DNA from: Candidatus Methanomethylophilaceae archaeon
GTDB taxonomy: Archaea; Thermoplasmatota; Thermoplasmata; Methanomassiliicoccales; Methanomethylophilaceae
Assembly (NCBI GenBank): GCA_017519045.1
Contig: JAFWTC010000016.1
Span: 1 to 64,000, forward strand
Reading direction: 5' to 3'
DNA length: 64,000 nucleotides
Shown here: positions 1 through 64,000 of the stretch, in pieces
Layout of the letters: every line of letters begins with the position of its first letter
Position numbering within the stretch: position 1 is the stretch's first letter
The notes under the pieces: generated by a model
What the model was told of the DNA's origin: nothing
Database searches by the model: none
What the model saw: only the letters and a program-made list of their open reading frames with translations
Made by a program: the position numbers and the translations under genes

Positions 1-92
1 CCCTCCCTCTCGAAATCGTCCTGCATGTCGTTCAGGATGTTGCTGGTGTTGCCGATCGGCCGGGGGCTCCCGTTGAGGGCGAGGATCTTCAT
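1..92 (-). CDS. NAD(P)H/FMN-dependent oxidoreductase, flavodoxin-like (5' end only)
   Basis: Only the first 30 codons are in the window; the gene continues to the left. The N-terminus has a hydrophobic beta strand followed by LNGSPRPIGNTS, the phosphate-binding loop typical of NADPH-dependent FMN reductases and iron-sulfur flavoproteins. A TATA box (CTATATAAG, minus strand, 115-123) lies about 27 bases upstream of the ATG, so the message is probably leaderless. The substrate cannot be told from this fragment. Confidence 0.75.
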   Translation of the reverse strand, partial: MKILALNGSPRPIGNTSNILNDMQDDFERE

Positions 93-114
93 GCCCGCCG
101 GATTCCCTATCGCT

Positions 115-123
115 CTTATATAG
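115..123 (-). promoter_or_regulatory. TATA box of the flavodoxin-like gene
   Basis: CTATATAAG on the minus strand, centred 27 bases upstream of the ATG at 92; leaderless spacing. Confidence 0.6.
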
Positions 124-230
124 GGATGCATCCCGACGCCACGCCGGTCCAGGTCGGACATCCTCCTCGGACCGGATTCCGCCGAAACCATGAGTGATGA
201 GTATAAAAATCATCAGATGCAAGGATGCTG

Positions 231-239
231 GTTATAAGT
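231..239 (+). promoter_or_regulatory. TATA box of the suf operon
   Basis: GTTATAAGT about 36 bases upstream of the sufC ATG at 271, giving a leader of roughly ten bases. A second AT-rich stretch (TATAAAAAT, around 202-210) could be an alternative promoter. Confidence 0.5.
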
Positions 240-270
240 AGGAACGGGATATAACGGAATAAGGGATTAA

Positions 271-1020
271 ATGAGCGAGATGCTGAAGATAGTCGACCTC
301 CATGCCGAGGCCGGCGGAAGGGAGATCCTGAAAGGGGTGAACCTCACCGTCGAGGAGGGCGAGACATGCGTCCTGTTCGGTCCGAACGGGTCCGGGAAAT
401 CCACTCTCCTGTCCACGATCATGGGTTACAGCACTTGCAAGGTGACCTCCGGACAGATACTGTTCAAAGGGAAGGACATCTCGTCCTTGTCCATCGACGA
501 GCGCGCCAGGATGGGGATCGGGATGATGATGCAGCGCCCGCCCAACATCTTCGGGGTGAAGCTCGGAGACCTGGTGAAGGCCGCCTCCAAGGACGAGGGG
601 GTCCTCGGAAACGCCGAGCTCTTCAAGATGGAGGGCTTCCTGGACAGGGACATCAACGTCGGGTTCTCCGGAGGGGAGATCAAGAGGTCCGAGCTGCTCC
701 AGCTGACCGCCCAGAAGCCAGAGTTCATCCTTCTGGACGAGCCCGAGTCCGGAGTGGACCTGGAGAACATAGACCTCATCGGCGGGAAGATCAAGGACCT
801 GCTTTACGAGCATGCGGGCCCGGTCAGCGTCCAGAGGCACGTCTCATCGCTCATCATCACCCACACCGGCCAGGTCCTGGACTACGTCGGGGCCGACCGC
901 GGATACATCATGAAGAACGGGAGGATCCAATGCGCCGGAAGGCCCTCGGACCTCCTCAAGCACATCAAGCAGAACGGATACGGGGAGTGCGACGCATGCC
1001 AGGCAAAGACGATTCAGTGA
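271..1020 (+). CDS. sufC: Fe-S cluster assembly ATPase SufC
   Basis: 249 aa cytoplasmic ABC-type ATPase that powers the SufBC scaffold for iron-sulfur cluster assembly. Walker A is GPNGSGKST (about residues 38-46), the Q-loop is MMQRPP, the signature is FSGGEIKRSELLQ and Walker B is FILLDEPESGVD, all typical of SufC rather than transport ATPases. It is followed by sufB with an overlap, the usual archaeal sufCB order with no sufD. The C-terminus carries a CDAC pair that may bind metal; that is a guess. Confidence 0.95.
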   Translation: MSEMLKIVDLHAEAGGREILKGVNLTVEEGETCVLFGPNGSGKSTLLSTIMGYSTCKVTSGQILFKGKDISSLSIDERARMGIGMMMQRPPNIFGVKLGDLVKAASKDEGVLGNAELFKMEGFLDRDINVGFSGGEIKRSELLQLTAQKPEFILLDEPESGVDLENIDLIGGKIKDLLYEHAGPVSVQRHVSSLIITHTGQVLDYVGADRGYIMKNGRIQCAGRPSDLLKHIKQNGYGECDACQAKTIQ

Positions 1021-2201
1021 GAGAGGCGCTCAAGACGAAGGGGGCCTACGGCAAGGACATAGACCTGGACGCGTACGAGGAAGGCGACAGGGACGCGGAC
1101 TCCGTCAAGGACCTGGAGGACTCCGAGTACAAGAGGTACATGGAGAACGTCGGGGTCGTCGCCGACGAGATGGAGCGCTCCGGGACGCTGATGTTCATCG
1201 ACAACGGTATGAGCCACTGCAGCCCGAAGACCCAGGAGGGGCTGGAGATGTCCACCGTCTCGCAGGCACTCAAGGACCACGACGGGCTCAAGGACTTCAT
1301 ATGGAAGGCCATGGACCCCGCCAAGGACAAGTACACCGCCAAGACGTACCTCGAGGACGGCGACGGGTTCTTCATCCGCGTCAAGTCCGGATACCACATC
1401 AAGAACCCGGTCCAGTCGTGCATGCTCCTGAACAAGGAGAAGTCCATCCAGAACCTCCACAACATCATAGTCGTCGAGGACGGGGCGTCCCTGGAGATGA
1501 TCACTGGCTGCTCCACCATCCGCCACGCCAACGACGCCCTCCACGTGGGGGTCACCGAGATCTACCTCGGCGAAGGGTCCGGCCTGACGTATTCCATGAT
1601 CCACAGCTGGGGCAACAAGACCAACGTCCGCCCCAGGACCAGGTGCGTGGTCGGGAAGAACTCCCATTACACCAACAACTACGTCATCCTGAACCCGGTC
1701 GGAAACCTGCAGAGTTTCCCCGTGGCCGACCTCAGCGAGAACGCCTCCGCCACATACAACACGATCTGCATAGCCCACGAGGGCTCCGACATCGACACCG
1801 GCGGAATGGTGAACCTGAACGGCCCCGGCAGCAGGGCGGAGATCATGAGCAGGAGCATCTCCATGGGCGGCAAGATGTGCGCCCGCGGACGTCTCGTCGG
1901 CAACTCCCCCGGCGTGAAGGCTCACCTCGAATGCAGGAGCATCATCCTCAAGGACGGAGGGGCCACGCTGGCCATCCCCGAGCTGGAGGCCCACGCCGCA
2001 GACGTGGAGATGACCCACGAGGCCGCCGTCGGGAAGATAGCCAGGGACCAGATCGAGTACATAATGTCCAGAGGCCTGGACGAGGACCAGGCGGTCAGCA
2101 TGATCGTCAGAGGGTTCCTCTCCGGAAGCATAAACGGCCTCCCCGAGTCCCTCCAGAAGGAGCTGGACTCCGCCATCGAACAGGCCAACCTGGGAGACTG
2201 A
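996..2201 (+). CDS. sufB: Fe-S cluster assembly scaffold SufB
   Basis: 401 aa SufB/SufD-family scaffold partner of SufC. The core beta-helix region (about residues 140-380) carries conserved family segments, including HLECRSI, whose Cys corresponds to the family's cluster cysteine, and VEMTHEAAVGKI near the C-terminus. The ATG at 996 overlaps sufC by 25 bases and has GGGGAG upstream. An in-frame GTG at 1017 makes a GTGA overlap with the sufC stop and is an alternative start. No sufD follows, so the complex is probably SufB2C2. Confidence 0.93.
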   Translation: MPGKDDSVREALKTKGAYGKDIDLDAYEEGDRDADSVKDLEDSEYKRYMENVGVVADEMERSGTLMFIDNGMSHCSPKTQEGLEMSTVSQALKDHDGLKDFIWKAMDPAKDKYTAKTYLEDGDGFFIRVKSGYHIKNPVQSCMLLNKEKSIQNLHNIIVVEDGASLEMITGCSTIRHANDALHVGVTEIYLGEGSGLTYSMIHSWGNKTNVRPRTRCVVGKNSHYTNNYVILNPVGNLQSFPVADLSENASATYNTICIAHEGSDIDTGGMVNLNGPGSRAEIMSRSISMGGKMCARGRLVGNSPGVKAHLECRSIILKDGGATLAIPELEAHAADVEMTHEAAVGKIARDQIEYIMSRGLDEDQAVSMIVRGFLSGSINGLPESLQKELDSAIEQANLGD

Positions 2202-2245
2202 AACCGCTTATCCAGCCGCCTGCGTAAGTAAGCAGACGGACTGGA

Positions 2246-2254
2246 TTATATATC
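2246..2254 (+). promoter_or_regulatory. TATA box of the universal stress protein gene
   Basis: TTATATATC about 45 bases before the ATG at 2296. The leader contains GGAGGT (2282-2287), so this gene is probably translated by Shine-Dalgarno pairing. Confidence 0.55.
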
Positions 2255-2295
2255 TAACACATCGTTCCAATCCTCATAGTTCGGAGGTTTGGACA

Positions 2296-3099
2296 ATGGA
2301 CGAGCACATTAGTTTCAACAACATACTGGTGCCCATAGACGGAAGCACCTCGTCAGAGATCGCGGTGGACCTTGCTCTGCATTCCGCAGAGGAGTTCTCC
2401 TCGTGCCTGGAGTTCGTCTTCGTCGTGGACATGACCGCTCTAAACAAGTTCGGGACCGTGGACCCCTCCAAGGAATACTACACCATGAAGATCGAGGGGG
2501 AGACGGTGCTCGGATACGCCGCCAAGCTGGCGGACAAGGCGGGCGCCAAACACAAGGAGGTCCTCGCCGAGGGGGTCCCGTGGGAGATACTGTGCGAGAT
2601 GTCCAAGAGCGCGGACATGATCATAATGTCCGTGTCCGGGAAGTCCGGAATGATGGCCGGGCGCATCGGAGGCACGGCTAAGAAGGTCATCGAAGGGAGC
2701 TACTGCCCCGTTCTGACGATCAAGTCCGGCTCGAACGTGATAAAGGACATCCTCCTGCCGGTCTACGACGAGAACCGCCCCGCCATCGACGTCGCGATCC
2801 AGACCGCCAAGCGCGTCAACGGGAGGATAACCGTCCTGAGCGTCAAGGAGAAGGGCCACGACCCGCAGCCTCTGGTCGACAAGATCGTGGAGGACATCCG
2901 CAAGGAAGGAATAGAGGTCAACGGCGAAGTGGCTGAAGGCAGCCCGGTTGAAGTCATCGTCGGGAAGTCCGGCATGTTCAACCTCATCGTCGTGGGAGTC
3001 GACAGGCGCGGAGGGCTCCAGTCCATCCTTCACGGAGGGGCGACGGAGCGCATCGTGACGATGTCCTCCTGCCCCGTGACCGTGGTAAGAAACAGATGA
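2296..3099 (+). CDS. Universal stress protein with two Usp domains
   Basis: 267 aa with two tandem Usp folds, about residues 6-145 and 148-266. Each ends in the nucleotide-binding loop of ATP-binding Usp proteins: SVSGKSGMMAGRIGGTAKKV in the first and a GVDRRGG...HGGATERI segment in the second. A good ribosome binding site, GGAGGT, sits 8 bases before the ATG. It is transcribed alone; the next gene is convergent. The stress it answers to cannot be inferred. Confidence 0.9.
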   Translation: MDEHISFNNILVPIDGSTSSEIAVDLALHSAEEFSSCLEFVFVVDMTALNKFGTVDPSKEYYTMKIEGETVLGYAAKLADKAGAKHKEVLAEGVPWEILCEMSKSADMIIMSVSGKSGMMAGRIGGTAKKVIEGSYCPVLTIKSGSNVIKDILLPVYDENRPAIDVAIQTAKRVNGRITVLSVKEKGHDPQPLVDKIVEDIRKEGIEVNGEVAEGSPVEVIVGKSGMFNLIVVGVDRRGGLQSILHGGATERIVTMSSCPVTVVRNR

Positions 3100-3103
3100 T
3101 TTC

Positions 3104-4489
3104 TCATCGGGCGGATTGCTGGGCCTCGGCCGCGACCGCCCGCTCTATCTTCCTGAACTCCCTGACGGCGAATCCCGTCAGGCAGAACGCGCCGAACATG
3201 TGGACGGCGACCATGGAGTAGATGATTCCCTCGAAGGGATCGACTCCCATGTACCCGTAGGCGGCGATCGCATAGAGGCCGAGCTTAACGACCCCCCACA
3301 GCATGTAGTAGTACATGGGGATCTTCGCCTTCTTCATGGTCTGGAGCATGGACGACGCCACTCCCATCATAGCGCTGAACGGGATCAGCAGAACGGCGAC
3401 CTGAAGGGTCCACACGAACATGGGAAGCAGCTCATGCATGGACTCCTCCGTGGTCATGACCGACATGAAGGGCTCGGCGAACAGGTACAGGATTATCGAG
3501 AACACGATCCCGAATCCCACCACCAGCTTCGTCGAATAGATGAATCCCGTCTTCATCTTCTCCAGGTCCCTTACGCCGTAGGCCGCGGAGCAAACCGGCA
3601 TCATGGCCATGTCGACGGACCTCGCCGGAAGCTGGACCATGCCGATGTACCTCCAGGCGTAGTTGTAGAACATGACCGCGGGGGTGCCTCCGGCGATGAT
3701 CAGGAATATCCTCTGAAGGAAGTCGGTGAGGTTGGATATCATCATCTGGACGGTCTTCGGGCCCCCCACCCCCAGGACCTCGGCCATGGCGGCCTTGTCG
3801 GGGTGGAACGTTGAACGGTTCACCTTGATGACGGTCTTGCCTGAGAAGTACCAGCGAAGCGCGAAAAGCACGGCGATGGACGCGGATATGACGGTGGAGA
3901 GGCCGGCTCCCAGAACCCCGAGGCCGAGCCAGTATATCATTATGGGATCGAATACCATGTTCAATATCGCCGAAAGGGACTGGATGACCGTCGACTTCTT
4001 GGCCGCGCCCTCGGCCCTCAGCATCCCGCCGACTATGGATATCAGTATGACCGACGGCGACAGGAGGATGTAGGGGATCATATAGCGTATGGCCTCGCCG
4101 CGGACGTCGTCGGCGCCCATGACGTCTATGACCGGATTGATGAATATCGCGACCAGGATCGACGCGGCGACGGCGAAGATCAATCCGAGGATGAGCGAGT
4201 TCGAAGCCAGCCTCCCTGCGTCGTCATACTCCCCACGGCCGAGGCGATACGCCGCCGTGGTGGTGATTCCCGCGGACACCCCCAGCCCGGCGCACATCAT
4301 CAGCCCATAGAGGGGAACGATGGTGGACACCGCGGAGGCGGACTGCGCACCCAGGCCCGAAACCCAGTAGGTATCGACGAACTGGTTGACCTCGACCACC
4401 GCCAAGGCCACCAGGAACGGCAGGATCATGTTCCTGATCGCCGCCTTGGGCTCTCCCAGCATCTTCTGCAGGTCGCTTTCCTTGCTCAT
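3104..4489 (-). CDS. MATE family multidrug/Na+ antiporter
   Basis: 461 aa integral membrane protein with about twelve hydrophobic segments in two six-helix halves. The N-terminal stretch with NQFVDTYWVSGLG is typical of archaeal MATE exporters. TATA-like GGTTATATG on the minus strand (4511-4521) lies 27 bases before the ATG, so it has its own leaderless promoter. The last sense position is a CGA (3107-3109) directly before TGA, the only CGA in the frame; if CGA terminates here the protein ends in QQSA and the TGA is a backup stop. A paralogue lies at 28645-30009. Confidence 0.9.
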   Translation of the reverse strand: MSKESDLQKMLGEPKAAIRNMILPFLVALAVVEVNQFVDTYWVSGLGAQSASAVSTIVPLYGLMMCAGLGVSAGITTTAAYRLGRGEYDDAGRLASNSLILGLIFAVAASILVAIFINPVIDVMGADDVRGEAIRYMIPYILLSPSVILISIVGGMLRAEGAAKKSTVIQSLSAILNMVFDPIMIYWLGLGVLGAGLSTVISASIAVLFALRWYFSGKTVIKVNRSTFHPDKAAMAEVLGVGGPKTVQMMISNLTDFLQRIFLIIAGGTPAVMFYNYAWRYIGMVQLPARSVDMAMMPVCSAAYGVRDLEKMKTGFIYSTKLVVGFGIVFSIILYLFAEPFMSVMTTEESMHELLPMFVWTLQVAVLLIPFSAMMGVASSMLQTMKKAKIPMYYYMLWGVVKLGLYAIAAYGYMGVDPFEGIIYSMVAVHMFGAFCLTGFAVREFRKIERAVAAEAQQSAR

Positions 4490-4510
4490 CTCGGTTCCTC
4501 ATCCCGTAAT

Positions 4511-4521
4511 GGCATATAACC
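4511..4521 (-). promoter_or_regulatory. TATA box of the MATE gene
   Basis: GGTTATATGCC on the minus strand, 27 bases upstream of the ATG at 4489 and only about 12 bases after the CGA at which the P-type ATPase probably ends. Confidence 0.6.
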
Positions 4522-4532
4522 CATGCAGAGCA

Positions 4533-6434
4533 TCGCCTTCTCCTGTACCTCAGGGCGCGGGAGGAGTTCAACACCGCGGCGATCATCACGCCGACGTCGG
4601 CTATGATGGCCAGCCACATGTTGACCACTCCCACGGCCGACAGGCCCAGGAAGAGGAACTTGATCACCAGGGTGCCGACGATGTTCTGGCGGATTATCCC
4701 CATGGTCTTGCGGGAGATGCCCATGGCGGTGGCGATCTTCCTCGGGTCGTCGTCCATGATGACCACGTCCGAGGCCTCTATGGCCGCGTCGGAGCCTATG
4801 GCGCCCATGGTTATCCCGATGTCCGCCCTCACCAGCGACGGGGCGTCGTTGATCCCGTCTCCGACGAAGGCGACCTTGCCGGATTCATGGCCTTCCAGGA
4901 TCTTCTCGAGGTGCTCGAGCTTGTCCCCGGGCAGAAGCCGGCTATGGACCTCGTCCAGGCCTACCTCCCCGGCGACCTTCCTGGCCACCTCGTCCGCGTC
5001 TCCGGTCAGCATGACCGTCCTCCTAATTCCGGCCGCCTTGAGGTCGGCCATGGCCTTGCGGGACTCCTTCTTGACGACGTCCGATATCGTTATCGATCCG
5101 GCGTAGTCCCCGTCCACGGCCACGTGGACCATCGTGCCCTGGACGGCTCCCTCCTCGATGGACAGCCCCAGGTGCTCCATGAGCCTCCTGTTCCCCACCG
5201 CTACGGGAACCCCGTCCACCTTGGCCACGACCCCCTTCCCGGGGATGTCCTCTATGTCGGAGACCCTGGAGCGGTCTATGTCCATGCCGTGGGCGCGGAC
5301 CAGGCTGGCGGCTATGGGGTGAGGAGAAGACGTCTCCGCGGCGGCAGCCAGCTCTATGAGCCTCTCGCGGGGTATGGTCTCGCTCATGACGTCGGTGACC
5401 TCGAATACCCCCTGGGTGAGCGTCCCGGTCTTGTCGAACACCACCGTGTCGACCTCGGACAGCATCTCCAGGTAGTTAGAGCCCTTTATCAGGACGCCCT
5501 CCCTGCTGGCTCCGCCCAGTCCGGCGAAGAATCCCAGAGGGATGCTGATGACCAGCGCGCAGGGGCAGCTGATGACCAGGAAGGTGAGCGCGCGGTATAT
5601 CCAATCCCGATAGTCGAGGTCGAGCATGCCGGTGAAGGCCAGTATCGAAGGGACCACGGCGAGGAGCAAGGCGCACGCCACGACGAACGGGGTGTAGACC
5701 TTTGCGAACCTGGTGATGAATGCCTCGGACTTGGACTTCCTGCTGCTGGCGTTCTCGACCATGTCGAGAATCTTCGACACCGTGGACTCCCCGAACTCCT
5801 TGGTCGTCTCTATCTTCAGCACGCCGGACAGGTTTATGCATCCGCTGAGAACCTCGTCCCCAACCATGACGTCGCGGGGGATGCTCTCCCCAGTGAGGGC
5901 GGAGGTGTTGAGGGAGGACGAGCCTTCCGCGACCACACCATCGATGGGTATCCTTTCGCCGGGCCTCACCACGATGACGGTGCCGACCTCCACCTCGTCC
6001 GGGTCGACCTCCACCAGCTCGCCGTCCTCCTCGACGAAGGCGGAGTCGGGACGTATCTCCATCAGCTTGGAGATGCTGGCCCTGCTGCTGTCCACGGCGA
6101 TGGACTGGAAGAGCTCGCCTATCTGGTAGAAGATCATGACCGCGACGGCCTCATCGTAGTCGCCGGTGTACGTGACGCCGAGGATCATCGCCCCTATCGT
6201 GGCTATCGCCATCAGGAAGTTCTCGTCAAGAGCCTGGCCGTGCCTTATCCCCTTGGCTGCCTTTATCAGAATGTCGTAGCCGATTATGACATAAGGTATG
6301 AGGAAGAGGAAGAACTTGGCCTCCTTCTCGTAATCTCCGTAGTCTATAGGCAACAACGCGAAGACCGCCGTCAGGATCGCCGCCGCGATAATCCTGTAGA
6401 GCATCTTCTTCTGCTTCTTTCTGAGCTGAACCAT
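4533..6434 (-). CDS. Heavy-metal P1B-type ATPase (CadA/ZntA-like, Zn2+/Cd2+ export)
   Basis: 633 aa metal pump. Visible motifs are the membrane metal site SCPCALVIS, phosphorylation site DKTGTLT, SSPHPIA, GDGINDAPSL and the ADVGV segment of the last helices, pointing to Zn2+/Cd2+ rather than Cu+. There is no N-terminal HMA domain. The start is ATG 6434 with GGAG 8 bases upstream; GTG 6440 is possible. The family C-terminus is reached at ...RALRYRRR, where the next codon is CGA (4533-4535). If CGA were Arg, the frame would stay open for about 100 more codons out of phase across the MATE promoter and coding start, to 4224. I take CGA as the stop. Confidence 0.88.
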
Positions 6435-6470
6435 CGGCACGTCTCCGTTTGAGACGGGAATCCCCGTTCC

Positions 6471-6494
6471 TTAAACAATTAAGTAATTGTTTAA
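6471..6494. promoter_or_regulatory. Perfect 24-bp palindrome upstream of the metal ATPase (likely operator)
   Basis: TTAAACAATTA, two spacer bases, then TAATTGTTTAA: 11-bp perfect arms, 37-60 bases upstream of the pump start and overlapping its probable TATA region. Position and symmetry suit a dimeric metal-sensing repressor of ArsR/SmtB or CopR type. Which protein binds is not shown; no such regulator gene is adjacent. Confidence 0.6.
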
Positions 6495-6537
6495 TCGTAT
6501 TACCGAACACGTATTTAATATGTCGTGGGGACGGCCT

Positions 6538-6939
6538 TCAAGAAAACGACTTGGACGACGCCTCGACGACATGGATCACGTTCCCGTCCGGATCGAGGAA
6601 TGAACACGTGACTCCGACGGGGGAGGCGTGAGGCGCATCCAGGAACTCTACCCCCTCGTCCATGAGGCGCCTGCGGGTGTTGAAGGGGCTGTCCACCGCC
6701 AAGAAAGCCCTGGTGTCCACCCCGAAGGAATCGGACTCCTCCAGAGCGATGTGGCATTCTCCCCTGCGGAGGAACGCATGCCTGCCCTCCCTTCCCACAA
6801 GGGACATGCCCAGAACCTCGATGTAGAATCCGACCGCTCTATCTATGGAACTCACGGGGATGGAAAAAGCGAAGACGGATTCAGGCAGGCCTTCCACCGT
6901 GTATTCGAACATCCCCCCGTGCGGGTCACCCAAAGGCAT
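6538..6939 (-). CDS. VOC (glyoxalase/bleomycin-resistance) family protein
   Basis: 133 aa, one VOC domain with paired beta-alpha-beta-beta-beta modules: FSIPVSSIDRAVGFYIEVLG opens the first, and SFLDPDGNVIHVVE closes the fold with a typical metal or ligand acidic position. The ATG at 6939 is preceded by TATA-like GTTAATATC (6962-6970, minus strand) at leaderless spacing. An upstream in-frame extension contains a CGA and is unlikely to be translated. Substrate unknown. Confidence 0.85.
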   Translation of the reverse strand: MPLGDPHGGMFEYTVEGLPESVFAFSIPVSSIDRAVGFYIEVLGMSLVGREGRHAFLRRGECHIALEESDSFGVDTRAFLAVDSPFNTRRRLMDEGVEFLDAPHASPVGVTCSFLDPDGNVIHVVEASSKSFS

Positions 6940-6961
6940 GAAGGCCAGATTGGTCCTGACA

Positions 6962-6970
6962 GATATTAAC
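6962..6970 (-). promoter_or_regulatory. TATA box of the VOC gene
   Basis: GTTAATATC on the minus strand, 27 bases before the ATG at 6939. It fixes the start there instead of at in-frame ATGs further upstream. Confidence 0.55.
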
Positions 6971-7212
6971 GCATTCCATCGACGGTATTGGAATATGCCG
7001 CGATTCGGCAGAATACTGATCATACGACCATTGTAAGCAAAGGTATTTATCCAGACCATCCCAGCCGAGAAACGAGCCCGATGGATACGAGACGCCGATA
7101 TCCGGCTTCGTCTTCATCGGAGCCTGATCGGACATCATACGACCATAGTGCAAAGACGCACCCCCGAACCCGACCGCGGTATGAAGTCCTTGATGCTGGG
7201 AGGCGACTGGGA

Positions 7213-7845
7213 ATGGATAAGCTGAACCTCGAAACCTATAGAGACAATCCTTTCATAAAGGCCTTGGAAAAATCGGAATCCGCATGCTTCGTGGGGGACT
7301 CCGTGACGGAAGGGACGGAGAACGGAGGCGTGCCTTGGTACGAACCGCTTATGATGAACTACCCGGACGTGGACGTGACGAACGTCTCCAAGGGAGGGAT
7401 CAACGCCAAGGAACTGCTGGAGATGCTCAGGTCTAGAAAGGTGGAATCCGACATCGCCGTGATCGCCATCGGATGCAACGACATACGCTACCGCTCCGAG
7501 ACGGGATGCATGACATCCGAGGAGTATGTTACGACCGTGGACGCCATCGTCTCCTATCTGAGGAGGAGCGCGAAGGCCGTGTTCGCGGTCGCGCCATGGC
7601 CCTCCGCCAGTTTCGACCCGTTCTGCAAGATCACCGAAGAAATGAAGATCGGCCTGTACGGCGAATACATCGAGGCGCTGAAGAAGTACTGTGAGTCCGA
7701 AGGCGTGACGCTCAGCAACCCCTGCCCGGCCATAGTGGAGTATCTCGACCTCAACCCCCGCAGCCCGATGCTGGTGGACCACATACACCCGACCGCCGAA
7801 GGGACGGAGATGTACTCCAGGCTGTTCCTGGACCACATGAATCGA
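7213..7845 (+). CDS. SGNH/GDSL-family hydrolase
   Basis: 210 aa esterase-fold protein. Block I GDSVTEG (catalytic Ser), a GG turn, block III IGCND and block V DHIHPTAEG (catalytic Asp/His) are all present. GGGAGG about 8 bases upstream supports ATG 7213; an ATG at 7081 would add a low-complexity Arg/Ser/Pro stretch containing CGA. The domain ends at SRLFLDHMN, immediately followed by CGA (7843-7845). If CGA is Arg the frame adds 22 residues to a TAA at 7909, next to the tRNA promoter. The substrate (acyl ester, possibly carbohydrate-linked) is unknown. Confidence 0.82.
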
Positions 7846-7910
7846 ATACATGCCCATATGCTCCATGAATCAGTGGCAGACAAAAACCCCAGACCCTTGA
7901 AAATAAGATA

Positions 7911-7920
7911 ATTATAAATA
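7911..7920 (+). promoter_or_regulatory. TATA box of tRNA-Asp
   Basis: ATTATAAATA about 30 bases upstream of the mature tRNA 5' end. Confidence 0.6.
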
Positions 7921-7945
7921 TCAGTTCGATGTATGCGGTTTTGTT

Positions 7946-8018
7946 GCCCTGGTAGTGTAGTGGCCTATCATAAAGCCCTGTCGAGGCTTTGACACGGATT
8001 CGAATTCCGTCCAGGGCG
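7946..8018 (+). tRNA. tRNA-Asp (anticodon GUC)
   Basis: A 73-base cloverleaf. The acceptor stem GCCCTGG pairs with CCAGGGC, with G as discriminator base. The anticodon stem AAGCC/GGCTT encloses loop CTGTCGA, anticodon GTC. The T arm is ACGGA-TTCGAAT-TCCGT. CCA is not encoded and no intron is seen. A T-run follows at 8027-8032. Confidence 0.95.
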
Positions 8019-8026
8019 CTCATCCC

Positions 8027-8032
8027 TTTTTT
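8027..8032 (+). terminator. Oligo-T terminator after tRNA-Asp
   Basis: Six T residues shortly after the tRNA 3' end, the usual archaeal termination signal. Confidence 0.5.
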
Positions 8033-8077
8033 CATTCCTCTCTCCTTGAGTCATACTTTTTGGAATTGTCGTGCTAA

Positions 8078-8086
8078 CGATAAATA
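8078..8086 (+). promoter_or_regulatory. TATA box of the importer operon at 8.1 kb
   Basis: CGATAAATA centred 27 bases before the ATG at 8110; leaderless spacing. Confidence 0.5.
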
Positions 8087-8109
8087 GTGGATTAAGCTTA
8101 GACCGTCCA

Positions 8110-9201
8110 ATGAATACGAAAACAATGCTGGCCATCGCATTCGCCATTCTGGCGGCCTGCATCGTCACTCTGCCCGCCTCCGATGCGGGCGGCGGCTTCG
8201 AGATAACCGACGGAACCGGCAAGACGTTCGCCTACGACGGCGCCGCAGAAAGAATCGCCCTCAACGGGTCCGCAGTGGCGCTTACCGTCGCCCAGGCCGG
8301 CGCCGTGGAGAAGATCGCCGCGGTCGACAAGTACTCCACCTACGAGTACACGAAATACGCCGACCTCAAGAACCTCGACGCGGCGGATCTGGGAAGCTTC
8401 TACGGGAGCACGAACCACGACTACATCGTCACTACCCTGGTCAAGATGGTGGAGGAAGGCAAATTCGCCAAAGACGACACCGTCATCCTCACGTCCTACA
8501 CCAGCAACAAGGACCTCCGCGACAAGTTGGAAAGCCACGGATTCTCCAAGGTGCTAGTCTGGAACACCATCGACGACTACTCCCAGCTCGTGAAGATGGT
8601 CGAGGACGTTTCCAAGATCGCCACTGGCGGGATCCCGGCATCCGTCGAGAAGATGAAGGAGAAGGTCGCCGCGGTGGAGAAGAAGGCCGCGGAGCACAGC
8701 GGATCCGACAGGCCCAAGGCGCTCTACGTCTGGTACTACAACAAGGAGTTCCAAATCGGCAACCTCGGGATCATGAAGTCCATGCTGGACGTCTGCAAGG
8801 CGGACAACATAGGATACGACCCGTCCAACCCCGAGTACAGGTACGGCGACGCCGCGACCGTGGTCAAGCTCCTGGAGAACAACAAGGACGCCGTGGTCTT
8901 CGTATCCAACAGCTACTTCAGCTCCGGCAGGTCCCTCGACAACTTCTACGAAGAGGTCTTCAAAGGAGATAGGTCAGTCAAGGCCGTGGCGATGGGACTC
9001 CAGTGGAACAACTGGTGCCCCGAGTCCGCGGACGGCCTCACCGCCATCGCCGACGCCCTGTATCCCGATGTCCCGCCTCAGCCCGAGCCGGAGCCCGAGA
9101 AGAAAGGGTTCGACATCGACATGAGGATAGTCGGAATCATCATCGTCGGCCTCCTCTTCATCGCAGCCGGGGTCGCCCTGATGTTCAGAGGCAAGCACTG
9201 A
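8110..9201 (+). CDS. Membrane-anchored ABC importer substrate-binding protein (FepB/BtuF type)
   Basis: 363 aa. An N-terminal signal peptide (hydrophobic residues about 5-22) leads to a class III binding fold of about 290 residues with an early TDGTGKTFAYDG strand. A Pro/Glu linker (QPEPEPEPEK) and a C-terminal transmembrane helix (about residues 335-358) then hold it on the outer face of the membrane. It heads an operon with a FecCD permease and an ATPase, so it probably captures an iron chelate or corrinoid. The ligand cannot be read from the sequence. Confidence 0.82.
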   Translation: MNTKTMLAIAFAILAACIVTLPASDAGGGFEITDGTGKTFAYDGAAERIALNGSAVALTVAQAGAVEKIAAVDKYSTYEYTKYADLKNLDAADLGSFYGSTNHDYIVTTLVKMVEEGKFAKDDTVILTSYTSNKDLRDKLESHGFSKVLVWNTIDDYSQLVKMVEDVSKIATGGIPASVEKMKEKVAAVEKKAAEHSGSDRPKALYVWYYNKEFQIGNLGIMKSMLDVCKADNIGYDPSNPEYRYGDAATVVKLLENNKDAVVFVSNSYFSSGRSLDNFYEEVFKGDRSVKAVAMGLQWNNWCPESADGLTAIADALYPDVPPQPEPEPEKKGFDIDMRIVGIIIVGLLFIAAGVALMFRGKH

Positions 9202-9220
9202 ATCCAGGAAGCGGATCCTG

Positions 9221-10237
9221 ATGAAAACGTCGAGGAGGAGCGCAACTGCGGCCGTGGCCACCCTGGTTGCGGCGATGGCGCTCCTCGTCGTCTTCTCCCT
9301 CTTGGACCTCTCCTGGGCCGGAGGGTCCTCCCTTTCCCTGAAGGAGGTCTGGGACGCGATATGGGGGCATGGCACCTGGGCGGCCGACATCATAGTCAAC
9401 GGCCAGAACATGCCCCGCATAGCCACCGGGATCTGCGTGGGGGCAGGGCTGGCCGTCACGGGAGGCGTGATGCAGGCGGTGTTCAGGAACCCCCTGGCCA
9501 CCCCTTACATCCTCGGCCTCTCCTCCGGGGCGTCTCTTGGCGCGGCGGTGGCCATACTGCTGTCCGTGACGCTCCTGCAGCCTCTTCTTGCGTTCATATT
9601 CTGCTTCGGGACCATGCTCCTGGTCTACACGATATCCCGCTCCGGCGGGAGCGTCGTCAGGACGGAGACATTGGTCCTCGCGGGGGTGGCGGTGTCGTCG
9701 CTGATCTCCGCGATGGTGTCGTTCCTGACCTATATCGCCCCAAGCGAGAAGATGGGGAGCATAGTGTTCTGGTCCCTCGGAAGCCTCAGCGGGACCGGAT
9801 GGGAGGACATAGCCCTGATGGCGCCCGTGGTCGCCGCCGGGGTCGTGCTGATGGTCACCCAGTCCAGGAACCTGAACGCCATGATGCTCGGCGACGCGCA
9901 CGCGATGGACCTGGGCGTCGACGTGAGGAGGACCAGGCTCCTCCTGCTGGCGGTCTCGTCCCTGGTCGTGGCCGCCTGCGTCTGCTTCGTGGGGACCATA
10001 GGATTCGTAGGCCTGGTGATTCCGCACATAATCAGGCTGCTTCTGGGGCCAGACAACAGGATCATCCTGCCGTTGTCGGCCGCGGGAGGAGCCGCGTTCG
10101 TGATAATGTGCGACTACATCGCCCACTTCGTCGCACCGTACTACGGCGTCCTCCCGATAGGGGTGGTCACCTCGCTGATCGGAGCCCCGTTCTTCATATA
10201 CCTGCTGTGCGCCAGGAAGAGGGAGGTGGGATGGTGA
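9221..10237 (+). CDS. FecCD/BtuC-type ABC importer permease
   Basis: 338 aa with about nine or ten hydrophobic helices. Family signatures are RNPLATPYILGLSSGA and GTIGFVGLVIPHI near the cytoplasmic coupling loop. It lies 19 bases after the binding protein and overlaps the ATPase start, so the three form one operon for uptake of an iron chelate or cobamide. Confidence 0.92.
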   Translation: MKTSRRSATAAVATLVAAMALLVVFSLLDLSWAGGSSLSLKEVWDAIWGHGTWAADIIVNGQNMPRIATGICVGAGLAVTGGVMQAVFRNPLATPYILGLSSGASLGAAVAILLSVTLLQPLLAFIFCFGTMLLVYTISRSGGSVVRTETLVLAGVAVSSLISAMVSFLTYIAPSEKMGSIVFWSLGSLSGTGWEDIALMAPVVAAGVVLMVTQSRNLNAMMLGDAHAMDLGVDVRRTRLLLLAVSSLVVAACVCFVGTIGFVGLVIPHIIRLLLGPDNRIILPLSAAGGAAFVIMCDYIAHFVAPYYGVLPIGVVTSLIGAPFFIYLLCARKREVGW

Positions 10238-11025
10238 GCGGGACCATGGAGACCAGGGACCTGGAGTACTCCTACCGTGACAAGAAGGTCCTGGACAGGG
10301 TCAGCGTCGCCGTCAGGAAGGGCGAGGTTCTAGGCATACTCGGCCCGAACGGCTGCGGGAAGTCCACCCTCCTCAAGAACCTCAACAGGAACCTCTCCCC
10401 CGAGAGCGGATGCGTCCTCGTGGAGGGGGAGGACATCGCCGGGATGAGGAAGAAGGACATCGCCCGCAAGGTCGCCGTCGTCCCCCAGTCGAACGAGATA
10501 CGCTTCGCGTTCACCGTGAGGGAGATTGTCGAGATGGGCAGGATGCCCTTCCAGGAGTCATTCAGGGGGTCCGACTCGGATGACCTGGAGATAGTCGAGG
10601 AGGCCATGGAGCTCACCGGCGTCCGGGACATGGCCGACAGGATGATCAACACCATGAGCGGAGGGGAGAGGCAGAGGGCGATCATAGCCCGCGCGATAGC
10701 CCAGACGCCGGAGATCATCCTCATGGACGAGCCCACCCTCCACCTGGACATCAACATGCAGTTCGAGATACTGGACCTCGTCAGGAGGCTGGCCAAGGAG
10801 AGGGACCTCACCGTGGTCATCGTGTCCCACGACCTCCCCATGGTCGCCAGGTACTGCGACAGGATGATCCTCATCCACGACCGCCGCGTGTTCGCCGAAG
10901 GGACCCCGGAGGAGGTCCTGACCGAGGAGAACATGAGGACGGTCTTCAGCATAGACGCCAGGTACGAGAAGGACGAGAACGGCATGGGCACCGTCCGCCT
11001 GTTCGGCTCCTGCAGGAAGACGTAA
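10231..11025 (+). CDS. FecE/BtuD-type ABC importer ATPase
   Basis: 264 aa. Walker A is GPNGCGKST, signature MSGGERQRA, Walker [13 protein letters not shown] and the switch is SHD. The ATG overlaps the permease stop by 7 bases and has GGGAGG just upstream. It is the last gene of the importer operon and ends with TAA. Confidence 0.92.
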
Positions 11026-11063
11026 TCGAAACGTTCTTTTACGGCAGGCATCTAACTCGGGGC

Positions 11064-11411
11064 ATGCGTTGGGTGATCCGCAGCAAGATCCACAGGGCGA
11101 CCGTCACCGAGGCCCGCCTTGACTACGAGGGCAGCATCACGATCGACGAGGACCTTGTCGACAGGGTGGGGATATGGATCGGCGAGAAGGTCACCGTCGC
11201 CGACGTGGACAACGGCAGCCGGTTCGAGACCTACGTCCTCCCCGGGGAGCGCGGATCCGGAATCATCGCCCTCAACGGGGCCGCCGCCCGCATGTGCTCC
11301 GTCGGAGACAAGGTCATCATAATGGCATTCGAGCTCACCGACGTGCCCATCCACGCCAAGGTCGCGCTCGTCGACAAGGACAACAAGGTCGTGAGGGACC
11401 TGGTGTACCGA
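11064..11411 (+). CDS. panD: Aspartate 1-decarboxylase, pyruvoyl-dependent (PanD)
   Basis: 115 aa. PanD makes beta-alanine for coenzyme [11 protein letters not shown]-like [11 protein letters not shown] is the N-terminal signature, the self-cleavage site is the Gly-Ser of EGSITID (residues about 23-24), and [15 protein letters not shown] matches the family. PanD is mainly bacterial; archaea usually make beta-alanine with a PLP enzyme (MfnA-type), so transfer is likely. The family C-terminus is at VVRDLVY, followed by CGA (11409-11411), which overlaps the RNase H ATG as CGATG, mimicking the common TGATG. With CGA as Arg it would run 23 codons further inside the RNase H gene. Confidence 0.9.
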
Positions 11412-11809
11412 TGTACACCGTCTACACCGACGGCGGCTCCAGGGGGAACCCGGGGAAATCCGCCTACGGGGTCGTCGTGACCCTCGACGGAAAAGTGGTG
11501 TGCGAGGCCTCCGAGTTTCTGGGAGTGCACACCAACAACTACGCCGAATACCGCGGCCTCATCGCGGGGATATCCAAGGTCCTGGAGCTCGGAGGGAGGA
11601 AGGCGGAGTTCGTGATGGACTCCCAGCTGGTCATAAGGCAGATGACCGGCCAGTACAAGGTCAGGTCCCCGGACATGATCCCCCTCCACGAAGACGCGCG
11701 CGCGTTGGCGTCGCTGATCCCGGAGGTGTCCTTCAGGAACGTCCGCAGATCGGAGGAGCTCATCCCCAGGGCGGACGCCCTTGTCAACGCGGTTCTAGAC
11801 AGAAACCGA
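11411..11809 (+). CDS. rnhA: Ribonuclease HI
   Basis: 132 aa type 1 RNase H that removes RNA from RNA-DNA hybrids. The catalytic acids are in [28 protein letters not shown] and the C-terminal RADALVNAV. The start overlaps the panD end by one base. The domain ends at ...AVLDRN and the next codon is CGA (11807-11809), followed at once by the TATA box of the next gene. If CGA were Arg, the frame would continue to 12691, about 294 codons through the ATPase gene in the wrong phase. This is one of the clearest cases for CGA as a stop. Confidence 0.9.
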
Positions 11810-11813
11810 TTCC

Positions 11814-11822
11814 ATTTATATA
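11814..11822 (+). promoter_or_regulatory. TATA box of the ABC-2 exporter operon
   Basis: ATTTATATA centred 26-27 bases before the ATG at 11844, directly after the CGA ending RNase HI. Confidence 0.65.
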
Positions 11823-11843
11823 CCGACGAAATGACTGTCGGGC

Positions 11844-12788
11844 ATGGAAGGCGGAACAGCCATAGAGGTGGAGAACCTCACCAAGAACTATGGCGACTTC
11901 ACCGCGATATCCGACATCAACCTGACCGTCAAGAAAGGGGAGTTCATGGGCCTCGTCGGCCCCAACGGCGCCGGCAAGAGCACCACCCTCAAGGCGATAA
12001 CGGGACTTCTCAAGCCCACGTCAGGCACGATCCGGATATCGGGAGTCGACATCAAGGACCATCGGCACGCCATGGAGAACGTCGGATGCGTCATCGAGAC
12101 GCCCGAGCCGTACCCGTCCTTCACTCCGGGGGAGATCCTGGAGTACATCGGAAGGATGTACGGGATGGACAAGCGGGAGATCTCGATCAGGGCGCGCGAC
12201 GTGCTCGAGGAGGTGAAGATGTGGGACTGGAGGAACAAGCCCATCAGCGGATTCTCGAAGGGGATGAGGCAGAGGGTTGTCCTGGCCCAGGCCCTTCTCC
12301 CCAACCCGGAGATAATCATTCTGGACGAGCCCACCTCGGGGCTGGACCCCAGAGGCATGGTCGAGACCAGGAGGGTGCTCCAGAACCTCAAGACCAAGGA
12401 CAGGACGCTCCTGATCAGCACCCACATCCTCAGCGAGGTCTCCGAGCTCTGCGGCTCCGTGACCATGATCAGGGACGGGAAGGTTGTCGCATCCGGAGAC
12501 GTGGCCGAACTGGTCCACAGGAGCGCGAAGAGCGGCATAACCCTCACCGTCGGGACCCTCAAACCCGTGTCCGAGGAATCCGTCGCGGGCATATCCGGGC
12601 TGGAGGGGGTGAAAGGAGTGGAGCACAAGGGCGAGAACACCATCGTCATAGAGTTCGCCGGGACCCCGGAGCAGCAGGCCCTGGTCACTAAGGCCGTGTT
12701 CGAGACCGGCGCCGGGATCCTGTCGATGAACGAGAGGGGAGCGACCCTCGAATCCATGTACATGGAGCTGACGGAGGAGGGCCAATGA
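11844..12788 (+). CDS. ABC-2 type exporter ATPase
   Basis: 314 aa. Walker A is GPNGAGKST, signature FSKGMRQR, Walker B IIILDEPTSGLDP, and the H-loop is STHI. The C-terminal 90 residues form the extra domain common in DrrA/CcmA-like exporters. ATGA overlap with the permease downstream. The cargo is unknown. Confidence 0.9.
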   Translation: MEGGTAIEVENLTKNYGDFTAISDINLTVKKGEFMGLVGPNGAGKSTTLKAITGLLKPTSGTIRISGVDIKDHRHAMENVGCVIETPEPYPSFTPGEILEYIGRMYGMDKREISIRARDVLEEVKMWDWRNKPISGFSKGMRQRVVLAQALLPNPEIIILDEPTSGLDPRGMVETRRVLQNLKTKDRTLLISTHILSEVSELCGSVTMIRDGKVVASGDVAELVHRSAKSGITLTVGTLKPVSEESVAGISGLEGVKGVEHKGENTIVIEFAGTPEQQALVTKAVFETGAGILSMNERGATLESMYMELTEEGQ

Positions 12789-13771
12789 GCCTGAAGTCGG
12801 GGTTCAAGGGCGTGTTCGACCCCAAGATCAGCGAGGACAGGCCCCCTGCTCCGGTGGAGAAGACGCCTGAGCCCAAGGAGTTCCAGGAGAGGGAGGAGTC
12901 CGGGACCTGGCGCGACACCGGGTACTCCGCGACCGACGAAGAGGCGCACAGGGACGTGAAATACTCCATAAAGTCGCCTCTGCACCAGACTTTCGCCGTC
13001 TTCATGGTCCAGATGAAGCTCTTCTCCAAGATGAAGTGGACCTACATCCTGCTGTTCACCGCCCTTCTGATTCCCATAATCGCATTTGCGGCGCCGGATT
13101 TCATCGAGATCATGAGCAACTTCGGATACGGCGGGGACTACTCCACCACCAGGATCGCAGGGCTGCTGTTCTTCCTGCCGCTGATGCTGGGCCTCATGAC
13201 CTCCATCATGTGCGGAACCCAGATGCCGTCGGAGTTCAAGGAGAGGACGGCGTACATGAACATCCCCATGCCGATGTCCAGGGCCTCGTTCTTCTTCGGA
13301 AAGTACCTGGCCGGGTTCGTGATGTGCCTCGGGATCTTCATGTTCGCGTACAGCATGGCCGTGGCCACGGCTCTGAAGGATTACGACACCATCTTCCCGG
13401 ACCTGGTGACCTCGTCCCTGCTGTTGACGGTCGTCGGCGTCCTGGCATACTCCGCCACCGCATACTGCATCGGATGCTTCACCAAGAAGGGGTCCTCGAT
13501 ATTCCCCTTCGCCCTCATGAGCTTCATCATCCCGCTCATCGTGGTGATAGTCTGCAGCCAGACCGACGACTACACCCTCACCCTGCTCCCGATGTTCCTC
13601 GGAGAGGCCGCCCTAGGAATACTGGGCGGCACTATGAGCGGGTCCGCGGGGATGGTCGTGCTCGGAAGCATGGACCTGACCGCCACCTGGCTGATGATCG
13701 TCATAGGGATCGCCTGGACCGTGGGATTCCTGCTTCTCGGATACTTCCAGACCCAGAGGAGGGAGATGTGA
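12785..13771 (+). CDS. ABC-2 type exporter permease
   Basis: 328 aa. The first 65 residues are hydrophilic and Pro/Glu rich; then come six predicted membrane helices (starting near WTYILLFTALLIPIIAF). The pattern of a large loop after helix 1 and TMNIPMPMSR-like ERTAYMNIPMPMSRASFF fits ABC-2 permeases. Coupled by ATGA to the ATPase and by TGATG to the next gene. Confidence 0.85.
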   Translation: MSLKSGFKGVFDPKISEDRPPAPVEKTPEPKEFQEREESGTWRDTGYSATDEEAHRDVKYSIKSPLHQTFAVFMVQMKLFSKMKWTYILLFTALLIPIIAFAAPDFIEIMSNFGYGGDYSTTRIAGLLFFLPLMLGLMTSIMCGTQMPSEFKERTAYMNIPMPMSRASFFFGKYLAGFVMCLGIFMFAYSMAVATALKDYDTIFPDLVTSSLLLTVVGVLAYSATAYCIGCFTKKGSSIFPFALMSFIIPLIVVIVCSQTDDYTLTLLPMFLGEAALGILGGTMSGSAGMVVLGSMDLTATWLMIVIGIAWTVGFLLLGYFQTQRREM

Positions 13772-14517
13772 TGACCAGAACCATGACGATCATGGCGGTC
13801 ATACTGATGGCGGCCGTCGCCCTGGTGCCTATCGTCGCAGACGACTCCGACGCGAAGGACTCGGCGAGGTTCTGCGACTCCTACATCCTGAGCACGACGT
13901 ACAAGTGGATAGACGGGACCGTCGTCAGGGACGACTGCCTGTACTACAAGACGTCCAACACGGAGGCCATAGACGCCTTCGAGAAATGCATAAAGGATCG
14001 TGAGGGGACCCTTCCGGAGGACGACTCCAGGACGCTGAAAGCCGGCGACATAGTCAGGATCTACTATGCCACCAAAGACATCAGCGTCAACGTGCCCATA
14101 TCGGTCAAGACCCCTGAGGGATACGAGGACAGGAGCCAGATAATCAGCAGCATGGAGATGCCGTATCCCCCGGGGCTGTTCGTCAAGGCGGGAGACACCT
14201 TCAGCATCCGCATCGACAAGGCGGTGGACAACTACGGGAAGGACGTGATGTGCTACGTGGTGGACAACGGGACCGTGTACGACCTGTCCGAGACGTACAC
14301 CAAGACCATGAAGACCACCAGCGAGTTCACCTTCGAGACCGACAGCCCGTCCGGCGGCTGCAACGGAAGGTTCTACGTCGACATCCAGTACGATAGCTCC
14401 GGATTCAGCGAGCCCAGCGGCTCTGCGGCGCTGTTCGCGGGGATCTGCGCCGCCGTGACCATCGCGATCTTCTGCATCCTGGCCTACGCCGGGCTGAAGC
14501 CCAAGTGGTCAAAGTAA
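13771..14517 (+). CDS. Secreted, C-terminally membrane-anchored protein of the exporter operon
   Basis: 248 aa of unknown function. A signal peptide (residues about 1-25, ending near ADDSDAKD) is followed by an extracellular region with several Cys (RFCDSY, DDCLYY, EKCIKD, MCYVV, GGCNG) that could form disulfides, and a C-terminal helix (about 219-242). The start shares one base with the permease stop (TGATG), so it is co-translated with the exporter and may be an accessory subunit. I recognise no family. Confidence 0.7.
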   Translation: MTRTMTIMAVILMAAVALVPIVADDSDAKDSARFCDSYILSTTYKWIDGTVVRDDCLYYKTSNTEAIDAFEKCIKDREGTLPEDDSRTLKAGDIVRIYYATKDISVNVPISVKTPEGYEDRSQIISSMEMPYPPGLFVKAGDTFSIRIDKAVDNYGKDVMCYVVDNGTVYDLSETYTKTMKTTSEFTFETDSPSGGCNGRFYVDIQYDSSGFSEPSGSAALFAGICAAVTIAIFCILAYAGLKPKWSK

Positions 14518-14528
14518 AACTGTTTCGG

Positions 14529-14543
14529 CGGGGGATTCCCCCG
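14529..14543. terminator. Hairpin between convergent genes
   Basis: CGGGGG-ATT-CCCCCG perfect stem between the end of the secreted protein gene (14517) and the end of the convergent ACT/MBL gene (14544). It can serve both directions. Confidence 0.5.
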
Positions 14544-15995
14544 TCAACACTTTTCTTCTGACACCCTGACCTTGATCTCCTTCATGGAGCCGTGGCCGCC
14601 GAAGACCTTCCAGTCGCCAGGGCCGAGGCGCCTGAGCAGGTCCTCCCTCTCCCTCTTGCAGAGATCCGGATCCGTATCCACCGAGTTCATGAGTATAGGG
14701 GCGTAACGATTGTACTGGGCCTGCGCCTCGGTCATGCCGTGGACGTTCACGTAGACGTCGCCGGTCAAGGCGATCTTATTGCGATAGTCTATCAGGATTA
14801 TCTCGCCCTTCAGATGGCCTCCGCGGCCCTCGTAGACCTCGAATCCGAACCTTCCCACGTCGAGGAATCCCACAGGATACAGGAGGACGTCGGAATCCGG
14901 CCTCGCCGGCCACATTATCCTCACCTTGTCGGACGGGACCGGCTCGTACCCGGTGAGGATCTTGCACATGCCGATGTACGGCTTGTGGAGCGGGTTGGAC
15001 TCCCTGAATCCGTCCCTGCCCTCGTACTCCTCCCTCATGCACAGGGCGCTGTTCTCGCTGGCCAGGACCTCGTCGAACAAGGGGCACAGCCCTATGTGGT
15101 CCAGGTCCGCATGCGTCACCAGCACCCTCTTGCGCATGCCGTCGAAGCCCGGGACGACGCCCCTGACCGCGGCCAGGGTCTCCTCGCGATAGCAGGCGTA
15201 CCCGGTATCCACGAACAGCGTCTCCCCCTCCGACTCCAGTATAATGACGTTGCTGCCGCATGGCGGCTCGATCACCGTCACCGAGGAATCCTCGGAGATT
15301 TCGTGCCTGCTTATGCGGGGGTTGAACGCGTCGCCCCTGCATGCGATCAGCAGCTCGGCGAGCCTCCCGATGGCGTCGAACGTGTAATGCGGCGACAGCC
15401 CCTTCTCGTCCAGGTTCTGCATGGCCATGTTGCAGTAGACCAGGAGGTCCCTCCTCCTGTCCTCGGAGATGTCCATGGACCTGGATATCGAAGACACGAA
15501 TGAGCTGTAGAAGACGGAGTTGTCGTAGACCGCGCCGGAGCTGTTGTAGTCCAGGATGTTCACCTTGCAGAGCGCGGAAGCCTCCGACACGAACCTTGCC
15601 ACCTCCGCCGTATCGTTGACGGAAAGGCCCATCCTGAACCTCTGGAACCCGCTGCCGTCGGCCTGGGAGCTTATGTAGGAGATATTGAAGCCGAAGCTCG
15701 TTATCAGCTCCAGGACCCCTGTGACGCTTCCAGGCTCGTCCTTCAGGATGAACTCCATGAGCATCACGGTCCTCTCGCAGCGGGAACCGTGGATGTAGCC
15801 TATCTCGCTGAGCTGCTCGTCGGCTTCGGCCAGGCTCTCCGGCTCCCCCTCCACGTCGATGAAGAGCGTATGCGTGTCCACGGCCTTGTTGTAGCTGACC
15901 CTAACGATGTTGATCCCGAGCTTCGCGAAGCATCTGCTGGCCTTGAGGAACGCCCCGATGTCGTCCGGCATCGTCGTGACGTATGACTTCTTCAT
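14544..15995 (-). CDS. ACT-ACT-metallo-beta-lactamase fold fusion protein
   Basis: 483 aa. Two ACT-like ligand-binding domains (about residues 1-75 and 78-150, the second opening with LMEFILKDEPGSVTGVLELI) precede a helical linker and a metallo-beta-lactamase fold (about 245-470) with the metal motif THADLDHIG and a later GGHLKGE. Start ATG 15995 is set by a TATA box (16017-16024) at leaderless spacing; the frame extends further upstream but past the promoter. The layout suggests an amino-acid-controlled hydrolase or sensor; no substrate is apparent. Confidence 0.8.
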   Translation of the reverse strand: MKKSYVTTMPDDIGAFLKASRCFAKLGINIVRVSYNKAVDTHTLFIDVEGEPESLAEADEQLSEIGYIHGSRCERTVMLMEFILKDEPGSVTGVLELITSFGFNISYISSQADGSGFQRFRMGLSVNDTAEVARFVSEASALCKVNILDYNSSGAVYDNSVFYSSFVSSISRSMDISEDRRRDLLVYCNMAMQNLDEKGLSPHYTFDAIGRLAELLIACRGDAFNPRISRHEISEDSSVTVIEPPCGSNVIILESEGETLFVDTGYACYREETLAAVRGVVPGFDGMRKRVLVTHADLDHIGLCPLFDEVLASENSALCMREEYEGRDGFRESNPLHKPYIGMCKILTGYEPVPSDKVRIMWPARPDSDVLLYPVGFLDVGRFGFEVYEGRGGHLKGEIILIDYRNKIALTGDVYVNVHGMTEAQAQYNRYAPILMNSVDTDPDLCKREREDLLRRLGPGDWKVFGGHGSMKEIKVRVSEEKC

Positions 15996-16016
15996 CGGGA
16001 GGGAATCCGTGGCGTC

Positions 16017-16024
16017 GTATATAG
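16017..16024 (-). promoter_or_regulatory. TATA box of the ACT/MBL gene
   Basis: CTATATAC on the minus strand, centred 25 bases from the ATG at 15995; it sets that start. Confidence 0.6.
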
Positions 16025-16076
16025 AAAAGTCCTTAGGACCATGGTCTGTCGTATGATGTATCATTACGAGGTTAAG

Positions 16077-16085
16077 CTAATAATC
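16077..16085 (+). promoter_or_regulatory. TATA box of the surface phosphatase gene
   Basis: CTAATAATC centred 26 bases before ATG 16107; it favours that start over the ATG at 16089. Confidence 0.45.
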
Positions 16086-16106
16086 TGAATGGACGTGATA
16101 GACGTG

Positions 16107-17255
16107 ATGAAATCCAGGTCCTATGCCATTTTGGCCGGCGTGCTGGTAATAGCGGTCTTCGGAAGCGTATTCGCATCGTGCTTCTGGCATTCGGATTCCC
16201 CGGAGGAGGGATATTCCGTAACCGGCACGGTGACAGGGCTCAGCTCCTACAACCAGCCCAAGCTCGACATAAGGGCCGACGACATCTTCGAACAGGGGAT
16301 AGCCCTGGGCTCGCTCTTCGATATCAAGGCAGGGGACAGGGTATTCGAGGACGCCATCCTCCTGAACAACTATCTGGGCACATTCATGTTCGACAAATTC
16401 GTCAACGTGGAGTCGGACGGATACATATCGATAGGATGCGTAGGGAAGCTGATATCGGTCCCGGAAGGCTCCTCAGTGACCCTTACATACTCCGGGACGT
16501 CCGATAGGTACCAGAAGACGCCTCTTTATAATTCAGGATCCACCGACGTCAGAGGGGATTACGCTTCGGACGAGGTGTTCGCCAACTTCTACGAGGTCAC
16601 GGGAGGGGACATCAAAGTCGGCGTGCTGTACAGGTCGTTCAGCCCGCTGTACTCCCCCGAGAAGCAGACGAGGTCGGCTTACGTGGACGACCTGGCTGAA
16701 AAGGCCGGGGTGGAGTACCTCGTAGCCCTCTCCTATAGCGACGATTCGGTGAAGAAGGCCGCCGAAAGCCTCGACGGCTACTGCGCCACGCTCTGCAAGG
16801 AAGGGGATTACGTCGCGCCCGCGATGGGATACCTGTATTTCCAGGAGAAGGGGAAGACGGTGTCGACGCTCAAGGGCATAATGGACAACGACGGCCCCTA
16901 CCTCGTCCACTGCAACGTCGGCAGAGACAGGACCGGATTCGTCGTCCTGCTGCTTCAATCGTTGTGCGGCTGCTCCGTGGACGAGATGAAGGAATGCGAA
17001 TCCAGAGCGTTCTGCAACCTGTACCATATCGAGGAGGGGTCCCCGGAGCACGAGACGGTCAAGTACTGCACCTACGACAGGAACATGTTCCTCATCGCCA
17101 ACCCCGACAGGATACCGGACATATTCGACATCGCCTGGGACCGCATAGACGTGAGCTCGGTCGATCCCTATTCCGCGGCGTATTCCTATTGCACCGGATA
17201 TCTGGGACTCACGGACGACGAGGTGCTGAAGATCAAAGAGAGGCTGTGCTCCTGA
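16107..17255 (+). CDS. Extracytoplasmic tyrosine/dual-specificity-type phosphatase
   Basis: 382 aa. An N-terminal membrane helix (about residues 6-26) is followed by about 120 residues of beta-rich extracellular region and a phosphatase domain (about 145-380). The P-loop VHCNVGRDRTG has the Cys-x5-Arg catalytic signature, and LYRSFSPLY resembles the upstream substrate loop of Tyr_phosphatase3-type enzymes. The catalytic domain should face outside, which is unusual. The target (phosphoprotein, inositol phosphate or another ester) is unknown. Confidence 0.78.
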   Translation: MKSRSYAILAGVLVIAVFGSVFASCFWHSDSPEEGYSVTGTVTGLSSYNQPKLDIRADDIFEQGIALGSLFDIKAGDRVFEDAILLNNYLGTFMFDKFVNVESDGYISIGCVGKLISVPEGSSVTLTYSGTSDRYQKTPLYNSGSTDVRGDYASDEVFANFYEVTGGDIKVGVLYRSFSPLYSPEKQTRSAYVDDLAEKAGVEYLVALSYSDDSVKKAAESLDGYCATLCKEGDYVAPAMGYLYFQEKGKTVSTLKGIMDNDGPYLVHCNVGRDRTGFVVLLLQSLCGCSVDEMKECESRAFCNLYHIEEGSPEHETVKYCTYDRNMFLIANPDRIPDIFDIAWDRIDVSSVDPYSAAYSYCTGYLGLTDDEVLKIKERLCS

Positions 17256-17287
17256 GCATCCCCACGGCAACAGCTGGAAGCATAGTA

Positions 17288-17299
17288 AGACTATAGTCT
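17288..17299. repeat. Palindrome AGACTATAGTCT in a convergent intergenic gap
   Basis: Perfect 12-bp palindrome between the phosphatase and hisS ends. The core GACTATAGTC recurs at 21054-21063 and nearly at 31348-31357. Confidence 0.5.
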
Positions 17300-17316
17300 A
17301 ACCAAGGAGGGGGGGT

Positions 17317-18594
17317 TCACTGAGCCTGCCTGATCTCCCTGGGAAGGTCTCCGACCTCCACGGTCTTCTGCTCTCCGGAACCCATGTCCCTGAGCGTGGC
17401 CGCGCCGGCCTCCATCTCCTTCGCCCCGACTATGACGGCGTACCTGGCCCTCACTGCGGAGGCGTACTTCAGAGCCTTCGCCATCTTGCGGCCCGCGATG
17501 TCCACGTCGGCGGATATACCCTCGCGACGGAGCATGGCTGCGATCTCCGCAGCCTTCAGCCTCATGTCGTCGGTGACGGAAAGGACGTAGGCGTCGATCC
17601 CCCTGGGAACGTATTCCTGCCCCTCCTTCTCGGCGGCCAGGAGTATCCTGTCGAATCCGACCGCGAACCCGGTGGAGAACACCTTCTCGCCTCCGAAGAG
17701 CTCGGAAAGGGTGTACGATCCGCCTCCGCAGATCTGCTTCTCCGCGCCCAGCGCAGGGGCCTCGGCCTCGAACACCATTCCCGTGTAATAATCGAGCCCG
17801 CGGACCACCCCGAGGTCTATCTCCGGGGTCTCCACGCCCATGGCTTCGAGGAACGATACGACCTTCCTCAGGTAGTCCCCGACCTCTCCGGGAACCTTGT
17901 CGAGTACCTCCGGGCCGCCCACGGTCTCGGTGAGGTCGAATATGCCGTCGATTTCCGCGGCGGACACGCCCATCTCCTCCATCAGGGGGCGGGCCTCCTC
18001 GTAGAGCTTCTTGTCCAGCTTCTGAAGGACCTCGGCGGCCCTGTCGGCGGGAACCCCGGCGTCGGCTATCCTCTGCCTGAGGACGCCTATGTGGCCTATG
18101 CGTATCCTGTACTCCTTGAGCCCGAAGGCCTTGATCATGGAGGCCGCCATGGCTATGGCCTCGGCGTCCGTCTCCGGCCTGGCCCCGTTCTTGTACTCGG
18201 GATTGGCGCTCCCGATGATCTCCGCCCCGAACTGGAAGAACTCCCTGTACCTGCCGCTCTGGGGCCTCTCGTACCTGAAGCACTGGCCGAAGTAGAATAT
18301 CTTGATCGGCTTGGGGTCGTTGCTCATGCCGTTGACGAACATCCTGACGGCCGGAGCGGTCATCTCCGGACGGAGGGCGATGTCCCTGTCCCCCTTGTCC
18401 TTGAATGCGTACAGCTCCTTCAGGACGTTCGGCCCGGACCTGAGTATGAACAGCTCCGCATCCTCGAAAATGGGGGTCTCGACCTCCCTGAACCCGAACG
18501 TGAGGGCGACATGCCTGAGCCTGTTCTCATAGAACCTGCGTTTCTCCATCTCGTCCGGAAGGAAGTCCCTCGTACCGCGCGGACACTGAATCAT
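17317..18594 (-). CDS. hisS: Histidyl-tRNA synthetase
   Basis: 425 aa class II synthetase. Motif 1 region begins CPRGTRDFLPDE; motif 2 contains FRYERPQSGRYREFFQFG; the His-binding LDYYTGMVFE and motif 3 GFAVGFDRIL follow; the C-terminal anticodon-binding domain is about 325-425. The TATA box ATTATATAAC on the minus strand is 27 bases from the ATG (leaderless). Stops at TGA. Confidence 0.96.
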   Translation of the reverse strand: MIQCPRGTRDFLPDEMEKRRFYENRLRHVALTFGFREVETPIFEDAELFILRSGPNVLKELYAFKDKGDRDIALRPEMTAPAVRMFVNGMSNDPKPIKIFYFGQCFRYERPQSGRYREFFQFGAEIIGSANPEYKNGARPETDAEAIAMAASMIKAFGLKEYRIRIGHIGVLRQRIADAGVPADRAAEVLQKLDKKLYEEARPLMEEMGVSAAEIDGIFDLTETVGGPEVLDKVPGEVGDYLRKVVSFLEAMGVETPEIDLGVVRGLDYYTGMVFEAEAPALGAEKQICGGGSYTLSELFGGEKVFSTGFAVGFDRILLAAEKEGQEYVPRGIDAYVLSVTDDMRLKAAEIAAMLRREGISADVDIAGRKMAKALKYASAVRARYAVIVGAKEMEAGAATLRDMGSGEQKTVEVGDLPREIRQAQ

Positions 18595-18615
18595 GCGCTC
18601 CCGATTGCGGAGGCC

Positions 18616-18625
18616 GTTATATAAT
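18616..18625 (-). promoter_or_regulatory. TATA box of hisS
   Basis: ATTATATAAC on the minus strand, 27 bases upstream of the ATG at 18594. Confidence 0.6.
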
Positions 18626-18726
18626 TGTCCAAGACCGACGGCTTGCCCTTATCGTATTTACCAACCTTAATCCAATGGGAAAAAGGTAAAGAGCCTGACC
18701 AATGTAAACTGACAAGAGGAGACACG

Positions 18727-18906
18727 ATGCCGACTTCAACGGACTACAAGGACCTCGTCATTGACACGCCGGAGGCGGCGGCTGCTTTCGAATCCTTGTT
18801 CAGAGACTACAAGCCGTACAAAAAGAAGAAAGACCCCAGAATAAAGGAAGCCGATGCGGAATTCATGCGCCTCGTCGCCCTAGACTGCGGATACAAGGAA
18901 AAATGA
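18727..18906 (+). CDS. Small protein paired with a truncated acetyltransferase
   Basis: 59 aa, charged, with a Lys-rich middle (YKPYKKKKDP). GAGGAGA about 7 bases upstream sets ATG 18727, and the stop overlaps the next gene as ATGA. In bacteria and phages small genes of this sort precede GNAT-type acetyltransferases in toxin-antitoxin-like pairs; by position it could be the antitoxin-like partner. I do not recognise a DNA-binding motif. Confidence 0.55.
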   Translation: MPTSTDYKDLVIDTPEAAAAFESLFRDYKPYKKKKDPRIKEADAEFMRLVALDCGYKEK

Positions 18907-19103
18907 CCTCATCAGCCTTAGACGCATACAACATAGTCCCGCTTTCATCGTTCTTGGACACATACGGCATGAACACGTCCCAGACGTTGCTAGATAGATT
19001 CGTACCCCTGATCGATGCTCCTGCCTCTGATTATCTCAGAAAACATGCTATATTCATGGAGAAACACGACCTGTCAAGAACCTGCATGATGAGGTTCATC
19101 TAA
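18903..19103 (+). pseudogene. Truncated GNAT-like acetyltransferase remnant
   Basis: 66 aa. The pattern LDTYGM...DRFVPLIDAPASDYLRKHAIFMEKHDLSRT resembles the N-terminal portion of small phage-type GNAT acetyltransferases, which reads roughly ...FLxxxAIxFEKxxLSRTYL. The acetyl-CoA-binding core that should follow (about 100 more residues) is absent in all frames before the thrS promoter, so the gene is probably decayed. The similarity is judged by eye and weak. Confidence 0.45.
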
Positions 19104-19132
19104 ACGCTGATTTCTCGGTCCGCCGAGCGCTG

Positions 19133-19143
19133 TTATTATAAAA
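19133..19143 (+). promoter_or_regulatory. TATA box of thrS
   Basis: TTATTATAAAA, predicting a transcript start near 19163-19166 and a leader of about 50 bases, long for this organism. Confidence 0.55.
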
Positions 19144-19177
19144 GGAAGGCATACGGGCGGACAGCCAACAATCCCAG

Positions 19178-19196
19178 CCCGACTTCGTATTCGGGC
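19178..19196 (+). promoter_or_regulatory. Leader hairpin before thrS
   Basis: CCCGA...TCGGG stem with an eight-base loop (CTTCGTAT), ending about 20 bases before the thrS start, in one of the few long leaders in the window. It might control translation of thrS; nothing else in the sequence proves this. Confidence 0.3.
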
Positions 19197-19214
19197 GGGT
19201 GCTGAGTGATACGC

Positions 19215-20969
19215 ATGAAGGCACTATACAGCGACGGAACAGTTAAGGAATGCGAGGACGAACTCAAGGTCATAAGGCACACCGCCTCCCACGTGCTGGC
19301 GCAGGCCGTCCAGAGGCTCTACCCCGGCACCAAGCTGGCCATCGGGCCGGCCATCGACGACGGATTCTACTACGACTTCGACAAGGAGGGCGGATTCGCC
19401 CCCGAGGACCTGGACAAGCTCGAGGCGGAGATGAAGAAGATCGTCAAGGAGAACCTCAAGCTCGAGACGTTCACCAAGCCCCGCGAGGAGGCCATAGAGT
19501 TCCTCAGGTCCAAGGGCGAGGACTACAAGGTCCAGCTGGTCGAGGACCTCCCCGAGGACGCCCCCATCAGCTTCTACAAGCAGGGCGAGTTCGTGGACCT
19601 CTGCGCCGGGCCCCACGCCCTCTACACCAAGGCCGTGAAGGCGTTCAAGCTGCTGTCCATCGCAGGCGCTTACTGGCGCGGAAACGAGAAGAACAAGATG
19701 CTCCAGAGGATCTACGGCACCGCCTTCGCGAGCAAGGAGGCCCTGGACGCCCACCTCACCATGCTGGAGGAGGCCAAGAAGAGGGACCACCGCAGGCTCG
19801 GAAGGGAGCTGGGGCTGTTCGCGATAATGGAGGAGGGTCCGGGATTCCCGTTCTTCCTTCCCAAGGGCATGGTCCTGAAGAACGCCCTCATCGACTACTG
19901 GAGAGGGCTCCACATCAGGGAGGACTATCTGGAGATTTCCACCCCGATGATCCTCAGCCAGTCCCTCTGGCTGCAGTCCGGGCACTGGGACCATTACAAA
20001 GACAACATGTACACCACGACCATCGACGACGAGACCTACTGCGTCAAGCCGATGAACTGCCCTGGAAGCATCCTCACGTACAGGGTCCACACCCACTCCT
20101 ACAAGGAGCTCCCGATAAGGACCTGCGAGCTCGGCCTGGTCCACAGGCACGAGAGGTCCGGGACCCTCCACGGGCTGATGAGGGTCAGGTGCTTCACCCA
20201 GGACGACTCCCACATCTACGTCACCCCTGAGCAGATCACGGACGAGATCACCGGGATCGTCAGGCTCATAGACGAGGTCTACTCCAAGTTCGGCTTCAAA
20301 TACCACGTGGAGCTCTCCACCAGGCCCGAGGACAGCATGGGATCGGACGAGGACTGGGAGAGGGCCACGGACGGCCTCGTGACCGCCCTGAAGGTCTGCG
20401 GCCTGGAGTACGTGGTGAACGAGGGCGACGGGGCGTTCTACGGCCCCAAGATAGACTTCCACCTGGAGGACTCCATCGGAAGGACCTGGCAGTGCGGGAC
20501 CATCCAGCTGGACTTCCAGATGCCCCAGAGGTTCGACATCTCCTACGTCGGGACCGACGGCGAGAAGCACCGCCCGATAATGATCCACAGGGTGATATTC
20601 GGATCCGTCGAGAGGTTCATAGGCATCCTGATAGAGCACTACGCGGGCAAGTTCCCGGTCTGGATCTCCCCGGTCCAGGTGAAGGTGCTGTCGGTGTCCG
20701 AGAAGACCTTCGACTACGCTTCGAAGGTCGCCGCCAAGCTGAAGGCCGCCGGGATCAGGATGGAGCTCGACAACAGGGACGAGAAGATCGGATACAAGAT
20801 CCGCGAGGCCCAGCTCGAGAAGGTCCCGTACATGCTCGTCCTCGGAGAGAAGGAGAGCGAGGACGGCACCATAGTCACAGTCAGGTGCAGGGACGGCACG
20901 GACGCCGGCCAGATGAGGCTGGACGACTTCATAGCCAAGGTCGTAAAGGAGAACTCCGACAGGGTTTGA
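19215..20969 (+). CDS. thrS: Threonyl-tRNA synthetase, bacterial type, without TGS domain
   Basis: 584 aa. The editing domain signature HTASHVLAQA begins near residue 25, so the usual N-terminal TGS domain (about 60 residues) is missing; E. coli ThrRS is 642 aa. Class II motifs are present: MNCPGSI, the HRHERSG arm with the following RVRCFTQDDSH, and the C-terminal anticodon domain (about 480-584). The type is bacterial rather than the common archaeal form with a DTD-like editing domain. GTG 19206 is an alternative start. Confidence 0.94.
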   Translation: MKALYSDGTVKECEDELKVIRHTASHVLAQAVQRLYPGTKLAIGPAIDDGFYYDFDKEGGFAPEDLDKLEAEMKKIVKENLKLETFTKPREEAIEFLRSKGEDYKVQLVEDLPEDAPISFYKQGEFVDLCAGPHALYTKAVKAFKLLSIAGAYWRGNEKNKMLQRIYGTAFASKEALDAHLTMLEEAKKRDHRRLGRELGLFAIMEEGPGFPFFLPKGMVLKNALIDYWRGLHIREDYLEISTPMILSQSLWLQSGHWDHYKDNMYTTTIDDETYCVKPMNCPGSILTYRVHTHSYKELPIRTCELGLVHRHERSGTLHGLMRVRCFTQDDSHIYVTPEQITDEITGIVRLIDEVYSKFGFKYHVELSTRPEDSMGSDEDWERATDGLVTALKVCGLEYVVNEGDGAFYGPKIDFHLEDSIGRTWQCGTIQLDFQMPQRFDISYVGTDGEKHRPIMIHRVIFGSVERFIGILIEHYAGKFPVWISPVQVKVLSVSEKTFDYASKVAAKLKAAGIRMELDNRDEKIGYKIREAQLEKVPYMLVLGEKESEDGTIVTVRCRDGTDAGQMRLDDFIAKVVKENSDRV

Positions 20970-20978
20970 AACAATCGA

Positions 20979-21000
20979 GGGGCGGGGCGGTCCCCGTCCC
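20979..21000 (+). terminator. Hairpin terminator after thrS
   Basis: Nine-base-pair GC stem (GGGGCGGGG with CCCCGTCCC, one G-T pair), loop CGGT, followed by TTT. Confidence 0.6.
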
Positions 21001-21053
21001 TTTCATTAAAGAATTTTACAAACGAACAGAATTCCATTAAAGACGCTTTTTAA

Positions 21054-21063
21054 GACTATAGTC
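21054..21063. repeat. Palindrome GACTATAGTC in a convergent intergenic gap
   Basis: Perfect 10-bp palindrome between the thrS end and the convergent ATPase end; same core as at 17288-17299. Confidence 0.5.
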
Positions 21064-21092
21064 CTTCATCAGAAACCCTGATCGGGGACTGG

Positions 21093-21890
21093 TCATTGCT
21101 CCACCATCTCCTCGTCAGTGAGGGCCCTCTCCAGGATGATGTGCGGACGGCCTCTATCGTCTATGACGCGGCATTCCACGCCATAGACGCTGCGGATATC
21201 CTCCTCCGTAAACACCTCCTCCGGAGTTCCGGAGCGATGGATCACCCCTGGCCTTGCCATCATGACGACCTCGTCGGCGTATTTCGCCGATGCGTTCAGG
21301 TCATGGCTTACCATTATCACGGTCATTCCGATCTCGCGGGCGATGTCACGCAACAGCTCGGTCACCTGAAGCTGATGTCTAGCATCCAGATTGGCCGTCG
21401 GCTCGTCCAGGACCAGCACCCTCGGCGTCTGGGCGAGACCCTTGGCTATGGCCACCTTCTGATGCTGCCCTGCCGACAGCTCATTGGTGTTCTTCATGGC
21501 CAGGTCCTTTATGCCCATCATGTTCATGGCGCGTTTCGTTATCGTCCAGTCGAGGCTGCTGGCCCCGGACGTCTTACGATGCGGATACCTGCCGAGCATC
21601 ACCGTGTCCAGGACGTTCATGGCGAACGCGCCGCCGGAAGTGACCGGGACATAGCCCACGATACGGGCCATGTCATTGAGGGTGAAATCGGACACGTTCC
21701 TGCCATCTATGGTTATCCTGCCGGAGCTGGGCTTGAGCAATCCCATCATGCACTTCACCAAGGTGGATTTTCCGACCCCGTTGGGACCGACTATGCATAT
21801 CAGCCCGGGCCTGTCTATGACCAGGTCCACCCCATGGAGGACCTTCTCGGACCCGAAGCTGAAGTCTACCGATTCCAGCTCGATCCTCAT
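21093..21890 (-). CDS. FecE/BtuD-type ABC importer ATPase
   Basis: 265 aa. Walker A GPNGVGKST, signature LSAGQHQKVAIAKG, Walker B VLVLDEPTANLD, H-loop SHD. ATG 21890 overlaps the permease stop (ATGA) with GGAGGTG upstream. Last gene of the minus-strand operon dockerin protein-permease-ATPase. Closely similar in sequence to the ATPases at 27860 and 42578, so these systems are probably related by duplication. Confidence 0.93.
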   Translation of the reverse strand: MRIELESVDFSFGSEKVLHGVDLVIDRPGLICIVGPNGVGKSTLVKCMMGLLKPSSGRITIDGRNVSDFTLNDMARIVGYVPVTSGGAFAMNVLDTVMLGRYPHRKTSGASSLDWTITKRAMNMMGIKDLAMKNTNELSAGQHQKVAIAKGLAQTPRVLVLDEPTANLDARHQLQVTELLRDIAREIGMTVIMVSHDLNASAKYADEVVMMARPGVIHRSGTPEEVFTEEDIRSVYGVECRVIDDRGRPHIILERALTDEEMVEQ

Positions 21891-23059
21891 GTCCACACCT
21901 CCTTGCGCTGACGGATGATCAGATACAGGAACAGCGGCCCGCCGATGAACGCCGTGACTACTCCGACCTCCAACACCGTAGGAGCAAATGCTGCACGGCC
22001 GATGAAATCGGATATTAACAGTAAGAACGCGCCAAAGAACGCAGACGCAGGTATCAAATAACGGTTGTCAGAACCGATGAATATCCTGGCTATGTGCGGA
22101 GACACGAGACCTACGAAGCCTATGGTCCCCGTGAAGCTGACTATTGACGCCGTTATCAAGGAGACCGTAACCAGACAGACGATGCGGAGCCTGTTTGCGT
22201 CCACGCCCAGAGACTTGGCGCTCTCGTCGCCCGAGGCGAGCAAGTTGATTCTGCGCGAGAGGAACATGATGGCTATCGAACCGGCCGCGGTGACGGCGAG
22301 CATGACCGGGACGTCCGCCCAAAGCATGTTGTTCAGAGACCCGACCTGCCACCGATACAACGATGCAAGTGCATCAGGGTCGGCTATGAGCTTGAGGGCG
22401 GATGTGAGCGCATTGAATATGTACATGACCGCCAGCCCCGCCAGGATCATGCTGGTCGAAGACATGTTCCTCATGCGGGAAACGACCACTATCAGGAACG
22501 TAGGGACCAGGGAGAAGACGAACGCGTTTACGAGTATCCCTACCCCGGATCCGAAAAGGGTGAAGCCGGCCACGATGCTGACGGTGGCGCCGAACGCAGC
22601 TCCCGAGGAGACCCCGGTGGTATAAGAATCGGCCATGGGGTTCTTCAGAGTGCTCTGCATGACTGCTCCGGCCACGGCGAAGCCGAATCCGGCTATCAGG
22701 GCCACCAGGACCCTCGGAAGACGAAGGCTCCAGACCACGTGATCCTTCAGGAACTCGATAGGGTCCTCCGGAGGTCCGTGGAGGATGTGGTCCCATATTA
22801 TGCCGTATACTTCGAAGAAATCCAGCGGGTAATCGCCGTAGGTTATCACCAGCCCGCCCGCTATGAAGGAAAGGACGGCGAAGACTATCATGAAGGCGAT
22901 CTTGCGAGCGATGTATCCGCGATACTCCTGCTCTATATGAGCGTCCTGCTCCGTCTCCCCTCCGTCCCAGCGGGCATAGATGGACGCATCCTGCGCTATC
23001 GCCCCGATGTCCTCGTCTGGAACGGCTCTGCTGCGGAAGAGCCCGCGCATGGCTGACAT
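21887..23059 (-). CDS. FecCD/BtuC-type ABC importer permease
   Basis: 390 aa. A hydrophilic N-terminal extension of about 50 residues precedes some ten membrane helices. Signatures are LPRVLVALIAGFGFAVAGA, KNPMADSYTTGVSSGA and GTIGFVGLVSPHIARI. Same operon as the ATPase downstream and the dockerin-bearing binding protein upstream. An ATG three codons in is an alternative start. Confidence 0.92.
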   Translation of the reverse strand: MSAMRGLFRSRAVPDEDIGAIAQDASIYARWDGGETEQDAHIEQEYRGYIARKIAFMIVFAVLSFIAGGLVITYGDYPLDFFEVYGIIWDHILHGPPEDPIEFLKDHVVWSLRLPRVLVALIAGFGFAVAGAVMQSTLKNPMADSYTTGVSSGAAFGATVSIVAGFTLFGSGVGILVNAFVFSLVPTFLIVVVSRMRNMSSTSMILAGLAVMYIFNALTSALKLIADPDALASLYRWQVGSLNNMLWADVPVMLAVTAAGSIAIMFLSRRINLLASGDESAKSLGVDANRLRIVCLVTVSLITASIVSFTGTIGFVGLVSPHIARIFIGSDNRYLIPASAFFGAFLLLISDFIGRAAFAPTVLEVGVVTAFIGGPLFLYLIIRQRKEVWT

Positions 23060-23097
23060 GTTATCTCAAGAAAATGGGGCCGAAGCCCCGTGTTTGA

Positions 23098-25863
23098 TCA
23101 GATTGCGATTCCTCCGGTGGCCTGGTAGGCTGCAACGTCGAAATCGTACTGGAAGAACTGGTCCATGAACTCCTGGAAGATCGCGTCGGGGTTCATATCG
23201 GCGAATATCTCAGGATAGAACCACTTGGCCATATAGACGGCGCCGATGACGTAGGTCGTACCCTGGGAGACCAGGTTGTCGACCACGTGCACCTGGGTGC
23301 CGTAGGCGTCCGTCATGGTCTTCCAATACTTGACCGCGACATTGTAGAACTCGCGGTTGTCGTACTCATGGCCTTCCGGATACACAGGATCGCTGGTGAC
23401 CGTCCTCTTCTGGCCGTCCAGGTCGCTGTACACGATGGCGACGATGTAGTCGAGGTCGCTCTGGGCCTTCACCCATTCGTCTGCCACCACGACGTTGGTG
23501 CTGGTAGAGGTCAGGTTCCTGGTTATGATGTTGTTGGCACCTGCCAGTTGGCTGGTCTCGAACTTTCCGGAACGAGGGCCGTTGAAGGTGATGTTCCAGT
23601 CGTTGTAGGATCCCCTGGGGGCCAGGACGTTGACGATGTCCTTGGAGTCCAGCTTGGACACGGCATCGGAGATCTTGTTCAGCCACTTGTCCGCCCACTC
23701 GGCATAGGCGAGAGCCTCGGTGTTCTTGCAGAGCGCGAACCCGAGCGTGAGCGTTCCCTCGATCACCCTGTTGTCCTCCCAGCTGGAAATACGAAGGATA
23801 TCCATGGTGGTACGGTTGGCGGGGAGGGCCTTCTCCAGCGTCTGGCAGTAGATGGTCCTGGACCCGGTGGCGATAAGGTCGGGGTTGTAGCTTATCATCA
23901 GGTCGGCGCTGGGATCCTTCCTCTCGTTGTAGGAGTTGAAGATCACCGGTATGCCGTCCTTGTAGGCGGACGCATAGATGTGGCCAGCAGACTGGTAGTC
24001 CCAGGCGATGACCTTGTCCATGGCGTGGATGGTCTGGAGCTGCTTGCTGTTCTGCTCGTAGGTGGACACGACGGTCTTCGCAGGGAAGTGGAAGCTGTTG
24101 AGGGCTCCGTCGACATCCATGTAGTAGACGAGCTGCTTGGGAGAATCGGGAGTCGCCATGTACATGCTCTCGATCTTGTCGATGTCCTTCTGGTCCAGGA
24201 CGCCGTCCTGATTGGCGTCGGCGACACGGATCCTCTCGGAGAACTCCGAAAGCTTCACGTCGAACATTATCTCGTTGTTCTTTCCGGCGATGATTCCCTT
24301 GATGTAATCGATGTCAGCCCTGTCAAGCACGTCGTCCATATTGGCGTTCCCGACGATCCACAGCCTTCCTTCGGCAGGAGCGGTGTAGCGCGAGGGATCG
24401 TCGGTGACTATCTCGGTGACGGATGTAGGAACGTCTTCGGGAAGCAGGAACACCTCGGCGTTCACGAGGCAGGTGGAGGGGTTCATGCCCTTCATGTACT
24501 TCTGGTACTCCTGGTTAAGGTACTCGGTGGTGTATTTCTTAGACAGCTCAGGAATGAAGTACGAGGCGACGAACATCTTGTACAGCACGACCTCCGGTCC
24601 GTTGCATATCTCCTGGCCTATGAGGGCGAAGGAGCCGTTGTAGCCGACGAAGGAGTCATGCTCCGCGATGGCGTCCGCCTCAGGCTCGATGAGCTTCAGG
24701 GCGGCAGCCCTCTCGGCGTCGTTGGTGGCCTTGTCGTAGGCGGAGATGATCTTCTGGAACAGGGTCTGAGCCTCTCCGACGACCTTGGTCATGCCGAGCC
24801 TCTGCATCTCGAGGATGGCCTCGTTGTTCAAGGAGGCGTACTTGGCGTCCGCACCGGTCCCGATGAGGTAGGCCATGTTGTCGCATCCGCAGAGCTTGCT
24901 GATCTCGCATTCCGAGAGGCCCTCTCCGCGCAGCTTGATGTCGTTTACCCCGAGGGTGTAGTTGTGGAGAACGATTATTCCCTTGTCCTTGGTCGAGACC
25001 TTCTTCAAAGCGGCGGATATCTCGGAATCGACGGTGTCGTTCCAGTTGGTCCAGGAGCCGATCTTGGATTTCACAGTAGAAGCGTGGGTGGTGTCGAAGG
25101 ACAGCATGTACGCGAGGGTGATCATTCCCTCGGCGATGCGGGTTCCCTCGGTGCACGGGAGCCTCACGACGTCGACGGGGAGGCCTTTGAAGATGGTCTC
25201 ATAGTCCTCGGGCATTCCGTTGGCGTCACCGACCACGGTCAGGCCGCCCTTGTTCTGGTAGTCCCTGTAGAGTCCGAGAAGGATCTCGGAATTGGGGTTT
25301 CCGTCGTTGTTCTGGCCCTTGTTCACTATGTTGTTGAGGGCGGTGGACGTGAATCCGACGAAGGAGAACTGGTTCTTCCCTCCCTCGGTTATTCCGACGA
25401 CCTTGTCGATGCATCCCAGTGCGGCCACCATCTCGGTGGTCCTCCTGAATCCGACGACCATGTTGTTGATCGGCACGTTGACGCTCTCGACGGAGTCCTT
25501 GGCGTTGATGTAGAAAAGCTTTGACGGCTTGAGGTCGACGATCTTCTGGAGGTCGTCCACGTCTTTCTTGTCTATCACGCCGTCCTGGTTGACGTCGCAA
25601 TAGAAATTCGCGGTCCTCTTGCCTCCGATGACGTCCTTGACGTAGTTGATGTCGGAGGAGTCTATCTTGTCATCTGCATTGGCATTGCCCAGCACGTTCA
25701 GACGAGCGTACGTCGACGGCAGCGTCTTGACGGCGGGTATGGCGTCACCATCCCCTTTGTCGTCGCTGGAACCGCCGTTGTTCATCAAAACAAAGGCGGC
25801 GCATGCGGCGGCTATGGCGATGATGGCGACAATAGCGATTATTAGCGCTGTATTCTTCGCCAT
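23098..25863 (-). CDS. Double substrate-binding protein with two dockerin-like modules
   Basis: 921 aa surface protein. An N-terminal membrane anchor (about residues 5-26) is followed by a dockerin-like pair of EF-hand loops (about 58-110: NANADDKIDSSD, DVNQDGVIDKKD), a FepB/BtuF-like binding domain (about 115-480), a second dockerin-like pair (about 495-570: NANMDDVLDRAD, DANQDGVLDQKD) and a second binding domain (about 575-921). It stands at the head of the permease-ATPase operon. Dockerins bind cohesins in cellulosomes; here they may dock two receptors to a surface partner. Ligand unknown. Confidence 0.85.
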   Translation of the reverse strand: MAKNTALIIAIVAIIAIAAACAAFVLMNNGGSSDDKGDGDAIPAVKTLPSTYARLNVLGNANADDKIDSSDINYVKDVIGGKRTANFYCDVNQDGVIDKKDVDDLQKIVDLKPSKLFYINAKDSVESVNVPINNMVVGFRRTTEMVAALGCIDKVVGITEGGKNQFSFVGFTSTALNNIVNKGQNNDGNPNSEILLGLYRDYQNKGGLTVVGDANGMPEDYETIFKGLPVDVVRLPCTEGTRIAEGMITLAYMLSFDTTHASTVKSKIGSWTNWNDTVDSEISAALKKVSTKDKGIIVLHNYTLGVNDIKLRGEGLSECEISKLCGCDNMAYLIGTGADAKYASLNNEAILEMQRLGMTKVVGEAQTLFQKIISAYDKATNDAERAAALKLIEPEADAIAEHDSFVGYNGSFALIGQEICNGPEVVLYKMFVASYFIPELSKKYTTEYLNQEYQKYMKGMNPSTCLVNAEVFLLPEDVPTSVTEIVTDDPSRYTAPAEGRLWIVGNANMDDVLDRADIDYIKGIIAGKNNEIMFDVKLSEFSERIRVADANQDGVLDQKDIDKIESMYMATPDSPKQLVYYMDVDGALNSFHFPAKTVVSTYEQNSKQLQTIHAMDKVIAWDYQSAGHIYASAYKDGIPVIFNSYNERKDPSADLMISYNPDLIATGSRTIYCQTLEKALPANRTTMDILRISSWEDNRVIEGTLTLGFALCKNTEALAYAEWADKWLNKISDAVSKLDSKDIVNVLAPRGSYNDWNITFNGPRSGKFETSQLAGANNIITRNLTSTSTNVVVADEWVKAQSDLDYIVAIVYSDLDGQKRTVTSDPVYPEGHEYDNREFYNVAVKYWKTMTDAYGTQVHVVDNLVSQGTTYVIGAVYMAKWFYPEIFADMNPDAIFQEFMDQFFQYDFDVAAYQATGGIAI

Positions 25864-25882
25864 ATTGGAGCATACGTCCGAT

Positions 25883-25893
25883 GTAATAAATAT
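25883..25893 (-). promoter_or_regulatory. TATA box of the dockerin/binding-protein operon
   Basis: ATATTTATTAC on the minus strand, centred 25 bases from the ATG at 25863. Confidence 0.5.
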
Positions 25894-25923
25894 GTAGTGT
25901 ATATAACAGATTTAAATTGGATT

Positions 25924-25939
25924 GCTTGAATAGTCAATC
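25924..25939. promoter_or_regulatory. Operator-like site, degenerate copy
   Basis: GCTTGAATAGTCAATC, matching most of the palindrome ACTTGA-N4-TCAAGT found at 25958 and 31256. It lies between the divergent promoters of the two uptake operons. Confidence 0.45.
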
Positions 25940-25948
25940 AATAGTACA

Positions 25949-25957
25949 GATTTATCT
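25949..25957 (+). promoter_or_regulatory. TATA box of the methyltransferase-transporter operon
   Basis: GATTTATCT just before the operator at 25958; transcription should start near 25979 and leave a short leader with GGAGG (25984-25988). Confidence 0.5.
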
Positions 25958-25973
25958 ACTTGATTAATCAAGT
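25958..25973. promoter_or_regulatory. Operator palindrome ACTTGATTAATCAAGT
   Basis: Perfect 16-bp palindrome between TATA box and predicted transcription start, where a bound repressor would block initiation. The same arms recur before the paralogous methyltransferase at 31256-31271. The nearby MarR-type gene (30035) is a candidate regulator. Confidence 0.65.
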
Positions 25974-25994
25974 CAATCCGAATGGAGGCACCAT

Positions 25995-26708
25995 ATGGTC
26001 GAACAGAAGGAGATCATAGGCGACTACTGGTCGCAGAGGTCCGAGGGATTCTCTGAATACGTCATGGAACATTTGGACGAAGACGTCCAAGGGCTATACC
26101 TGAAAACCGTGCTGTCCTATGCCGAAGGGAAGAAGTTGAAGGTCCTGGACGTCGGATGCGGACCTGGTCTCTTCTCCGTCGTCCTCGGGCGCGAGGGGCA
26201 CGACGTCACCGCGATAGACTACTCGGACGGGATGATCGCCAAGGCCAGGCAGAACTGCGCCGAGGCCGGCGTACCCGCCAACATCATGAAGATGGACGCC
26301 CAGAGCCTGGAATTCGAGGACGGGACGTTCGACCTCGTCGTCTCCAGGAAGGTGGTGTGGAATCTTCCCGATCCTGTCCGCGCATACAAGGAATGGCTCA
26401 GGGTGCTCAAGTCCGGAGGCAGGATGATCCTGTTCGACGGCAACTACTTCCTCGGCATGCACGACGAGGATTACAAGCGCAGCGTCCCCTTCGCAAACGG
26501 GGAGGACAACGGGACCTACCAAGGCGCCGACCCCTCCATCCTCCTGGGATTCGCCAAGGACCTGCCGCTGAGCAAAGCCAGGAGGCCGCAGTGGGACGTC
26601 GGCGCGCTGACGGAGCTGGGGGTCGACCGCGTGGAGGTCCTCATCGACTCGAGGCGCGAGGAGAGCGGCCTTCCGGACACGTTCGTCATCACCGCCTGCA
26701 AGGACCGA
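25995..26708 (+). CDS. SAM-dependent methyltransferase (class I)
   Basis: 237 aa. Motif I VLDVGCGPGLFS, the acidic strand-2 end VTAIDYSDGM, and MDAQSLEFEDGTFDLVVSRKVVWNL are the SAM-binding elements. First gene of an operon with a FecCD permease, ATPase and MATE pump. It ends at FVITACKD, followed by CGA (26706-26708); the paralogue at 30467 aligns throughout and ends FILTVSKQL then TGA. If CGA were Arg, this frame would run out of phase through almost the whole permease gene to 27875. It may modify a chelator or corrinoid taken up or exported by its neighbours. Confidence 0.88.
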
Positions 26709-26709
26709 G

Positions 26710-27855
26710 GTGGACGCCGTGCTCGAAGAAAACCAATCCACGTCCGGGACCAGCCCCCTCGTGGCAGGCCAGGTGTCGGAATGGCTCAAGCCCGTCGACA
26801 AGAAAGAGTTCGACGAGTCCATGAGCGGGTTCCGCAGGTTCGTGATCAGAAAATACGCGTTCATCGGCTTCTGCATCCTCGCATGCTTCGTGGCCGCCGG
26901 CCTGTCAATCGGATTCGGGACGTACTCCATCTCCTTCTGGGACACCTACGTGACGATATGGAACCACATCACCGGGAACATCCAGGACGTCATCGAGGAC
27001 ATAGTCGTGGTCCGCGACCGTCTCCCCAGGGTATGCTTGGCCGTGCTCGCCGGAGCGGGCCTGGCCGTCGCCGGAGCCGGGATGCAGAGCATCCTGAAGA
27101 ACCCCCTAGCCGAGCCTTACACCACCGGCGTGTCCTCCGGAGCCATTTTCGGGGCCTCGCTCTCGATAGTGTTCGGGTTCAGCCTCTTCGGGGGCGACTA
27201 CGCCCTCATCGGCAACGCGTTCGTGTTCTCCCTCATCCCCGTGGCGTTCATCCTGATGATCAGCAAGATGAAGAACGCCTCTCCGACGACCATGATCATG
27301 GGCGGGATCGCGGTCATGTACATCTTCAACGCCATGACGACCGTCATCAGGCTCTGGTCGGACCCGGACAGCCTATCCGCCCTGTACGCCTGGGAGGTCG
27401 GGACCCTGGGCTATGCCAAGTGGGACAACCTGGTCCTGATGCTCCCAATCACCGTGTTCGGGATCCTGGCGATCTGGGCCCTGTCCAGGCAGCTGAACGT
27501 CCTCTCCACCGGGGACGAGAACTCCCGCACCCTCGGAGTAGACGCCGAACGCCTCAGGATAATAGTCCTGGTGGTCGTGGCGTTCATGACCGCGGCCATC
27601 GTGAGCTACGTCGGACTGATCGGATTCGTGGGGCTGGTGGCTCCGCACGTGGTCCGCATGGTGATCGGCGCGGACAACAGGTTCCTGATACCCGCCAGCA
27701 TCGCCTTCGGAGCCGCAGTGCTCCTGCTGGCCGACCTAATCGGAAAGACGATAATCGCTCCCGCCACCATCCAGGTGGGAGTCATAATGGCGTTCCTCGG
27801 AGGACCCATGTTCATATGGCTCCTGGTGAGGAAGAACACCAAGGTATGGGGATGA
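26710..27855 (+). CDS. FecCD/BtuC-type ABC importer permease
   Basis: 381 aa. It starts with GTG one base after the CGA ending the methyltransferase, with GAGG overlapping the start region. An N-terminal hydrophilic stretch of about 55 residues, then ten helices with KNPLAEPYTTGVSSGA and VGLIGFVGLVAPHVV. There is no binding protein in this operon; it may share one with the divergent operon. Confidence 0.9.
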   Translation: MDAVLEENQSTSGTSPLVAGQVSEWLKPVDKKEFDESMSGFRRFVIRKYAFIGFCILACFVAAGLSIGFGTYSISFWDTYVTIWNHITGNIQDVIEDIVVVRDRLPRVCLAVLAGAGLAVAGAGMQSILKNPLAEPYTTGVSSGAIFGASLSIVFGFSLFGGDYALIGNAFVFSLIPVAFILMISKMKNASPTTMIMGGIAVMYIFNAMTTVIRLWSDPDSLSALYAWEVGTLGYAKWDNLVLMLPITVFGILAIWALSRQLNVLSTGDENSRTLGVDAERLRIIVLVVVAFMTAAIVSYVGLIGFVGLVAPHVVRMVIGADNRFLIPASIAFGAAVLLLADLIGKTIIAPATIQVGVIMAFLGGPMFIWLLVRKNTKVWG

Positions 27856-27859
27856 TCGC

Positions 27860-28642
27860 ATGGAACTGGTCGTGAAGGATCTGGACTTCGGGTTCGGAGA
27901 CGGCAGGAACGTGCTCCAATCCATAAGCCTGAGCATAGACAAGCCGGGGCTGTACTGCATAATCGGCCCCAACGGGGTGGGTAAGTCGACCCTGGTTCGC
28001 TGCATCAACAAGATCTACAAGGTCCCGGACGGGAAGGTGTTCGTGAACGGGAAAGACATCAACGAGATCTCCATCAAGGAGAACGCCGGGAACATGGCCT
28101 ACGTCCCGGTGGGAGGCGATGACCTGTTCGCCCTCACCGTCGTGGACACCATCCTCATAGGAAGGCACAACCAGAGCGGGTGGAAGACCAGCGAGGAGGA
28201 CCTGGAGACCGTCTACAAGTCCATGAAGCTCATGGGCATCGAGGAGCTCGGCATGAAGCACTACAACGAGCTGTCGGCCGGCCAGCACCAGAAGGTCGCC
28301 ATCGCCCGCGGGCTGGTACAAGGGACGGACTTCATAATCCTGGACGAGCCTACCGCCAACCTCGACGTCCGCTACCAGATATACGTCACCGAGCTCCTCA
28401 AGGAGCTGGCCGTGCGCTCGGGGATGACCGTGCTGATGATCAGCCACGACCTCAACATCACCGCACGCTACGCCGACGAGGTCATCGTCATGGCCCGCCC
28501 TGGGGTGATCCACTCCATGGGCAAGCCGGAGGACGTGATAACCGAGGACATGATCCGCGAGGTGTACGGGGTCGACTGCGACGTCATAGACGCCAAGGGG
28601 AAGCCGCACATCATACTGGGGCCGGCGCTGAGGATCGATTGA
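27860..28642 (+). CDS. FecE/BtuD-type ABC importer ATPase
   Basis: 260 aa. Walker A GPNGVGKST, signature LSAGQHQKVAIARG, Walker B FIILDEPTANLD, H-loop SHD. Third gene of the 25995-30009 operon and a close relative of the ATPase at 21093. Confidence 0.93.
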   Translation: MELVVKDLDFGFGDGRNVLQSISLSIDKPGLYCIIGPNGVGKSTLVRCINKIYKVPDGKVFVNGKDINEISIKENAGNMAYVPVGGDDLFALTVVDTILIGRHNQSGWKTSEEDLETVYKSMKLMGIEELGMKHYNELSAGQHQKVAIARGLVQGTDFIILDEPTANLDVRYQIYVTELLKELAVRSGMTVLMISHDLNITARYADEVIVMARPGVIHSMGKPEDVITEDMIREVYGVDCDVIDAKGKPHIILGPALRID

Positions 28643-28644
28643 AC

Positions 28645-30009
28645 ATGGCGAAGGGGAGCGAGAGGGACCTGGCCACGATGCTGGGTGACCCGAAGAAGGC
28701 CATAGCGGCCATGACGGTGCCGATGCTGGTATCGTACGTCGTCATGGAGGTCAACCTGTTCGTGGACACGTTCTGGACCTCCGGACTCGGTCCTGAAGCC
28801 TCCTCCGCCATCTCCACGGTCGCCCCCCTCTACGCCATCTTCGGCGCCTTCGGAGTGGGATTGGGGGTGGCGGCGTCCGCAACGATATCCTTCCGCCTGG
28901 GAAAAGGCGATAAGGAGGACGCGTCCGCACTGGCGGGCAACACCATGGCCCTGGGCGTCCTGGTTTCCGTCGCGGTGTCCGCCGCCGTGTTCCTGCTGAT
29001 GGGCCCGCTGATGGACTTCATGGGCGCCGACGACATCGCGGACCTGGGACGCGAATACATAATGCCCTTCGTCCTCACCTCGTGGGCGCTCATCCTCCAC
29101 AGCATAGTCGCCGGGATACTCCGCGCGGAAGGGGGAGGCAGAAGGTCGATGGCGGTCCTGGTCACCTCCGCCGTCGTGAACATGGCTCTGGATCCGATCC
29201 TGATCTACGTCCTTGGCTTCGGGCTCACCGGCGCCGCGGCGGCCACCTCGTTCTCCGCCATGGCCGCGACCGCGGTCGGGCTGTCATGGTACAGGAGCGG
29301 GAAGATGAACCTCCGCCTGACGAGGAAGTGCTTCATCCTCACCAAGGAAGGGATCATGGACATAGTCGGCGTGTTCGTCCCCCGCACCACGGAATCCCTG
29401 ATCAACAACGTGATAATCATAGTCCAGAGGGTGTTCGTCATCGCATGCGCCGGAACCATAGGGGTGATGTACTTCAACATGCCCTGGAGGTTCGTGATGC
29501 TGGGATGCATCCCCGCCCAAGCCATAGGAGCGTCCATGATACCGGTTTGCTCCTCCGCCTTGGGCCAGGGGAGACCGGACAAGATGACCGAGGGGGTCAG
29601 ATACTCCGTCAAGCTGACGCTGCTGGTGTCCGCCGCGCTGTCTGTGATCATCATCGTGTTCGCGGACCAGATGGTGTCCGCGTTCACTTACAGCGAATCC
29701 ATGGCGGAGCACAAGGAGACCCTCGCCTGGGTCCTGCGCCTGTACGGGTTCGCGCTGGTGCCGTTCGCCCTCACATCTCTGGGGTCCTCGGTGCTGCAGG
29801 CCCTGAGGCGCTCCAAGATGGCCACCGGCGTGACCTTTGTCTGGGCGTTCGTCAAGCTCGCGGCGGTCTACGTAGCCAGCCTGTACTCGTTCGAGGCGGT
29901 GATCTACGCCCTGGTCCTGTGCCACTACGTCATTCTGTCGATGATGGCCGCCGTCGTGTACCGGGAAATCAAGATGAAAAAGAACTCTGCATCCTCGACG
30001 TCAATTTAA
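28645..30009 (+). CDS. MATE family efflux protein
   Basis: 454 aa, about twelve membrane helices; the N-terminus (LGDPKKAIAAMTVPMLVSYV, NLFVDTFWTSGLG) resembles the MATE pump at 3104. Fourth gene of the operon, starting 2 bases after the ATPase stop. A MATE pump in an uptake operon could export a chelator or expel a modified ligand; this is inference. Ends in TAA. Confidence 0.9.
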   Translation: MAKGSERDLATMLGDPKKAIAAMTVPMLVSYVVMEVNLFVDTFWTSGLGPEASSAISTVAPLYAIFGAFGVGLGVAASATISFRLGKGDKEDASALAGNTMALGVLVSVAVSAAVFLLMGPLMDFMGADDIADLGREYIMPFVLTSWALILHSIVAGILRAEGGGRRSMAVLVTSAVVNMALDPILIYVLGFGLTGAAAATSFSAMAATAVGLSWYRSGKMNLRLTRKCFILTKEGIMDIVGVFVPRTTESLINNVIIIVQRVFVIACAGTIGVMYFNMPWRFVMLGCIPAQAIGASMIPVCSSALGQGRPDKMTEGVRYSVKLTLLVSAALSVIIIVFADQMVSAFTYSESMAEHKETLAWVLRLYGFALVPFALTSLGSSVLQALRRSKMATGVTFVWAFVKLAAVYVASLYSFEAVIYALVLCHYVILSMMAAVVYREIKMKKNSASSTSI

Positions 30010-30013
30010 ATAC
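30004..30013 (+). promoter_or_regulatory. TATA box of the MarR-type gene
   Basis: ATTTAAATAC centred about 27 bases before the ATG at 30035; overlaps the end of the MATE gene. Confidence 0.55.
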
Positions 30014-30034
30014 CAAGCAACAGATGGTTGAAAA

Positions 30035-30463
30035 ATGCCCGAGATGAATGACGACCTTTTCATTTTCCATGCCAAGACGAGGTCATACATCATCCCACGC
30101 CTGTCCAAAGCGCTCGAAGGAAGGCCCATCATGGCGTCCGAGGTCTCCGCGATGATCATCGTGAACGACTTTCCCGGATGCAACATCAAGGACATATGCC
30201 TGAGGATCGCGGCGGACAAGGGCGCCATGACGAACCGCATCAAACGTCTAATTGAGATAGGGATGATGGAGAACAGGTCCGAAGGAAGGGCGTACAGCCT
30301 CTATCTGACTGAAGCGGGGCAAATCGAGCACGATTACGCCCGCAAGGAGCTGAAGAAGCTCAACGACGCCTTGCTGATAAACCTCACCGACCGCCAGAGG
30401 GAGACCCTGGCCAAGCTGATGGCTAAGATCTCCGACGTGGCGGACCTCGGGTACAGATACTGA
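30035..30463 (+). CDS. MarR-family transcriptional regulator
   Basis: 142 aa winged-helix protein. Helix-turn-helix about residues 47-68 (CNIKDICLRIAADKGAMTNR), wing RSEGRAYSLYLTEAG, and helices at both ends for dimerisation (TDRQRETLAKLMAKISDVA). It has its own leaderless promoter between two loci carrying the ACTTGA-N4-TCAAGT palindrome, so it is the best local candidate for binding it. The signal is unknown. Confidence 0.85.
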   Translation: MPEMNDDLFIFHAKTRSYIIPRLSKALEGRPIMASEVSAMIIVNDFPGCNIKDICLRIAADKGAMTNRIKRLIEIGMMENRSEGRAYSLYLTEAGQIEHDYARKELKKLNDALLINLTDRQRETLAKLMAKISDVADLGYRY

Positions 30464-30466
30464 TTC

Positions 30467-31255
30467 TCACAGTTGCTTCGAGACCGTGAGGATGAAGGTG
30501 TTAGGCAGGCTCACAGTCTCTCCGTCGCGCTCGGTCTCGAAGAAAGTGTCGATATCCACACGCACGCTCTTGGCTCCCAACTCGGTCAGAACGCCCACGT
30601 CCCATTGAGGACGCCTCTCCCTGCTCAGGGGAAGCCCCTCGGCTATGCTGTTGAGGACCGCCGGATCCCCGCCCTGGTTGTAAGCGGTGCCGACCTCGGC
30701 CTCCTTCCTCATCTTCTCGAACTCGGCCTTGCGCTCTGAGAACTGCTTCTCCGCGTTGGCCTTGTACTCGTCGTCGTACATCCTCAGGAAGTAGTTGCCG
30801 TCGAACAGGATCATCTTCCCGTCGTCCTTGAGGACCCTCAGCCACTCCTTGTACGCACGAACGGGATCGGGAAGATTCCACACGACCTTCCTGGAAACGA
30901 TAAGGTCGAAGGTACCGTCCTCGAACTCCAGGTTCTGGGCGTCCATCTTGATTATGTTCGCGGGTACGCCGGCCTCGGCGCAGTTCTGCCTGGCCTTGGC
31001 GATCATCCCGTCCGAGTAGTCTATCGCGGTGACGTCGTGCCCGTCCTTTCCGAGCACCATCGAGAACATCCCAGGGCCGCATCCGATGTCGAGGACCTTC
31101 ATCTTGCGGATCCTGCTGAACTCCCTTATCCTTGAGAAATAAAGCTTGTTCTCGTCTCCGTCCAGATGCTCCAGCATGTATGCGGAGAAACCCTCCGACC
31201 TGGTGGTCCAGTAGTCCCCGACTGCTTCGAGACCCTTGTCCTTCTGCCCGTCCAT
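30467..31255 (-). CDS. SAM-dependent methyltransferase (class I), paralogue of the 26-kb enzyme
   Basis: 262 aa. Motif I VLDIGCGPGMFS, then VTAIDYSDGMIAKARQNCAE, a stretch identical in the paralogue at 25995. An insertion of about 25 residues (KQFSERKAEFEKMRKEAE region) distinguishes it. It ends SKQL with TGA and so marks where the paralogue should end. Single gene under a palindromic operator that touches its ATG; convergent with marR. Confidence 0.9.
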   Translation of the reverse strand: MDGQKDKGLEAVGDYWTTRSEGFSAYMLEHLDGDENKLYFSRIREFSRIRKMKVLDIGCGPGMFSMVLGKDGHDVTAIDYSDGMIAKARQNCAEAGVPANIIKMDAQNLEFEDGTFDLIVSRKVVWNLPDPVRAYKEWLRVLKDDGKMILFDGNYFLRMYDDEYKANAEKQFSERKAEFEKMRKEAEVGTAYNQGGDPAVLNSIAEGLPLSRERRPQWDVGVLTELGAKSVRVDIDTFFETERDGETVSLPNTFILTVSKQL

Positions 31256-31271
31256 ACTTGATTATTCAAGT
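31256..31271. promoter_or_regulatory. Operator palindrome ACTTGATTATTCAAGT
   Basis: Arms ACTTGA/TCAAGT with four spacer bases, directly abutting the ATG at 31255 and downstream of the TATA box, as at 25958. Binding would cover the transcription start. Confidence 0.6.
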
Positions 31272-31276
31272 AATAA

Positions 31277-31286
31277 TATTTAATAG
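31277..31286 (-). promoter_or_regulatory. TATA box of the second methyltransferase
   Basis: TATTAAATAT on the minus strand, centred about 27 bases before the ATG at 31255. Confidence 0.55.
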
Positions 31287-31347
31287 ATTTTTATGGTGGA
31301 TACACAAGATGGCTCATATGTCCATGTTATGCCGAGAGAGAAAGTAG

Positions 31348-31357
31348 AACTATAGTC
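31348..31357. repeat. Near copy of the GACTATAGTC palindrome
   Basis: AACTATAGTC: nine of ten bases, in the gap between the methyltransferase promoter and the PAP2 gene end. Confidence 0.35.
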
Positions 31358-31375
31358 TTCCTTCAATTCAGGTCT

Positions 31376-31906
31376 TCAACCCTCTTCTGCGCCTTCCCTG
31401 AAATACGGGACGCGGCTTCTCAACAGGATAACGCACGCGATTGCGACGACGATCCCTATCAAAGCGCCGGCGACCACGTCAGTCGGCCAGTGCAGGGCCA
31501 GATAGATTCTGGAAATCCCTATCATGGTCGCCAGGACGAACGCCGGTATGCACCACCTTCCATAGTACATGGCTATGACCGTGGCCGAGGCGAAAGAATA
31601 GGCCGTATGCCCGGACGGGAAAGAATACGAGAGCGAATCAACTATTATCGGCGTCAGGCCCTCGGCTATGTACGGCCTCTCCCTGTGGACGAGGGTCTTG
31701 ATAACAAGATCCACTGCCACATACGACGCCAACAAGGAAATCAAAATGGCGATCCCGGGCCGGCGATGATCCTTGGAAAGAATCATCAGGACGGCCAGCA
31801 GGATCCAGAGCGCCGCATGGTAGGCCAACAACGACAGGGCTACCATCACGGAGTCCAGCGACGGCGACGCGCCCTGCATCCACAATATAAGGTCCAGCTC
31901 AGACAT
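31376..31906 (-). CDS. PAP2-family membrane phosphatase
   Basis: 176 aa with five or six membrane helices. The three phosphatase motifs are KTLVHRERP (K-x6-RP), FPSGHT (PSGH) and SRIYLALHWPTD (SR-x5-H-x3-D). Likely a lipid phosphate or isoprenyl pyrophosphate phosphatase acting outside the membrane. It starts one base after the HAD gene stop (TGAGATG), so the two are co-transcribed. Confidence 0.9.
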   Translation of the reverse strand: MSELDLILWMQGASPSLDSVMVALSLLAYHAALWILLAVLMILSKDHRRPGIAILISLLASYVAVDLVIKTLVHRERPYIAEGLTPIIVDSLSYSFPSGHTAYSFASATVIAMYYGRWCIPAFVLATMIGISRIYLALHWPTDVVAGALIGIVVAIACVILLRSRVPYFREGAEEG

Positions 31907-31907
31907 C

Positions 31908-32921
31908 TCATATCTTGCGGCCCGAGTCGAAGAGCTCCCCGATGTCCTTGTACCTGGGCCTGACGCATCCGTCGTAGATGCGCTCAAAGTCGTCTTTCAT
32001 CGAGATAATGGTCCAGCCCTCCTCCTCGGCGTGGGCGCGGACTGAAGCGGTGCGCTCGACGCTGCCGTAGTCCCTCTCCGAGTCGTCGGCGATGAGCATG
32101 AAGCACTTCCCCTTGTGGGCGGGGTTGCTTGACACGTAGGAGAGCATGCTGTAGTCCCCGGACCCGTTCCCGAACGCTATTACGGGACGCTTGCCCAGAC
32201 CGTGGGCCAGCTTGGTGACCTTATTCATCCCGGAAGCCACAGTCACGATCTCTCCGGTGTAGATCAGCCTGTCATACGGCCTCATGACGTAGTTGACGGC
32301 GTCTATGTCCCCCCTTCCGGACGCGGTCAGGGAGTACTCGGTGGCGATGACGCGGTACGGCGGGATCCCGGTCCCGGCGAGCGTTGTCCTGACGCTGAGG
32401 GCTTCGGTGGCCGAGCACACGAACACCTCGAACCCGCTCTCGTCCAGATACCTCACGAGCTGCATCATGGGCTCGTAGAACAGGTTCCTGCGAGAGGCGC
32501 CTTCATAGGTGCAGGAAGGCTCCGAGATGAAATCGGACACGTACTTCCTGTACTCGTCGACGGACATGCCCTTGAACGCCCTGGCGTTGCACCTGTTCTT
32601 CCTCTGGGTGAAGCCGGGCCCCTTGACTCCGGTGCGGATGACCTTGATCATCTCCTCGGCCAGGTCCCTCTGCTCGTCGTCCGGCACGTACCCGGGATCG
32701 AACAGGACGCGGCGGAGGTACATGGCCCACTCTATGTCGCCGGGATTGTTCTCGGAGAGTATGGTGCCGTCCATGTCGAACACGGCTATCCTGTCCTCCG
32801 GGGGGATGAATCCGGGGTCCAAAGGATCCAATGCGGACTCCACGAACCTCCTTAGCTCCTCGACCGGCCTGGCGCCGTCCCTCCACGCGCTAAAGCGCCC
32901 GTCGTCTTCCTTCTGGAACAC
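31908..32921 (-). CDS. HAD-superfamily phosphatase
   Basis: 337 aa. Motif I FDMDGTI (nucleophile Asp) lies near residue 50, motif II FVCSATE near 182, and FGNGSGDYSML supplies motif IV, with the large cap inserted between as in PSP-like enzymes. I start it at GTG 32921 because a TATA box (TACGTTTTATCC, 32944-32955 minus strand) sits 27 bases upstream and two CGA codons (32955-32957, 32961-32963) separate it from the acetyltransferase-like frame upstream. Read through CGA, it would be one 454-residue fusion. Confidence 0.75.
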   Translation of the reverse strand: MFQKEDDGRFSAWRDGARPVEELRRFVESALDPLDPGFIPPEDRIAVFDMDGTILSENNPGDIEWAMYLRRVLFDPGYVPDDEQRDLAEEMIKVIRTGVKGPGFTQRKNRCNARAFKGMSVDEYRKYVSDFISEPSCTYEGASRRNLFYEPMMQLVRYLDESGFEVFVCSATEALSVRTTLAGTGIPPYRVIATEYSLTASGRGDIDAVNYVMRPYDRLIYTGEIVTVASGMNKVTKLAHGLGKRPVIAFGNGSGDYSMLSYVSSNPAHKGKCFMLIADDSERDYGSVERTASVRAHAEEEGWTIISMKDDFERIYDGCVRPRYKDIGELFDSGRKI

Positions 32922-32943
32922 CGGACGGTCAATCCCGAGCAAG

Positions 32944-32955
32944 GATAAAACGTAT
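32944..32955 (-). promoter_or_regulatory. TATA box of the HAD gene
   Basis: ACGTTTTATCC on the minus strand between the two CGA codons and the GTG start at 32921; leaderless spacing. Confidence 0.5.
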
Positions 32956-32960
32956 CGGTC

Positions 32961-33272
32961 TCGGAACTTCATGGAGAGGCAGGCGGTGCCCTCCCTCTGG
33001 CAGCAGGGGCATCCTCCGGACGCCGAGAATCCCAGGCGGCGGCACGCCCTCCCTACGGTTCCGTCAGGGTCGACGGCATGCACGGACACCTCTCCCGCGC
33101 CCTCGTACGCCGCCGAGGCCATCACGGACCTCACCAGGCGCTCGGCCGTTTCCTCGTCGTCGGCGCGGAGCACGTCTATCCTGAAGCCGTCGGAATAACG
33201 CAGGAACCCGGTCTCCCTGCCGCCCTCCTCGGCCCTGACCGTCCTTTCCGAACCGCCTGACACGACCGCCAT
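32961..33272 (-). CDS. Small GNAT-like protein (C-terminal acetyltransferase half?)
   Basis: 103 aa. The stretch ETAERLVRSVMASAAYEGAG followed by VGRACRRLGFSASGG resembles the last helix-strand unit of GNAT acetyltransferases; a CPCC-x5-ACL cluster follows. It ends ...LSMKF then CGA-GAC-CGA. A TATA-like CGTCATAAGG sits about 25 bases before the ATG. It is short for a full GNAT enzyme and may be a fragment or half-domain. The similarity is by eye. Confidence 0.5.
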
Positions 33273-33309
33273 GACGATTCATCGCGATCCGCCTTATGAC
33301 GTTTCGCAT

Positions 33310-34479
33310 TCAATCGGACGGGAGCAATTCAGGAGGAACGTATTCGACAGGGCTGAAGATCAGCTTCTTTATCTCCAGGCTGCAGCCGTTCCAATCGCCG
33401 ATCTTGACCAATGCTATGACTCTCTGGACATCCTCGTCCTCATCGTCCGAGACGTCCGAAAGGAGCTCCAGCGCCTTCTCCTTGGAAGCCTCCACTGCCA
33501 GCCCGTCGATGTACATCGATGCCAGAAAGACCTTGGATAAGGAAGAGCCCATGTCGGAGGCCTTCTCGAACAGCCTGCGCGCCTCTTCGTACGACTGTCC
33601 GGAGCCTTCCATGTATGCCATGCAGCCAAGGTTGGCGACGGCGCTGTGATCGCCCTTCGATGCGAGGATCCCGTACCACTTCTTGGCTTCCTTCAGGTCT
33701 TTCTCGACCCCGACGCCGTAGCCGTAGATGTGACCCAGCGCGGCCTGAGCCAGGTAGTCGCCTTGCTCGGCGGCCAGCTTGTACCATTTCACCGCCTCCT
33801 CGCCGGACTGCTCCACGACGTCGCCTTGCTCGTACAAGGAGCCTAGACTGAGCTGCGAGTCCAGGTCGCCTTGCTCGGCGGCCAGCTTGTACCATCTCAC
33901 GGCCTCCTCGCCGGACTGCTCCACGCCCCATCCTTCCTCGTACGCCCACCCTAGCTTGAACTGGGCGCTCGGATCGCCTTGCTCGGCGGCCTTCCTGAAC
34001 CATTCTACCGCCTCTTCATCGGACTGCTCCACGCCCCTGCCATCGGAATAGAAGGATCCGAGAATGAACTGGGCGTCGGCGTCCCCCTGGTCGGCGGCCT
34101 TCCTGAACCATTTCGCCGCCTCCTCGTCGGACTGCTCCACGCCGTTTCCGTGCAGGTACATGAATCCCATCTTGTGCTGGGCGCCGATGCTTCCCTGCTC
34201 GGCAGCCCTCCTGTACCATTTCGCCGCCTCCTCGTCGGACTGCTCCACGCCGAGACCGATCTCATACATCCTGCCGACGTCGTATTGCCCGCAGGGGCCC
34301 CCGTTCGCCTCGACCTCCTTCCTATAGAGGTCCAAGGCCGCCATGCATGGACGCTTCCCTCCGTCCTCGGAATCGGCGTTCAGGCATCCTCTCTCCGCCT
34401 ATCTTATCAGCGCCTCCACGTCGTCGCTGGACATCGCCGCGACAGCCCTTCCGCCTCTGCCCGAAGACTTCTCGTCCAT
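33310..34479 (-). CDS. Sel1-repeat protein with an in-frame TAG (probable pyrrolysine)
   Basis: 389 codons, about eight Sel1 repeats of 36 residues (A-E-Q-G-D/S-x2-A-Q pattern, with GVEQSDEEAAKW units). Start ATG 34479 has a TATA box at leaderless spacing (34501-34507). Codon 27 is TAG (34399-34401), after which the same frame continues smoothly into the repeats. An initiation after TAG (ATG 34344) would have no promoter. TAG therefore appears to be read as an amino acid. Sel1 proteins are scaffolds for protein-protein contacts; partners unknown. Ends in TGA. Confidence 0.8.
34399..34401 (-). other. In-frame TAG, codon 27 of the Sel1 gene
   Basis: TAG on the minus strand between promoter-defined start (34479) and the repeats, flanked by in-frame coding ...EALIR and AERG.... 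Confidence 0.75.
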
Positions 34480-34500
34480 GAATACGGCATCTACCAACGG

Positions 34501-34507
34501 ATATTAG
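34501..34507 (-). promoter_or_regulatory. TATA box of the Sel1 gene at 34.5 kb
   Basis: CTAATAT on the minus strand, centred 25 bases before ATG 34479. It places the transcription start upstream of the in-frame TAG. Confidence 0.55.
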
Positions 34508-34532
34508 GTCTATTCAGCGCGATATGCGGTCC

Positions 34533-34544
34533 GCCGGCTATCCG
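34533..34544 (+). promoter_or_regulatory. TATA box of the small winged-helix gene
   Basis: GATTATATAATC, itself palindromic; transcription should start near 34565, leaving a leader of about 45 bases. Confidence 0.5.
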
Positions 34545-34610
34545 ATTATATAATCAGCAGACGATTCCACAGCGCTTAGGAGTCTTCTCCGACAGCTGCG
34601 AGGCAATCAA

Positions 34611-34793
34611 ATGGGAGACAAGGAAGTTATTCTGGAGGCGATGAGGAAGGCCGGAGAGCCCCTCAACGCGGGAAAGGTCGCGGAGCTCACCGGGCTCGAC
34701 CGCAAGGCGGTGGACAAGGCGTTCGCCGAGATGAAGAAGGACGGCACCATCGTGTCGCCGGTCAGATGCAAATGGGAGCCGGCGAGCAAATGA
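34611..34793 (+). CDS. Small winged-helix DNA-binding protein
   Basis: 60 aa single helix-turn-helix domain: ILEAMRKAGEPLNAGKVAEL, then TGLDRKAVDKAFAEMKKDG (recognition helix) and a short wing TIVSPVRCKW. Convergent with the DRG GTPase, whose reading frame would overlap it if CGA were not a stop there. Probably a regulator or chromatin-associated factor; target unknown. Confidence 0.75.
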   Translation: MGDKEVILEAMRKAGEPLNAGKVAELTGLDRKAVDKAFAEMKKDGTIVSPVRCKWEPASK

Positions 34794-34795
34794 GA

Positions 34796-34824
34796 AAACG
34801 AGGCCCGGCCTCCGGATTCGGAGG
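34796..34824 (-). terminator. Hairpin terminator of the DRG GTPase gene
   Basis: On the minus strand CCTCCG-AATC-CGGAGG, then GC-rich bases and a T-run. The stem begins at the base following the CGA codon at 34825-34827, so the gene should end exactly there. Confidence 0.65.
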
Positions 34825-35925
34825 TCGCCTCTTCACTATTATGCAGAGGACGTCCTCGTCCTGCACCTTGTGGTCCATCCCGACGGTCTGACCCGGGAAC
34901 TTGGCGCTCTTCCCCCAGACCATCGCGTACCTGAAGTTGTTCTTGAAGTCCCTGTGGATCAGCTCGCAGACGTCGCCAACGGTGTTCCCGCGCTTGACGA
35001 TCAGCGGGATGTCCATATCCGCCTCCTGGCCCTGCGGCTTGAGATAGATGCGGATCATGTCGATTGTTTCGTAAATCGCCTGCTTTAGCTCCTCCATCCC
35101 GTAGCCGGTGGCGGCGGACACGGGGACGTTGCGGTACTGCTTGTGCATCTCCTGCACAGCCTCCAGCTGTCCCGGCCTGGCCAGGTCCACCTTGTTGATG
35201 GCCATGACCGCCTTGATGTAGACCCTGTTTCCGGCCAGCACGTCCAGCATCTGCTCCACGTCGATGTCCTCGCGGACGACTATGGTCGCGTTGATGTGTC
35301 CGTAGGCGGCGGCCATGTCCCTGATGGTCTCCACGTCTATCTTGGTCAACTTGAGGGTGGGCTTCACTATCAGCCCGCCGTGGTCCCCGGGGGTGATCAC
35401 CACGTCCGGCTTCTTCTGGTTCAGGCGGATGGCGGCGTTGTAGAGCTCCTTGAACAGGACGTTCATGTTCGGATTGAATATGTCCACGACCAGGAGGATC
35501 ACGTCCGCGGACCTTGCGGCGGCGATGACCTCCCTCCCCCTTCCCTTTCCGCGGGAGGCGTCCTTGATCAGGCCGGGCATGTCCAGGATCTGGATCTTGG
35601 CGTGGTTGTACTCCATCACTCCCGGAACCACGTCCAGGGTGGTGAAATGGTAGGCGCCGACCTCGGACTTGGCTCCGGTCAGCTGGTTCAGGAGGGTGGA
35701 CTTTCCCACGGACGGGAATCCCACCAGGGCGACGGTGGCGTTCCCCGCCTTCTTCACGTAGAATCCCTTGGTGGGGCCTTTGGAGGAGCGTCTCTTCTCC
35801 TCCTCCTCATTGAGGCGGGCGATCTTGGCCTTGAGCTTCCCTATGTGGGCCTCTGTGGCCTTGTTGTACTTGGTCTTGGAGATCTGCTCCTCCAATTCCT
35901 TGATCTGCTCCTCGATGGTCGCCAT
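34825..35925 (-). CDS. DRG-family GTP-binding protein
   Basis: 366 aa OBG/DRG GTPase. Helical N-terminus, G1 GFPSVGKST, G3 DMPGLI, G4 NKVDL and a C-terminal TGS domain (about 290-366). DRG proteins bind ribosomes or translation factors. GGAGGAGGGAG precedes the ATG and TATA-like AATAAATACC lies upstream. The TGS domain ends CIIVKR, followed by CGA (34825-34827) and the terminator hairpin; with CGA as Arg, 20 residues encoded by the terminator would be added. Confidence 0.93.
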
Positions 35926-36032
35926 GGCTCCCTCCTCCGAGTGCTCCCCATGCCTATAGGGTATTTATTGATAAGGGAAAGGGGAGCTGGATGGCCGGAG
36001 CGCGGAGACGCGGGCGGCCGAAGCATCGGACG

Positions 36033-36045
36033 GCAATATTTTATC
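36033..36045 (+). promoter_or_regulatory. TATA box of the lipocalin-like gene
   Basis: GCAATATTTTATC; predicted start near 36066 and a short leader with GAGGT before ATG 36094. Confidence 0.45.
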
Positions 36046-36093
36046 TCCAGCACGCCATGGATTCCGCGGAATACCCGACCTGAGGTACACGAT

Positions 36094-36465
36094 ATGGACA
36101 TAGTCGGCTTGTGGAGAATCACTGAGTTGAACGCCATAGACATGAGCTTCAATCAGACCTGGAAGAAAGTCGAGGGGCTCGACTCCGACCCTGACGTGCC
36201 TACGATGCAGAAGATGATGGCCAAGACCACGTTCGTGTTCAAGGAGGACGGAACCTTCCTCCAGCTCGCGCCCAAGGAGATGGCTGGCGGAGAAGGCGAG
36301 CCCTACGACGACGACCACGTCATCGGACATAAGAGCGAGTGGAAGGAGGAGGGCGGAAAGCTCCTCATCGCCAACGAGGAGAACGGGGAGTACGAATGGT
36401 CGGAGGCGGTGCCCGCCGGGGACGGTTTCGAGATCTTCGGCTTCTTCAGGATCGTCAAGGCATGA
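36094..36465 (+). CDS. Lipocalin-like small protein
   Basis: 123 aa. GLWRITEL at the N-terminus and TTFVFKEDGTF followed by a strand-rich middle suggest a lipocalin-like beta barrel; no signal peptide, so cytoplasmic. Ligand unknown. Transcribed alone, convergent with the nucleotidase. Confidence 0.6.
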   Translation: MDIVGLWRITELNAIDMSFNQTWKKVEGLDSDPDVPTMQKMMAKTTFVFKEDGTFLQLAPKEMAGGEGEPYDDDHVIGHKSEWKEEGGKLLIANEENGEYEWSEAVPAGDGFEIFGFFRIVKA

Positions 36466-36480
36466 GCCTGAGGGAGGCGG

Positions 36481-38004
36481 TCAGACTGCGACCAGCCTCC
36501 CCATCTTGATATCCTCGGCGGTTATCGGGCCGATCCTGTCCAGATAATCGACGAAGATGGCGTCCTGAGTCCCTATGATCTGCGCCTCATACCCCGATAT
36601 CATCGGATAATTGCCGCCACCCATGGCTATGAAGTCCAGCGCAGCCACTTTGTAAAGCGAGTCCGCCTCCAATTCCGATCCGTCCACCGTGATGGATTGG
36701 ATCCTATGGCCCTTCTCGGCTCCGGGATCGTACGTCACGGTCATCCCTGCGAACTGAATGAATTCTCCGTTGTCGTCGCCCAGAAGGCCCAAGGAATACT
36801 CCATGCACTCATGGATGGCGGACCCCGGGGCTTCGAACACGCATATCGGGTCCATGTAGGGAAGGACGTCGTATACCTCATTGAGCGTGATGTCCCCCGG
36901 CTGTATGGAGGCGCGTATGCCGCCGGAATTGACCAAGGCGACCTGCGCCCCGGAGAGCTCGAGGATGGAGTCCGCCGCCAGGTCTCCTAGATTGGTCTCC
37001 CCGTTCCTCAGGCTATGGCGGTCCCCGTCCAGCAGTGTTTCGGTATATCCGACCTTGACCTTCAGGACGTCGTCGACCTCCGATTTCACGGCGTCCGTCG
37101 CAGCGTCTACAGGGCCGTTCCTGAGGGGCGGGCCGCGGTAAAGCCCCGCGGAGATCCCGTCCGGACCTGACCTGACTATCCCCACATTATCTAGATAGCA
37201 ACCGGTGCTGGCTATCACCGTCCCGCTGGGAATGAGCTCGACGCTCCTGTCGCAAGCCTTGCCTCCCTCCATCTCGGTGTGGCTGTGGGCGTCGATGAAA
37301 ATATCGATTCCATGAACGGCGGCGCATACCTCGTCGGAGGTGACGTAGCCGACCTTCTCGACGCCTAGGTGGCCTATCGCCACGATGCTGTCCACGCCCT
37401 TCCCCTCCAACGCTGAGACCATGCGCCTGGCGGCGTCCGTCGGATCCGTTATCACGGCGGCGCCCATGTTGCCGTGCCTGACCGTGGCGACGGTTTCAGG
37501 GGTCAGAAGCCCGAAGAATCCGACCTTGACGCCTCCCTTCTCGATCACGACGTACTCGTCCAGGACGCTCTCGCCGGTGTCCCCGTAGACGAGGTTGGCG
37601 CATATGACCGGATAGCCGAGCGCCTCTATCCTTTCCAGGAACGTCCCGATCCCATAGTCGAACTCATGGTTTCCAGGCACGCCGACGTCGTATCCCACAT
37701 TCTTCATGATGTCCACGGAGCCCCGCCCGTCGAGGACCGCGCCGTAGGAATTGCCCTGGAGGAAATCCCCCGCGTCCACGACGAACGTAGGCGTCTCCGA
37801 GGAATAGGACTCCCTCAGCGCGGCCACGGTGGAGAAGCCGAGGCCTCCGTCCCATCCGTAGCGGCAATGGGTGTCGTTGGTGTGTATTATCACAAAGGAT
37901 CCGTCGGAATCGGCCGGACCGCCATGGCTGCAATATGTGAGGACCAGGCATGACAGCACCGCTAGAGCGGCGACGGCCGCCACCGTCAGATTCCTCCTTT
38001 CCAT
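36481..38004 (-). CDS. Secreted 5'-nucleotidase/UshA-family metallophosphatase
   Basis: 507 aa. N-terminal signal or anchor helix (about residues 7-24), metallophosphatase domain with HTNDTH, DAGDFLQG, GNHEFDYG, GHLG and DAHSH metal motifs, and C-terminal substrate domain (about 330-500) with NSGGIRASIQPGDIT. It likely releases nucleosides or phosphate from nucleotides outside the cell. TATA-like GGATAATAAC on the minus strand is 25 bases from the ATG. Confidence 0.93.
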   Translation of the reverse strand: MERRNLTVAAVAALAVLSCLVLTYCSHGGPADSDGSFVIIHTNDTHCRYGWDGGLGFSTVAALRESYSSETPTFVVDAGDFLQGNSYGAVLDGRGSVDIMKNVGYDVGVPGNHEFDYGIGTFLERIEALGYPVICANLVYGDTGESVLDEYVVIEKGGVKVGFFGLLTPETVATVRHGNMGAAVITDPTDAARRMVSALEGKGVDSIVAIGHLGVEKVGYVTSDEVCAAVHGIDIFIDAHSHTEMEGGKACDRSVELIPSGTVIASTGCYLDNVGIVRSGPDGISAGLYRGPPLRNGPVDAATDAVKSEVDDVLKVKVGYTETLLDGDRHSLRNGETNLGDLAADSILELSGAQVALVNSGGIRASIQPGDITLNEVYDVLPYMDPICVFEAPGSAIHECMEYSLGLLGDDNGEFIQFAGMTVTYDPGAEKGHRIQSITVDGSELEADSLYKVAALDFIAMGGGNYPMISGYEAQIIGTQDAIFVDYLDRIGPITAEDIKMGRLVAV

Positions 38005-38064
38005 GAATCTGCATGTCCGTAGGAGTTATTATCCTGCTCTCTTCGAATGGAACGCTCGCTTTTT

Positions 38065-38073
38065 TTCTATACT
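38065..38073 (+). promoter_or_regulatory. TATA box of the 38-kb Sel1 gene
   Basis: TTCTATACT centred about 25 bases before ATG 38094; leaderless. Confidence 0.5.
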
Positions 38074-38093
38074 GAGAACGCGTTCTGCGGCGC

Positions 38094-39719
38094 ATGGACG
38101 AGGGGAAGAGACCGAAGATCCTTGAATGGCTGCTCGATGGAGACGAGCATGAGCTGTCCGCGCGCATCCAATCCAGGCTGGACGACTTCTCCGAGATCCC
38201 GACCGACGACCCCGGGGCCATGTCCTTCCTGAAGAAGATGGCGGAGGACGGGGACGCCGACGCCCAATGCCTCCTCGGCCTGGCTTTCGAGAACGGGATC
38301 GGCACGAAGGCCTCCGACCGCGACGCGTTCGGATGGTACAGGATGGCCGCCGACCGCGGAGACGAGTTCGGCAGGAAAGGAGTGGAAAGGCTCAGCTTCC
38401 CGCTCTACCAGGAATACGACGACCAGGACTACATAGTGATAGCGGCCGGCTACGGGAACATAGGCTACATCCTGGACACGGGAGTGCGTCTCGAAGACGA
38501 GGGAACGAAAAAGTCCATCGAAAAGGCGATCGAGATCTACAGGATCGGGACCGCGACCGGGAGCGCATAGCCGTACCGCTTCATAGGGAACATCTATGAA
38601 AGGGGGCTGGGCGTGGAGGAGTCCTTCGAGAAGGCCGTCGAATATTACAAGAAGGCGGCCGAGATGGGCTATGACGTAGCCCAATGCGACCTGGGCTACA
38701 TGTACGAGCACGGGATGGGCGTGGAGCAATCCTATGAGAAGGCCGTGGAATGGTATTCCAAATCCGCGGAGCAGGGCTATCCGCGCGCCCAGAACAACCT
38801 CGGGCTCCTGTATCACAAGGGGCTGGGCGTGGAGGAGTCCTTCGAGAAAGCGTTCGAGCTCTATATGGAGGCGGCCTCTGGCGCGGACACGGACGCCGCC
38901 AACAACGTCGGAATAATGTACAAGAACGGGCTGGGCGTGGAGCAATCCTACGAGAAGGCCGTGAAGTGGTTCAGGCTGGCCGCCGACCTCGGACTTCCCA
39001 TGGGCGAATACAACCTCGGGAAGATGTACGAGAGGGGTCTGGGCGTGGAGCAGTCCTATGAGAAGGCGCTGGAGCTCTTCAGGTCCTCCGCCGAATCCTG
39101 CAATCCCAGGGCGTAGCTCGAACTGGGAAGGATGTACTCCGAAGGAGTCGGAGTCGAACAGTCCGACGAGAAGGCCTTCGAATGGACCCTCAAGGCCGCA
39201 GAGCTGGGAGACGAGGACGCCCAGAACGACGTAGGATACATGTACGAGAAGGGGGAGGGCGTGGAGCAGTCGGACGAGAAGGCCGTGGAATGGTACAGGA
39301 AGTCCGCGGAGCAGGGGTGCGACATGGCGCAGTTCAACCTCGGCGTGATGTACAGCGACGGCACCGGCGTGGAGCAATCAGATGAGGAGGCGTTCAAGTG
39401 GTATCTCAAGGCTGCGGAGCAGGGAGATGACAGCGCCCAGAACAACCTCGGCTACATGTACGAGCATGGGGAGGGCGTGGAGCAATCCTATGAGAAGGCG
39501 GCGGAATGGTATAAGAAAGCGGCCGACCAGGGGCATCCCAAGTCTCTGCGCCATCTGGGACGCCTGTACGAGACAGGAATGGGGGTCCCCGCCTCCATCG
39601 AGAAGGCTAAAGAGCTCTATTCCGAATCAGCGGAGAACGGGGACGAGGAGGCGGAAGAGGCCCTCAGGAGGATCTCCAGCGCTCCAGGGAAGGAAGGGTC
39701 GTCTCCAGGAAGTCCTTGA
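38094..39719 (+). CDS. Sel1-repeat protein with two in-frame TAG codons (probable pyrrolysine)
   Basis: 541 codons. An N-terminal helical part (about 1-65) is followed by about twelve Sel1 repeats (GVEQSYEKAVEWY-type units). TAG occurs at codon 159 (38568-38570) and codon 341 (39114-39116). At both places the Sel1 register continues across TAG: GSA-TAG-PYRFIG and CNPRA-TAG-LELG each keep the normal ten-residue G-to-G spacing, and in the second TAG replaces the conserved Gln of AQ (CAG to TAG). Splitting it into three genes would break two repeats. Ends in TGA, overlapping the convergent CbiX-like gene by 56 bases. Confidence 0.82.
38568..38570 (+). other. In-frame TAG, codon 159 of the 38-kb Sel1 gene
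   Basis: Falls inside a Sel1 repeat that stays in register on both sides; no ribosome binding site or promoter follows. Confidence 0.8.
39114..39116 (+). other. In-frame TAG, codon 341 of the 38-kb Sel1 gene
   Basis: Occupies the position of the conserved repeat Gln (usually CAG) and the repeat continues directly. Confidence 0.82.
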
Positions 39720-40671
39720 CCTGCTCGGGCGGAAACCCCTCCTTCGCCATGAACGACGAGAGGAACGCCGAGATCTCCTCTATGCTCGAATAAACGAACC
39801 TCCCGTCGGAGTAGCACCACTTGCAGTACTTCCAGTTCACCGAGCCGTCTGGCTCCCTGCTCACGACGGAGTCGTCCAGAGGCATCCCGCAGGACTGGCA
39901 GTACTGGCGCATGGCGTCCCTCACGGTCTTCGCGAGGATCCCGGTGATCTCCGAGCAGGACCCGATCTCCGGAAGAATCTCGACCTCGACCCTCCTCCCG
40001 TTCACAGAAACTGTCCCGGACGTCTTCCCGGATCCGAGACCCAGCTTGGGAGGCACGTCCTCCCTCGAGTGCTTGTTCGGGGAAATGAACATCGGCAGGA
40101 CAGCGATCCTGTCCTTCCTGGACGCCAGATCCAGCAGCATGGACTCCACGGTCTCCTCGTCGAACTCGTTGCTTCCGCACAGGACGTCGTACCCTTCCGA
40201 GGACAGGGCGGCGCCGAACGGCCTCATCATCTCCAGGTTCTTCCCGTTCCTGGAGCCGTGGCCCACCAGCATTATCCCCGTGTCTTTCCCGGCCTTCTTG
40301 GAAACGACGGCCTTCACCGCCTCCTTCAGGCCTTCCTCCTCGGTGATGAACATCCTGGCGACGCGGACCTCCACGTCCTTTCCTGATAGCTTGATGATGC
40401 CGCGGCGGGTCTTAGGATCGACGCCGAACCTCTCGAAGGTCCCGCCCTCGGTCGTGGGGCTGGGGGCGAAGTAGAACGGTATCACCACAAGAACGTCCGG
40501 ATCCTCCGAGGCGACCTCCTGGAGGACTTCCTCCACCGACGGCTCGCCCCTGTGGGAGTATGCCACGTGGACCTCCATGCCCAGCTCCTCCGTGAGCCTG
40601 TCCGCCTGGAACTCCGCGGAGTCGAATATTGGACTGGTGCCGTACGCCTCTAGAATGACCGAATACCTCAT
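39664..40671 (-). CDS. CbiX/CfbA-like chelatase-fold protein with C-terminal zinc ribbon
   Basis: 335 aa. Two chelatase-fold halves (about residues 1-115 and 125-245), the second with the family turn VGHGSRNG; the C-terminal 90 residues carry a zinc ribbon (YCQSCGMPLDD, WKYCKWCYSDG) followed by a short helical tail. CbiX-type proteins insert Co or Ni into sirohydrochlorin for cobamide or F430; the first half lacks the GHGS turn, so activity is uncertain. TATA-like CCGTTATCTATCC on the minus strand is 28 bases from the ATG. Confidence 0.7.
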   Translation of the reverse strand: MRYSVILEAYGTSPIFDSAEFQADRLTEELGMEVHVAYSHRGEPSVEEVLQEVASEDPDVLVVIPFYFAPSPTTEGGTFERFGVDPKTRRGIIKLSGKDVEVRVARMFITEEEGLKEAVKAVVSKKAGKDTGIMLVGHGSRNGKNLEMMRPFGAALSSEGYDVLCGSNEFDEETVESMLLDLASRKDRIAVLPMFISPNKHSREDVPPKLGLGSGKTSGTVSVNGRRVEVEILPEIGSCSEITGILAKTVRDAMRQYCQSCGMPLDDSVVSREPDGSVNWKYCKWCYSDGRFVYSSIEEISAFLSSFMAKEGFPPEQVKDFLETTLPSLERWRSS

Positions 40672-40818
40672 GAAAGACGAATCCGCGACGGGATAGATAA
40701 CGGTTGGCGGGCATATCCGACACTACGAAGACATGGAGCGTACGGTTGCATACAGCCAGGATGCCGCATCGACGGCAGTTGGAATTCTTTTCCTAGAAAA
40801 CGAAAGCATTCGGGAAAG

Positions 40819-40827
40819 TCTTTTACC
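40819..40827 (+). promoter_or_regulatory. TATA box of the acetyltransferase gene
   Basis: TCTTTTACC, 27 bases before ATG 40850. Confidence 0.5.
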
Positions 40828-40849
40828 AGAACCGCCTCTCGCTCCCTCC

Positions 40850-41386
40850 ATGTCCGAAGAGAAGATCCTTGCAGCGGACGACCCCTCCTTCAAGGAAATG
40901 GACACCCAAGCCAGGGAGGCCCAGAGGATCACCGCCGTCATCAATACGGGATACCACGAAGAATCCGAGCTGAAGGCGCTGATGGAGAAGCTTACCAACA
41001 AAAAAATCCCGGAAGGGTTCCGCCTGTTCCCCCCGTTCTACACCGACCACGGCAGGAACATCACGTTCGGAAGGAATGTCTTCGTCAACTCCGGCTGCTG
41101 CTTCCAGGACCAGGGAGGCATCACGATAGGCGACGGCTGCCTCATAGGCCACCAGGTCGTCTTCGCCACGATAGACCACGGCCTTGATCCTGATCACAGA
41201 CAAGACCTGATAATGTCCCCCATAGCCCTCGGAAAGAACATCTGGGTCGGATCGCATGCCACAATCCTAAGAGGAGTCACCATAGGTGACGATTCCGTCG
41301 TGGCCGCAGGAGCCGTAGTCACCAAGGACGTCCCTCCTCGGACCGTGGTCGGAGGCGTCCCCGCCAAGATAGTCAAGACCCTGCGA
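40850..41386 (+). CDS. Maltose/galactoside O-acetyltransferase-like (LacA/Maa family)
   Basis: 178 aa. Left-handed beta-helix hexapeptide repeats (ITIGDGCLIGHQVVFATIDH, VTIGDDSVVAAGAVVTKDV) with the catalytic His in ATIDHGLD. The family terminus GGVPAKIVKTL is followed by CGA (41384-41386) and, within 12 bases, by the TATA box of the next gene. With CGA as Arg the frame would run 15 codons through that promoter to TGA 41434. Start ATG 40850 is leaderless. Acceptor unknown. Confidence 0.88.
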
Positions 41387-41397
41387 GGCGGAGCGCC

Positions 41398-41409
41398 ATA
41401 TTATTTAAC
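41398..41409 (+). promoter_or_regulatory. TATA box of the zinc-ribbon membrane protein gene
   Basis: ATATTATTTAAC, centred 27 bases before ATG 41431, immediately after the CGA that ends the acetyltransferase. Confidence 0.6.
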
Positions 41410-41430
41410 GAATAGCGTATCCGAGCCTCA

Positions 41431-42540
41431 ATGAAATCCTCAACGGCGGGCGGAGCCACCCTCAGGGAGGAGCTATCCGCCCTCACCACCAAGCAGACCG
41501 TCGGCATAATCATCTCGCTGACCGTCGCCCTAGTCCTGGAGGCCCTCGGCCTGGCCGCCGCCTGCCTCGGATTCCTGGTCATCGCCATCATCCTCTACAT
41601 GGTCCCCCACCTGCTGGGAGTGACCTCCGTGAAGGTGAAGGCCGTGATCGGAGCAGTGTTCATCGTCCTCTCGCTCCTGGTGGGGACGTTCGCGGGGATG
41701 GAGACCATCAACGCCGAGATGTACGACATAAACACGAACACGGATAACGTCAAAGACGTCACATACGACCCGTCCACCGGCGTCCTGTCCATGACCCTGG
41801 TCCCCGTAGAGGGCAAGGACTTCTCCCCTGTCCTCAGGTACGGAATCGCGGAAGTCGGGTTCGGAGTCGTCCGTACTTCAAACCATAAAGAACTAAACAT
41901 AGACTACACCGAGAACCCAAACGGTACCTTCAACGGTACCGTGAATCCTGAACTGTCAGAAGGCAAATTCTATGAACTAGCGATAATCGTCGACACCGAC
42001 CACAAATATGGCAAAACCTTCACCATAGACACTGGCGCCTCGACTGGAGAAATTTTAAAGTGCTGCCTGGTGGGAGCGGCCTGGATAACCGCGTTTGTAG
42101 CTTCCATGTACTTCGTCATACTGATCTTCTCCGCCCTCATGCGCAGATCGATTGGAAAAACGCGCGACAGGATGGAGAAGGAAGGGCGCTTATATCCGCA
42201 GGGATACGGCAGGTGCAAGAAATGCGGCGCCATCGTCCTTCCCGGCGAGGTGAACTGCAGGAAGTGCGGCGAGTACATCGACGTCCCCGAGGAGTTTAGG
42301 CCCAAGAAGAAGGACAAGTTCGTCTGCTCCGAGTGCGGATGCGAGGTTACCGGGAACGCGACCTCCTGCCCCAAGTGCGGAAAGAGGTTCGACGAGGACG
42401 TGGAGAACGAGGTCCACCACGCCGACGGAAGCGTGGATACCAGCACGGCCGTGTTCGTCTGCACCGAATGCGGAGAGAAAGTGCCTGAAAACGCGAAGAG
42501 ATGCCCCAAGTGCGGGGCTGTCTTCGACGAGGACGAATGA
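41431..42540 (+). CDS. Membrane protein with three C-terminal zinc ribbons
   Basis: 369 aa. Two close hydrophobic helices near the N-terminus (about 25-55 and 68-90), an extracytoplasmic beta-rich region (about 95-205), another helix (about 210-235), and three cytoplasmic zinc ribbons of C-x2-C type (CKKCG...CRKCG, CSECG...CPKCG, CTECG...CPKCG). Zinc-ribbon arrays like this are common in archaeal membrane proteins of unknown function. Confidence 0.7.
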   Translation: MKSSTAGGATLREELSALTTKQTVGIIISLTVALVLEALGLAAACLGFLVIAIILYMVPHLLGVTSVKVKAVIGAVFIVLSLLVGTFAGMETINAEMYDINTNTDNVKDVTYDPSTGVLSMTLVPVEGKDFSPVLRYGIAEVGFGVVRTSNHKELNIDYTENPNGTFNGTVNPELSEGKFYELAIIVDTDHKYGKTFTIDTGASTGEILKCCLVGAAWITAFVASMYFVILIFSALMRRSIGKTRDRMEKEGRLYPQGYGRCKKCGAIVLPGEVNCRKCGEYIDVPEEFRPKKKDKFVCSECGCEVTGNATSCPKCGKRFDEDVENEVHHADGSVDTSTAVFVCTECGEKVPENAKRCPKCGAVFDEDE

Positions 42541-42577
42541 TGAAACCGCCGGGCCTCCGGGTCCGGCATTCCCCTTT

Positions 42578-43369
42578 TCAATCGTCGCGCAGGATTATGT
42601 GCGGCCTTCCCTGATCTTCTATCACTCCGCATGCCACGCCGTAGACGCTGCGGATGTTCTCCGGCGTGAAAACCTCCTCCGGGGTGCCGTAGGCGAACAC
42701 CTTCCCGTCGCTCATCATCAGGACCTTGTCGGAATACTTGGCGGCGATGTTCAGGTCGTGGCATATCATGATCACGAGCATTCCCGTCTCTCTGGAAATC
42801 TCCCTCAGGAGCCTCGCCACGCCGAGCTGGTGCTTCACGTCCAGGTTCGACGTGGGCTCGTCCAGGAGCAGGACCCTGGGCTTCTGCGCCAGGCCCTTGG
42901 CAAGCGCGACCTTCTGCAGCTGTCCCGCTGAAAGCTCGTTCAGCTGGCGCATCGCCAGATCCGCGATGCCAAGCCTGTCCAGCATGTCGTAGGATATCTC
43001 CAAATCCTCGTCCAGGGAACCCATCTTGGAATGGGGATGGCGCCCCATCATCACCGCATCTATCACGGATATGGGGAACGTGTTCGACGTGGTATACGGC
43101 ACATAGCCCATGATCTTGGCCATCTCCTTGACCTTGATCTCCCTCACGTCCCTCCCGTCCACCGACACGATCCCCTCCTGCGGGGTGAGGATCTTGTTCA
43201 TACAGTGGATCAGCGTCGATTTGCCGACCCCGTTGGGTCCGATTATAGAGACCATCTCCGGCTTGTCGAACGAGACCGTCAGTCCCTTCAGTATAGGGAA
43301 CGAGCAATACCCGAAGACCAGGCCGTCGATTATTATGGAGACCGTTCCGCTCTCGTCTTCTTCTGACAT
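42578..43369 (-). CDS. FecE/BtuD-type ABC importer ATPase
   Basis: 263 aa. Walker A GPNGVGKST, signature LSAGQLQKVALAKG, Walker B VLLLDEPTSNLD, H-loop CHD. GGTGATC precedes the ATG. Last gene of the minus-strand operon dockerin protein-permease-permease-ATPase. Confidence 0.93.
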   Translation of the reverse strand: MSEEDESGTVSIIIDGLVFGYCSFPILKGLTVSFDKPEMVSIIGPNGVGKSTLIHCMNKILTPQEGIVSVDGRDVREIKVKEMAKIMGYVPYTTSNTFPISVIDAVMMGRHPHSKMGSLDEDLEISYDMLDRLGIADLAMRQLNELSAGQLQKVALAKGLAQKPRVLLLDEPTSNLDVKHQLGVARLLREISRETGMLVIMICHDLNIAAKYSDKVLMMSDGKVFAYGTPEEVFTPENIRSVYGVACGVIEDQGRPHIILRDD

Positions 43370-43373
43370 ATGA

Positions 43374-44438
43374 TCACCAATAGCTCCTCTTCATGCGGGC
43401 GAGGACGAATATGAACACGGGACTGCAGATGAGCGCGACCATGACGCCCACCGGAAGCTGGGGCGCGATGGACCTGATAGCCATGTCGGACCCCAGGACC
43501 ATGACGGAGCCGATGGCCGCGGAGCAGGGTATCAGGCCCCTGCAGTCGGCTCCGACGAATATGCGTGCGATATGCGGGGCAACGAGCCCCACGAAGCCTA
43601 TGGTGCCGGTGTAGCAGACCGTTATCGCGGTGCCCACGCTCACCGCCACCAGGCAGAAAATCCTCAGGCGGTTGGGATTTATCCCCAACGTCAATGCGCC
43701 GTCATCCCCCTGGGCCACGATGTCTATCCTGCGGTGGACCAGCATGAGCGGGACCACCGTCACCAGCACGGCCGCTATGAGCTTGGGAGTGGAGCCCCAG
43801 GACAGCCCTGAGACCGACCCTATCGACCAGGAGTAGACCTGCGCCAGGGTCTCCGGCTCCATGGTGTACTTTATCATGGTGGTCATGGCGCTGAAGATAT
43901 ACATGACCGCAATCCCGCACAGGATCATCATGGTCGGCGTGACCTTCTTGAACGCCGCTATGAAGATCACCACGGCGGTCGGGACCAGCGCGAACAGGAA
44001 GGCGTTGACCATCTGGCCGTCCAGGTCGCTGAGGAACGGGACCACGCTGAACCCGAAGATGACGCTTATCACCATTCCGAACAGCGCCCCAGACGATATT
44101 CCCAGGGTGTAAGGGTCGGCGAGCGGGTTCCTTATGATGTTCTGCAATGCGGCGCCGGACGCGGCCAGGACCGCTCCTGCGCAGATCGCGCCGATCGCGC
44201 GGGGACCGTTCTCCTCGTAGACTATCCTCATCTTGAGGAATTCCTCGAAGTTGGTAGGCTTGACGCCGTTCATGCCGTCCCTGAATATGCTGAACGCCTC
44301 CATGACGCCCAAGTCGATCTGGGATATGGAAAGCGAAAGAATCGCCATGACGGCGGCAATGGCGAACAATATGGCGGCGAACACCAGGCCCTTGTTCCTG
44401 TTCCAGCGGTACCTGCGACGGACGTCCTGGTTCACCAT
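43374..44438 (-). CDS. FecCD/BtuC-type ABC importer permease (second of pair)
   Basis: 354 aa, about ten helices; RNPLADPYTLGISSGA and GTIGFVGLVAPHIARI. The start overlaps the preceding permease stop. With the gene at 44432 it gives two different permeases for one ATPase, so the channel may be a heterodimer. Confidence 0.91.
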   Translation of the reverse strand: MVNQDVRRRYRWNRNKGLVFAAILFAIAAVMAILSLSISQIDLGVMEAFSIFRDGMNGVKPTNFEEFLKMRIVYEENGPRAIGAICAGAVLAASGAALQNIIRNPLADPYTLGISSGALFGMVISVIFGFSVVPFLSDLDGQMVNAFLFALVPTAVVIFIAAFKKVTPTMMILCGIAVMYIFSAMTTMIKYTMEPETLAQVYSWSIGSVSGLSWGSTPKLIAAVLVTVVPLMLVHRRIDIVAQGDDGALTLGINPNRLRIFCLVAVSVGTAITVCYTGTIGFVGLVAPHIARIFVGADCRGLIPCSAAIGSVMVLGSDMAIRSIAPQLPVGVMVALICSPVFIFVLARMKRSYW

Positions 44439-45505
44439 ATCCCCCTCTTGTTATGAATGAGTATGATAAGGAACAGCGGGGCGCCTATGAACGAGCACAC
44501 CACGCCCACCGGGATCGTGTCCAGCGATGAAAGATACTTGGCGACGGTGTCTGCGAACAGCAGGAACGCCGATCCGAACGCAGCCGCCGCGGGAATCACG
44601 AAGCGGTTGTCGGATCCGATGACCAGGCGTATCATGTGCGGGCAGATCAGCCCCACGAACCCTATGATCCCTGAATATGAGATAATGAAAGCGACCATCA
44701 AGGCCATCACGGTCAGGCAGACTATCCTGAGCCTCCTGACGTTGAGCCCCAGGCTCTTGGCGTTGTTCTCGCCCATGGCCATTATGTTGAGCTTCTTGGA
44801 CAGCGCCCCTATGACGAGCGAGCAAACGGCGGTAATCCCCGCAACCGTCAGCAGCTCGTTCCACCCCAGCGACACTATCGTCCCGACCTGCCATTTGTAG
44901 ACGTTGGCTAGGGTCTCCGCGTCCGAGGAGACGAGGATGAGCATGCTGAGGGCGTTGAACATGTACGTCAGGGCGGTTCCGATAAGAATTATGGTCGCGA
45001 CGGAGTCCCCCAGACGCGACGAGAACAGTATCATCAGGATCACCGGGACCATCGCGAACAGGAACGCGTTGGCCGACAGCGCGAAGGAGCCGGACGCCAA
45101 GGTCAGGCCCAGAGACATCGCGACGGCTATTCCCAGGTAGGCTCCGGACGACACCCCGGTGGTGTAGGGCTCCGCCAGCGGGTTCTTCATGAGGCTCTGC
45201 ATCGCGACCCCCGCGACGGCCAGGCCGGTTCCCGCGACTATCGCGAACAGGACCCTGGGGAGCCTCACGTCCCATACGATGCGGTCGGCGTACCATTCGG
45301 GAGAATACTGCTCGGGGACGTGCCCCATTATGTGATTGTAAATGGTCTCGTAGACCTCTGTGAAGGAGATGTCGAAGCCCCCGATGGTCACCGACACCGC
45401 CATGGCCACCGCCATGAACAGGACGCACGCCAGAATGAAGAGGGCCTTGCGGGCGGCATGCCGCTTGTACTCGGCCTTCATCGATTCGAATCCGTCTCTG
45501 TCCAT
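44432..45505 (-). CDS. FecCD/BtuC-type ABC importer permease (first of pair)
   Basis: 357 aa. KNPLAEPYTTGVSSGA and SGIIGFVGLICPHMIRLV are family segments. I start it at ATG 45505; the frame is open further upstream but only inside the previous gene, and that stretch contains CGA codons. Follows the dockerin protein by 29 bases. Confidence 0.91.
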   Translation of the reverse strand: MDRDGFESMKAEYKRHAARKALFILACVLFMAVAMAVSVTIGGFDISFTEVYETIYNHIMGHVPEQYSPEWYADRIVWDVRLPRVLFAIVAGTGLAVAGVAMQSLMKNPLAEPYTTGVSSGAYLGIAVAMSLGLTLASGSFALSANAFLFAMVPVILMILFSSRLGDSVATIILIGTALTYMFNALSMLILVSSDAETLANVYKWQVGTIVSLGWNELLTVAGITAVCSLVIGALSKKLNIMAMGENNAKSLGLNVRRLRIVCLTVMALMVAFIISYSGIIGFVGLICPHMIRLVIGSDNRFVIPAAAAFGSAFLLFADTVAKYLSSLDTIPVGVVCSFIGAPLFLIILIHNKRGIW

Positions 45506-45534
45506 GGCGATGGTAAGGGGTTTGAGGGATCGGC

Positions 45535-47940
45535 TCAGGCGCCGCCCTTGAGTCCGAGGTCGTCCATAGTGACGAAGAAGACCCCGTTCTCGATCTGTGA
45601 CTCGGTCATTCCGAGGAACTTGGTGCTGTAGGACTTGTTGTAGGAGTCGGCCCAGTTCTCGGTGAACAGCTCGGGATACAGCACGTGCGCGACGTAGGCT
45701 ATCCTCAGGGGGACGGGCATGTCTCCGCACACGACGTAGATCTCGTTGTTGTAATAAGCCTCGGTGCTGGACAGGGCGAGGGGCCCGATCTTGAGGGTCT
45801 CCTTTCCGTCAGTGAGGGCGGTTCCGCCGTACCAGCTGAAGACCTTTCCGGAGGTGGCGGCGGTCTTGATGTGGACGATCTTCTCCACGTCGTAGTCCTT
45901 GAGCCAGAGTCCGAGGTCGGTCATCTTGGCGCTGCTGGAGGATCCCTTGAAGTCGTGGTCGGCGAGGGCGAACTCTCCGCCGGCGGCGACGGCGACCTTG
46001 GTGTAGTCGGAGGTGCCCGAGCTGATGTAGTTGTAGGTGCTGACGGTGTTGTCGCTTCCGACGGAGTAGCTCACGGCGGAGGTGACGGCGACCCTGACCT
46101 TGTCGTCGACGTTGGAGAGCTTGCCCTCGATGTCGGCGAAGAACACGTCGCACCAGGCCTTCATTCCCTCGAGGTCGATCTCCTTTCCGGTGGCGAACGC
46201 CAGGAGCGCCAGGTCGGAGAGGTACTCGTCCATGTCGGTGGAGGCGGCTTTGAACCTGATGACGCTGAGGCCGTTGTCCTTCACGCCCGCCTCGTCGAAG
46301 CAGTTGGCGTAGGAGCTGGAGCTTCCTGCGAGGTACTGGGCCGCGTTGTCGGCGGTGATTATGGCCTTCACGCCGTCGTTGACGATGTGCTTGGTGGACA
46401 GCTCGATGCTGAAGTATCCAGCGGAGCCTCCGACACGGTACTTGAGGTTGGTGTTGGGGTCGAAGGTGGTGGATGCGTCCTCGAAGAGCCACTGGTACTC
46501 GGGGAACAGGGAGGCGTCGATCTTTCCGTTGTAGGCGATTCCCTTGATCTCGCGGTTGAGGCCGGCGTACTTCGCCATGAGGAACATGTTGGAGGATCCG
46601 GTCATGAGGACGGAGTCGACGGGGAGCTTGGAGACGGTGAAGTAGTCGCCCTTGGTGAAGCGGTTGAGGTGCTTGACCTCGACGGGGTTCGCAGGGGTGG
46701 CTCCGATGATCTTCTGGAGGTAGGCGACATCGTTGGAGTCGACGACGCCGTCGAAGTTGGCGTCGGCGTACATGTAGTCGGCGGCGACGCCGTTCTCGAT
46801 GATGATCTTGAGGAGGTCGACGTCGTTCTGGTCGATGACGAAGTCCTCGTTCACGTTTCCGTAGGCCTCGAGCATGGGCTGGATCCACGCAGCGATCTCG
46901 GACGAGAGCGCCTCGACCATGTTTGCGGCGGTCTCGTCGGTGACGTTGACGGCCCTGAGGTGGGCGTGGACGTAGTAGTGTCCCTTGTATCCGATGTAGT
47001 CAATCATGCTGACCTTGGCGGAGTTGTAGTAGTTCCCGGTGCCGTCGGTGAAATCTCCCTTGGCGTTGATGGGAAGGACCTCGGTGCTCATGACGGTGGT
47101 GCCGACCTTGTTCTTGACGGCGTCCACGTTCGACTTGTAGATCTCGGAGGGATCGGCGGCCTTGGTGACCTCGACGTAGTACTTCCCGTCGGGGTCGGCG
47201 ATCCTGGCGAGAGGACCGGTGGCGTCGGCGGGGACGGAGTAATCGTTCACATAGTCGCCGAAGGTCAGGCAGAATGCCTCCAGGGACTCGGCGATCTGGG
47301 CCACGCCCTTGTAGTCGGGGGCGGGCTCGACGTAGATCTTGGCCTCGGTCACGGGCTTGGGGTTCAGGATGGCGTCGACGATGGCCTCGGCGAGCTTGGC
47401 GACCTCGTCCTGGTTGACGCTCTGTCCCTTCAGGTAGATGTAGCTCTCGAAGAACGCGTTCCCGTGGTATCCGCTGTAGTAGAGGTACGAGGAGGGCGTT
47501 CCCATGTTGAAGTTGTTGTAGTATCCGATCGCGTCGTCGAGGCCTCCCCTCTCGTGGGTTCCGATGACCTTGGATCCCATGACGACCTTGCCGATCTGGT
47601 TGGAGTAGTCGGCGGCGTTGGTGGAGAACTCCGCCTGGGCGGCCTCCTTGTCCTTCATGACCTTGAAGGTCACGTAGTTGCTGTCGGAGCCGTATCCGCT
47701 GGTGGCCCCGTTAGGGTAGTAGGCTTTGGCGACAGCAGGGGTATAGCCGTTCGCCAGGTAGAAATCCTCTCCGAAGAATCCGCTGTAGTTGGCGGAGAAC
47801 GAAGCGGCTATCTCAGAGGCGTCCTCTGCGACGAACTCTTCCTCCTCGGGGTTATCCCCGTGGATTCCGAGACCGGCGAGGATGCCGGCCACGATGACGA
47901 TAGCCATCGTGATGAAAGCTAGCAATTTCAGGTTGAGCAT
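45535..47940 (-). CDS. Surface substrate-binding protein with central dockerin-like module
   Basis: 801 aa. N-terminal membrane anchor (about residues 5-25), two related domains of about 150 residues each (about 40-195 and 210-365, each with a YSGYHG/YIGYKG-type aromatic segment), dockerin-like EF-hand pair (about 377-430: NVNEDFVIDQND, DANFDGVVDSND) and a C-terminal binding-protein-like domain (about 440-801). Heads the importer operon 42578-45505. Compared with the protein at 23098 the first receptor is replaced by an unknown duplicated domain. Confidence 0.8.
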   Translation of the reverse strand: MLNLKLLAFITMAIVIVAGILAGLGIHGDNPEEEEFVAEDASEIAASFSANYSGFFGEDFYLANGYTPAVAKAYYPNGATSGYGSDSNYVTFKVMKDKEAAQAEFSTNAADYSNQIGKVVMGSKVIGTHERGGLDDAIGYYNNFNMGTPSSYLYYSGYHGNAFFESYIYLKGQSVNQDEVAKLAEAIVDAILNPKPVTEAKIYVEPAPDYKGVAQIAESLEAFCLTFGDYVNDYSVPADATGPLARIADPDGKYYVEVTKAADPSEIYKSNVDAVKNKVGTTVMSTEVLPINAKGDFTDGTGNYYNSAKVSMIDYIGYKGHYYVHAHLRAVNVTDETAANMVEALSSEIAAWIQPMLEAYGNVNEDFVIDQNDVDLLKIIIENGVAADYMYADANFDGVVDSNDVAYLQKIIGATPANPVEVKHLNRFTKGDYFTVSKLPVDSVLMTGSSNMFLMAKYAGLNREIKGIAYNGKIDASLFPEYQWLFEDASTTFDPNTNLKYRVGGSAGYFSIELSTKHIVNDGVKAIITADNAAQYLAGSSSSYANCFDEAGVKDNGLSVIRFKAASTDMDEYLSDLALLAFATGKEIDLEGMKAWCDVFFADIEGKLSNVDDKVRVAVTSAVSYSVGSDNTVSTYNYISSGTSDYTKVAVAAGGEFALADHDFKGSSSSAKMTDLGLWLKDYDVEKIVHIKTAATSGKVFSWYGGTALTDGKETLKIGPLALSSTEAYYNNEIYVVCGDMPVPLRIAYVAHVLYPELFTENWADSYNKSYSTKFLGMTESQIENGVFFVTMDDLGLKGGA

Positions 47941-48119
47941 AGCATCACTTGCGCTTGGCGGTATCCGACATGCATGCGGTCATAGAAATAATGTACTGAA
48001 ATTAGTTGGATTAGTGTGACATGTCAATCAAAAACCGCAGAATCACCCCCGTCTCTTTCCCTCCAACACCTGACTCTCCAAGCAACCGTTAAGAAACACG
48101 AACCTATTCCGCCGTCCGG

Positions 48120-50159
48120 ATGCCTCCGGAAGATTCCACAGCCAAGAAGACGGGGAAAGCGAGGCCCCGCGTCACGGCCAACGACATGGCCGACAAGCAG
48201 CAGGAGATCTCCGTCACGGAGTTCTTCGAGAAGAACAAGCAGATCCTGGGGTTCGACTCGCGCTCCAAGTCCCTCCTTATGGGCATCAAGGAGGCGGTCG
48301 ACAACTCCCTGGACGCCTGCGAGGAGGCCGACATACTCCCCGACATCGAGGTCCGCATCGAGAAGGTGGACGACGAGGAGTACCACATCTCCATCGAGGA
48401 CAACGGCCCCGGGATCGTCCACAAGATGATGGCGAACGTCTTCGGACGCCTGCTGTACGGGTCGAGGTTCCATGCCCTGAGGCAGTCCAGGGGACAGCAG
48501 GGGATAGGGATCTCCGCCACCGTCATGTACGGGAACATCACCACCGGGAAGCCCGCCCACGTCATCTCCCTCATCGAGAGCGACGACATAGACAGGACCG
48601 CCTGGGAAATGGACATCGTCGTCGACACCAAGACGAACCGGCCCATAGTGACCAACGACAAGGCGGTCAACTGGGAGGGGAAGCAGCACGGGACCAAGAT
48701 ATCCTACACCATCAAGGGGAGGTACATCACCGGAAAGCAGTCCGTCTTCGAGTACCTGAAGAACACCGCCATCGTGAACCCCCACGCGGAGATAGTCTTC
48801 CACGACCCCGAGGGCAAGAAGTACGTGTTCGAGAGGGCCACCGACATCATGCCCCCGAGGCCGAAGGAGATCAAGCCCCATCCGGAGGGAATGGAGATAG
48901 GGGACGTCCTGAAGTACTCGTCCAATTCCGCGCAGAAGACAGTCCTCGCGTTCCTCAAGAACGACTTCTCCAGGATCACCGACAGGATAGCCAAGGAGAT
49001 AACCGAGATCTCCAAGGTCGACGGCAACAAGAAGCCGTCCGACATCACCCGCGAGGACGCCATCGCGATTCTGGACGTCATCAAGAAGGTCAAGATCATG
49101 GCGCCCCCCACGGACTGCCTGTCCCCGATCGGTGACACCCTGATCAAGAAGGGGCTGATGCACGTCCTGGACGGGCTCCGCCCAGAATACTACGCCACGC
49201 CGGTCACCCGCGCCCCCAAGGCGGTCAACGGGAACCCGTTCGTGGTCGAGGCCGGGATAGTCTACGGAGGCGACATCCCGTCCGACAGCCAGGTCCAGAT
49301 ACTCAGGTTCGCGAACCGCGTCCCCCTCCTCTACCAGCAGGGGGCGTGCGCCATAACCAAGGCCATCTCCGAGATGGACTGGAGGAGGTACGGCCTGGAG
49401 CAGAGGGGAGGGAAGGGAATCCCCTTCGGGCCAGCCATCATCCTCGTACACGTGGCGTCCACCAAGGTCCCGTTCACCTCCGAGGGAAAGGAGGCCGTGG
49501 CAGGGTTCCCCGAGCTGCAGAGCGAGATAGGGCTCGCCCTTAGGCTCTGCGCCAGGAACCTGAAGAGCCATCTGAACAAGATGGAGCGCAAGAACAAGAC
49601 CCACGCCAAGTTCGAGATCGTCCAGGAGATCCTCCCCGACATGGCCAAGAAGGCCGCGGACCACCTGGGCAGGCCGGTCCCGAGCCTGGACAGGACCATC
49701 ACTCGCATCATGAACGTGGTCTGGGTGGAGCCTTCCGTCAAGAAGGACGGGAAGACCAAGCGCACCATAACGTACACGGTATACAACTACACCAGCATCC
49801 CGCGCACGTTCAGGCTCCACGCGCACCTCCCCAAGGAGTGCCTCAAGGACCTGACGCTGTACTCCAGCCCCTTCTTCCTCGACATCAACGACGAGGGGAA
49901 GGCCAACTGGGAGATCAGGGACATACAGCCGTCGGCCAACGTCACCGTGGCGTTCGACCTCTCCGGGGACATGGCCGACACCTTCGACGCCGACGACATC
50001 TACTTCTCCGGCCTGAACCCGGTGATGGTCATGGGGGCGGAGATGCTCCCCGGCGACTGGGGAATAAAGGGAATGGAGATAGTGGAGTCCGCGGACGACT
50101 ACGTCGAGGACGACGATGAGAAGGAAGACCAGGAGGAAGAGGACCTTGACGATGAATGA
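48120..50159 (+). CDS. top6B: DNA topoisomerase VI subunit B
   Basis: 679 aa GHKL ATPase subunit of the type IIB topoisomerase that relaxes and decatenates DNA. ATP-binding motifs are KEAVDNSLDACEEA, EDNGPGI and the lid GQQGIGIS; the H2TH and transducer domains follow, with the Lys of KGKGIPFG-like GGKGIPFGPA. An acidic tail (residues about 660-679) ends the protein. Overlaps top6A by 8 bases. Confidence 0.96.
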   Translation: MPPEDSTAKKTGKARPRVTANDMADKQQEISVTEFFEKNKQILGFDSRSKSLLMGIKEAVDNSLDACEEADILPDIEVRIEKVDDEEYHISIEDNGPGIVHKMMANVFGRLLYGSRFHALRQSRGQQGIGISATVMYGNITTGKPAHVISLIESDDIDRTAWEMDIVVDTKTNRPIVTNDKAVNWEGKQHGTKISYTIKGRYITGKQSVFEYLKNTAIVNPHAEIVFHDPEGKKYVFERATDIMPPRPKEIKPHPEGMEIGDVLKYSSNSAQKTVLAFLKNDFSRITDRIAKEITEISKVDGNKKPSDITREDAIAILDVIKKVKIMAPPTDCLSPIGDTLIKKGLMHVLDGLRPEYYATPVTRAPKAVNGNPFVVEAGIVYGGDIPSDSQVQILRFANRVPLLYQQGACAITKAISEMDWRRYGLEQRGGKGIPFGPAIILVHVASTKVPFTSEGKEAVAGFPELQSEIGLALRLCARNLKSHLNKMERKNKTHAKFEIVQEILPDMAKKAADHLGRPVPSLDRTITRIMNVVWVEPSVKKDGKTKRTITYTVYNYTSIPRTFRLHAHLPKECLKDLTLYSSPFFLDINDEGKANWEIRDIQPSANVTVAFDLSGDMADTFDADDIYFSGLNPVMVMGAEMLPGDWGIKGMEIVESADDYVEDDDEKEDQEEEDLDDE

Positions 50160-51240
50160 CAGGCAGCAGAAGGCTCTGGACAGCCTCACGGGCGTCGTGG
50201 AGGGCATCTACGACCAGCTGGACGGAGGAGAGATACCGGCCATGGACCTCCCCCTCAGGTCCAAGAAGAACATCGAGTTCGACGGCCAGCACAACGTGTG
50301 GACGTACGGCGACCTCAAGACTTCCCGTACCGCCAAGACCGTGAACGGCGCGGTGATGATGCTCAGGACCGTGTACACCTCGGACTTCATCAACGACATG
50401 ATCCGCGACAACAAGTCGTCCACCCTGAGGGAGATGTACTACATCTCGGAGGGATGGAACAACGCCAAGTTCCACAGCCAGGACGAGAGCAACCTCCTCG
50501 CGGAGGATCTGGAGACCATAACGGGATGCATGAGGGAGGACTTCAAGCTCAGGCCGGAGGAGTCCGGGGCCCACGTGTACGGGGACCTGAACTTCACCAC
50601 CATGACCAAGAAGGGCATGAAGACCATGAACTGCATCGACGACGTCTCCGAGGCCGGGTTCGCGGTGCCGTACAAGGTCGAGGAGGACACGTTCCAGATC
50701 GACCCCGGGACCACGAAGTTCATCATGGCGATAGAGACAGGAGGTATGTACGCCAGGCTCATCGAGAACGGATTCCCCGAGAAATACGGATGCGCCCTCG
50801 TGCACCTGAGCGGACAGCCGGCCAGGTCCACCAGGCGCCTCATCAAGAGGCTCAACGAGGAGTACGACCTCCCGGTGACCGTGTTCACCGACGGGGACCC
50901 CTGGTCGTTCAGGATCTTCGCGTCCGTCGCCTACGGGGCGATCAAGACGGCGCACATCTCCGAGTACCTGGCCACGCCCACGGCGCAGTTCATCGGAGTG
51001 ACGGCGTCGGACATCCTCAACTACGACCTCCCCACCGACAAGCTTAACGACAAGGACATAGGCGCCCTGAACGCGGAGCTCTCCGACCCCAGGTTCGCCG
51101 ACGAGTTCTGGGTGTCTGAGATACAGGCGATGCTGGGAATGAAGAAGAAGTCCGAACAGCAGGCGCTGGCCAAGTACGGTCTCGACTATGTGACGGACAG
51201 GTACCTTCCCGAGAAGCTCACCGACATGGGAGTGCTCTGA
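50152..51240 (+). CDS. top6A: DNA topoisomerase VI subunit A (Spo11-like)
   Basis: 362 aa catalytic subunit. The cleavage tyrosine lies in LREMYYISEGW (winged-helix domain) and the Toprim acids in METGGMYARL and TDGDPWSF. ATG 50152 lies inside the end of top6B with GGAGG upstream. A GC hairpin with T-run follows. Confidence 0.96.
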   Translation: MNDRQQKALDSLTGVVEGIYDQLDGGEIPAMDLPLRSKKNIEFDGQHNVWTYGDLKTSRTAKTVNGAVMMLRTVYTSDFINDMIRDNKSSTLREMYYISEGWNNAKFHSQDESNLLAEDLETITGCMREDFKLRPEESGAHVYGDLNFTTMTKKGMKTMNCIDDVSEAGFAVPYKVEEDTFQIDPGTTKFIMAIETGGMYARLIENGFPEKYGCALVHLSGQPARSTRRLIKRLNEEYDLPVTVFTDGDPWSFRIFASVAYGAIKTAHISEYLATPTAQFIGVTASDILNYDLPTDKLNDKDIGALNAELSDPRFADEFWVSEIQAMLGMKKKSEQQALAKYGLDYVTDRYLPEKLTDMGVL

Positions 51241-51242
51241 AC

Positions 51243-51280
51243 GGCGGAGGGGGTCTTCGGGCACCCCCGCCTCCCTTTTT
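51243..51280 (+). terminator. Hairpin terminator after top6A
   Basis: GGGGGT...ACCCCC stem extended by GG-C pairs, then CTCCCTTTTT. Confidence 0.6.
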
Positions 51281-51287
51281 AAATACC
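51278..51287 (+). promoter_or_regulatory. TATA box of the UvrD-like helicase gene
   Basis: TTTAAATACC, reusing the T-run of the terminator, centred about 32 bases before ATG 51315; short or no leader. Confidence 0.5.
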
Positions 51288-51314
51288 ATTCATCCCTGGA
51301 AGGTCGGAGACGGC

Positions 51315-53333
51315 ATGCCTGCAGGACGTTCGGGGACCTCGAAGACCGATGCTCCAGCGGACGCCATGACGGTCAGGGGCCACGTCCTGGACAGACAGCA
51401 GACCTCCGCCGTGAAGGACCGCTCCCCCACCCAGCTGGTCATCGCGGGAGCCGGGACCGGGAAGACCACCACGCTGATCGGGAAGGTCAAGCACCTGGTC
51501 GAGCGCGACGGCGTGGACCCGAAGAGGATTCTTCTCATATCGCTGACGAACAACTCCGTGGCCGACCTCAGGAAGGCGGTGGACGCCGAGTTCGGGACGG
51601 GGTTCCCTGCGGACGTCATGACCATCCACGCCCTCGGGAACCGCATCCTCCGCAAGAAGCCGTGCATCGGGTCCCAGAAGGCCAAGCTCATAGGGCGCCT
51701 CTGCGACGAGCTCGTCCAGACCGACCGCAGGTCCGCCGAGGCGATGATGACCTACATCGAGGGGCTCAGGCGCACTTCGTATTCTTATCTTTCATACAAC
51801 GGCAAGAGCATCGGGAACAGGGGCCTCAGGACCGTGGCGGACGCCCTGTTCAGATGCGGGATCGACTGCGACTACACCCGCCCAATCTATTCGGAGACGG
51901 ATTCGAAGCCGGGGTTCATCTCCGTGGACGACAAGAAGGGCCTCTCGTTCAGGATATACGCGGACGACCCCGCGGTCTCCGCCGCGTCCAAGGATCCGGA
52001 GGAGGCCTGGAGCGTCATAAGGGCGAAAGGCGTGAAGGCCAAGCCCGTGAACGTCAACGACCTGGCCTCCAACGTGATGCAGGCCTGGGGGGACAAGGTT
52101 CCGGAGTCCCTCGGGAGCCTCATATCCAGATGCAAGTGCACCGGGATGAGCATCAAGGCCCTCCTCCGCGCCAACGGGCGCAACGACACCGCCGCCCGCC
52201 CGGACGCCGAGGCCAAGATCCGCCTGCTGGACAGGGTCTGGGACATGTACTCCATGACCTGCGCCGAGGGGGACCTGGCCGACTACGAGGACATGGTCAT
52301 CCAATCCGCAGGGATCGTCCGCAGGGGAGGGTTCCCGGGGAAGCGCTACGACGCCGTCCTGATCGACGAGTACCAGGACGTCTCCAGAATACTGGTGGAC
52401 CTCGTGATGGCCCTCAGGGGGGCGATGGGGTTCCGGCTGTTCTGCGTGGGCGACGACTGGCAGAGCATCTACTCCTTCAGCGGAGGGGACATCTGGCAGA
52501 TGTTCGACTTCGAGAGGATCTGGAAGGACTGGGGCCCGATCAAGGTCTCCAGGATCGAGAAGACATACAGGTCCCCGAGGCAGATAGTGGACATGACCGG
52601 CCGCTTCGTGTCCAAGAACCCGTCCCAGCTCAAGAAGAGCATCAAAGGCATCCCGGGCCCCAGGACGCCTCCGGTGCAGCTTCTGACGGTCTCCTGCGAC
52701 AAGGAGGTGGCGAAGGCGATAGCCAACCGCCTCGAATACGTGGAGAAGGACGCGTCCGTGTTCATAATCGGGCGCACCAGGAGGGACCTGTACGTCCTCG
52801 GATACGGCGACGGCCCGTTCGCCTTCTCGTCGGGGGACAGGGATTCCGGGTCCGTCGACCTGGTCTACCGCGAATACGACGAGACCACCAAGGAGTGGAC
52901 CCCCGTCAGGACGCTCCGCTACCTCACCGCCCACTCCTCCAAAGGCCTGGAGGCGGACTACGTGTTCGTGATCGCCGACAGGGAGCGCGGAGGGTTCCCG
53001 AACGACGTCGAGGACGACATGAGCGTGCTGTTCGCCGGCCGCGGGGAGGGGATCGAGCACGCCGAAGAGCGCAGGGTGTTCTACGTCGCCATGACGAGGG
53101 CCAGGAAGCGCCTGTTCCTCGTCAACAGGACCTCTGACGGGACCGCGTTGTCATCCGACTCGCCGTTCATGGGCGAGATAATAGCCGACAACGAGGGCAT
53201 GCTGGAGAAGTCCACGCCCGTCTGCCCGCTGTGCTCCGGGCCGATGATGATCCGCGACTCTCCCAGGAGGCCATTCTACGGATGCGTCAACTACCCCGTA
53301 TGCAAGGGGACGAGGCCTTTCAAGGGGCTGCGA
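51315..53333 (+). CDS. UvrD/Rep-type superfamily 1 helicase with C-terminal zinc finger
   Basis: 672 aa. Motif I GAGTGKTTT, motif II DEYQD, Q-x-IYSFSG (motif III), TYRSP (motif IV), HSSKGLEAD (motif V) and VAMTRARKR (motif VI). The C-terminus is a topoisomerase-type zinc finger (CPLCSG...YGCVNYPVCKG) ending FKGL, then CGA (53331-53333). Beyond it the frame has a second CGA 16 codons on, AT-rich codons and TAA at 53409, unlike the gene body. Role in DNA repair or restart. Confidence 0.9.
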
Positions 53334-53456
53334 GGCGACGCGGCTTCGCATCTCTATGATGAAACGCGAGGATTCCATGCATATTCGGAATCGGATTCCG
53401 ATTTTGCATAAGCCATATCGGCCGCATGTCACGGACGAATCCGGTTCTAAAAAGAA

Positions 53457-53467
53457 AATTATAAATA
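53457..53467 (+). promoter_or_regulatory. TATA box of htpG
   Basis: AATTATAAATA; transcript should start near 53490. The leader holds a CCGCT-A-AGCGG hairpin (53502-53512) and AGAGGG before the ATG. Confidence 0.5.
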
Positions 53468-53522
53468 ATGAATCTGTTAGTACTTCGCTTATTGATCCGC
53501 TAAGCGGAAAGAGGGCTTACAG

Positions 53523-55430
53523 ATGGCAAAGAAACAATTCAAAGCGGAATCCAAACAGCTTCTGAACCTGATGATCAACTCCATTTACACCCATAAGGAG
53601 ATCTTCCTCAGGGAGATAATCTCGAACGCGTCCGACGCTATCGACAAGCTCCACTACAAGGCCATCACCGAGAACCTGCCGGTGTCCAGGGAGGACTTCA
53701 AGATCATCGTCTCCTGGAACGAGGACGCCCGCACCATAACCGTCTCGGACAACGGGATCGGGATGAACAAGGAGGCCATGGAGGAGAACCTGGGGGTCAT
53801 CGCCCACAGCGGCTCCCTCGACTTCAAGAAGGCGATGGAGGAGGGCGCGGACGTCGACATCATAGGGCAGTTCGGGGTCGGGTTCTATTCCGCGTTCCTG
53901 GTCTCGGACAAGGTCACGGTCAGGTCCAGGCTCTACGGCGAGGACACGGCCTGGTGCTGGACCAGCGAAGGCGCCGACGGATACACGATCAAGGAGTGCG
54001 ACAAGGAGGGCTACGGCACCGAGGTCGAGATGCACATCAAGCCCGACGCCGAAGGCGAGGACTACAGCGACTTCGTGGACGAGTACAGGCTGAAGGAGCT
54101 GGTGAAGAAGTACTCCGACTACGTCAGGTGGCCCATCCACATGATGCTCGAGAAGGGCGCCATGGAGGAGACCGGCGAGACCGGCGAGGACGGGAAGCCC
54201 AAGAAGGAGTGGAAGACCCATCTGGAGGACACCGTCGTCAACAGCATGGTCCCGATCTGGCAGCGCTCCAAGGGGGACGTCTCCGACGAGGACTGCATGA
54301 AGTTCTACAAGGAGAAGTTCCACGACTTCGAGGACCCCGTCTCCGTGATCAGGGTGAACGCCGAGGGGAACGTGAGCTACAAGGCGATGCTGTTCATCCC
54401 CAAGGTGGCCCCTTACAACTTCTACAGCCGCGAGTTCGAGCCCGGCCTCCAGCTGTACTCGTCCGGGGTCATGATCATGGACAAGTGCAAGGACGTCCTG
54501 CCCGACTGCTTCAGGTTCGTTAAGGGAGTGGTGGACTCGCCCGACCTGTCCCTGAACATCTCCAGGGAGATGCTCCAGCACGACCGCCAGCTCGGCGTCA
54601 TAAAGACTAACATCGAGAAGAAGGTGAAGAACGAGCTGGCGCGCCTGCTCGCCGACGACCGCGACAAGTACCTGGAGTTCTACAAGAGCTTCGGCACCCA
54701 GATAAAATACGGCATCGTGGACGGCTACGGCATGAAGGCCGACCTGGTCAAGGACCTGGTGCTCTTCCACTCGATGGCCCAGGACAGGCTGATCACCCTC
54801 AAGGAGTACGTCGACGCCATGCCCGAAGCTCAGAGCAAGATCTACTACGCCTCGGCGGAGAGCGTCTCCCGCGCCAAGCAGCTCCCCCAGACCGAGCAGG
54901 TCAGGGACAAGGGCTACGACATACTGTGCCTGACCGAGGACGTCGACGAGTTCGCGATCCGCACCCTGAGGCAGTACGAGGAGAAGGAGTTCTGCGACAT
55001 CTCCGGCAAGGACCTCGGATTGGAAACGGAAGAGGAGAAGAAGGAGGCCGACGCCAAGGAGGAGGACGAGAAGGAGATCCTGGACTTCGTCAAGGAGACC
55101 CTCGGCGACAAGGTGTCCTCCGTGAAGCTGTCCAGGAAGCTCAAGACCCACGCTGTCTGCCTCAGCACCGAGGGGGACGTCTCCCTCGAGATGGAGAAGT
55201 ACTTCGCCAGCATCCCCGGATCCCCCGAGATGAACTCTGTCAAGGCGGAGCGCGTCCTCGAGATCAACGGCTCCCACCCCGCGTTCGACGCCCTCAAGAA
55301 GGCCTACGGCGAGGACAAGGACAAGGCGAAGGACATGGCCCGCATAATGTACGTGCAGGCGCTCCTGATCGCAGGGATGCCCGTGGACGACATCATGGAG
55401 TACTCCGACCTGGTCTTCAAGCTCTTCTGA
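53523..55430 (+). CDS. htpG: HSP90-family chaperone HtpG
   Basis: 635 aa. The N-terminal GHKL ATPase has IISNASDAIDKL, DNGIGM and GQFGVGFYSAFL; the middle domain (about 230-500) and a C-terminal dimerisation domain follow, with a charged linker (about 500-520). Hsp90 homologues are rare in archaea, so the gene was probably gained from bacteria. It is monocistronic. Confidence 0.95.
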   Translation: MAKKQFKAESKQLLNLMINSIYTHKEIFLREIISNASDAIDKLHYKAITENLPVSREDFKIIVSWNEDARTITVSDNGIGMNKEAMEENLGVIAHSGSLDFKKAMEEGADVDIIGQFGVGFYSAFLVSDKVTVRSRLYGEDTAWCWTSEGADGYTIKECDKEGYGTEVEMHIKPDAEGEDYSDFVDEYRLKELVKKYSDYVRWPIHMMLEKGAMEETGETGEDGKPKKEWKTHLEDTVVNSMVPIWQRSKGDVSDEDCMKFYKEKFHDFEDPVSVIRVNAEGNVSYKAMLFIPKVAPYNFYSREFEPGLQLYSSGVMIMDKCKDVLPDCFRFVKGVVDSPDLSLNISREMLQHDRQLGVIKTNIEKKVKNELARLLADDRDKYLEFYKSFGTQIKYGIVDGYGMKADLVKDLVLFHSMAQDRLITLKEYVDAMPEAQSKIYYASAESVSRAKQLPQTEQVRDKGYDILCLTEDVDEFAIRTLRQYEEKEFCDISGKDLGLETEEEKKEADAKEEDEKEILDFVKETLGDKVSSVKLSRKLKTHAVCLSTEGDVSLEMEKYFASIPGSPEMNSVKAERVLEINGSHPAFDALKKAYGEDKDKAKDMARIMYVQALLIAGMPVDDIMEYSDLVFKLF

Positions 55431-55438
55431 ACTAAAAG

Positions 55439-55458
55439 CCGGAGGGAATCCCCTCCGG
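55439..55458. terminator. Hairpin between convergent genes
   Basis: CCGGAGGG-AAT-CCCCTCCGG stem between htpG and the giant Sel1 gene; can serve both. Confidence 0.55.
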
Positions 55459-55474
55459 GGCCCTTATTCCACCG

Positions 55475-58400
55475 TCAAAGGCGCTTGAGCAGGGCTTTCA
55501 GCGCCTTTTCGGCATCCTTATCACCCTGGTCTGCCGCCTTCTGATACCATTCCTTCGCCTTGGACGCGGATTTCTCCACGCCCAGGCCATGCTCGCACAT
55601 GAATCCGACAGAGTATTGAGCATAGGCGTCCCCCTGCTCGGCGGACTTGGAATACCAAGCGAAGGCGTCCTCGTACGATCTCGGGACGCCCTTTCCGAAA
55701 TAGTACAGCTCTCCCAGCCTGCACTGGGCGAAGGAGTGCCCCTGGTCTGCAGCCGACCTGTACCATTTCAGGGCCTCCTCGTACGACTGCGGGACCCCGT
55801 TCCCGTTCTCATACATGCATCCGATGGCGCACTGGGCGGAGACGTATCCCTGCTCCGCTGATTCCCTATATAGCGCCTCAGCCTTCTCCAGAGACTTCGG
55901 GACCCCTCTGCCGTTCTCGTACAGGAACCCCAGGTTGTACTGGGCGCGGGCGTGGCCCTGGTCGGCGGCCAGGCGATACCACTTGGCGGCCTCCTCGTAT
56001 GATTGCGGCAACCCTTTGCCGGACTCGTATAGGAATCCGAGGTTGCATTGCGCAGGAGCATGACCCTGCTCTGCGGACCTCCTATACAGCCCCGCCGCCC
56101 CCTCCAAGGACTTCGGAACCCCCTTGCCGAACTCGTACAGGAGCGCAAAGGAGTGCTGGGCCCTAGGATTCCCCTGGTCGGCGGCCGAGCGATACCACCT
56201 GACTGCCTCCTCGAAGGACTGCGGAACCCCTTGCCCCATCTCGTATGACGCTCCGAGGTTGTACTGGGCGCGGGCGTGTCCCTGTTCCGCCGCCTTCCTG
56301 TAGTACTCCGCGGCCTTCTCCGGAGACTTCTGAACTCCTCTACCGAAATCATACATGACGCCGAGGTTGTACTGGGCGTTCGCGAACCCCTGGTCGGCTG
56401 AAGCACTATAGTACGATACGGCCTTGTCCAAGGACGTCTGGACGCCGTAGCCGTTCTCGTACATGCGGCCGAGATCGTACTGGGCATGCGCGTCCCCCTG
56501 GTCGGCGGCCATCTTATACAATCTGACTGCCTCCTCGAAGGACTGCGGAACCCCCTCCCCCTCTTCGTACATGTTGCCCAATTCGCGCTGTGCGAGAGCA
56601 TTTCCGCGATCGGCCGCCTTCAGGTACCATTCCACGGCTTTGGAAACCGACGCCTCGACGCCCTGGCCGCGCTTGTACATGTATCCGACGGAGAACTGGG
56701 AGTAAGCGTTCCCCTGCTCGGCGGACTTGGAGTACCAGGAGAAGGCGGTTTCATACGATTCCGGAACGCCCCTGCCATAATAGTAAAGGTCCCCGAGGCC
56801 GCACTGGGCGCTGGCGTGCCCCTGATCGGCGGCCATGGCGTACCACTTCGCGGCTTCCTCATAGGACTGCGGAACGCCTTCCCCGTGCTCATACGACACT
56901 CCGAGGTTGTACTGCGCAGAAGCGTATCCCTGCTCCGCCGCCATCCTGTACAGCTCCGTCGCCTTTTCAAGAGATTGCGGAACGCCCGTCCCGTTCTCAT
57001 ATTGCGCCCCCAGGTTGCATTGGGCGCGGGCAAATCCCTGGTCTGCGGCCAGACCATACCACCTGACCGCCTCTTCGTAGGACTTGTCCACGCCCCTGCC
57101 CGATTCGTACATGTACCCGAGCGCGCACTGGGCGGTAGCGTATCCCTGCTCTGCGGATTTTCTGTAAAGATCGACGGCCGTCTCGAGGGAGACGGGAACT
57201 CCTTTGCCGAACTCGTACATATTGCCGAGGTTGCATTGGGCGAGAGGATGCCCCTGGTCGGCGGCCGAAAGATACCACCTGACTGCCTCTTCATACGACT
57301 GCGGAACCCCTTCCCCGTGCTCATACGACACTCCGAGGTTGTACTGCGCGGGAGCATATCCCTGCTCTGCGGATCTCCTGTATAGCTCCTCGGCCTTCTC
57401 CAGGGACTTCGGAACCCCGCTGCCGCCCTCATACAAAATCCCGAGGTTGTACTGGGCGCGAGTGTGCCCCTGGTCTGCGGCTAGACGATACCATCTGGCT
57501 GCCTCCTCATAGGACTGCGGCACCCCTGTGCCCTCGTCATACATCCAGCCCAGGTTGCACTGGGCGCGGGCGTTCCCTTGCTCCGCAGAAGCCTTGTAGT
57601 ACGCCACAGCCTCCTCTAAGGACGTCGGGACCCCTTTGCCGAACTCGTACATGTACCCCAGGTTGCACTGGGCGGTGGCGTTTCCCTGGTCGGCGGATTC
57701 CCTGTAGAGGTCCGCGGCCTTCTCTAGAGACATCGGGACCCCTTTCCCGAACTCGTACATCACGCCGAGGGCACACTGCGAAATAGCGTGCCCCTGCTCC
57801 GCGGCCGACTCGTACCACTTCGCTGCCGTCTCGTAAGATTGCGAAACGCCGATTCCGTTCTCATACATCAATCCGAGATAGTACTGGGCGCGGACGCACC
57901 CCAGGTCGGCAGCCGTCTCGAAGAACTCCATCGCCTTCTCCGGGGACTCCTGGACTCCGCATCCGTTCTTGTACAGGACCCCGATGGCACACAAGGCGTC
58001 GGCGTCGCCCAAATCCGCGGCCGACCTGTACCATTTCAAGGCTTCCTCATAGGACTGCGGAACCCCTTCCCCGCACTCGTACGACACTCCGAGGTTGAAC
58101 TGCGCAGGAGCGTGTCCCTGCTCGGCGGCCTTACGGTACATCCTGACGGCCTCCTCATGAGACTGGGGAACCCCCCGCCCCTCGTCGTACATCTCGCCTA
58201 GTGCGAAAAGCGCCTCGGGATAATCCTGATCGGCGGACATCCGGTACCATTTGACCGCCTCTACATACGATTGCGGCAATCCCAAGCCCTCTTCGTACAT
58301 CCATCCCAGATTGTACTGCGCGGGAGCGCATCCCTGATCGGCAGACGCCCTATAGTACTCCACGGCCTTCTCCGCTGATTCCGGGACCCCCTCGCCGTAT

Positions 58401-59092
58401 TCGTAACGGACTCCGGCGATGAGCTGGGCGACAGGATGCCCCTTGTCCGCCGCCATCAGGTAGAGCTCCAGCGCCCTCTCCTTCGACTTCTGGACGCCGT
58501 AGCCGTTCTCGTAGAGCACACCCAGATTGTATAGGCCGCCGGGATCGCCTTGGTCCGCCGACATCTCGTACCACTTAACGGCCTCGGATTCGGACTTCTG
58601 CACGCCTTCTCCGCGCTGGTACAGGACGCCCAGGTTGCATTGGGCTTCGGCATCGCCCTGCTCGGCGGCCTTCCTCAGAAAGTCTGCGGCGATCTCGGAC
58701 GACTGCGGGACGCCGATCCCTTCCTGATACATCATCCCGAGGTTGCATTGGGCCTTGGCGTTCCCCCGCTCGGCCGCGGACCCGTAAAGCTCGGCGGCCT
58801 CCTCGCAGGACCGGGACACGCCCAGGCCCTCGTAGAACATGAACGCGAGGACCATGGTGGCGGAGACGTCGCCCGACTCGTGGCGCAACGAGATCTAGCA
58901 GAGCATGTCCGCATCGTTGACGAAGAGAGGCAGGCCTTTGTCCACCAGGTCGAAGAACATGTCGGATTCCGGCGAGGACCTGTTCTCCATGAACCATTGG
59001 ACTACTTCGGACTCGGAAGGGGCCGACGGGAGGGACGGGACCACCTTCCCTCCGACAGGAACGTTGCCATCCGGCGATTTCTCTGGCGACAT
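55475..59092 (-). CDS. Giant Sel1-repeat protein with an in-frame TAG (probable pyrrolysine)
   Basis: 1205 codons. A 65-residue N-terminal part precedes about 31 Sel1 repeats of 36 residues (GVPQSYEEAVRWYRSAADQG-type), forming a long solenoid. TAG at codon 66 (58895-58897) separates the N-terminus from the first repeat in frame. ATG 59092 follows a TATA box (59121-59127); an upstream ATG at 59158 overlaps the isochorismatase stop but its frame contains CGA at codon 9. Without reading TAG there is only a weak TTG start for the repeats. No signal peptide, so probably a cytoplasmic scaffold. Ends in TGA. Confidence 0.8.
55520..58790 (-). repeat. Tandem 108-bp coding repeats (Sel1 units)
   Basis: About thirty direct repeats with a 108-base period encoding 36-residue Sel1 units; copies differ by many synonymous and surface changes, so the array is old rather than freshly expanded. 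Confidence 0.85.
58895..58897 (-). other. In-frame TAG, codon 66 of the giant Sel1 gene
   Basis: Separates ...NDADMLC from ISLRHESGD... in one continuous frame; the only TAG in the gene. Confidence 0.75.
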
Positions 59093-59120
59093 AGCGGCGA
59101 TGAAAGATGGACGGGCGCCG

Positions 59121-59127
59121 ATAATAC
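59121..59127 (-). promoter_or_regulatory. TATA box of the giant Sel1 gene
   Basis: GTATTAT on the minus strand about 33 bases before ATG 59092. Confidence 0.45.
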
Positions 59128-59154
59128 CCTGTCGCTCGTACGCCCGCGAGACGT

Positions 59155-59697
59155 TCATATGACGTATACCTGGCAGGACCTCATCGTCAGCAGGGCGGCC
59201 TCATGCCTCTCAGGGGAGCTGCCGGCGCAGCATCTGGAGATCACGGAGACCTTCATCTCGGGGCAGGCGGCCTTCAATATGAGCGCGTTGGATACGACGC
59301 AGATGTCCGTGCATACGCCTACGATGTCCACGCTGGCATCCGGCGGACAATCGCGCCTCAGGATCCGGGCCAGGTCCAGGCTTCCGAAGGTCCCCTTCCT
59401 CACCTGCTCCGCCCTCAGTCCGGAAGCGGCGATCGCCGCCGAGACGTCCTCCGCGAGCTCCCAGCCCCACGTTCCGTCCAGACAGTGCTCGACAGGCAGG
59501 TTCCTGCCCTCCTGGGTAGAAAGGTAACCGCCGCCATGGGTGTCCATCGTGACGTATATCGAATCGTATCCCCCGCCCCTTATGACGGCGCACACCTCGG
59601 GCACGACAGCTCTGCACCGCTCGTTACCCAAGGAACCGTAGACAAAGTCGTTCTGCATGTCCACGACTACAAGCGCTCTCCTGTTCTCCGAAACCAT
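59155..59697 (-). CDS. Isochorismatase/nicotinamidase-family hydrolase
   Basis: 180 aa. The cysteine hydrolase triad is visible: Asp in VVVDMQNDF, Lys in RKGTFGS and Cys in GVCTDICV. Start ATG 59697 is set by TATA-like GGTTTAATC (59721-59729) at leaderless spacing. It could deamidate nicotinamide or a related amide. Its promoter is back-to-back with the Shango-like operon. Confidence 0.88.
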   Translation of the reverse strand: MVSENRRALVVVDMQNDFVYGSLGNERCRAVVPEVCAVIRGGGYDSIYVTMDTHGGGYLSTQEGRNLPVEHCLDGTWGWELAEDVSAAIAASGLRAEQVRKGTFGSLDLARILRRDCPPDASVDIVGVCTDICVVSNALILKAACPEMKVSVISRCCAGSSPERHEAALLTMRSCQVYVI

Positions 59698-59720
59698 CGT
59701 CCGCATCGATTGCATGCCGT

Positions 59721-59729
59721 GATTAAACC
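59721..59729 (-). promoter_or_regulatory. TATA box of the isochorismatase-family gene
   Basis: GGTTTAATC on the minus strand, 28 bases before ATG 59697. Confidence 0.5.
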
Positions 59730-59805
59730 GTTGCGCACCATGATCGTATCTTCGAAACCTGACGAAAACGAAACATACGGGGACGCTATACCCCCGCGAT
59801 TGAAG

Positions 59806-61911
59806 ATGAGCAAGACGACGGTCCACCCTTCGGATTCCTTCAAAGACACGCATGAGGCGACAGACCTTCTGCAGAGCGTCGGAAGGTACTGGAGGTACGG
59901 CGGGACCGAGTGCGAATACGTTCCCAGCCTTCTGCTGCATCCCACCTACCGCGAGCTGGAGTGGAAGCGCCTCAGGTACTACCTCTACTGGCGCCAGAGG
60001 GCATTCGAGGGGGAATACCTGGATACCGACGCGGGATACGTCTGGCTGCACTGCGTGGAGCTCATAACGGTCGACGACGACCCCTTGGAGAACATGAGGT
60101 GCCTCATCGGGATGAGGGACGCCTATCTCGAGCAGGACCCCGCGGTGGACTCCATACTTGGTGCCGCGTGCGCATACTACGCCACCGTCATCGGCTACTA
60201 CAAGAGGGACTTCAAGCTCATGTCCGCCAGCCAGAGGTGCGTGAGGATATGCGGCGTGCTCTCCGACAGAGGATGTGTACCGCTTTCGGCGAGGGACCTG
60301 AAGCATCTGATTCCGCTTCGCGGACGCAAGAGCGCCGAGGTACTGAAGGCTTTAGGCACTATAGTCTCATCAGCGCTCCACGAGATCGGACGGCAGCAGA
60401 ACGGGATACTCCGCCTATGCAGGAGGCAGATCGAGTTCGCCCTCCGCTTCCCCTTCTCCTCGGACATGTCCACATACGGGATGAAGAGCCTGTACGTGAA
60501 ATGCGAGGACCCCAGGGAATCGGAGCAGTTCATGAACGTCTTCAAGGACGTATACAACGAATGCGACGCGGTCCTTTCAGGTAAAACAGAAAAAGCCGGC
60601 GGAAAGTACGGCCCGCTTCTGAACAGGTGCATCGACGCCTACAGGAACGGAAGGCTGAATCCGGAGCCCTACGACAAATACGGTATCCCTATAGTCTTCA
60701 ACAGGGTGTCCTACCACGCGTCCTCCGACTCCTACCAGCCTCCCGAGAGGGACGGGACGTGGCCCAGCCACAGGTTCCAGAGCAGGATGAGGGAGTACGG
60801 CGGGATCCCCACGCCGCCGTCGGAGTTCAGACGCCCCCCGAGGACCAGGATCCCCTGCTACTCCACCATGACGCTGGACGAGTACATCGGCTACCAGTCG
60901 TGGAAGAACGGCGTCCTGAAAGGGGAGAAGACCGAGAAGGCTGACGGATACGCGTGGCTCCTGGCGAACGAGATAATCAACGACGACACCTTGGACCCGG
61001 AATCCGCGCTGAGGATACTGGAGGAATGCGCGGACTCCCCCGGAGGCTGGCAGGGCGGCATCAGCGACGACGTCGTGGCCGACTGGTGCATTCTGCACGG
61101 ACTCTACTCACAAAAGATAAGCAAGAAGTGCGACAGCCAGAAGCTCTCGATCCTCACCGTACGCGCCCTCAGGTCGTTCCCTCCGCTTCCCTTGTCCAGG
61201 GAACAGATAGACCGCGCCTTGGTGAAGGACGCCGACGACGAGATTGCAGGCGCGGTGAACGCGGCCGTCCTGGCGGTGTACGAGGCGAACGGGGACCGCC
61301 TGGACAGGGCCGTGGACCTGAGCCTCTCGACGGCCGTGGTGAGGGTGTTCGAGGACTGCGCGGGGATGCCCGTCTCCGTCGATGCGGACGTCCCGTCGAA
61401 CCCCGGGGACGTCAACAGGTTCGTGACGTCCGTCTGCAGGATAGCCGAGGCCGTGATCTCCGGCGACAAGGACCCCAAGACGCCCGCCGGATTCGGGAAG
61501 GAGAACCGCAACGCGGCCGTCAAGGCCATGCTCCTGCATCTGGAGGAGGAGAGGCGCAAGGCCGCGTCGCCTTCCAAGGTCGCACTGGACATGGACGCGG
61601 TCAAGGCGGCGATGGACGACCTGGATGCGGTGACCGGCATGATGCGCGTCGACGATGGCGAGGAGCCTGAGGAAGAGCCCGCGGACGTCGCGGAAACGTC
61701 CACCGGCGACCCCTGGAAGGACCTGAGGTCCAGGCTGCAGCCGGACGCCTTGGAATATCTCAGGAAGTGCATGGACGGAACCCGCTTCGACAGCCTGAAG
61801 GAGAAGAAGGTAAACGAGGCGGCCATGGAAACGGTCGGAGACGCGGTCGTCGAGGACGGGACGGTCATAGAGGACTATGCCGACGACGTCGCTCGCCTGC
61901 TCTCCGAGCGA
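59806..61911 (+). CDS. TerB-domain protein, first gene of a Shango-like defence operon
   Basis: 701 aa. The N-terminal region with LRYYLYWRQRAFEGEYLDTD and a following YVWLHCVELI segment is typical of TerB_N proteins; the C-terminus (about 560-701) with acidic linker and ALEYLRKCMDG fits a TerB_C-like part. The frame is open upstream but contains CGA just before ATG 59806. It ends RLLSE then CGA (61909-61911), followed by LY and TAA within the next promoter-like TTATATTAA. Order TerB protein, ATPase, helicase matches Shango (SngABC). Domain calls are by eye. Confidence 0.7.
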
Positions 61912-61947
61912 TTATATTAACGATGCAAGCATGATACAGGAGGTCCC

Positions 61948-63219
61948 ATGAATCAGAACATCCCCCGCAGAACCCTTGTGACGATGATGAACGCCCTGTC
62001 GTCGGGAGTGGTGCCCCGCAGAGGTCTGGAGTACATAGCCGTCGGCAGGAAGAAGGAGACCGAGACCTTCGTCCACGACCTCGAGGACACCGCCGAGGGC
62101 GGAGGGGCGTTCAGGTTCATCTCTGGAAGGTTCGGGAACGGGAAGAGCTTCATGATCCAGATGGTCCGCAACTACGCTATGGACAAGGGCTTCGCGGTGA
62201 TGGACGCCGACCTCTCGGTCAACCGCAGGCTGACCGGGTCCAGGAAGGAGGGGCTCAACACCTACGTCGAGCTGGTGAAGAACCTGGCGGTGAAGGCGCG
62301 TCCGGAAGGAGGGGCCCTGGTCCTGATCCTGGACGAGTGGATAGAGACCGTCAGGTCCAAGGCGCCGGAGGTGGACGCGACCGCCATGGAGAGGGCGCTC
62401 AGGGACAGCGTGTCGAACCTCGCCTCGCTCCCGCACGGCCCCGACTTCCTGAAGGCGGTCATAGGGTACTGGAAGGACAAGGAGGCGGGCGTGGACGACA
62501 TACCCTCCCTCAGGTGGCTCCGCGGGGAGATGGAGCTCAAGAGGGACGCCAGGGGCAAGGTCGGCGCGGACTCGCTGATAAACGACGACAACTGGTACGA
62601 CTTCATCAAGATCTGGGCGGAGTTCGTCGTGGGGCTGGGATACAAGGGCCTGGTGGTGTTCCTGGACGAGGCGGTGGTCCTCTACAAGCTCCAGAACAAG
62701 GTGTCCAGGTCCAACAACTACGAGCGCCTGCTGACGATATTCAACGACATAATGCAGGGGAAGTCCTCCCACCTGTCCATGTACGTGTGCGGCACGCCGG
62801 AGTTCATAGAGGACCAGAACCGCGGGCTGTACAGCTACGAGGCCCTCAGGTCCAGGCTGGTCCAGGGCCGCTACGAGAACGGCTACGACAACTACCTCGG
62901 GCCGGTGATCAACCTCAGGCCGCTCACCAACGAGGAGATCTACGTCCTCCTGAGGACGATCAGGGACCTCCACGCCAAGAGGTACGACTACGAGCCCGTG
63001 GTCGACGACGACCGCCTGAACGTCTACCTAGGATCGGTGCTGGCCTCGTCCATCTCGTCGGACATGATCACCCCCAGGGAGATCACCAGGGACCTGATCA
63101 GCCTCCTGGACACCCTCCGCCAGAACCCCTCCGCGTCCTTCGAGGAGATGGTCTCCGGGAGGAGGGTGGAGGCGGACAGGAACCCCGACGACGACCTCAT
63201 CGAGGACCTGGAGATATGA
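61948..63219 (+). CDS. DUF2791/BrxD-like ATPase, second gene of a Shango-like operon
   Basis: 423 aa. Walker A is GRFGNGKSFMIQ, Walker B LVVFLDEAVVLYK, and YVCGTPEFIED follows, a pattern of BREX BrxD and DUF2791 ATPases. Preceded 36 bases earlier by the TerB-protein end and TTATATT; overlaps the helicase start by ATGA. Matches SngB by order and domain. Confidence 0.85.
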   Translation: MNQNIPRRTLVTMMNALSSGVVPRRGLEYIAVGRKKETETFVHDLEDTAEGGGAFRFISGRFGNGKSFMIQMVRNYAMDKGFAVMDADLSVNRRLTGSRKEGLNTYVELVKNLAVKARPEGGALVLILDEWIETVRSKAPEVDATAMERALRDSVSNLASLPHGPDFLKAVIGYWKDKEAGVDDIPSLRWLRGEMELKRDARGKVGADSLINDDNWYDFIKIWAEFVVGLGYKGLVVFLDEAVVLYKLQNKVSRSNNYERLLTIFNDIMQGKSSHLSMYVCGTPEFIEDQNRGLYSYEALRSRLVQGRYENGYDNYLGPVINLRPLTNEEIYVLLRTIRDLHAKRYDYEPVVDDDRLNVYLGSVLASSISSDMITPREITRDLISLLDTLRQNPSASFEEMVSGRRVEADRNPDDDLIEDLEI

Positions 63220-64000
63220 ACTGGTTCGACGGCCTCCCCTGGTTCCTGAAGGAGTACGTCCACCGCAGCGGATGGACGGGCTTCAGGGAGATCCAGGAGA
63301 AGGCCTTCGGCGTCCTCTTCAAGGAGGACTGCCACCTCCTGATATCGTCCGGGACGTCCAGCGGCAAGACCGAGGCCGCCATGTTCCCTGTGATATCCTC
63401 CATCTACTCCAATCCTCCCAGAAGCATAGGCGCCCTCTACGTGGGGCCGCTCAAGGCGCTCATAGACGACCAGTTCCAGCGCCTGGGGCCGATGCTCAGG
63501 GACTCCTACATCGAAGTCACCGGATGGCACGGGGACGTCGGCGCCGGGGACAAGAACAAGCTGATGGAGACCCCGACGGGGATCCTGCAGATAACGCCGG
63601 AGTCCCTCCAGAACATGGTGGCCTCCCGCTCCGACGACATGGACAGGCTGTTCGGGGACCTCAGGTTCGTGATAATCGACGAGGTCCACGCGTTCATGGG
63701 CTCCGACAGGGGGCTGCAGCTCCTCTGCTGCCTCGAGAGGCTTGAGACGCTGGCCGGATGCGAGCCCCGCAGGATAGGCCTGTCCGCGACGATAGCCGAC
63801 ACCGCGTCCGCGGAGGAATGGCTTTCCGCGAACACCGGCAGGAAGACGCTGACGGTCTCCGACGGGAACGTCTCGGAGAGGGACCTGCGCATACTCTACT
63901 ACGGGTTCCCGGACGATGAGGACAAGGCCGGGAGGACCTCCGCGGCGAACTCCTACTACCGCCGCCTCTACGACGAGGTCCGCGGGAAGAGCTGCATAGT
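63216..64000 (+). CDS. DEAD/DEAH-box helicase, third gene of a Shango-like operon (3' end outside window)
   Basis: The first 261 codons are present; the frame is open at the window edge. Q-motif region FREIQEKAF, motif I SSGTSSGKTEA, Ib-type ITPESLQ, motif II IIDEVHAF and motif III LSATIAD are visible, as in large superfamily 2 helicases related to Lhr. Starts by ATGA overlap with the ATPase. By position it corresponds to SngC. Confidence 0.88.
   Translation, partial: MNWFDGLPWFLKEYVHRSGWTGFREIQEKAFGVLFKEDCHLLISSGTSSGKTEAAMFPVISSIYSNPPRSIGALYVGPLKALIDDQFQRLGPMLRDSYIEVTGWHGDVGAGDKNKLMETPTGILQITPESLQNMVASRSDDMDRLFGDLRFVIIDEVHAFMGSDRGLQLLCCLERLETLAGCEPRRIGLSATIADTASAEEWLSANTGRKTLTVSDGNVSERDLRILYYGFPDDEDKAGRTSAANSYYRRLYDEVRGKSCI

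Follow-up and report, generated by a model that had tools for sequence, protein, structure and literature searches.

The evidence strongly supports the reading that the archaeon from which this DNA derives uses CGA as a stop codon, and that the methyltransferase studied here is a normal 237-residue protein that ends just ahead of the permease start. The window, the whole stretch of 64,000 nucleotides that was analysed (contig JAFWTC010000016.1 of a Candidatus Methanomethylophilaceae archaeon), had been annotated beforehand from its letters. That preliminary description proposed CGA as the terminator of the methyltransferase, and the more general idea of termination at CGA is borne out both genome-wide and in alignments of orthologues. 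Beyond what was then proposed, ending genes with CGA is a trait of a clade, and the release-factor gene carries a single conserved in-frame CGA.

Read directly, the codons before the permease are TGC (26697–26699), AAG (26700–26702), GAC (26703–26705) and CGA (26706–26708), with G 26709 as the sole base between CGA and the permease GTG (26710–26712), so that the ending first reported (CKD, then CGA, with the GTG one base on) is exact. Under translation table 11 the open reading frame spans 25995–27875 and encodes 626 residues. This is 389 codons past the methyltransferase with CGA included, in agreement with the roughly 390 out-of-phase codons estimated earlier. From CGA on, the frame is an arginine-rich, wrong-frame reading of the FecCD permease gene and of the first part of the ABC ATPase gene that follows. 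The Methyltransf_11 domain (PF08241) of the enzyme scores 96.6 bits against a cut-off of 21.2, which places it among class I SAM-dependent methyltransferases.

The operon of methyltransferase and FecCD permease is widespread across the genus. Same-operon orthologues of the methyltransferase from 13 other genomes stop near the aligned place, 11 with TGA and 2 with TAA, typically as FFICVTK-TGA with the permease start adjoining, and none of the 13 has a C-terminal extension. This comparison upholds CGA as the terminator of the methyltransferase. The long stretches said to be common to this enzyme and its paralogue in the window were also confirmed: residues 6–236 align in BLASTP with 61% identity, and the SKQL-TGA end of the paralogue, correctly given before, lies two residues past the aligned end. 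A block of 352 nucleotides, inverted between the two genes (26133–26484 and 30754–31105), is 86% identical, which is above the overall similarity of the pair and looks like gene conversion.

Table 1. Features of the window relevant to termination at CGA, with gene limits in brackets where the feature itself is the stop codon.
Feature	Position	Strand	Evidence or remark
CGA stop, MATE transporter (gene 3107–4489)	3107..3109	-	
CGA stop, P-type (E1-E2) ATPase (gene 4533–6440)	4533..4535	-	
CGA stop, aspartate decarboxylase (PF02261)	11409..11411	+	overlaps ATG of next gene as CGATG
CGA stop, 132-residue gene (11411–11809), RNase HI-like by eye	11807..11809	+	
SAM-dependent methyltransferase, 237 residues, CGA-ended	25995..26708	+	PF08241, E 1.4e-27; orthologue stops; coding score falls after CGA
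CGA stop of methyltransferase	26706..26708	+	bases, orthologue stops, coding score
FecCD-type permease, begins 1 nt past CGA	26710..27855	+	PF01032, E 2.5e-88; gene order kept in 13 genomes
MarR-like regulator, ends GYRY-TGA	30035..30463	+	G021 orthologue ends GYRY-CGA
Methyltransferase paralogue, ends SKQL-TGA	30467..31255	-	BLASTP alignment to the gene at 25995
CGA stop, DRG/Rbg-type GTPase (gene 34825–35925)	34825..34827	-	yeast Rbg1 alignment ends at CGA
CGA stop, hexapeptide-repeat transferase (gene 40733–41386)	41384..41386	+	
CGA stop, UvrD-like helicase (gene 51315–53333)	53331..53333	+	C-terminal zinc ribbon finishes 2 residues before
CGA stop, TerB_N-domain protein (gene 59203–61911)	61909..61911	+	

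Nine genes of the window, the methyltransferase included, end in CGA (Table 1). In several of them a domain finishes just ahead of this codon, as in the aspartate decarboxylase, the DRG/Rbg GTPase, and the UvrD-like helicase. The 132-residue gene emerges when CGA is taken as a stop, and the overlap at its start is like the common TGATG. G021, a buffalo-rumen archaeon of the Methanomethylophilaceae (JAFZXW010000093.1; locus L009) and the nearest relative, has no counterpart of this methyltransferase copy ahead of the permease. Its MarR-like regulator has CGA in place of the TGA of the window, and its orthologue of the methyltransferase paralogue reads SKHV-CGA at the codon aligned to SKQL-TGA; these two endings were the first sign of a pattern wider than one gene. 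Swaps between canonical stops and CGA are found in both directions between orthologues of the source genome and its relatives.

CGA terminates coding throughout the source genome and not at single genes. A codon-usage score was trained on the source genome with CGA set neutral, and each codon that followed 45 coding-like in-frame codons was tested for continued coding; all genome-wide figures are samples, counted on stretches of contigs. Coding continued past CGA in 2 of 50 cases, compared with 5 of 118 for TGA and 1 of 12 for TAA. The lowest values for sense codons were those of AGT (12/26, or 0.46) and TTA (0.53), most being around 0.8. With codon models begun from a common start, CGA closed 51 of the 224 coding stretches for which a terminator was found (about 23%). 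For 140 kb held out of the training, continuation was 1/36 for CGA and 2/66 for TGA, and gene ends were distributed over TGA (80), CGA (33, about 28%), TAA (3), and TAG (3). When only stretches scoring above 40 were counted, those ending at CGA amounted to 47 of 231 in the source genome, 38 of 109 in G007 and 4 of 467 in the pooled low-use relatives.

A concatenated protein tree groups the high-use genomes in one clade, here called clade A, and places G007 on a separate branch. Clade A comprises the source genome (G000), G021, G013, G017, G020, G008, G012, G019, G023, and G024, some of which were placed on few residues. Genes with canonical stops were then used as queries and the target codon was read at the aligned stop column. 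CGA occupied this column in 22 of 337 cases in clade A and 8 of 61 in G007, as opposed to 0 of 564 in the remaining relatives (clade A versus the rest, Fisher p = 2.6e-10), a pool from which G014 (1/25), G026 (2/57), and G030 (0) were kept apart. About a quarter of the column consists of other sense codons, which reflect misalignment or genes whose ends lie a few residues apart. When only those sense codons are counted that have no canonical stop within the following 8 codons, CGA ranks first in clade A and in G007 and does not occur in the remaining relatives. Orthologues carry canonical stops where the clade carries CGA. Outside clade A, G014 (L311) and G026 (L312, L313) seem to have CGA ends at a frequency of about 0.11–0.16, with few confirmed cases and with Asp at site 44 of the release factor aRF1. 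A conserved gene end, ...FVDSH, is followed by CGA in G014, G000, G007, and G020 and by TGA in others. For genera outside the genus, CGA use was gauged from crude ORF counts.

Inside the genes of the source genome, CGA occurs at 0.19, 17.8, and 63.1 per 1000 in frames 0, +1, and +2, respectively, and the same frame-specific avoidance was seen in G004 and G001. Because the avoidance is specific to one frame, it is a matter of translation and not of the DNA word, which argues against RNA editing and mutation bias. The few internal CGAs of the source genome come mostly from merged neighbouring genes, and one lies inside the aRF1 gene. Over 195,267 codons from 18 members of the genus in which CGA ends few genes or none, in-frame CGA was limited to the aRF1 codon and about one other plausible case, all others lying ahead of a start or at an end. 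In-frame CGA is about 0.2 per 1000 inside genes, mostly merged-gene artefacts, with the aRF1 codon and a few others persisting. Internal in-frame CGAs flanked on either side by coding signal were noted in a helicase gene (4651–8708; L082:7021, plus strand) and in a CobQ-like gene (L368, about 17219–19052, minus strand), where Gln would be expected at ICGGY[CGA]MMG; these may be truncations, errors, or readthrough sites.

A single full-length aRF1 gene is present in most genomes; in a few assemblies that are incomplete it is absent or cut short. Its codon 78 is an in-frame CGA in the source genome (...DSVAA[CGA]LKTYK...), and 25 of the 26 aRF1 genes of the genus that cover the site contain a single in-frame CGA, always at this position. 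The exception is G007, a high user of CGA stops, which has CGC at codon 78 and whose own aRF1 gene ends in CGA. In most of these genes the codon lies in a rare-codon context (GCT/TCT-CGA-CTC-AAA), and no other synonymous choice in the gene is conserved as strongly; a second stretch of marked synonymous conservation surrounds GGQ (codon about 185, CGT; GGA/GGT). The reading frame is the same and conserved on both sides of codon 78, and a programmed +1 frameshift at this codon was not found. The gene for bacterial RF2, prfB, is autoregulated by an in-frame UGA and a +1 frameshift (compare PMC12421855, PMC13245932). Like prfB, the aRF1 gene would carry, early in its frame, a codon that its own factor reads. 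However, aRF1 is unrelated, the codon is CGA, there is no change of frame, and the bypass would run through tRNA-Arg(UCG). Since the frame is unchanged, a working like that of prfB is possible, but aRF1 does not belong to the prfB type.

Several residues of aRF1 are candidates for a changed specificity: Met in place of Arg68 in the whole family, Asp44 to Glu, and NIKS to NIRS. For any one of them to be the cause by itself is doubtful. Glu is found at site 44 in all six clade A sequences with data and in G007, as opposed to Asp in 19 of 19 other sequences of the genus and in every match from other genera in a pattern search. The association is imperfect, as G014 and G026 combine a low level of CGA ends with Asp44, and in G008 the frequency of CGA ends fell from 0.18 to 0.03 (3/89) with more data despite its Glu44. 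NIRS replaces the near-invariant NIKS in the source genome (L145, G000:C4) and G013 (L157) only; it was rejected as the cause because G008, G012, G019, and G020 of clade A, as well as G007, keep NIKS, and it would be at most an addition. At site 68, this family has Met (once Leu), and the best-aligning solved aRF1 structures (4af1, 3agk) have Arg. In the human factor, Arg68 holds the NIKS loop. Simulations of eRF1 give a penalty of about 6 kcal/mol, exerted via Lys63, for C at the first stop position, which drops to 1–2 when Arg68 is lost (PMC5681627). Taken with these simulations, Met68 fits the hypothesis of a factor that was already tolerant of a first-position C.

A tRNA-Arg(UCG) is present in the source genome, apparently intact except for an A31.A39 mismatch, and in G001. 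An absence from G001 and others suggested by blastn was overturned when ARAGORN found the G001 copy, and absence by blastn therefore carries no weight. Among the copies examined (L125, L161–L179), clade A has A31.A39 and most other copies found by blastn have C31.A39, leaving an anticodon stem of 4 bp. Completed reassignments usually go with loss or alteration of the cognate tRNA; as it is kept here, the reassignment is at best incomplete. Since codon 78 of aRF1 must also be read as Arg at least some of the time, CGA is not a pure stop.

Our explanation joins these observations as follows. The single archaeal aRF1 would read CGA, which is UGA with C for the first U, moderately well across the genus and would compete there with tRNA-Arg(UCG). 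Such reading by aRF1 would have purged CGA from coding frames genus-wide, as we propose, and so made the codon available as a sensor in the aRF1 gene: plentiful aRF1 would end its own synthesis at codon 78, and when it is scarce the tRNA would read on. Retention of tRNA-Arg(UCG) is what this sensor would need. In a later step, clade A, and separately G007, would have adopted CGA as an ordinary terminator of genes. That CGA marks a true end of translation is close to certain. The explanation as a whole (CGA stop, reading by aRF1, feedback at codon 78, and later adoption by the clade) is very probably correct, and with nearly the same assurance aRF1 can be named as the reader of CGA. Autoregulation of aRF1 through codon 78 is likely. 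The broadest statement is made with somewhat more reserve, as more probable than not: a cellular, non-organellar lineage would have CGA as a fourth stop that its sole release factor recognises, the single conserved sense use in the genus would be the aRF1 sensor, and the sensor state would be the intermediate between sense and stop.

Alternative accounts of the CGA endings meet the same body of data. CGA could be unassigned, with ribosomes that stall and are freed by rescue of the Pelota/ABCE1 type and no true reading by a release factor. The lack of CGA in genes throughout the genus, even where it does not serve as a gene end, would suit such stalling; but a tRNA for the codon is present, CGATG behaves as a stop–start overlap, about a quarter of the genes, aspartate decarboxylase and the DRG GTPase among them, would depend on rescue, and rescue does not predict that the only conserved internal CGA should sit in the release-factor gene. 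We regard stalling as unlikely. In plant mitochondria, C-to-U editing converts CGA to UGA and thereby creates stops, and the likeness to the present case is a genomic CGA at gene ends. There the RNA is edited, whereas here the frame-specific avoidance points to a translational meaning; out-of-frame CGA is abundant inside genes, so that an editor would need to know the frame, and the sites are very many and have no evident common flank. The chance that editing explains the endings is accordingly slim.

The conventional reading, in which CGA is Arg and the methyltransferase truly carries an extension of about 390 residues, is slimmer still: table 11 leaves the frame open and tRNA-Arg(UCG) exists, but the extension, which none of the orthologues has, is a wrong-frame reading of a conserved permease, and the coding signal stops at CGA. 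A local accident, either a single stop-loss mutation or a T-to-C error of metagenome assembly, is conceivable in that CGA is one base from TGA and the assembly is in 86 contigs. With nine such ends in the window and about a quarter of ends genome-wide, and with this pattern recurring in other members of the clade, these counts rule it out, and we give it next to no weight.

Known code changes in cellular genomes, to our knowledge, turn a stop into an amino acid or exchange amino acids, and as far as we found, a change from sense to stop in a cellular genome is undescribed. Text searches returned no report of a CGA stop in archaea or bacteria, which is weak evidence, with preprints and most subscription papers outside their scope. 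Sense-to-stop changes occur in organelles, with UCA in Scenedesmus mitochondria, UUA in Thraustochytrium mitochondria, and AGR in vertebrate mitochondria; in these, too, a former sense codon ends genes, but the genomes are small, whereas here CGA is added to UGA and UAA without replacing them, in the cellular genome of an archaeon, about 1.9 Mb in size. Methanomassiliicoccales also have UAG for pyrrolysine, so that this order has another codon whose meaning is altered or twofold, although with the opposite direction (stop to sense) and a dedicated tRNA and synthetase. Reassignments of rare Arg codons, CGA included, were found in bacteria with Codetta: AGG to Met, CGG to Trp or Gln, and CGA with CGG to Trp in Absconditabacteria (PMC8629427). 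The CGA/CGG cases concern an amino acid in low-GC bacteria; in the present one the new meaning is stop and the host an archaeon with about 60% GC. Codetta chooses among 20 amino acids and left 218 archaeal codons uninferred (PMC8629427); given this choice, a new stop would show only as “uninferred.”

For the rumen and gut methanogens of this group, the finding means that gene ends are misannotated, about a quarter of them in the source genome, with false C-terminal tails of which some reach hundreds of residues. How release-factor specificity evolves also becomes open to test, within one clade that has sister genomes free of the trait and with few residues of one protein as candidates; an intermediate state is at hand as well, with CGA kept inside hardly any gene but that of the release factor.
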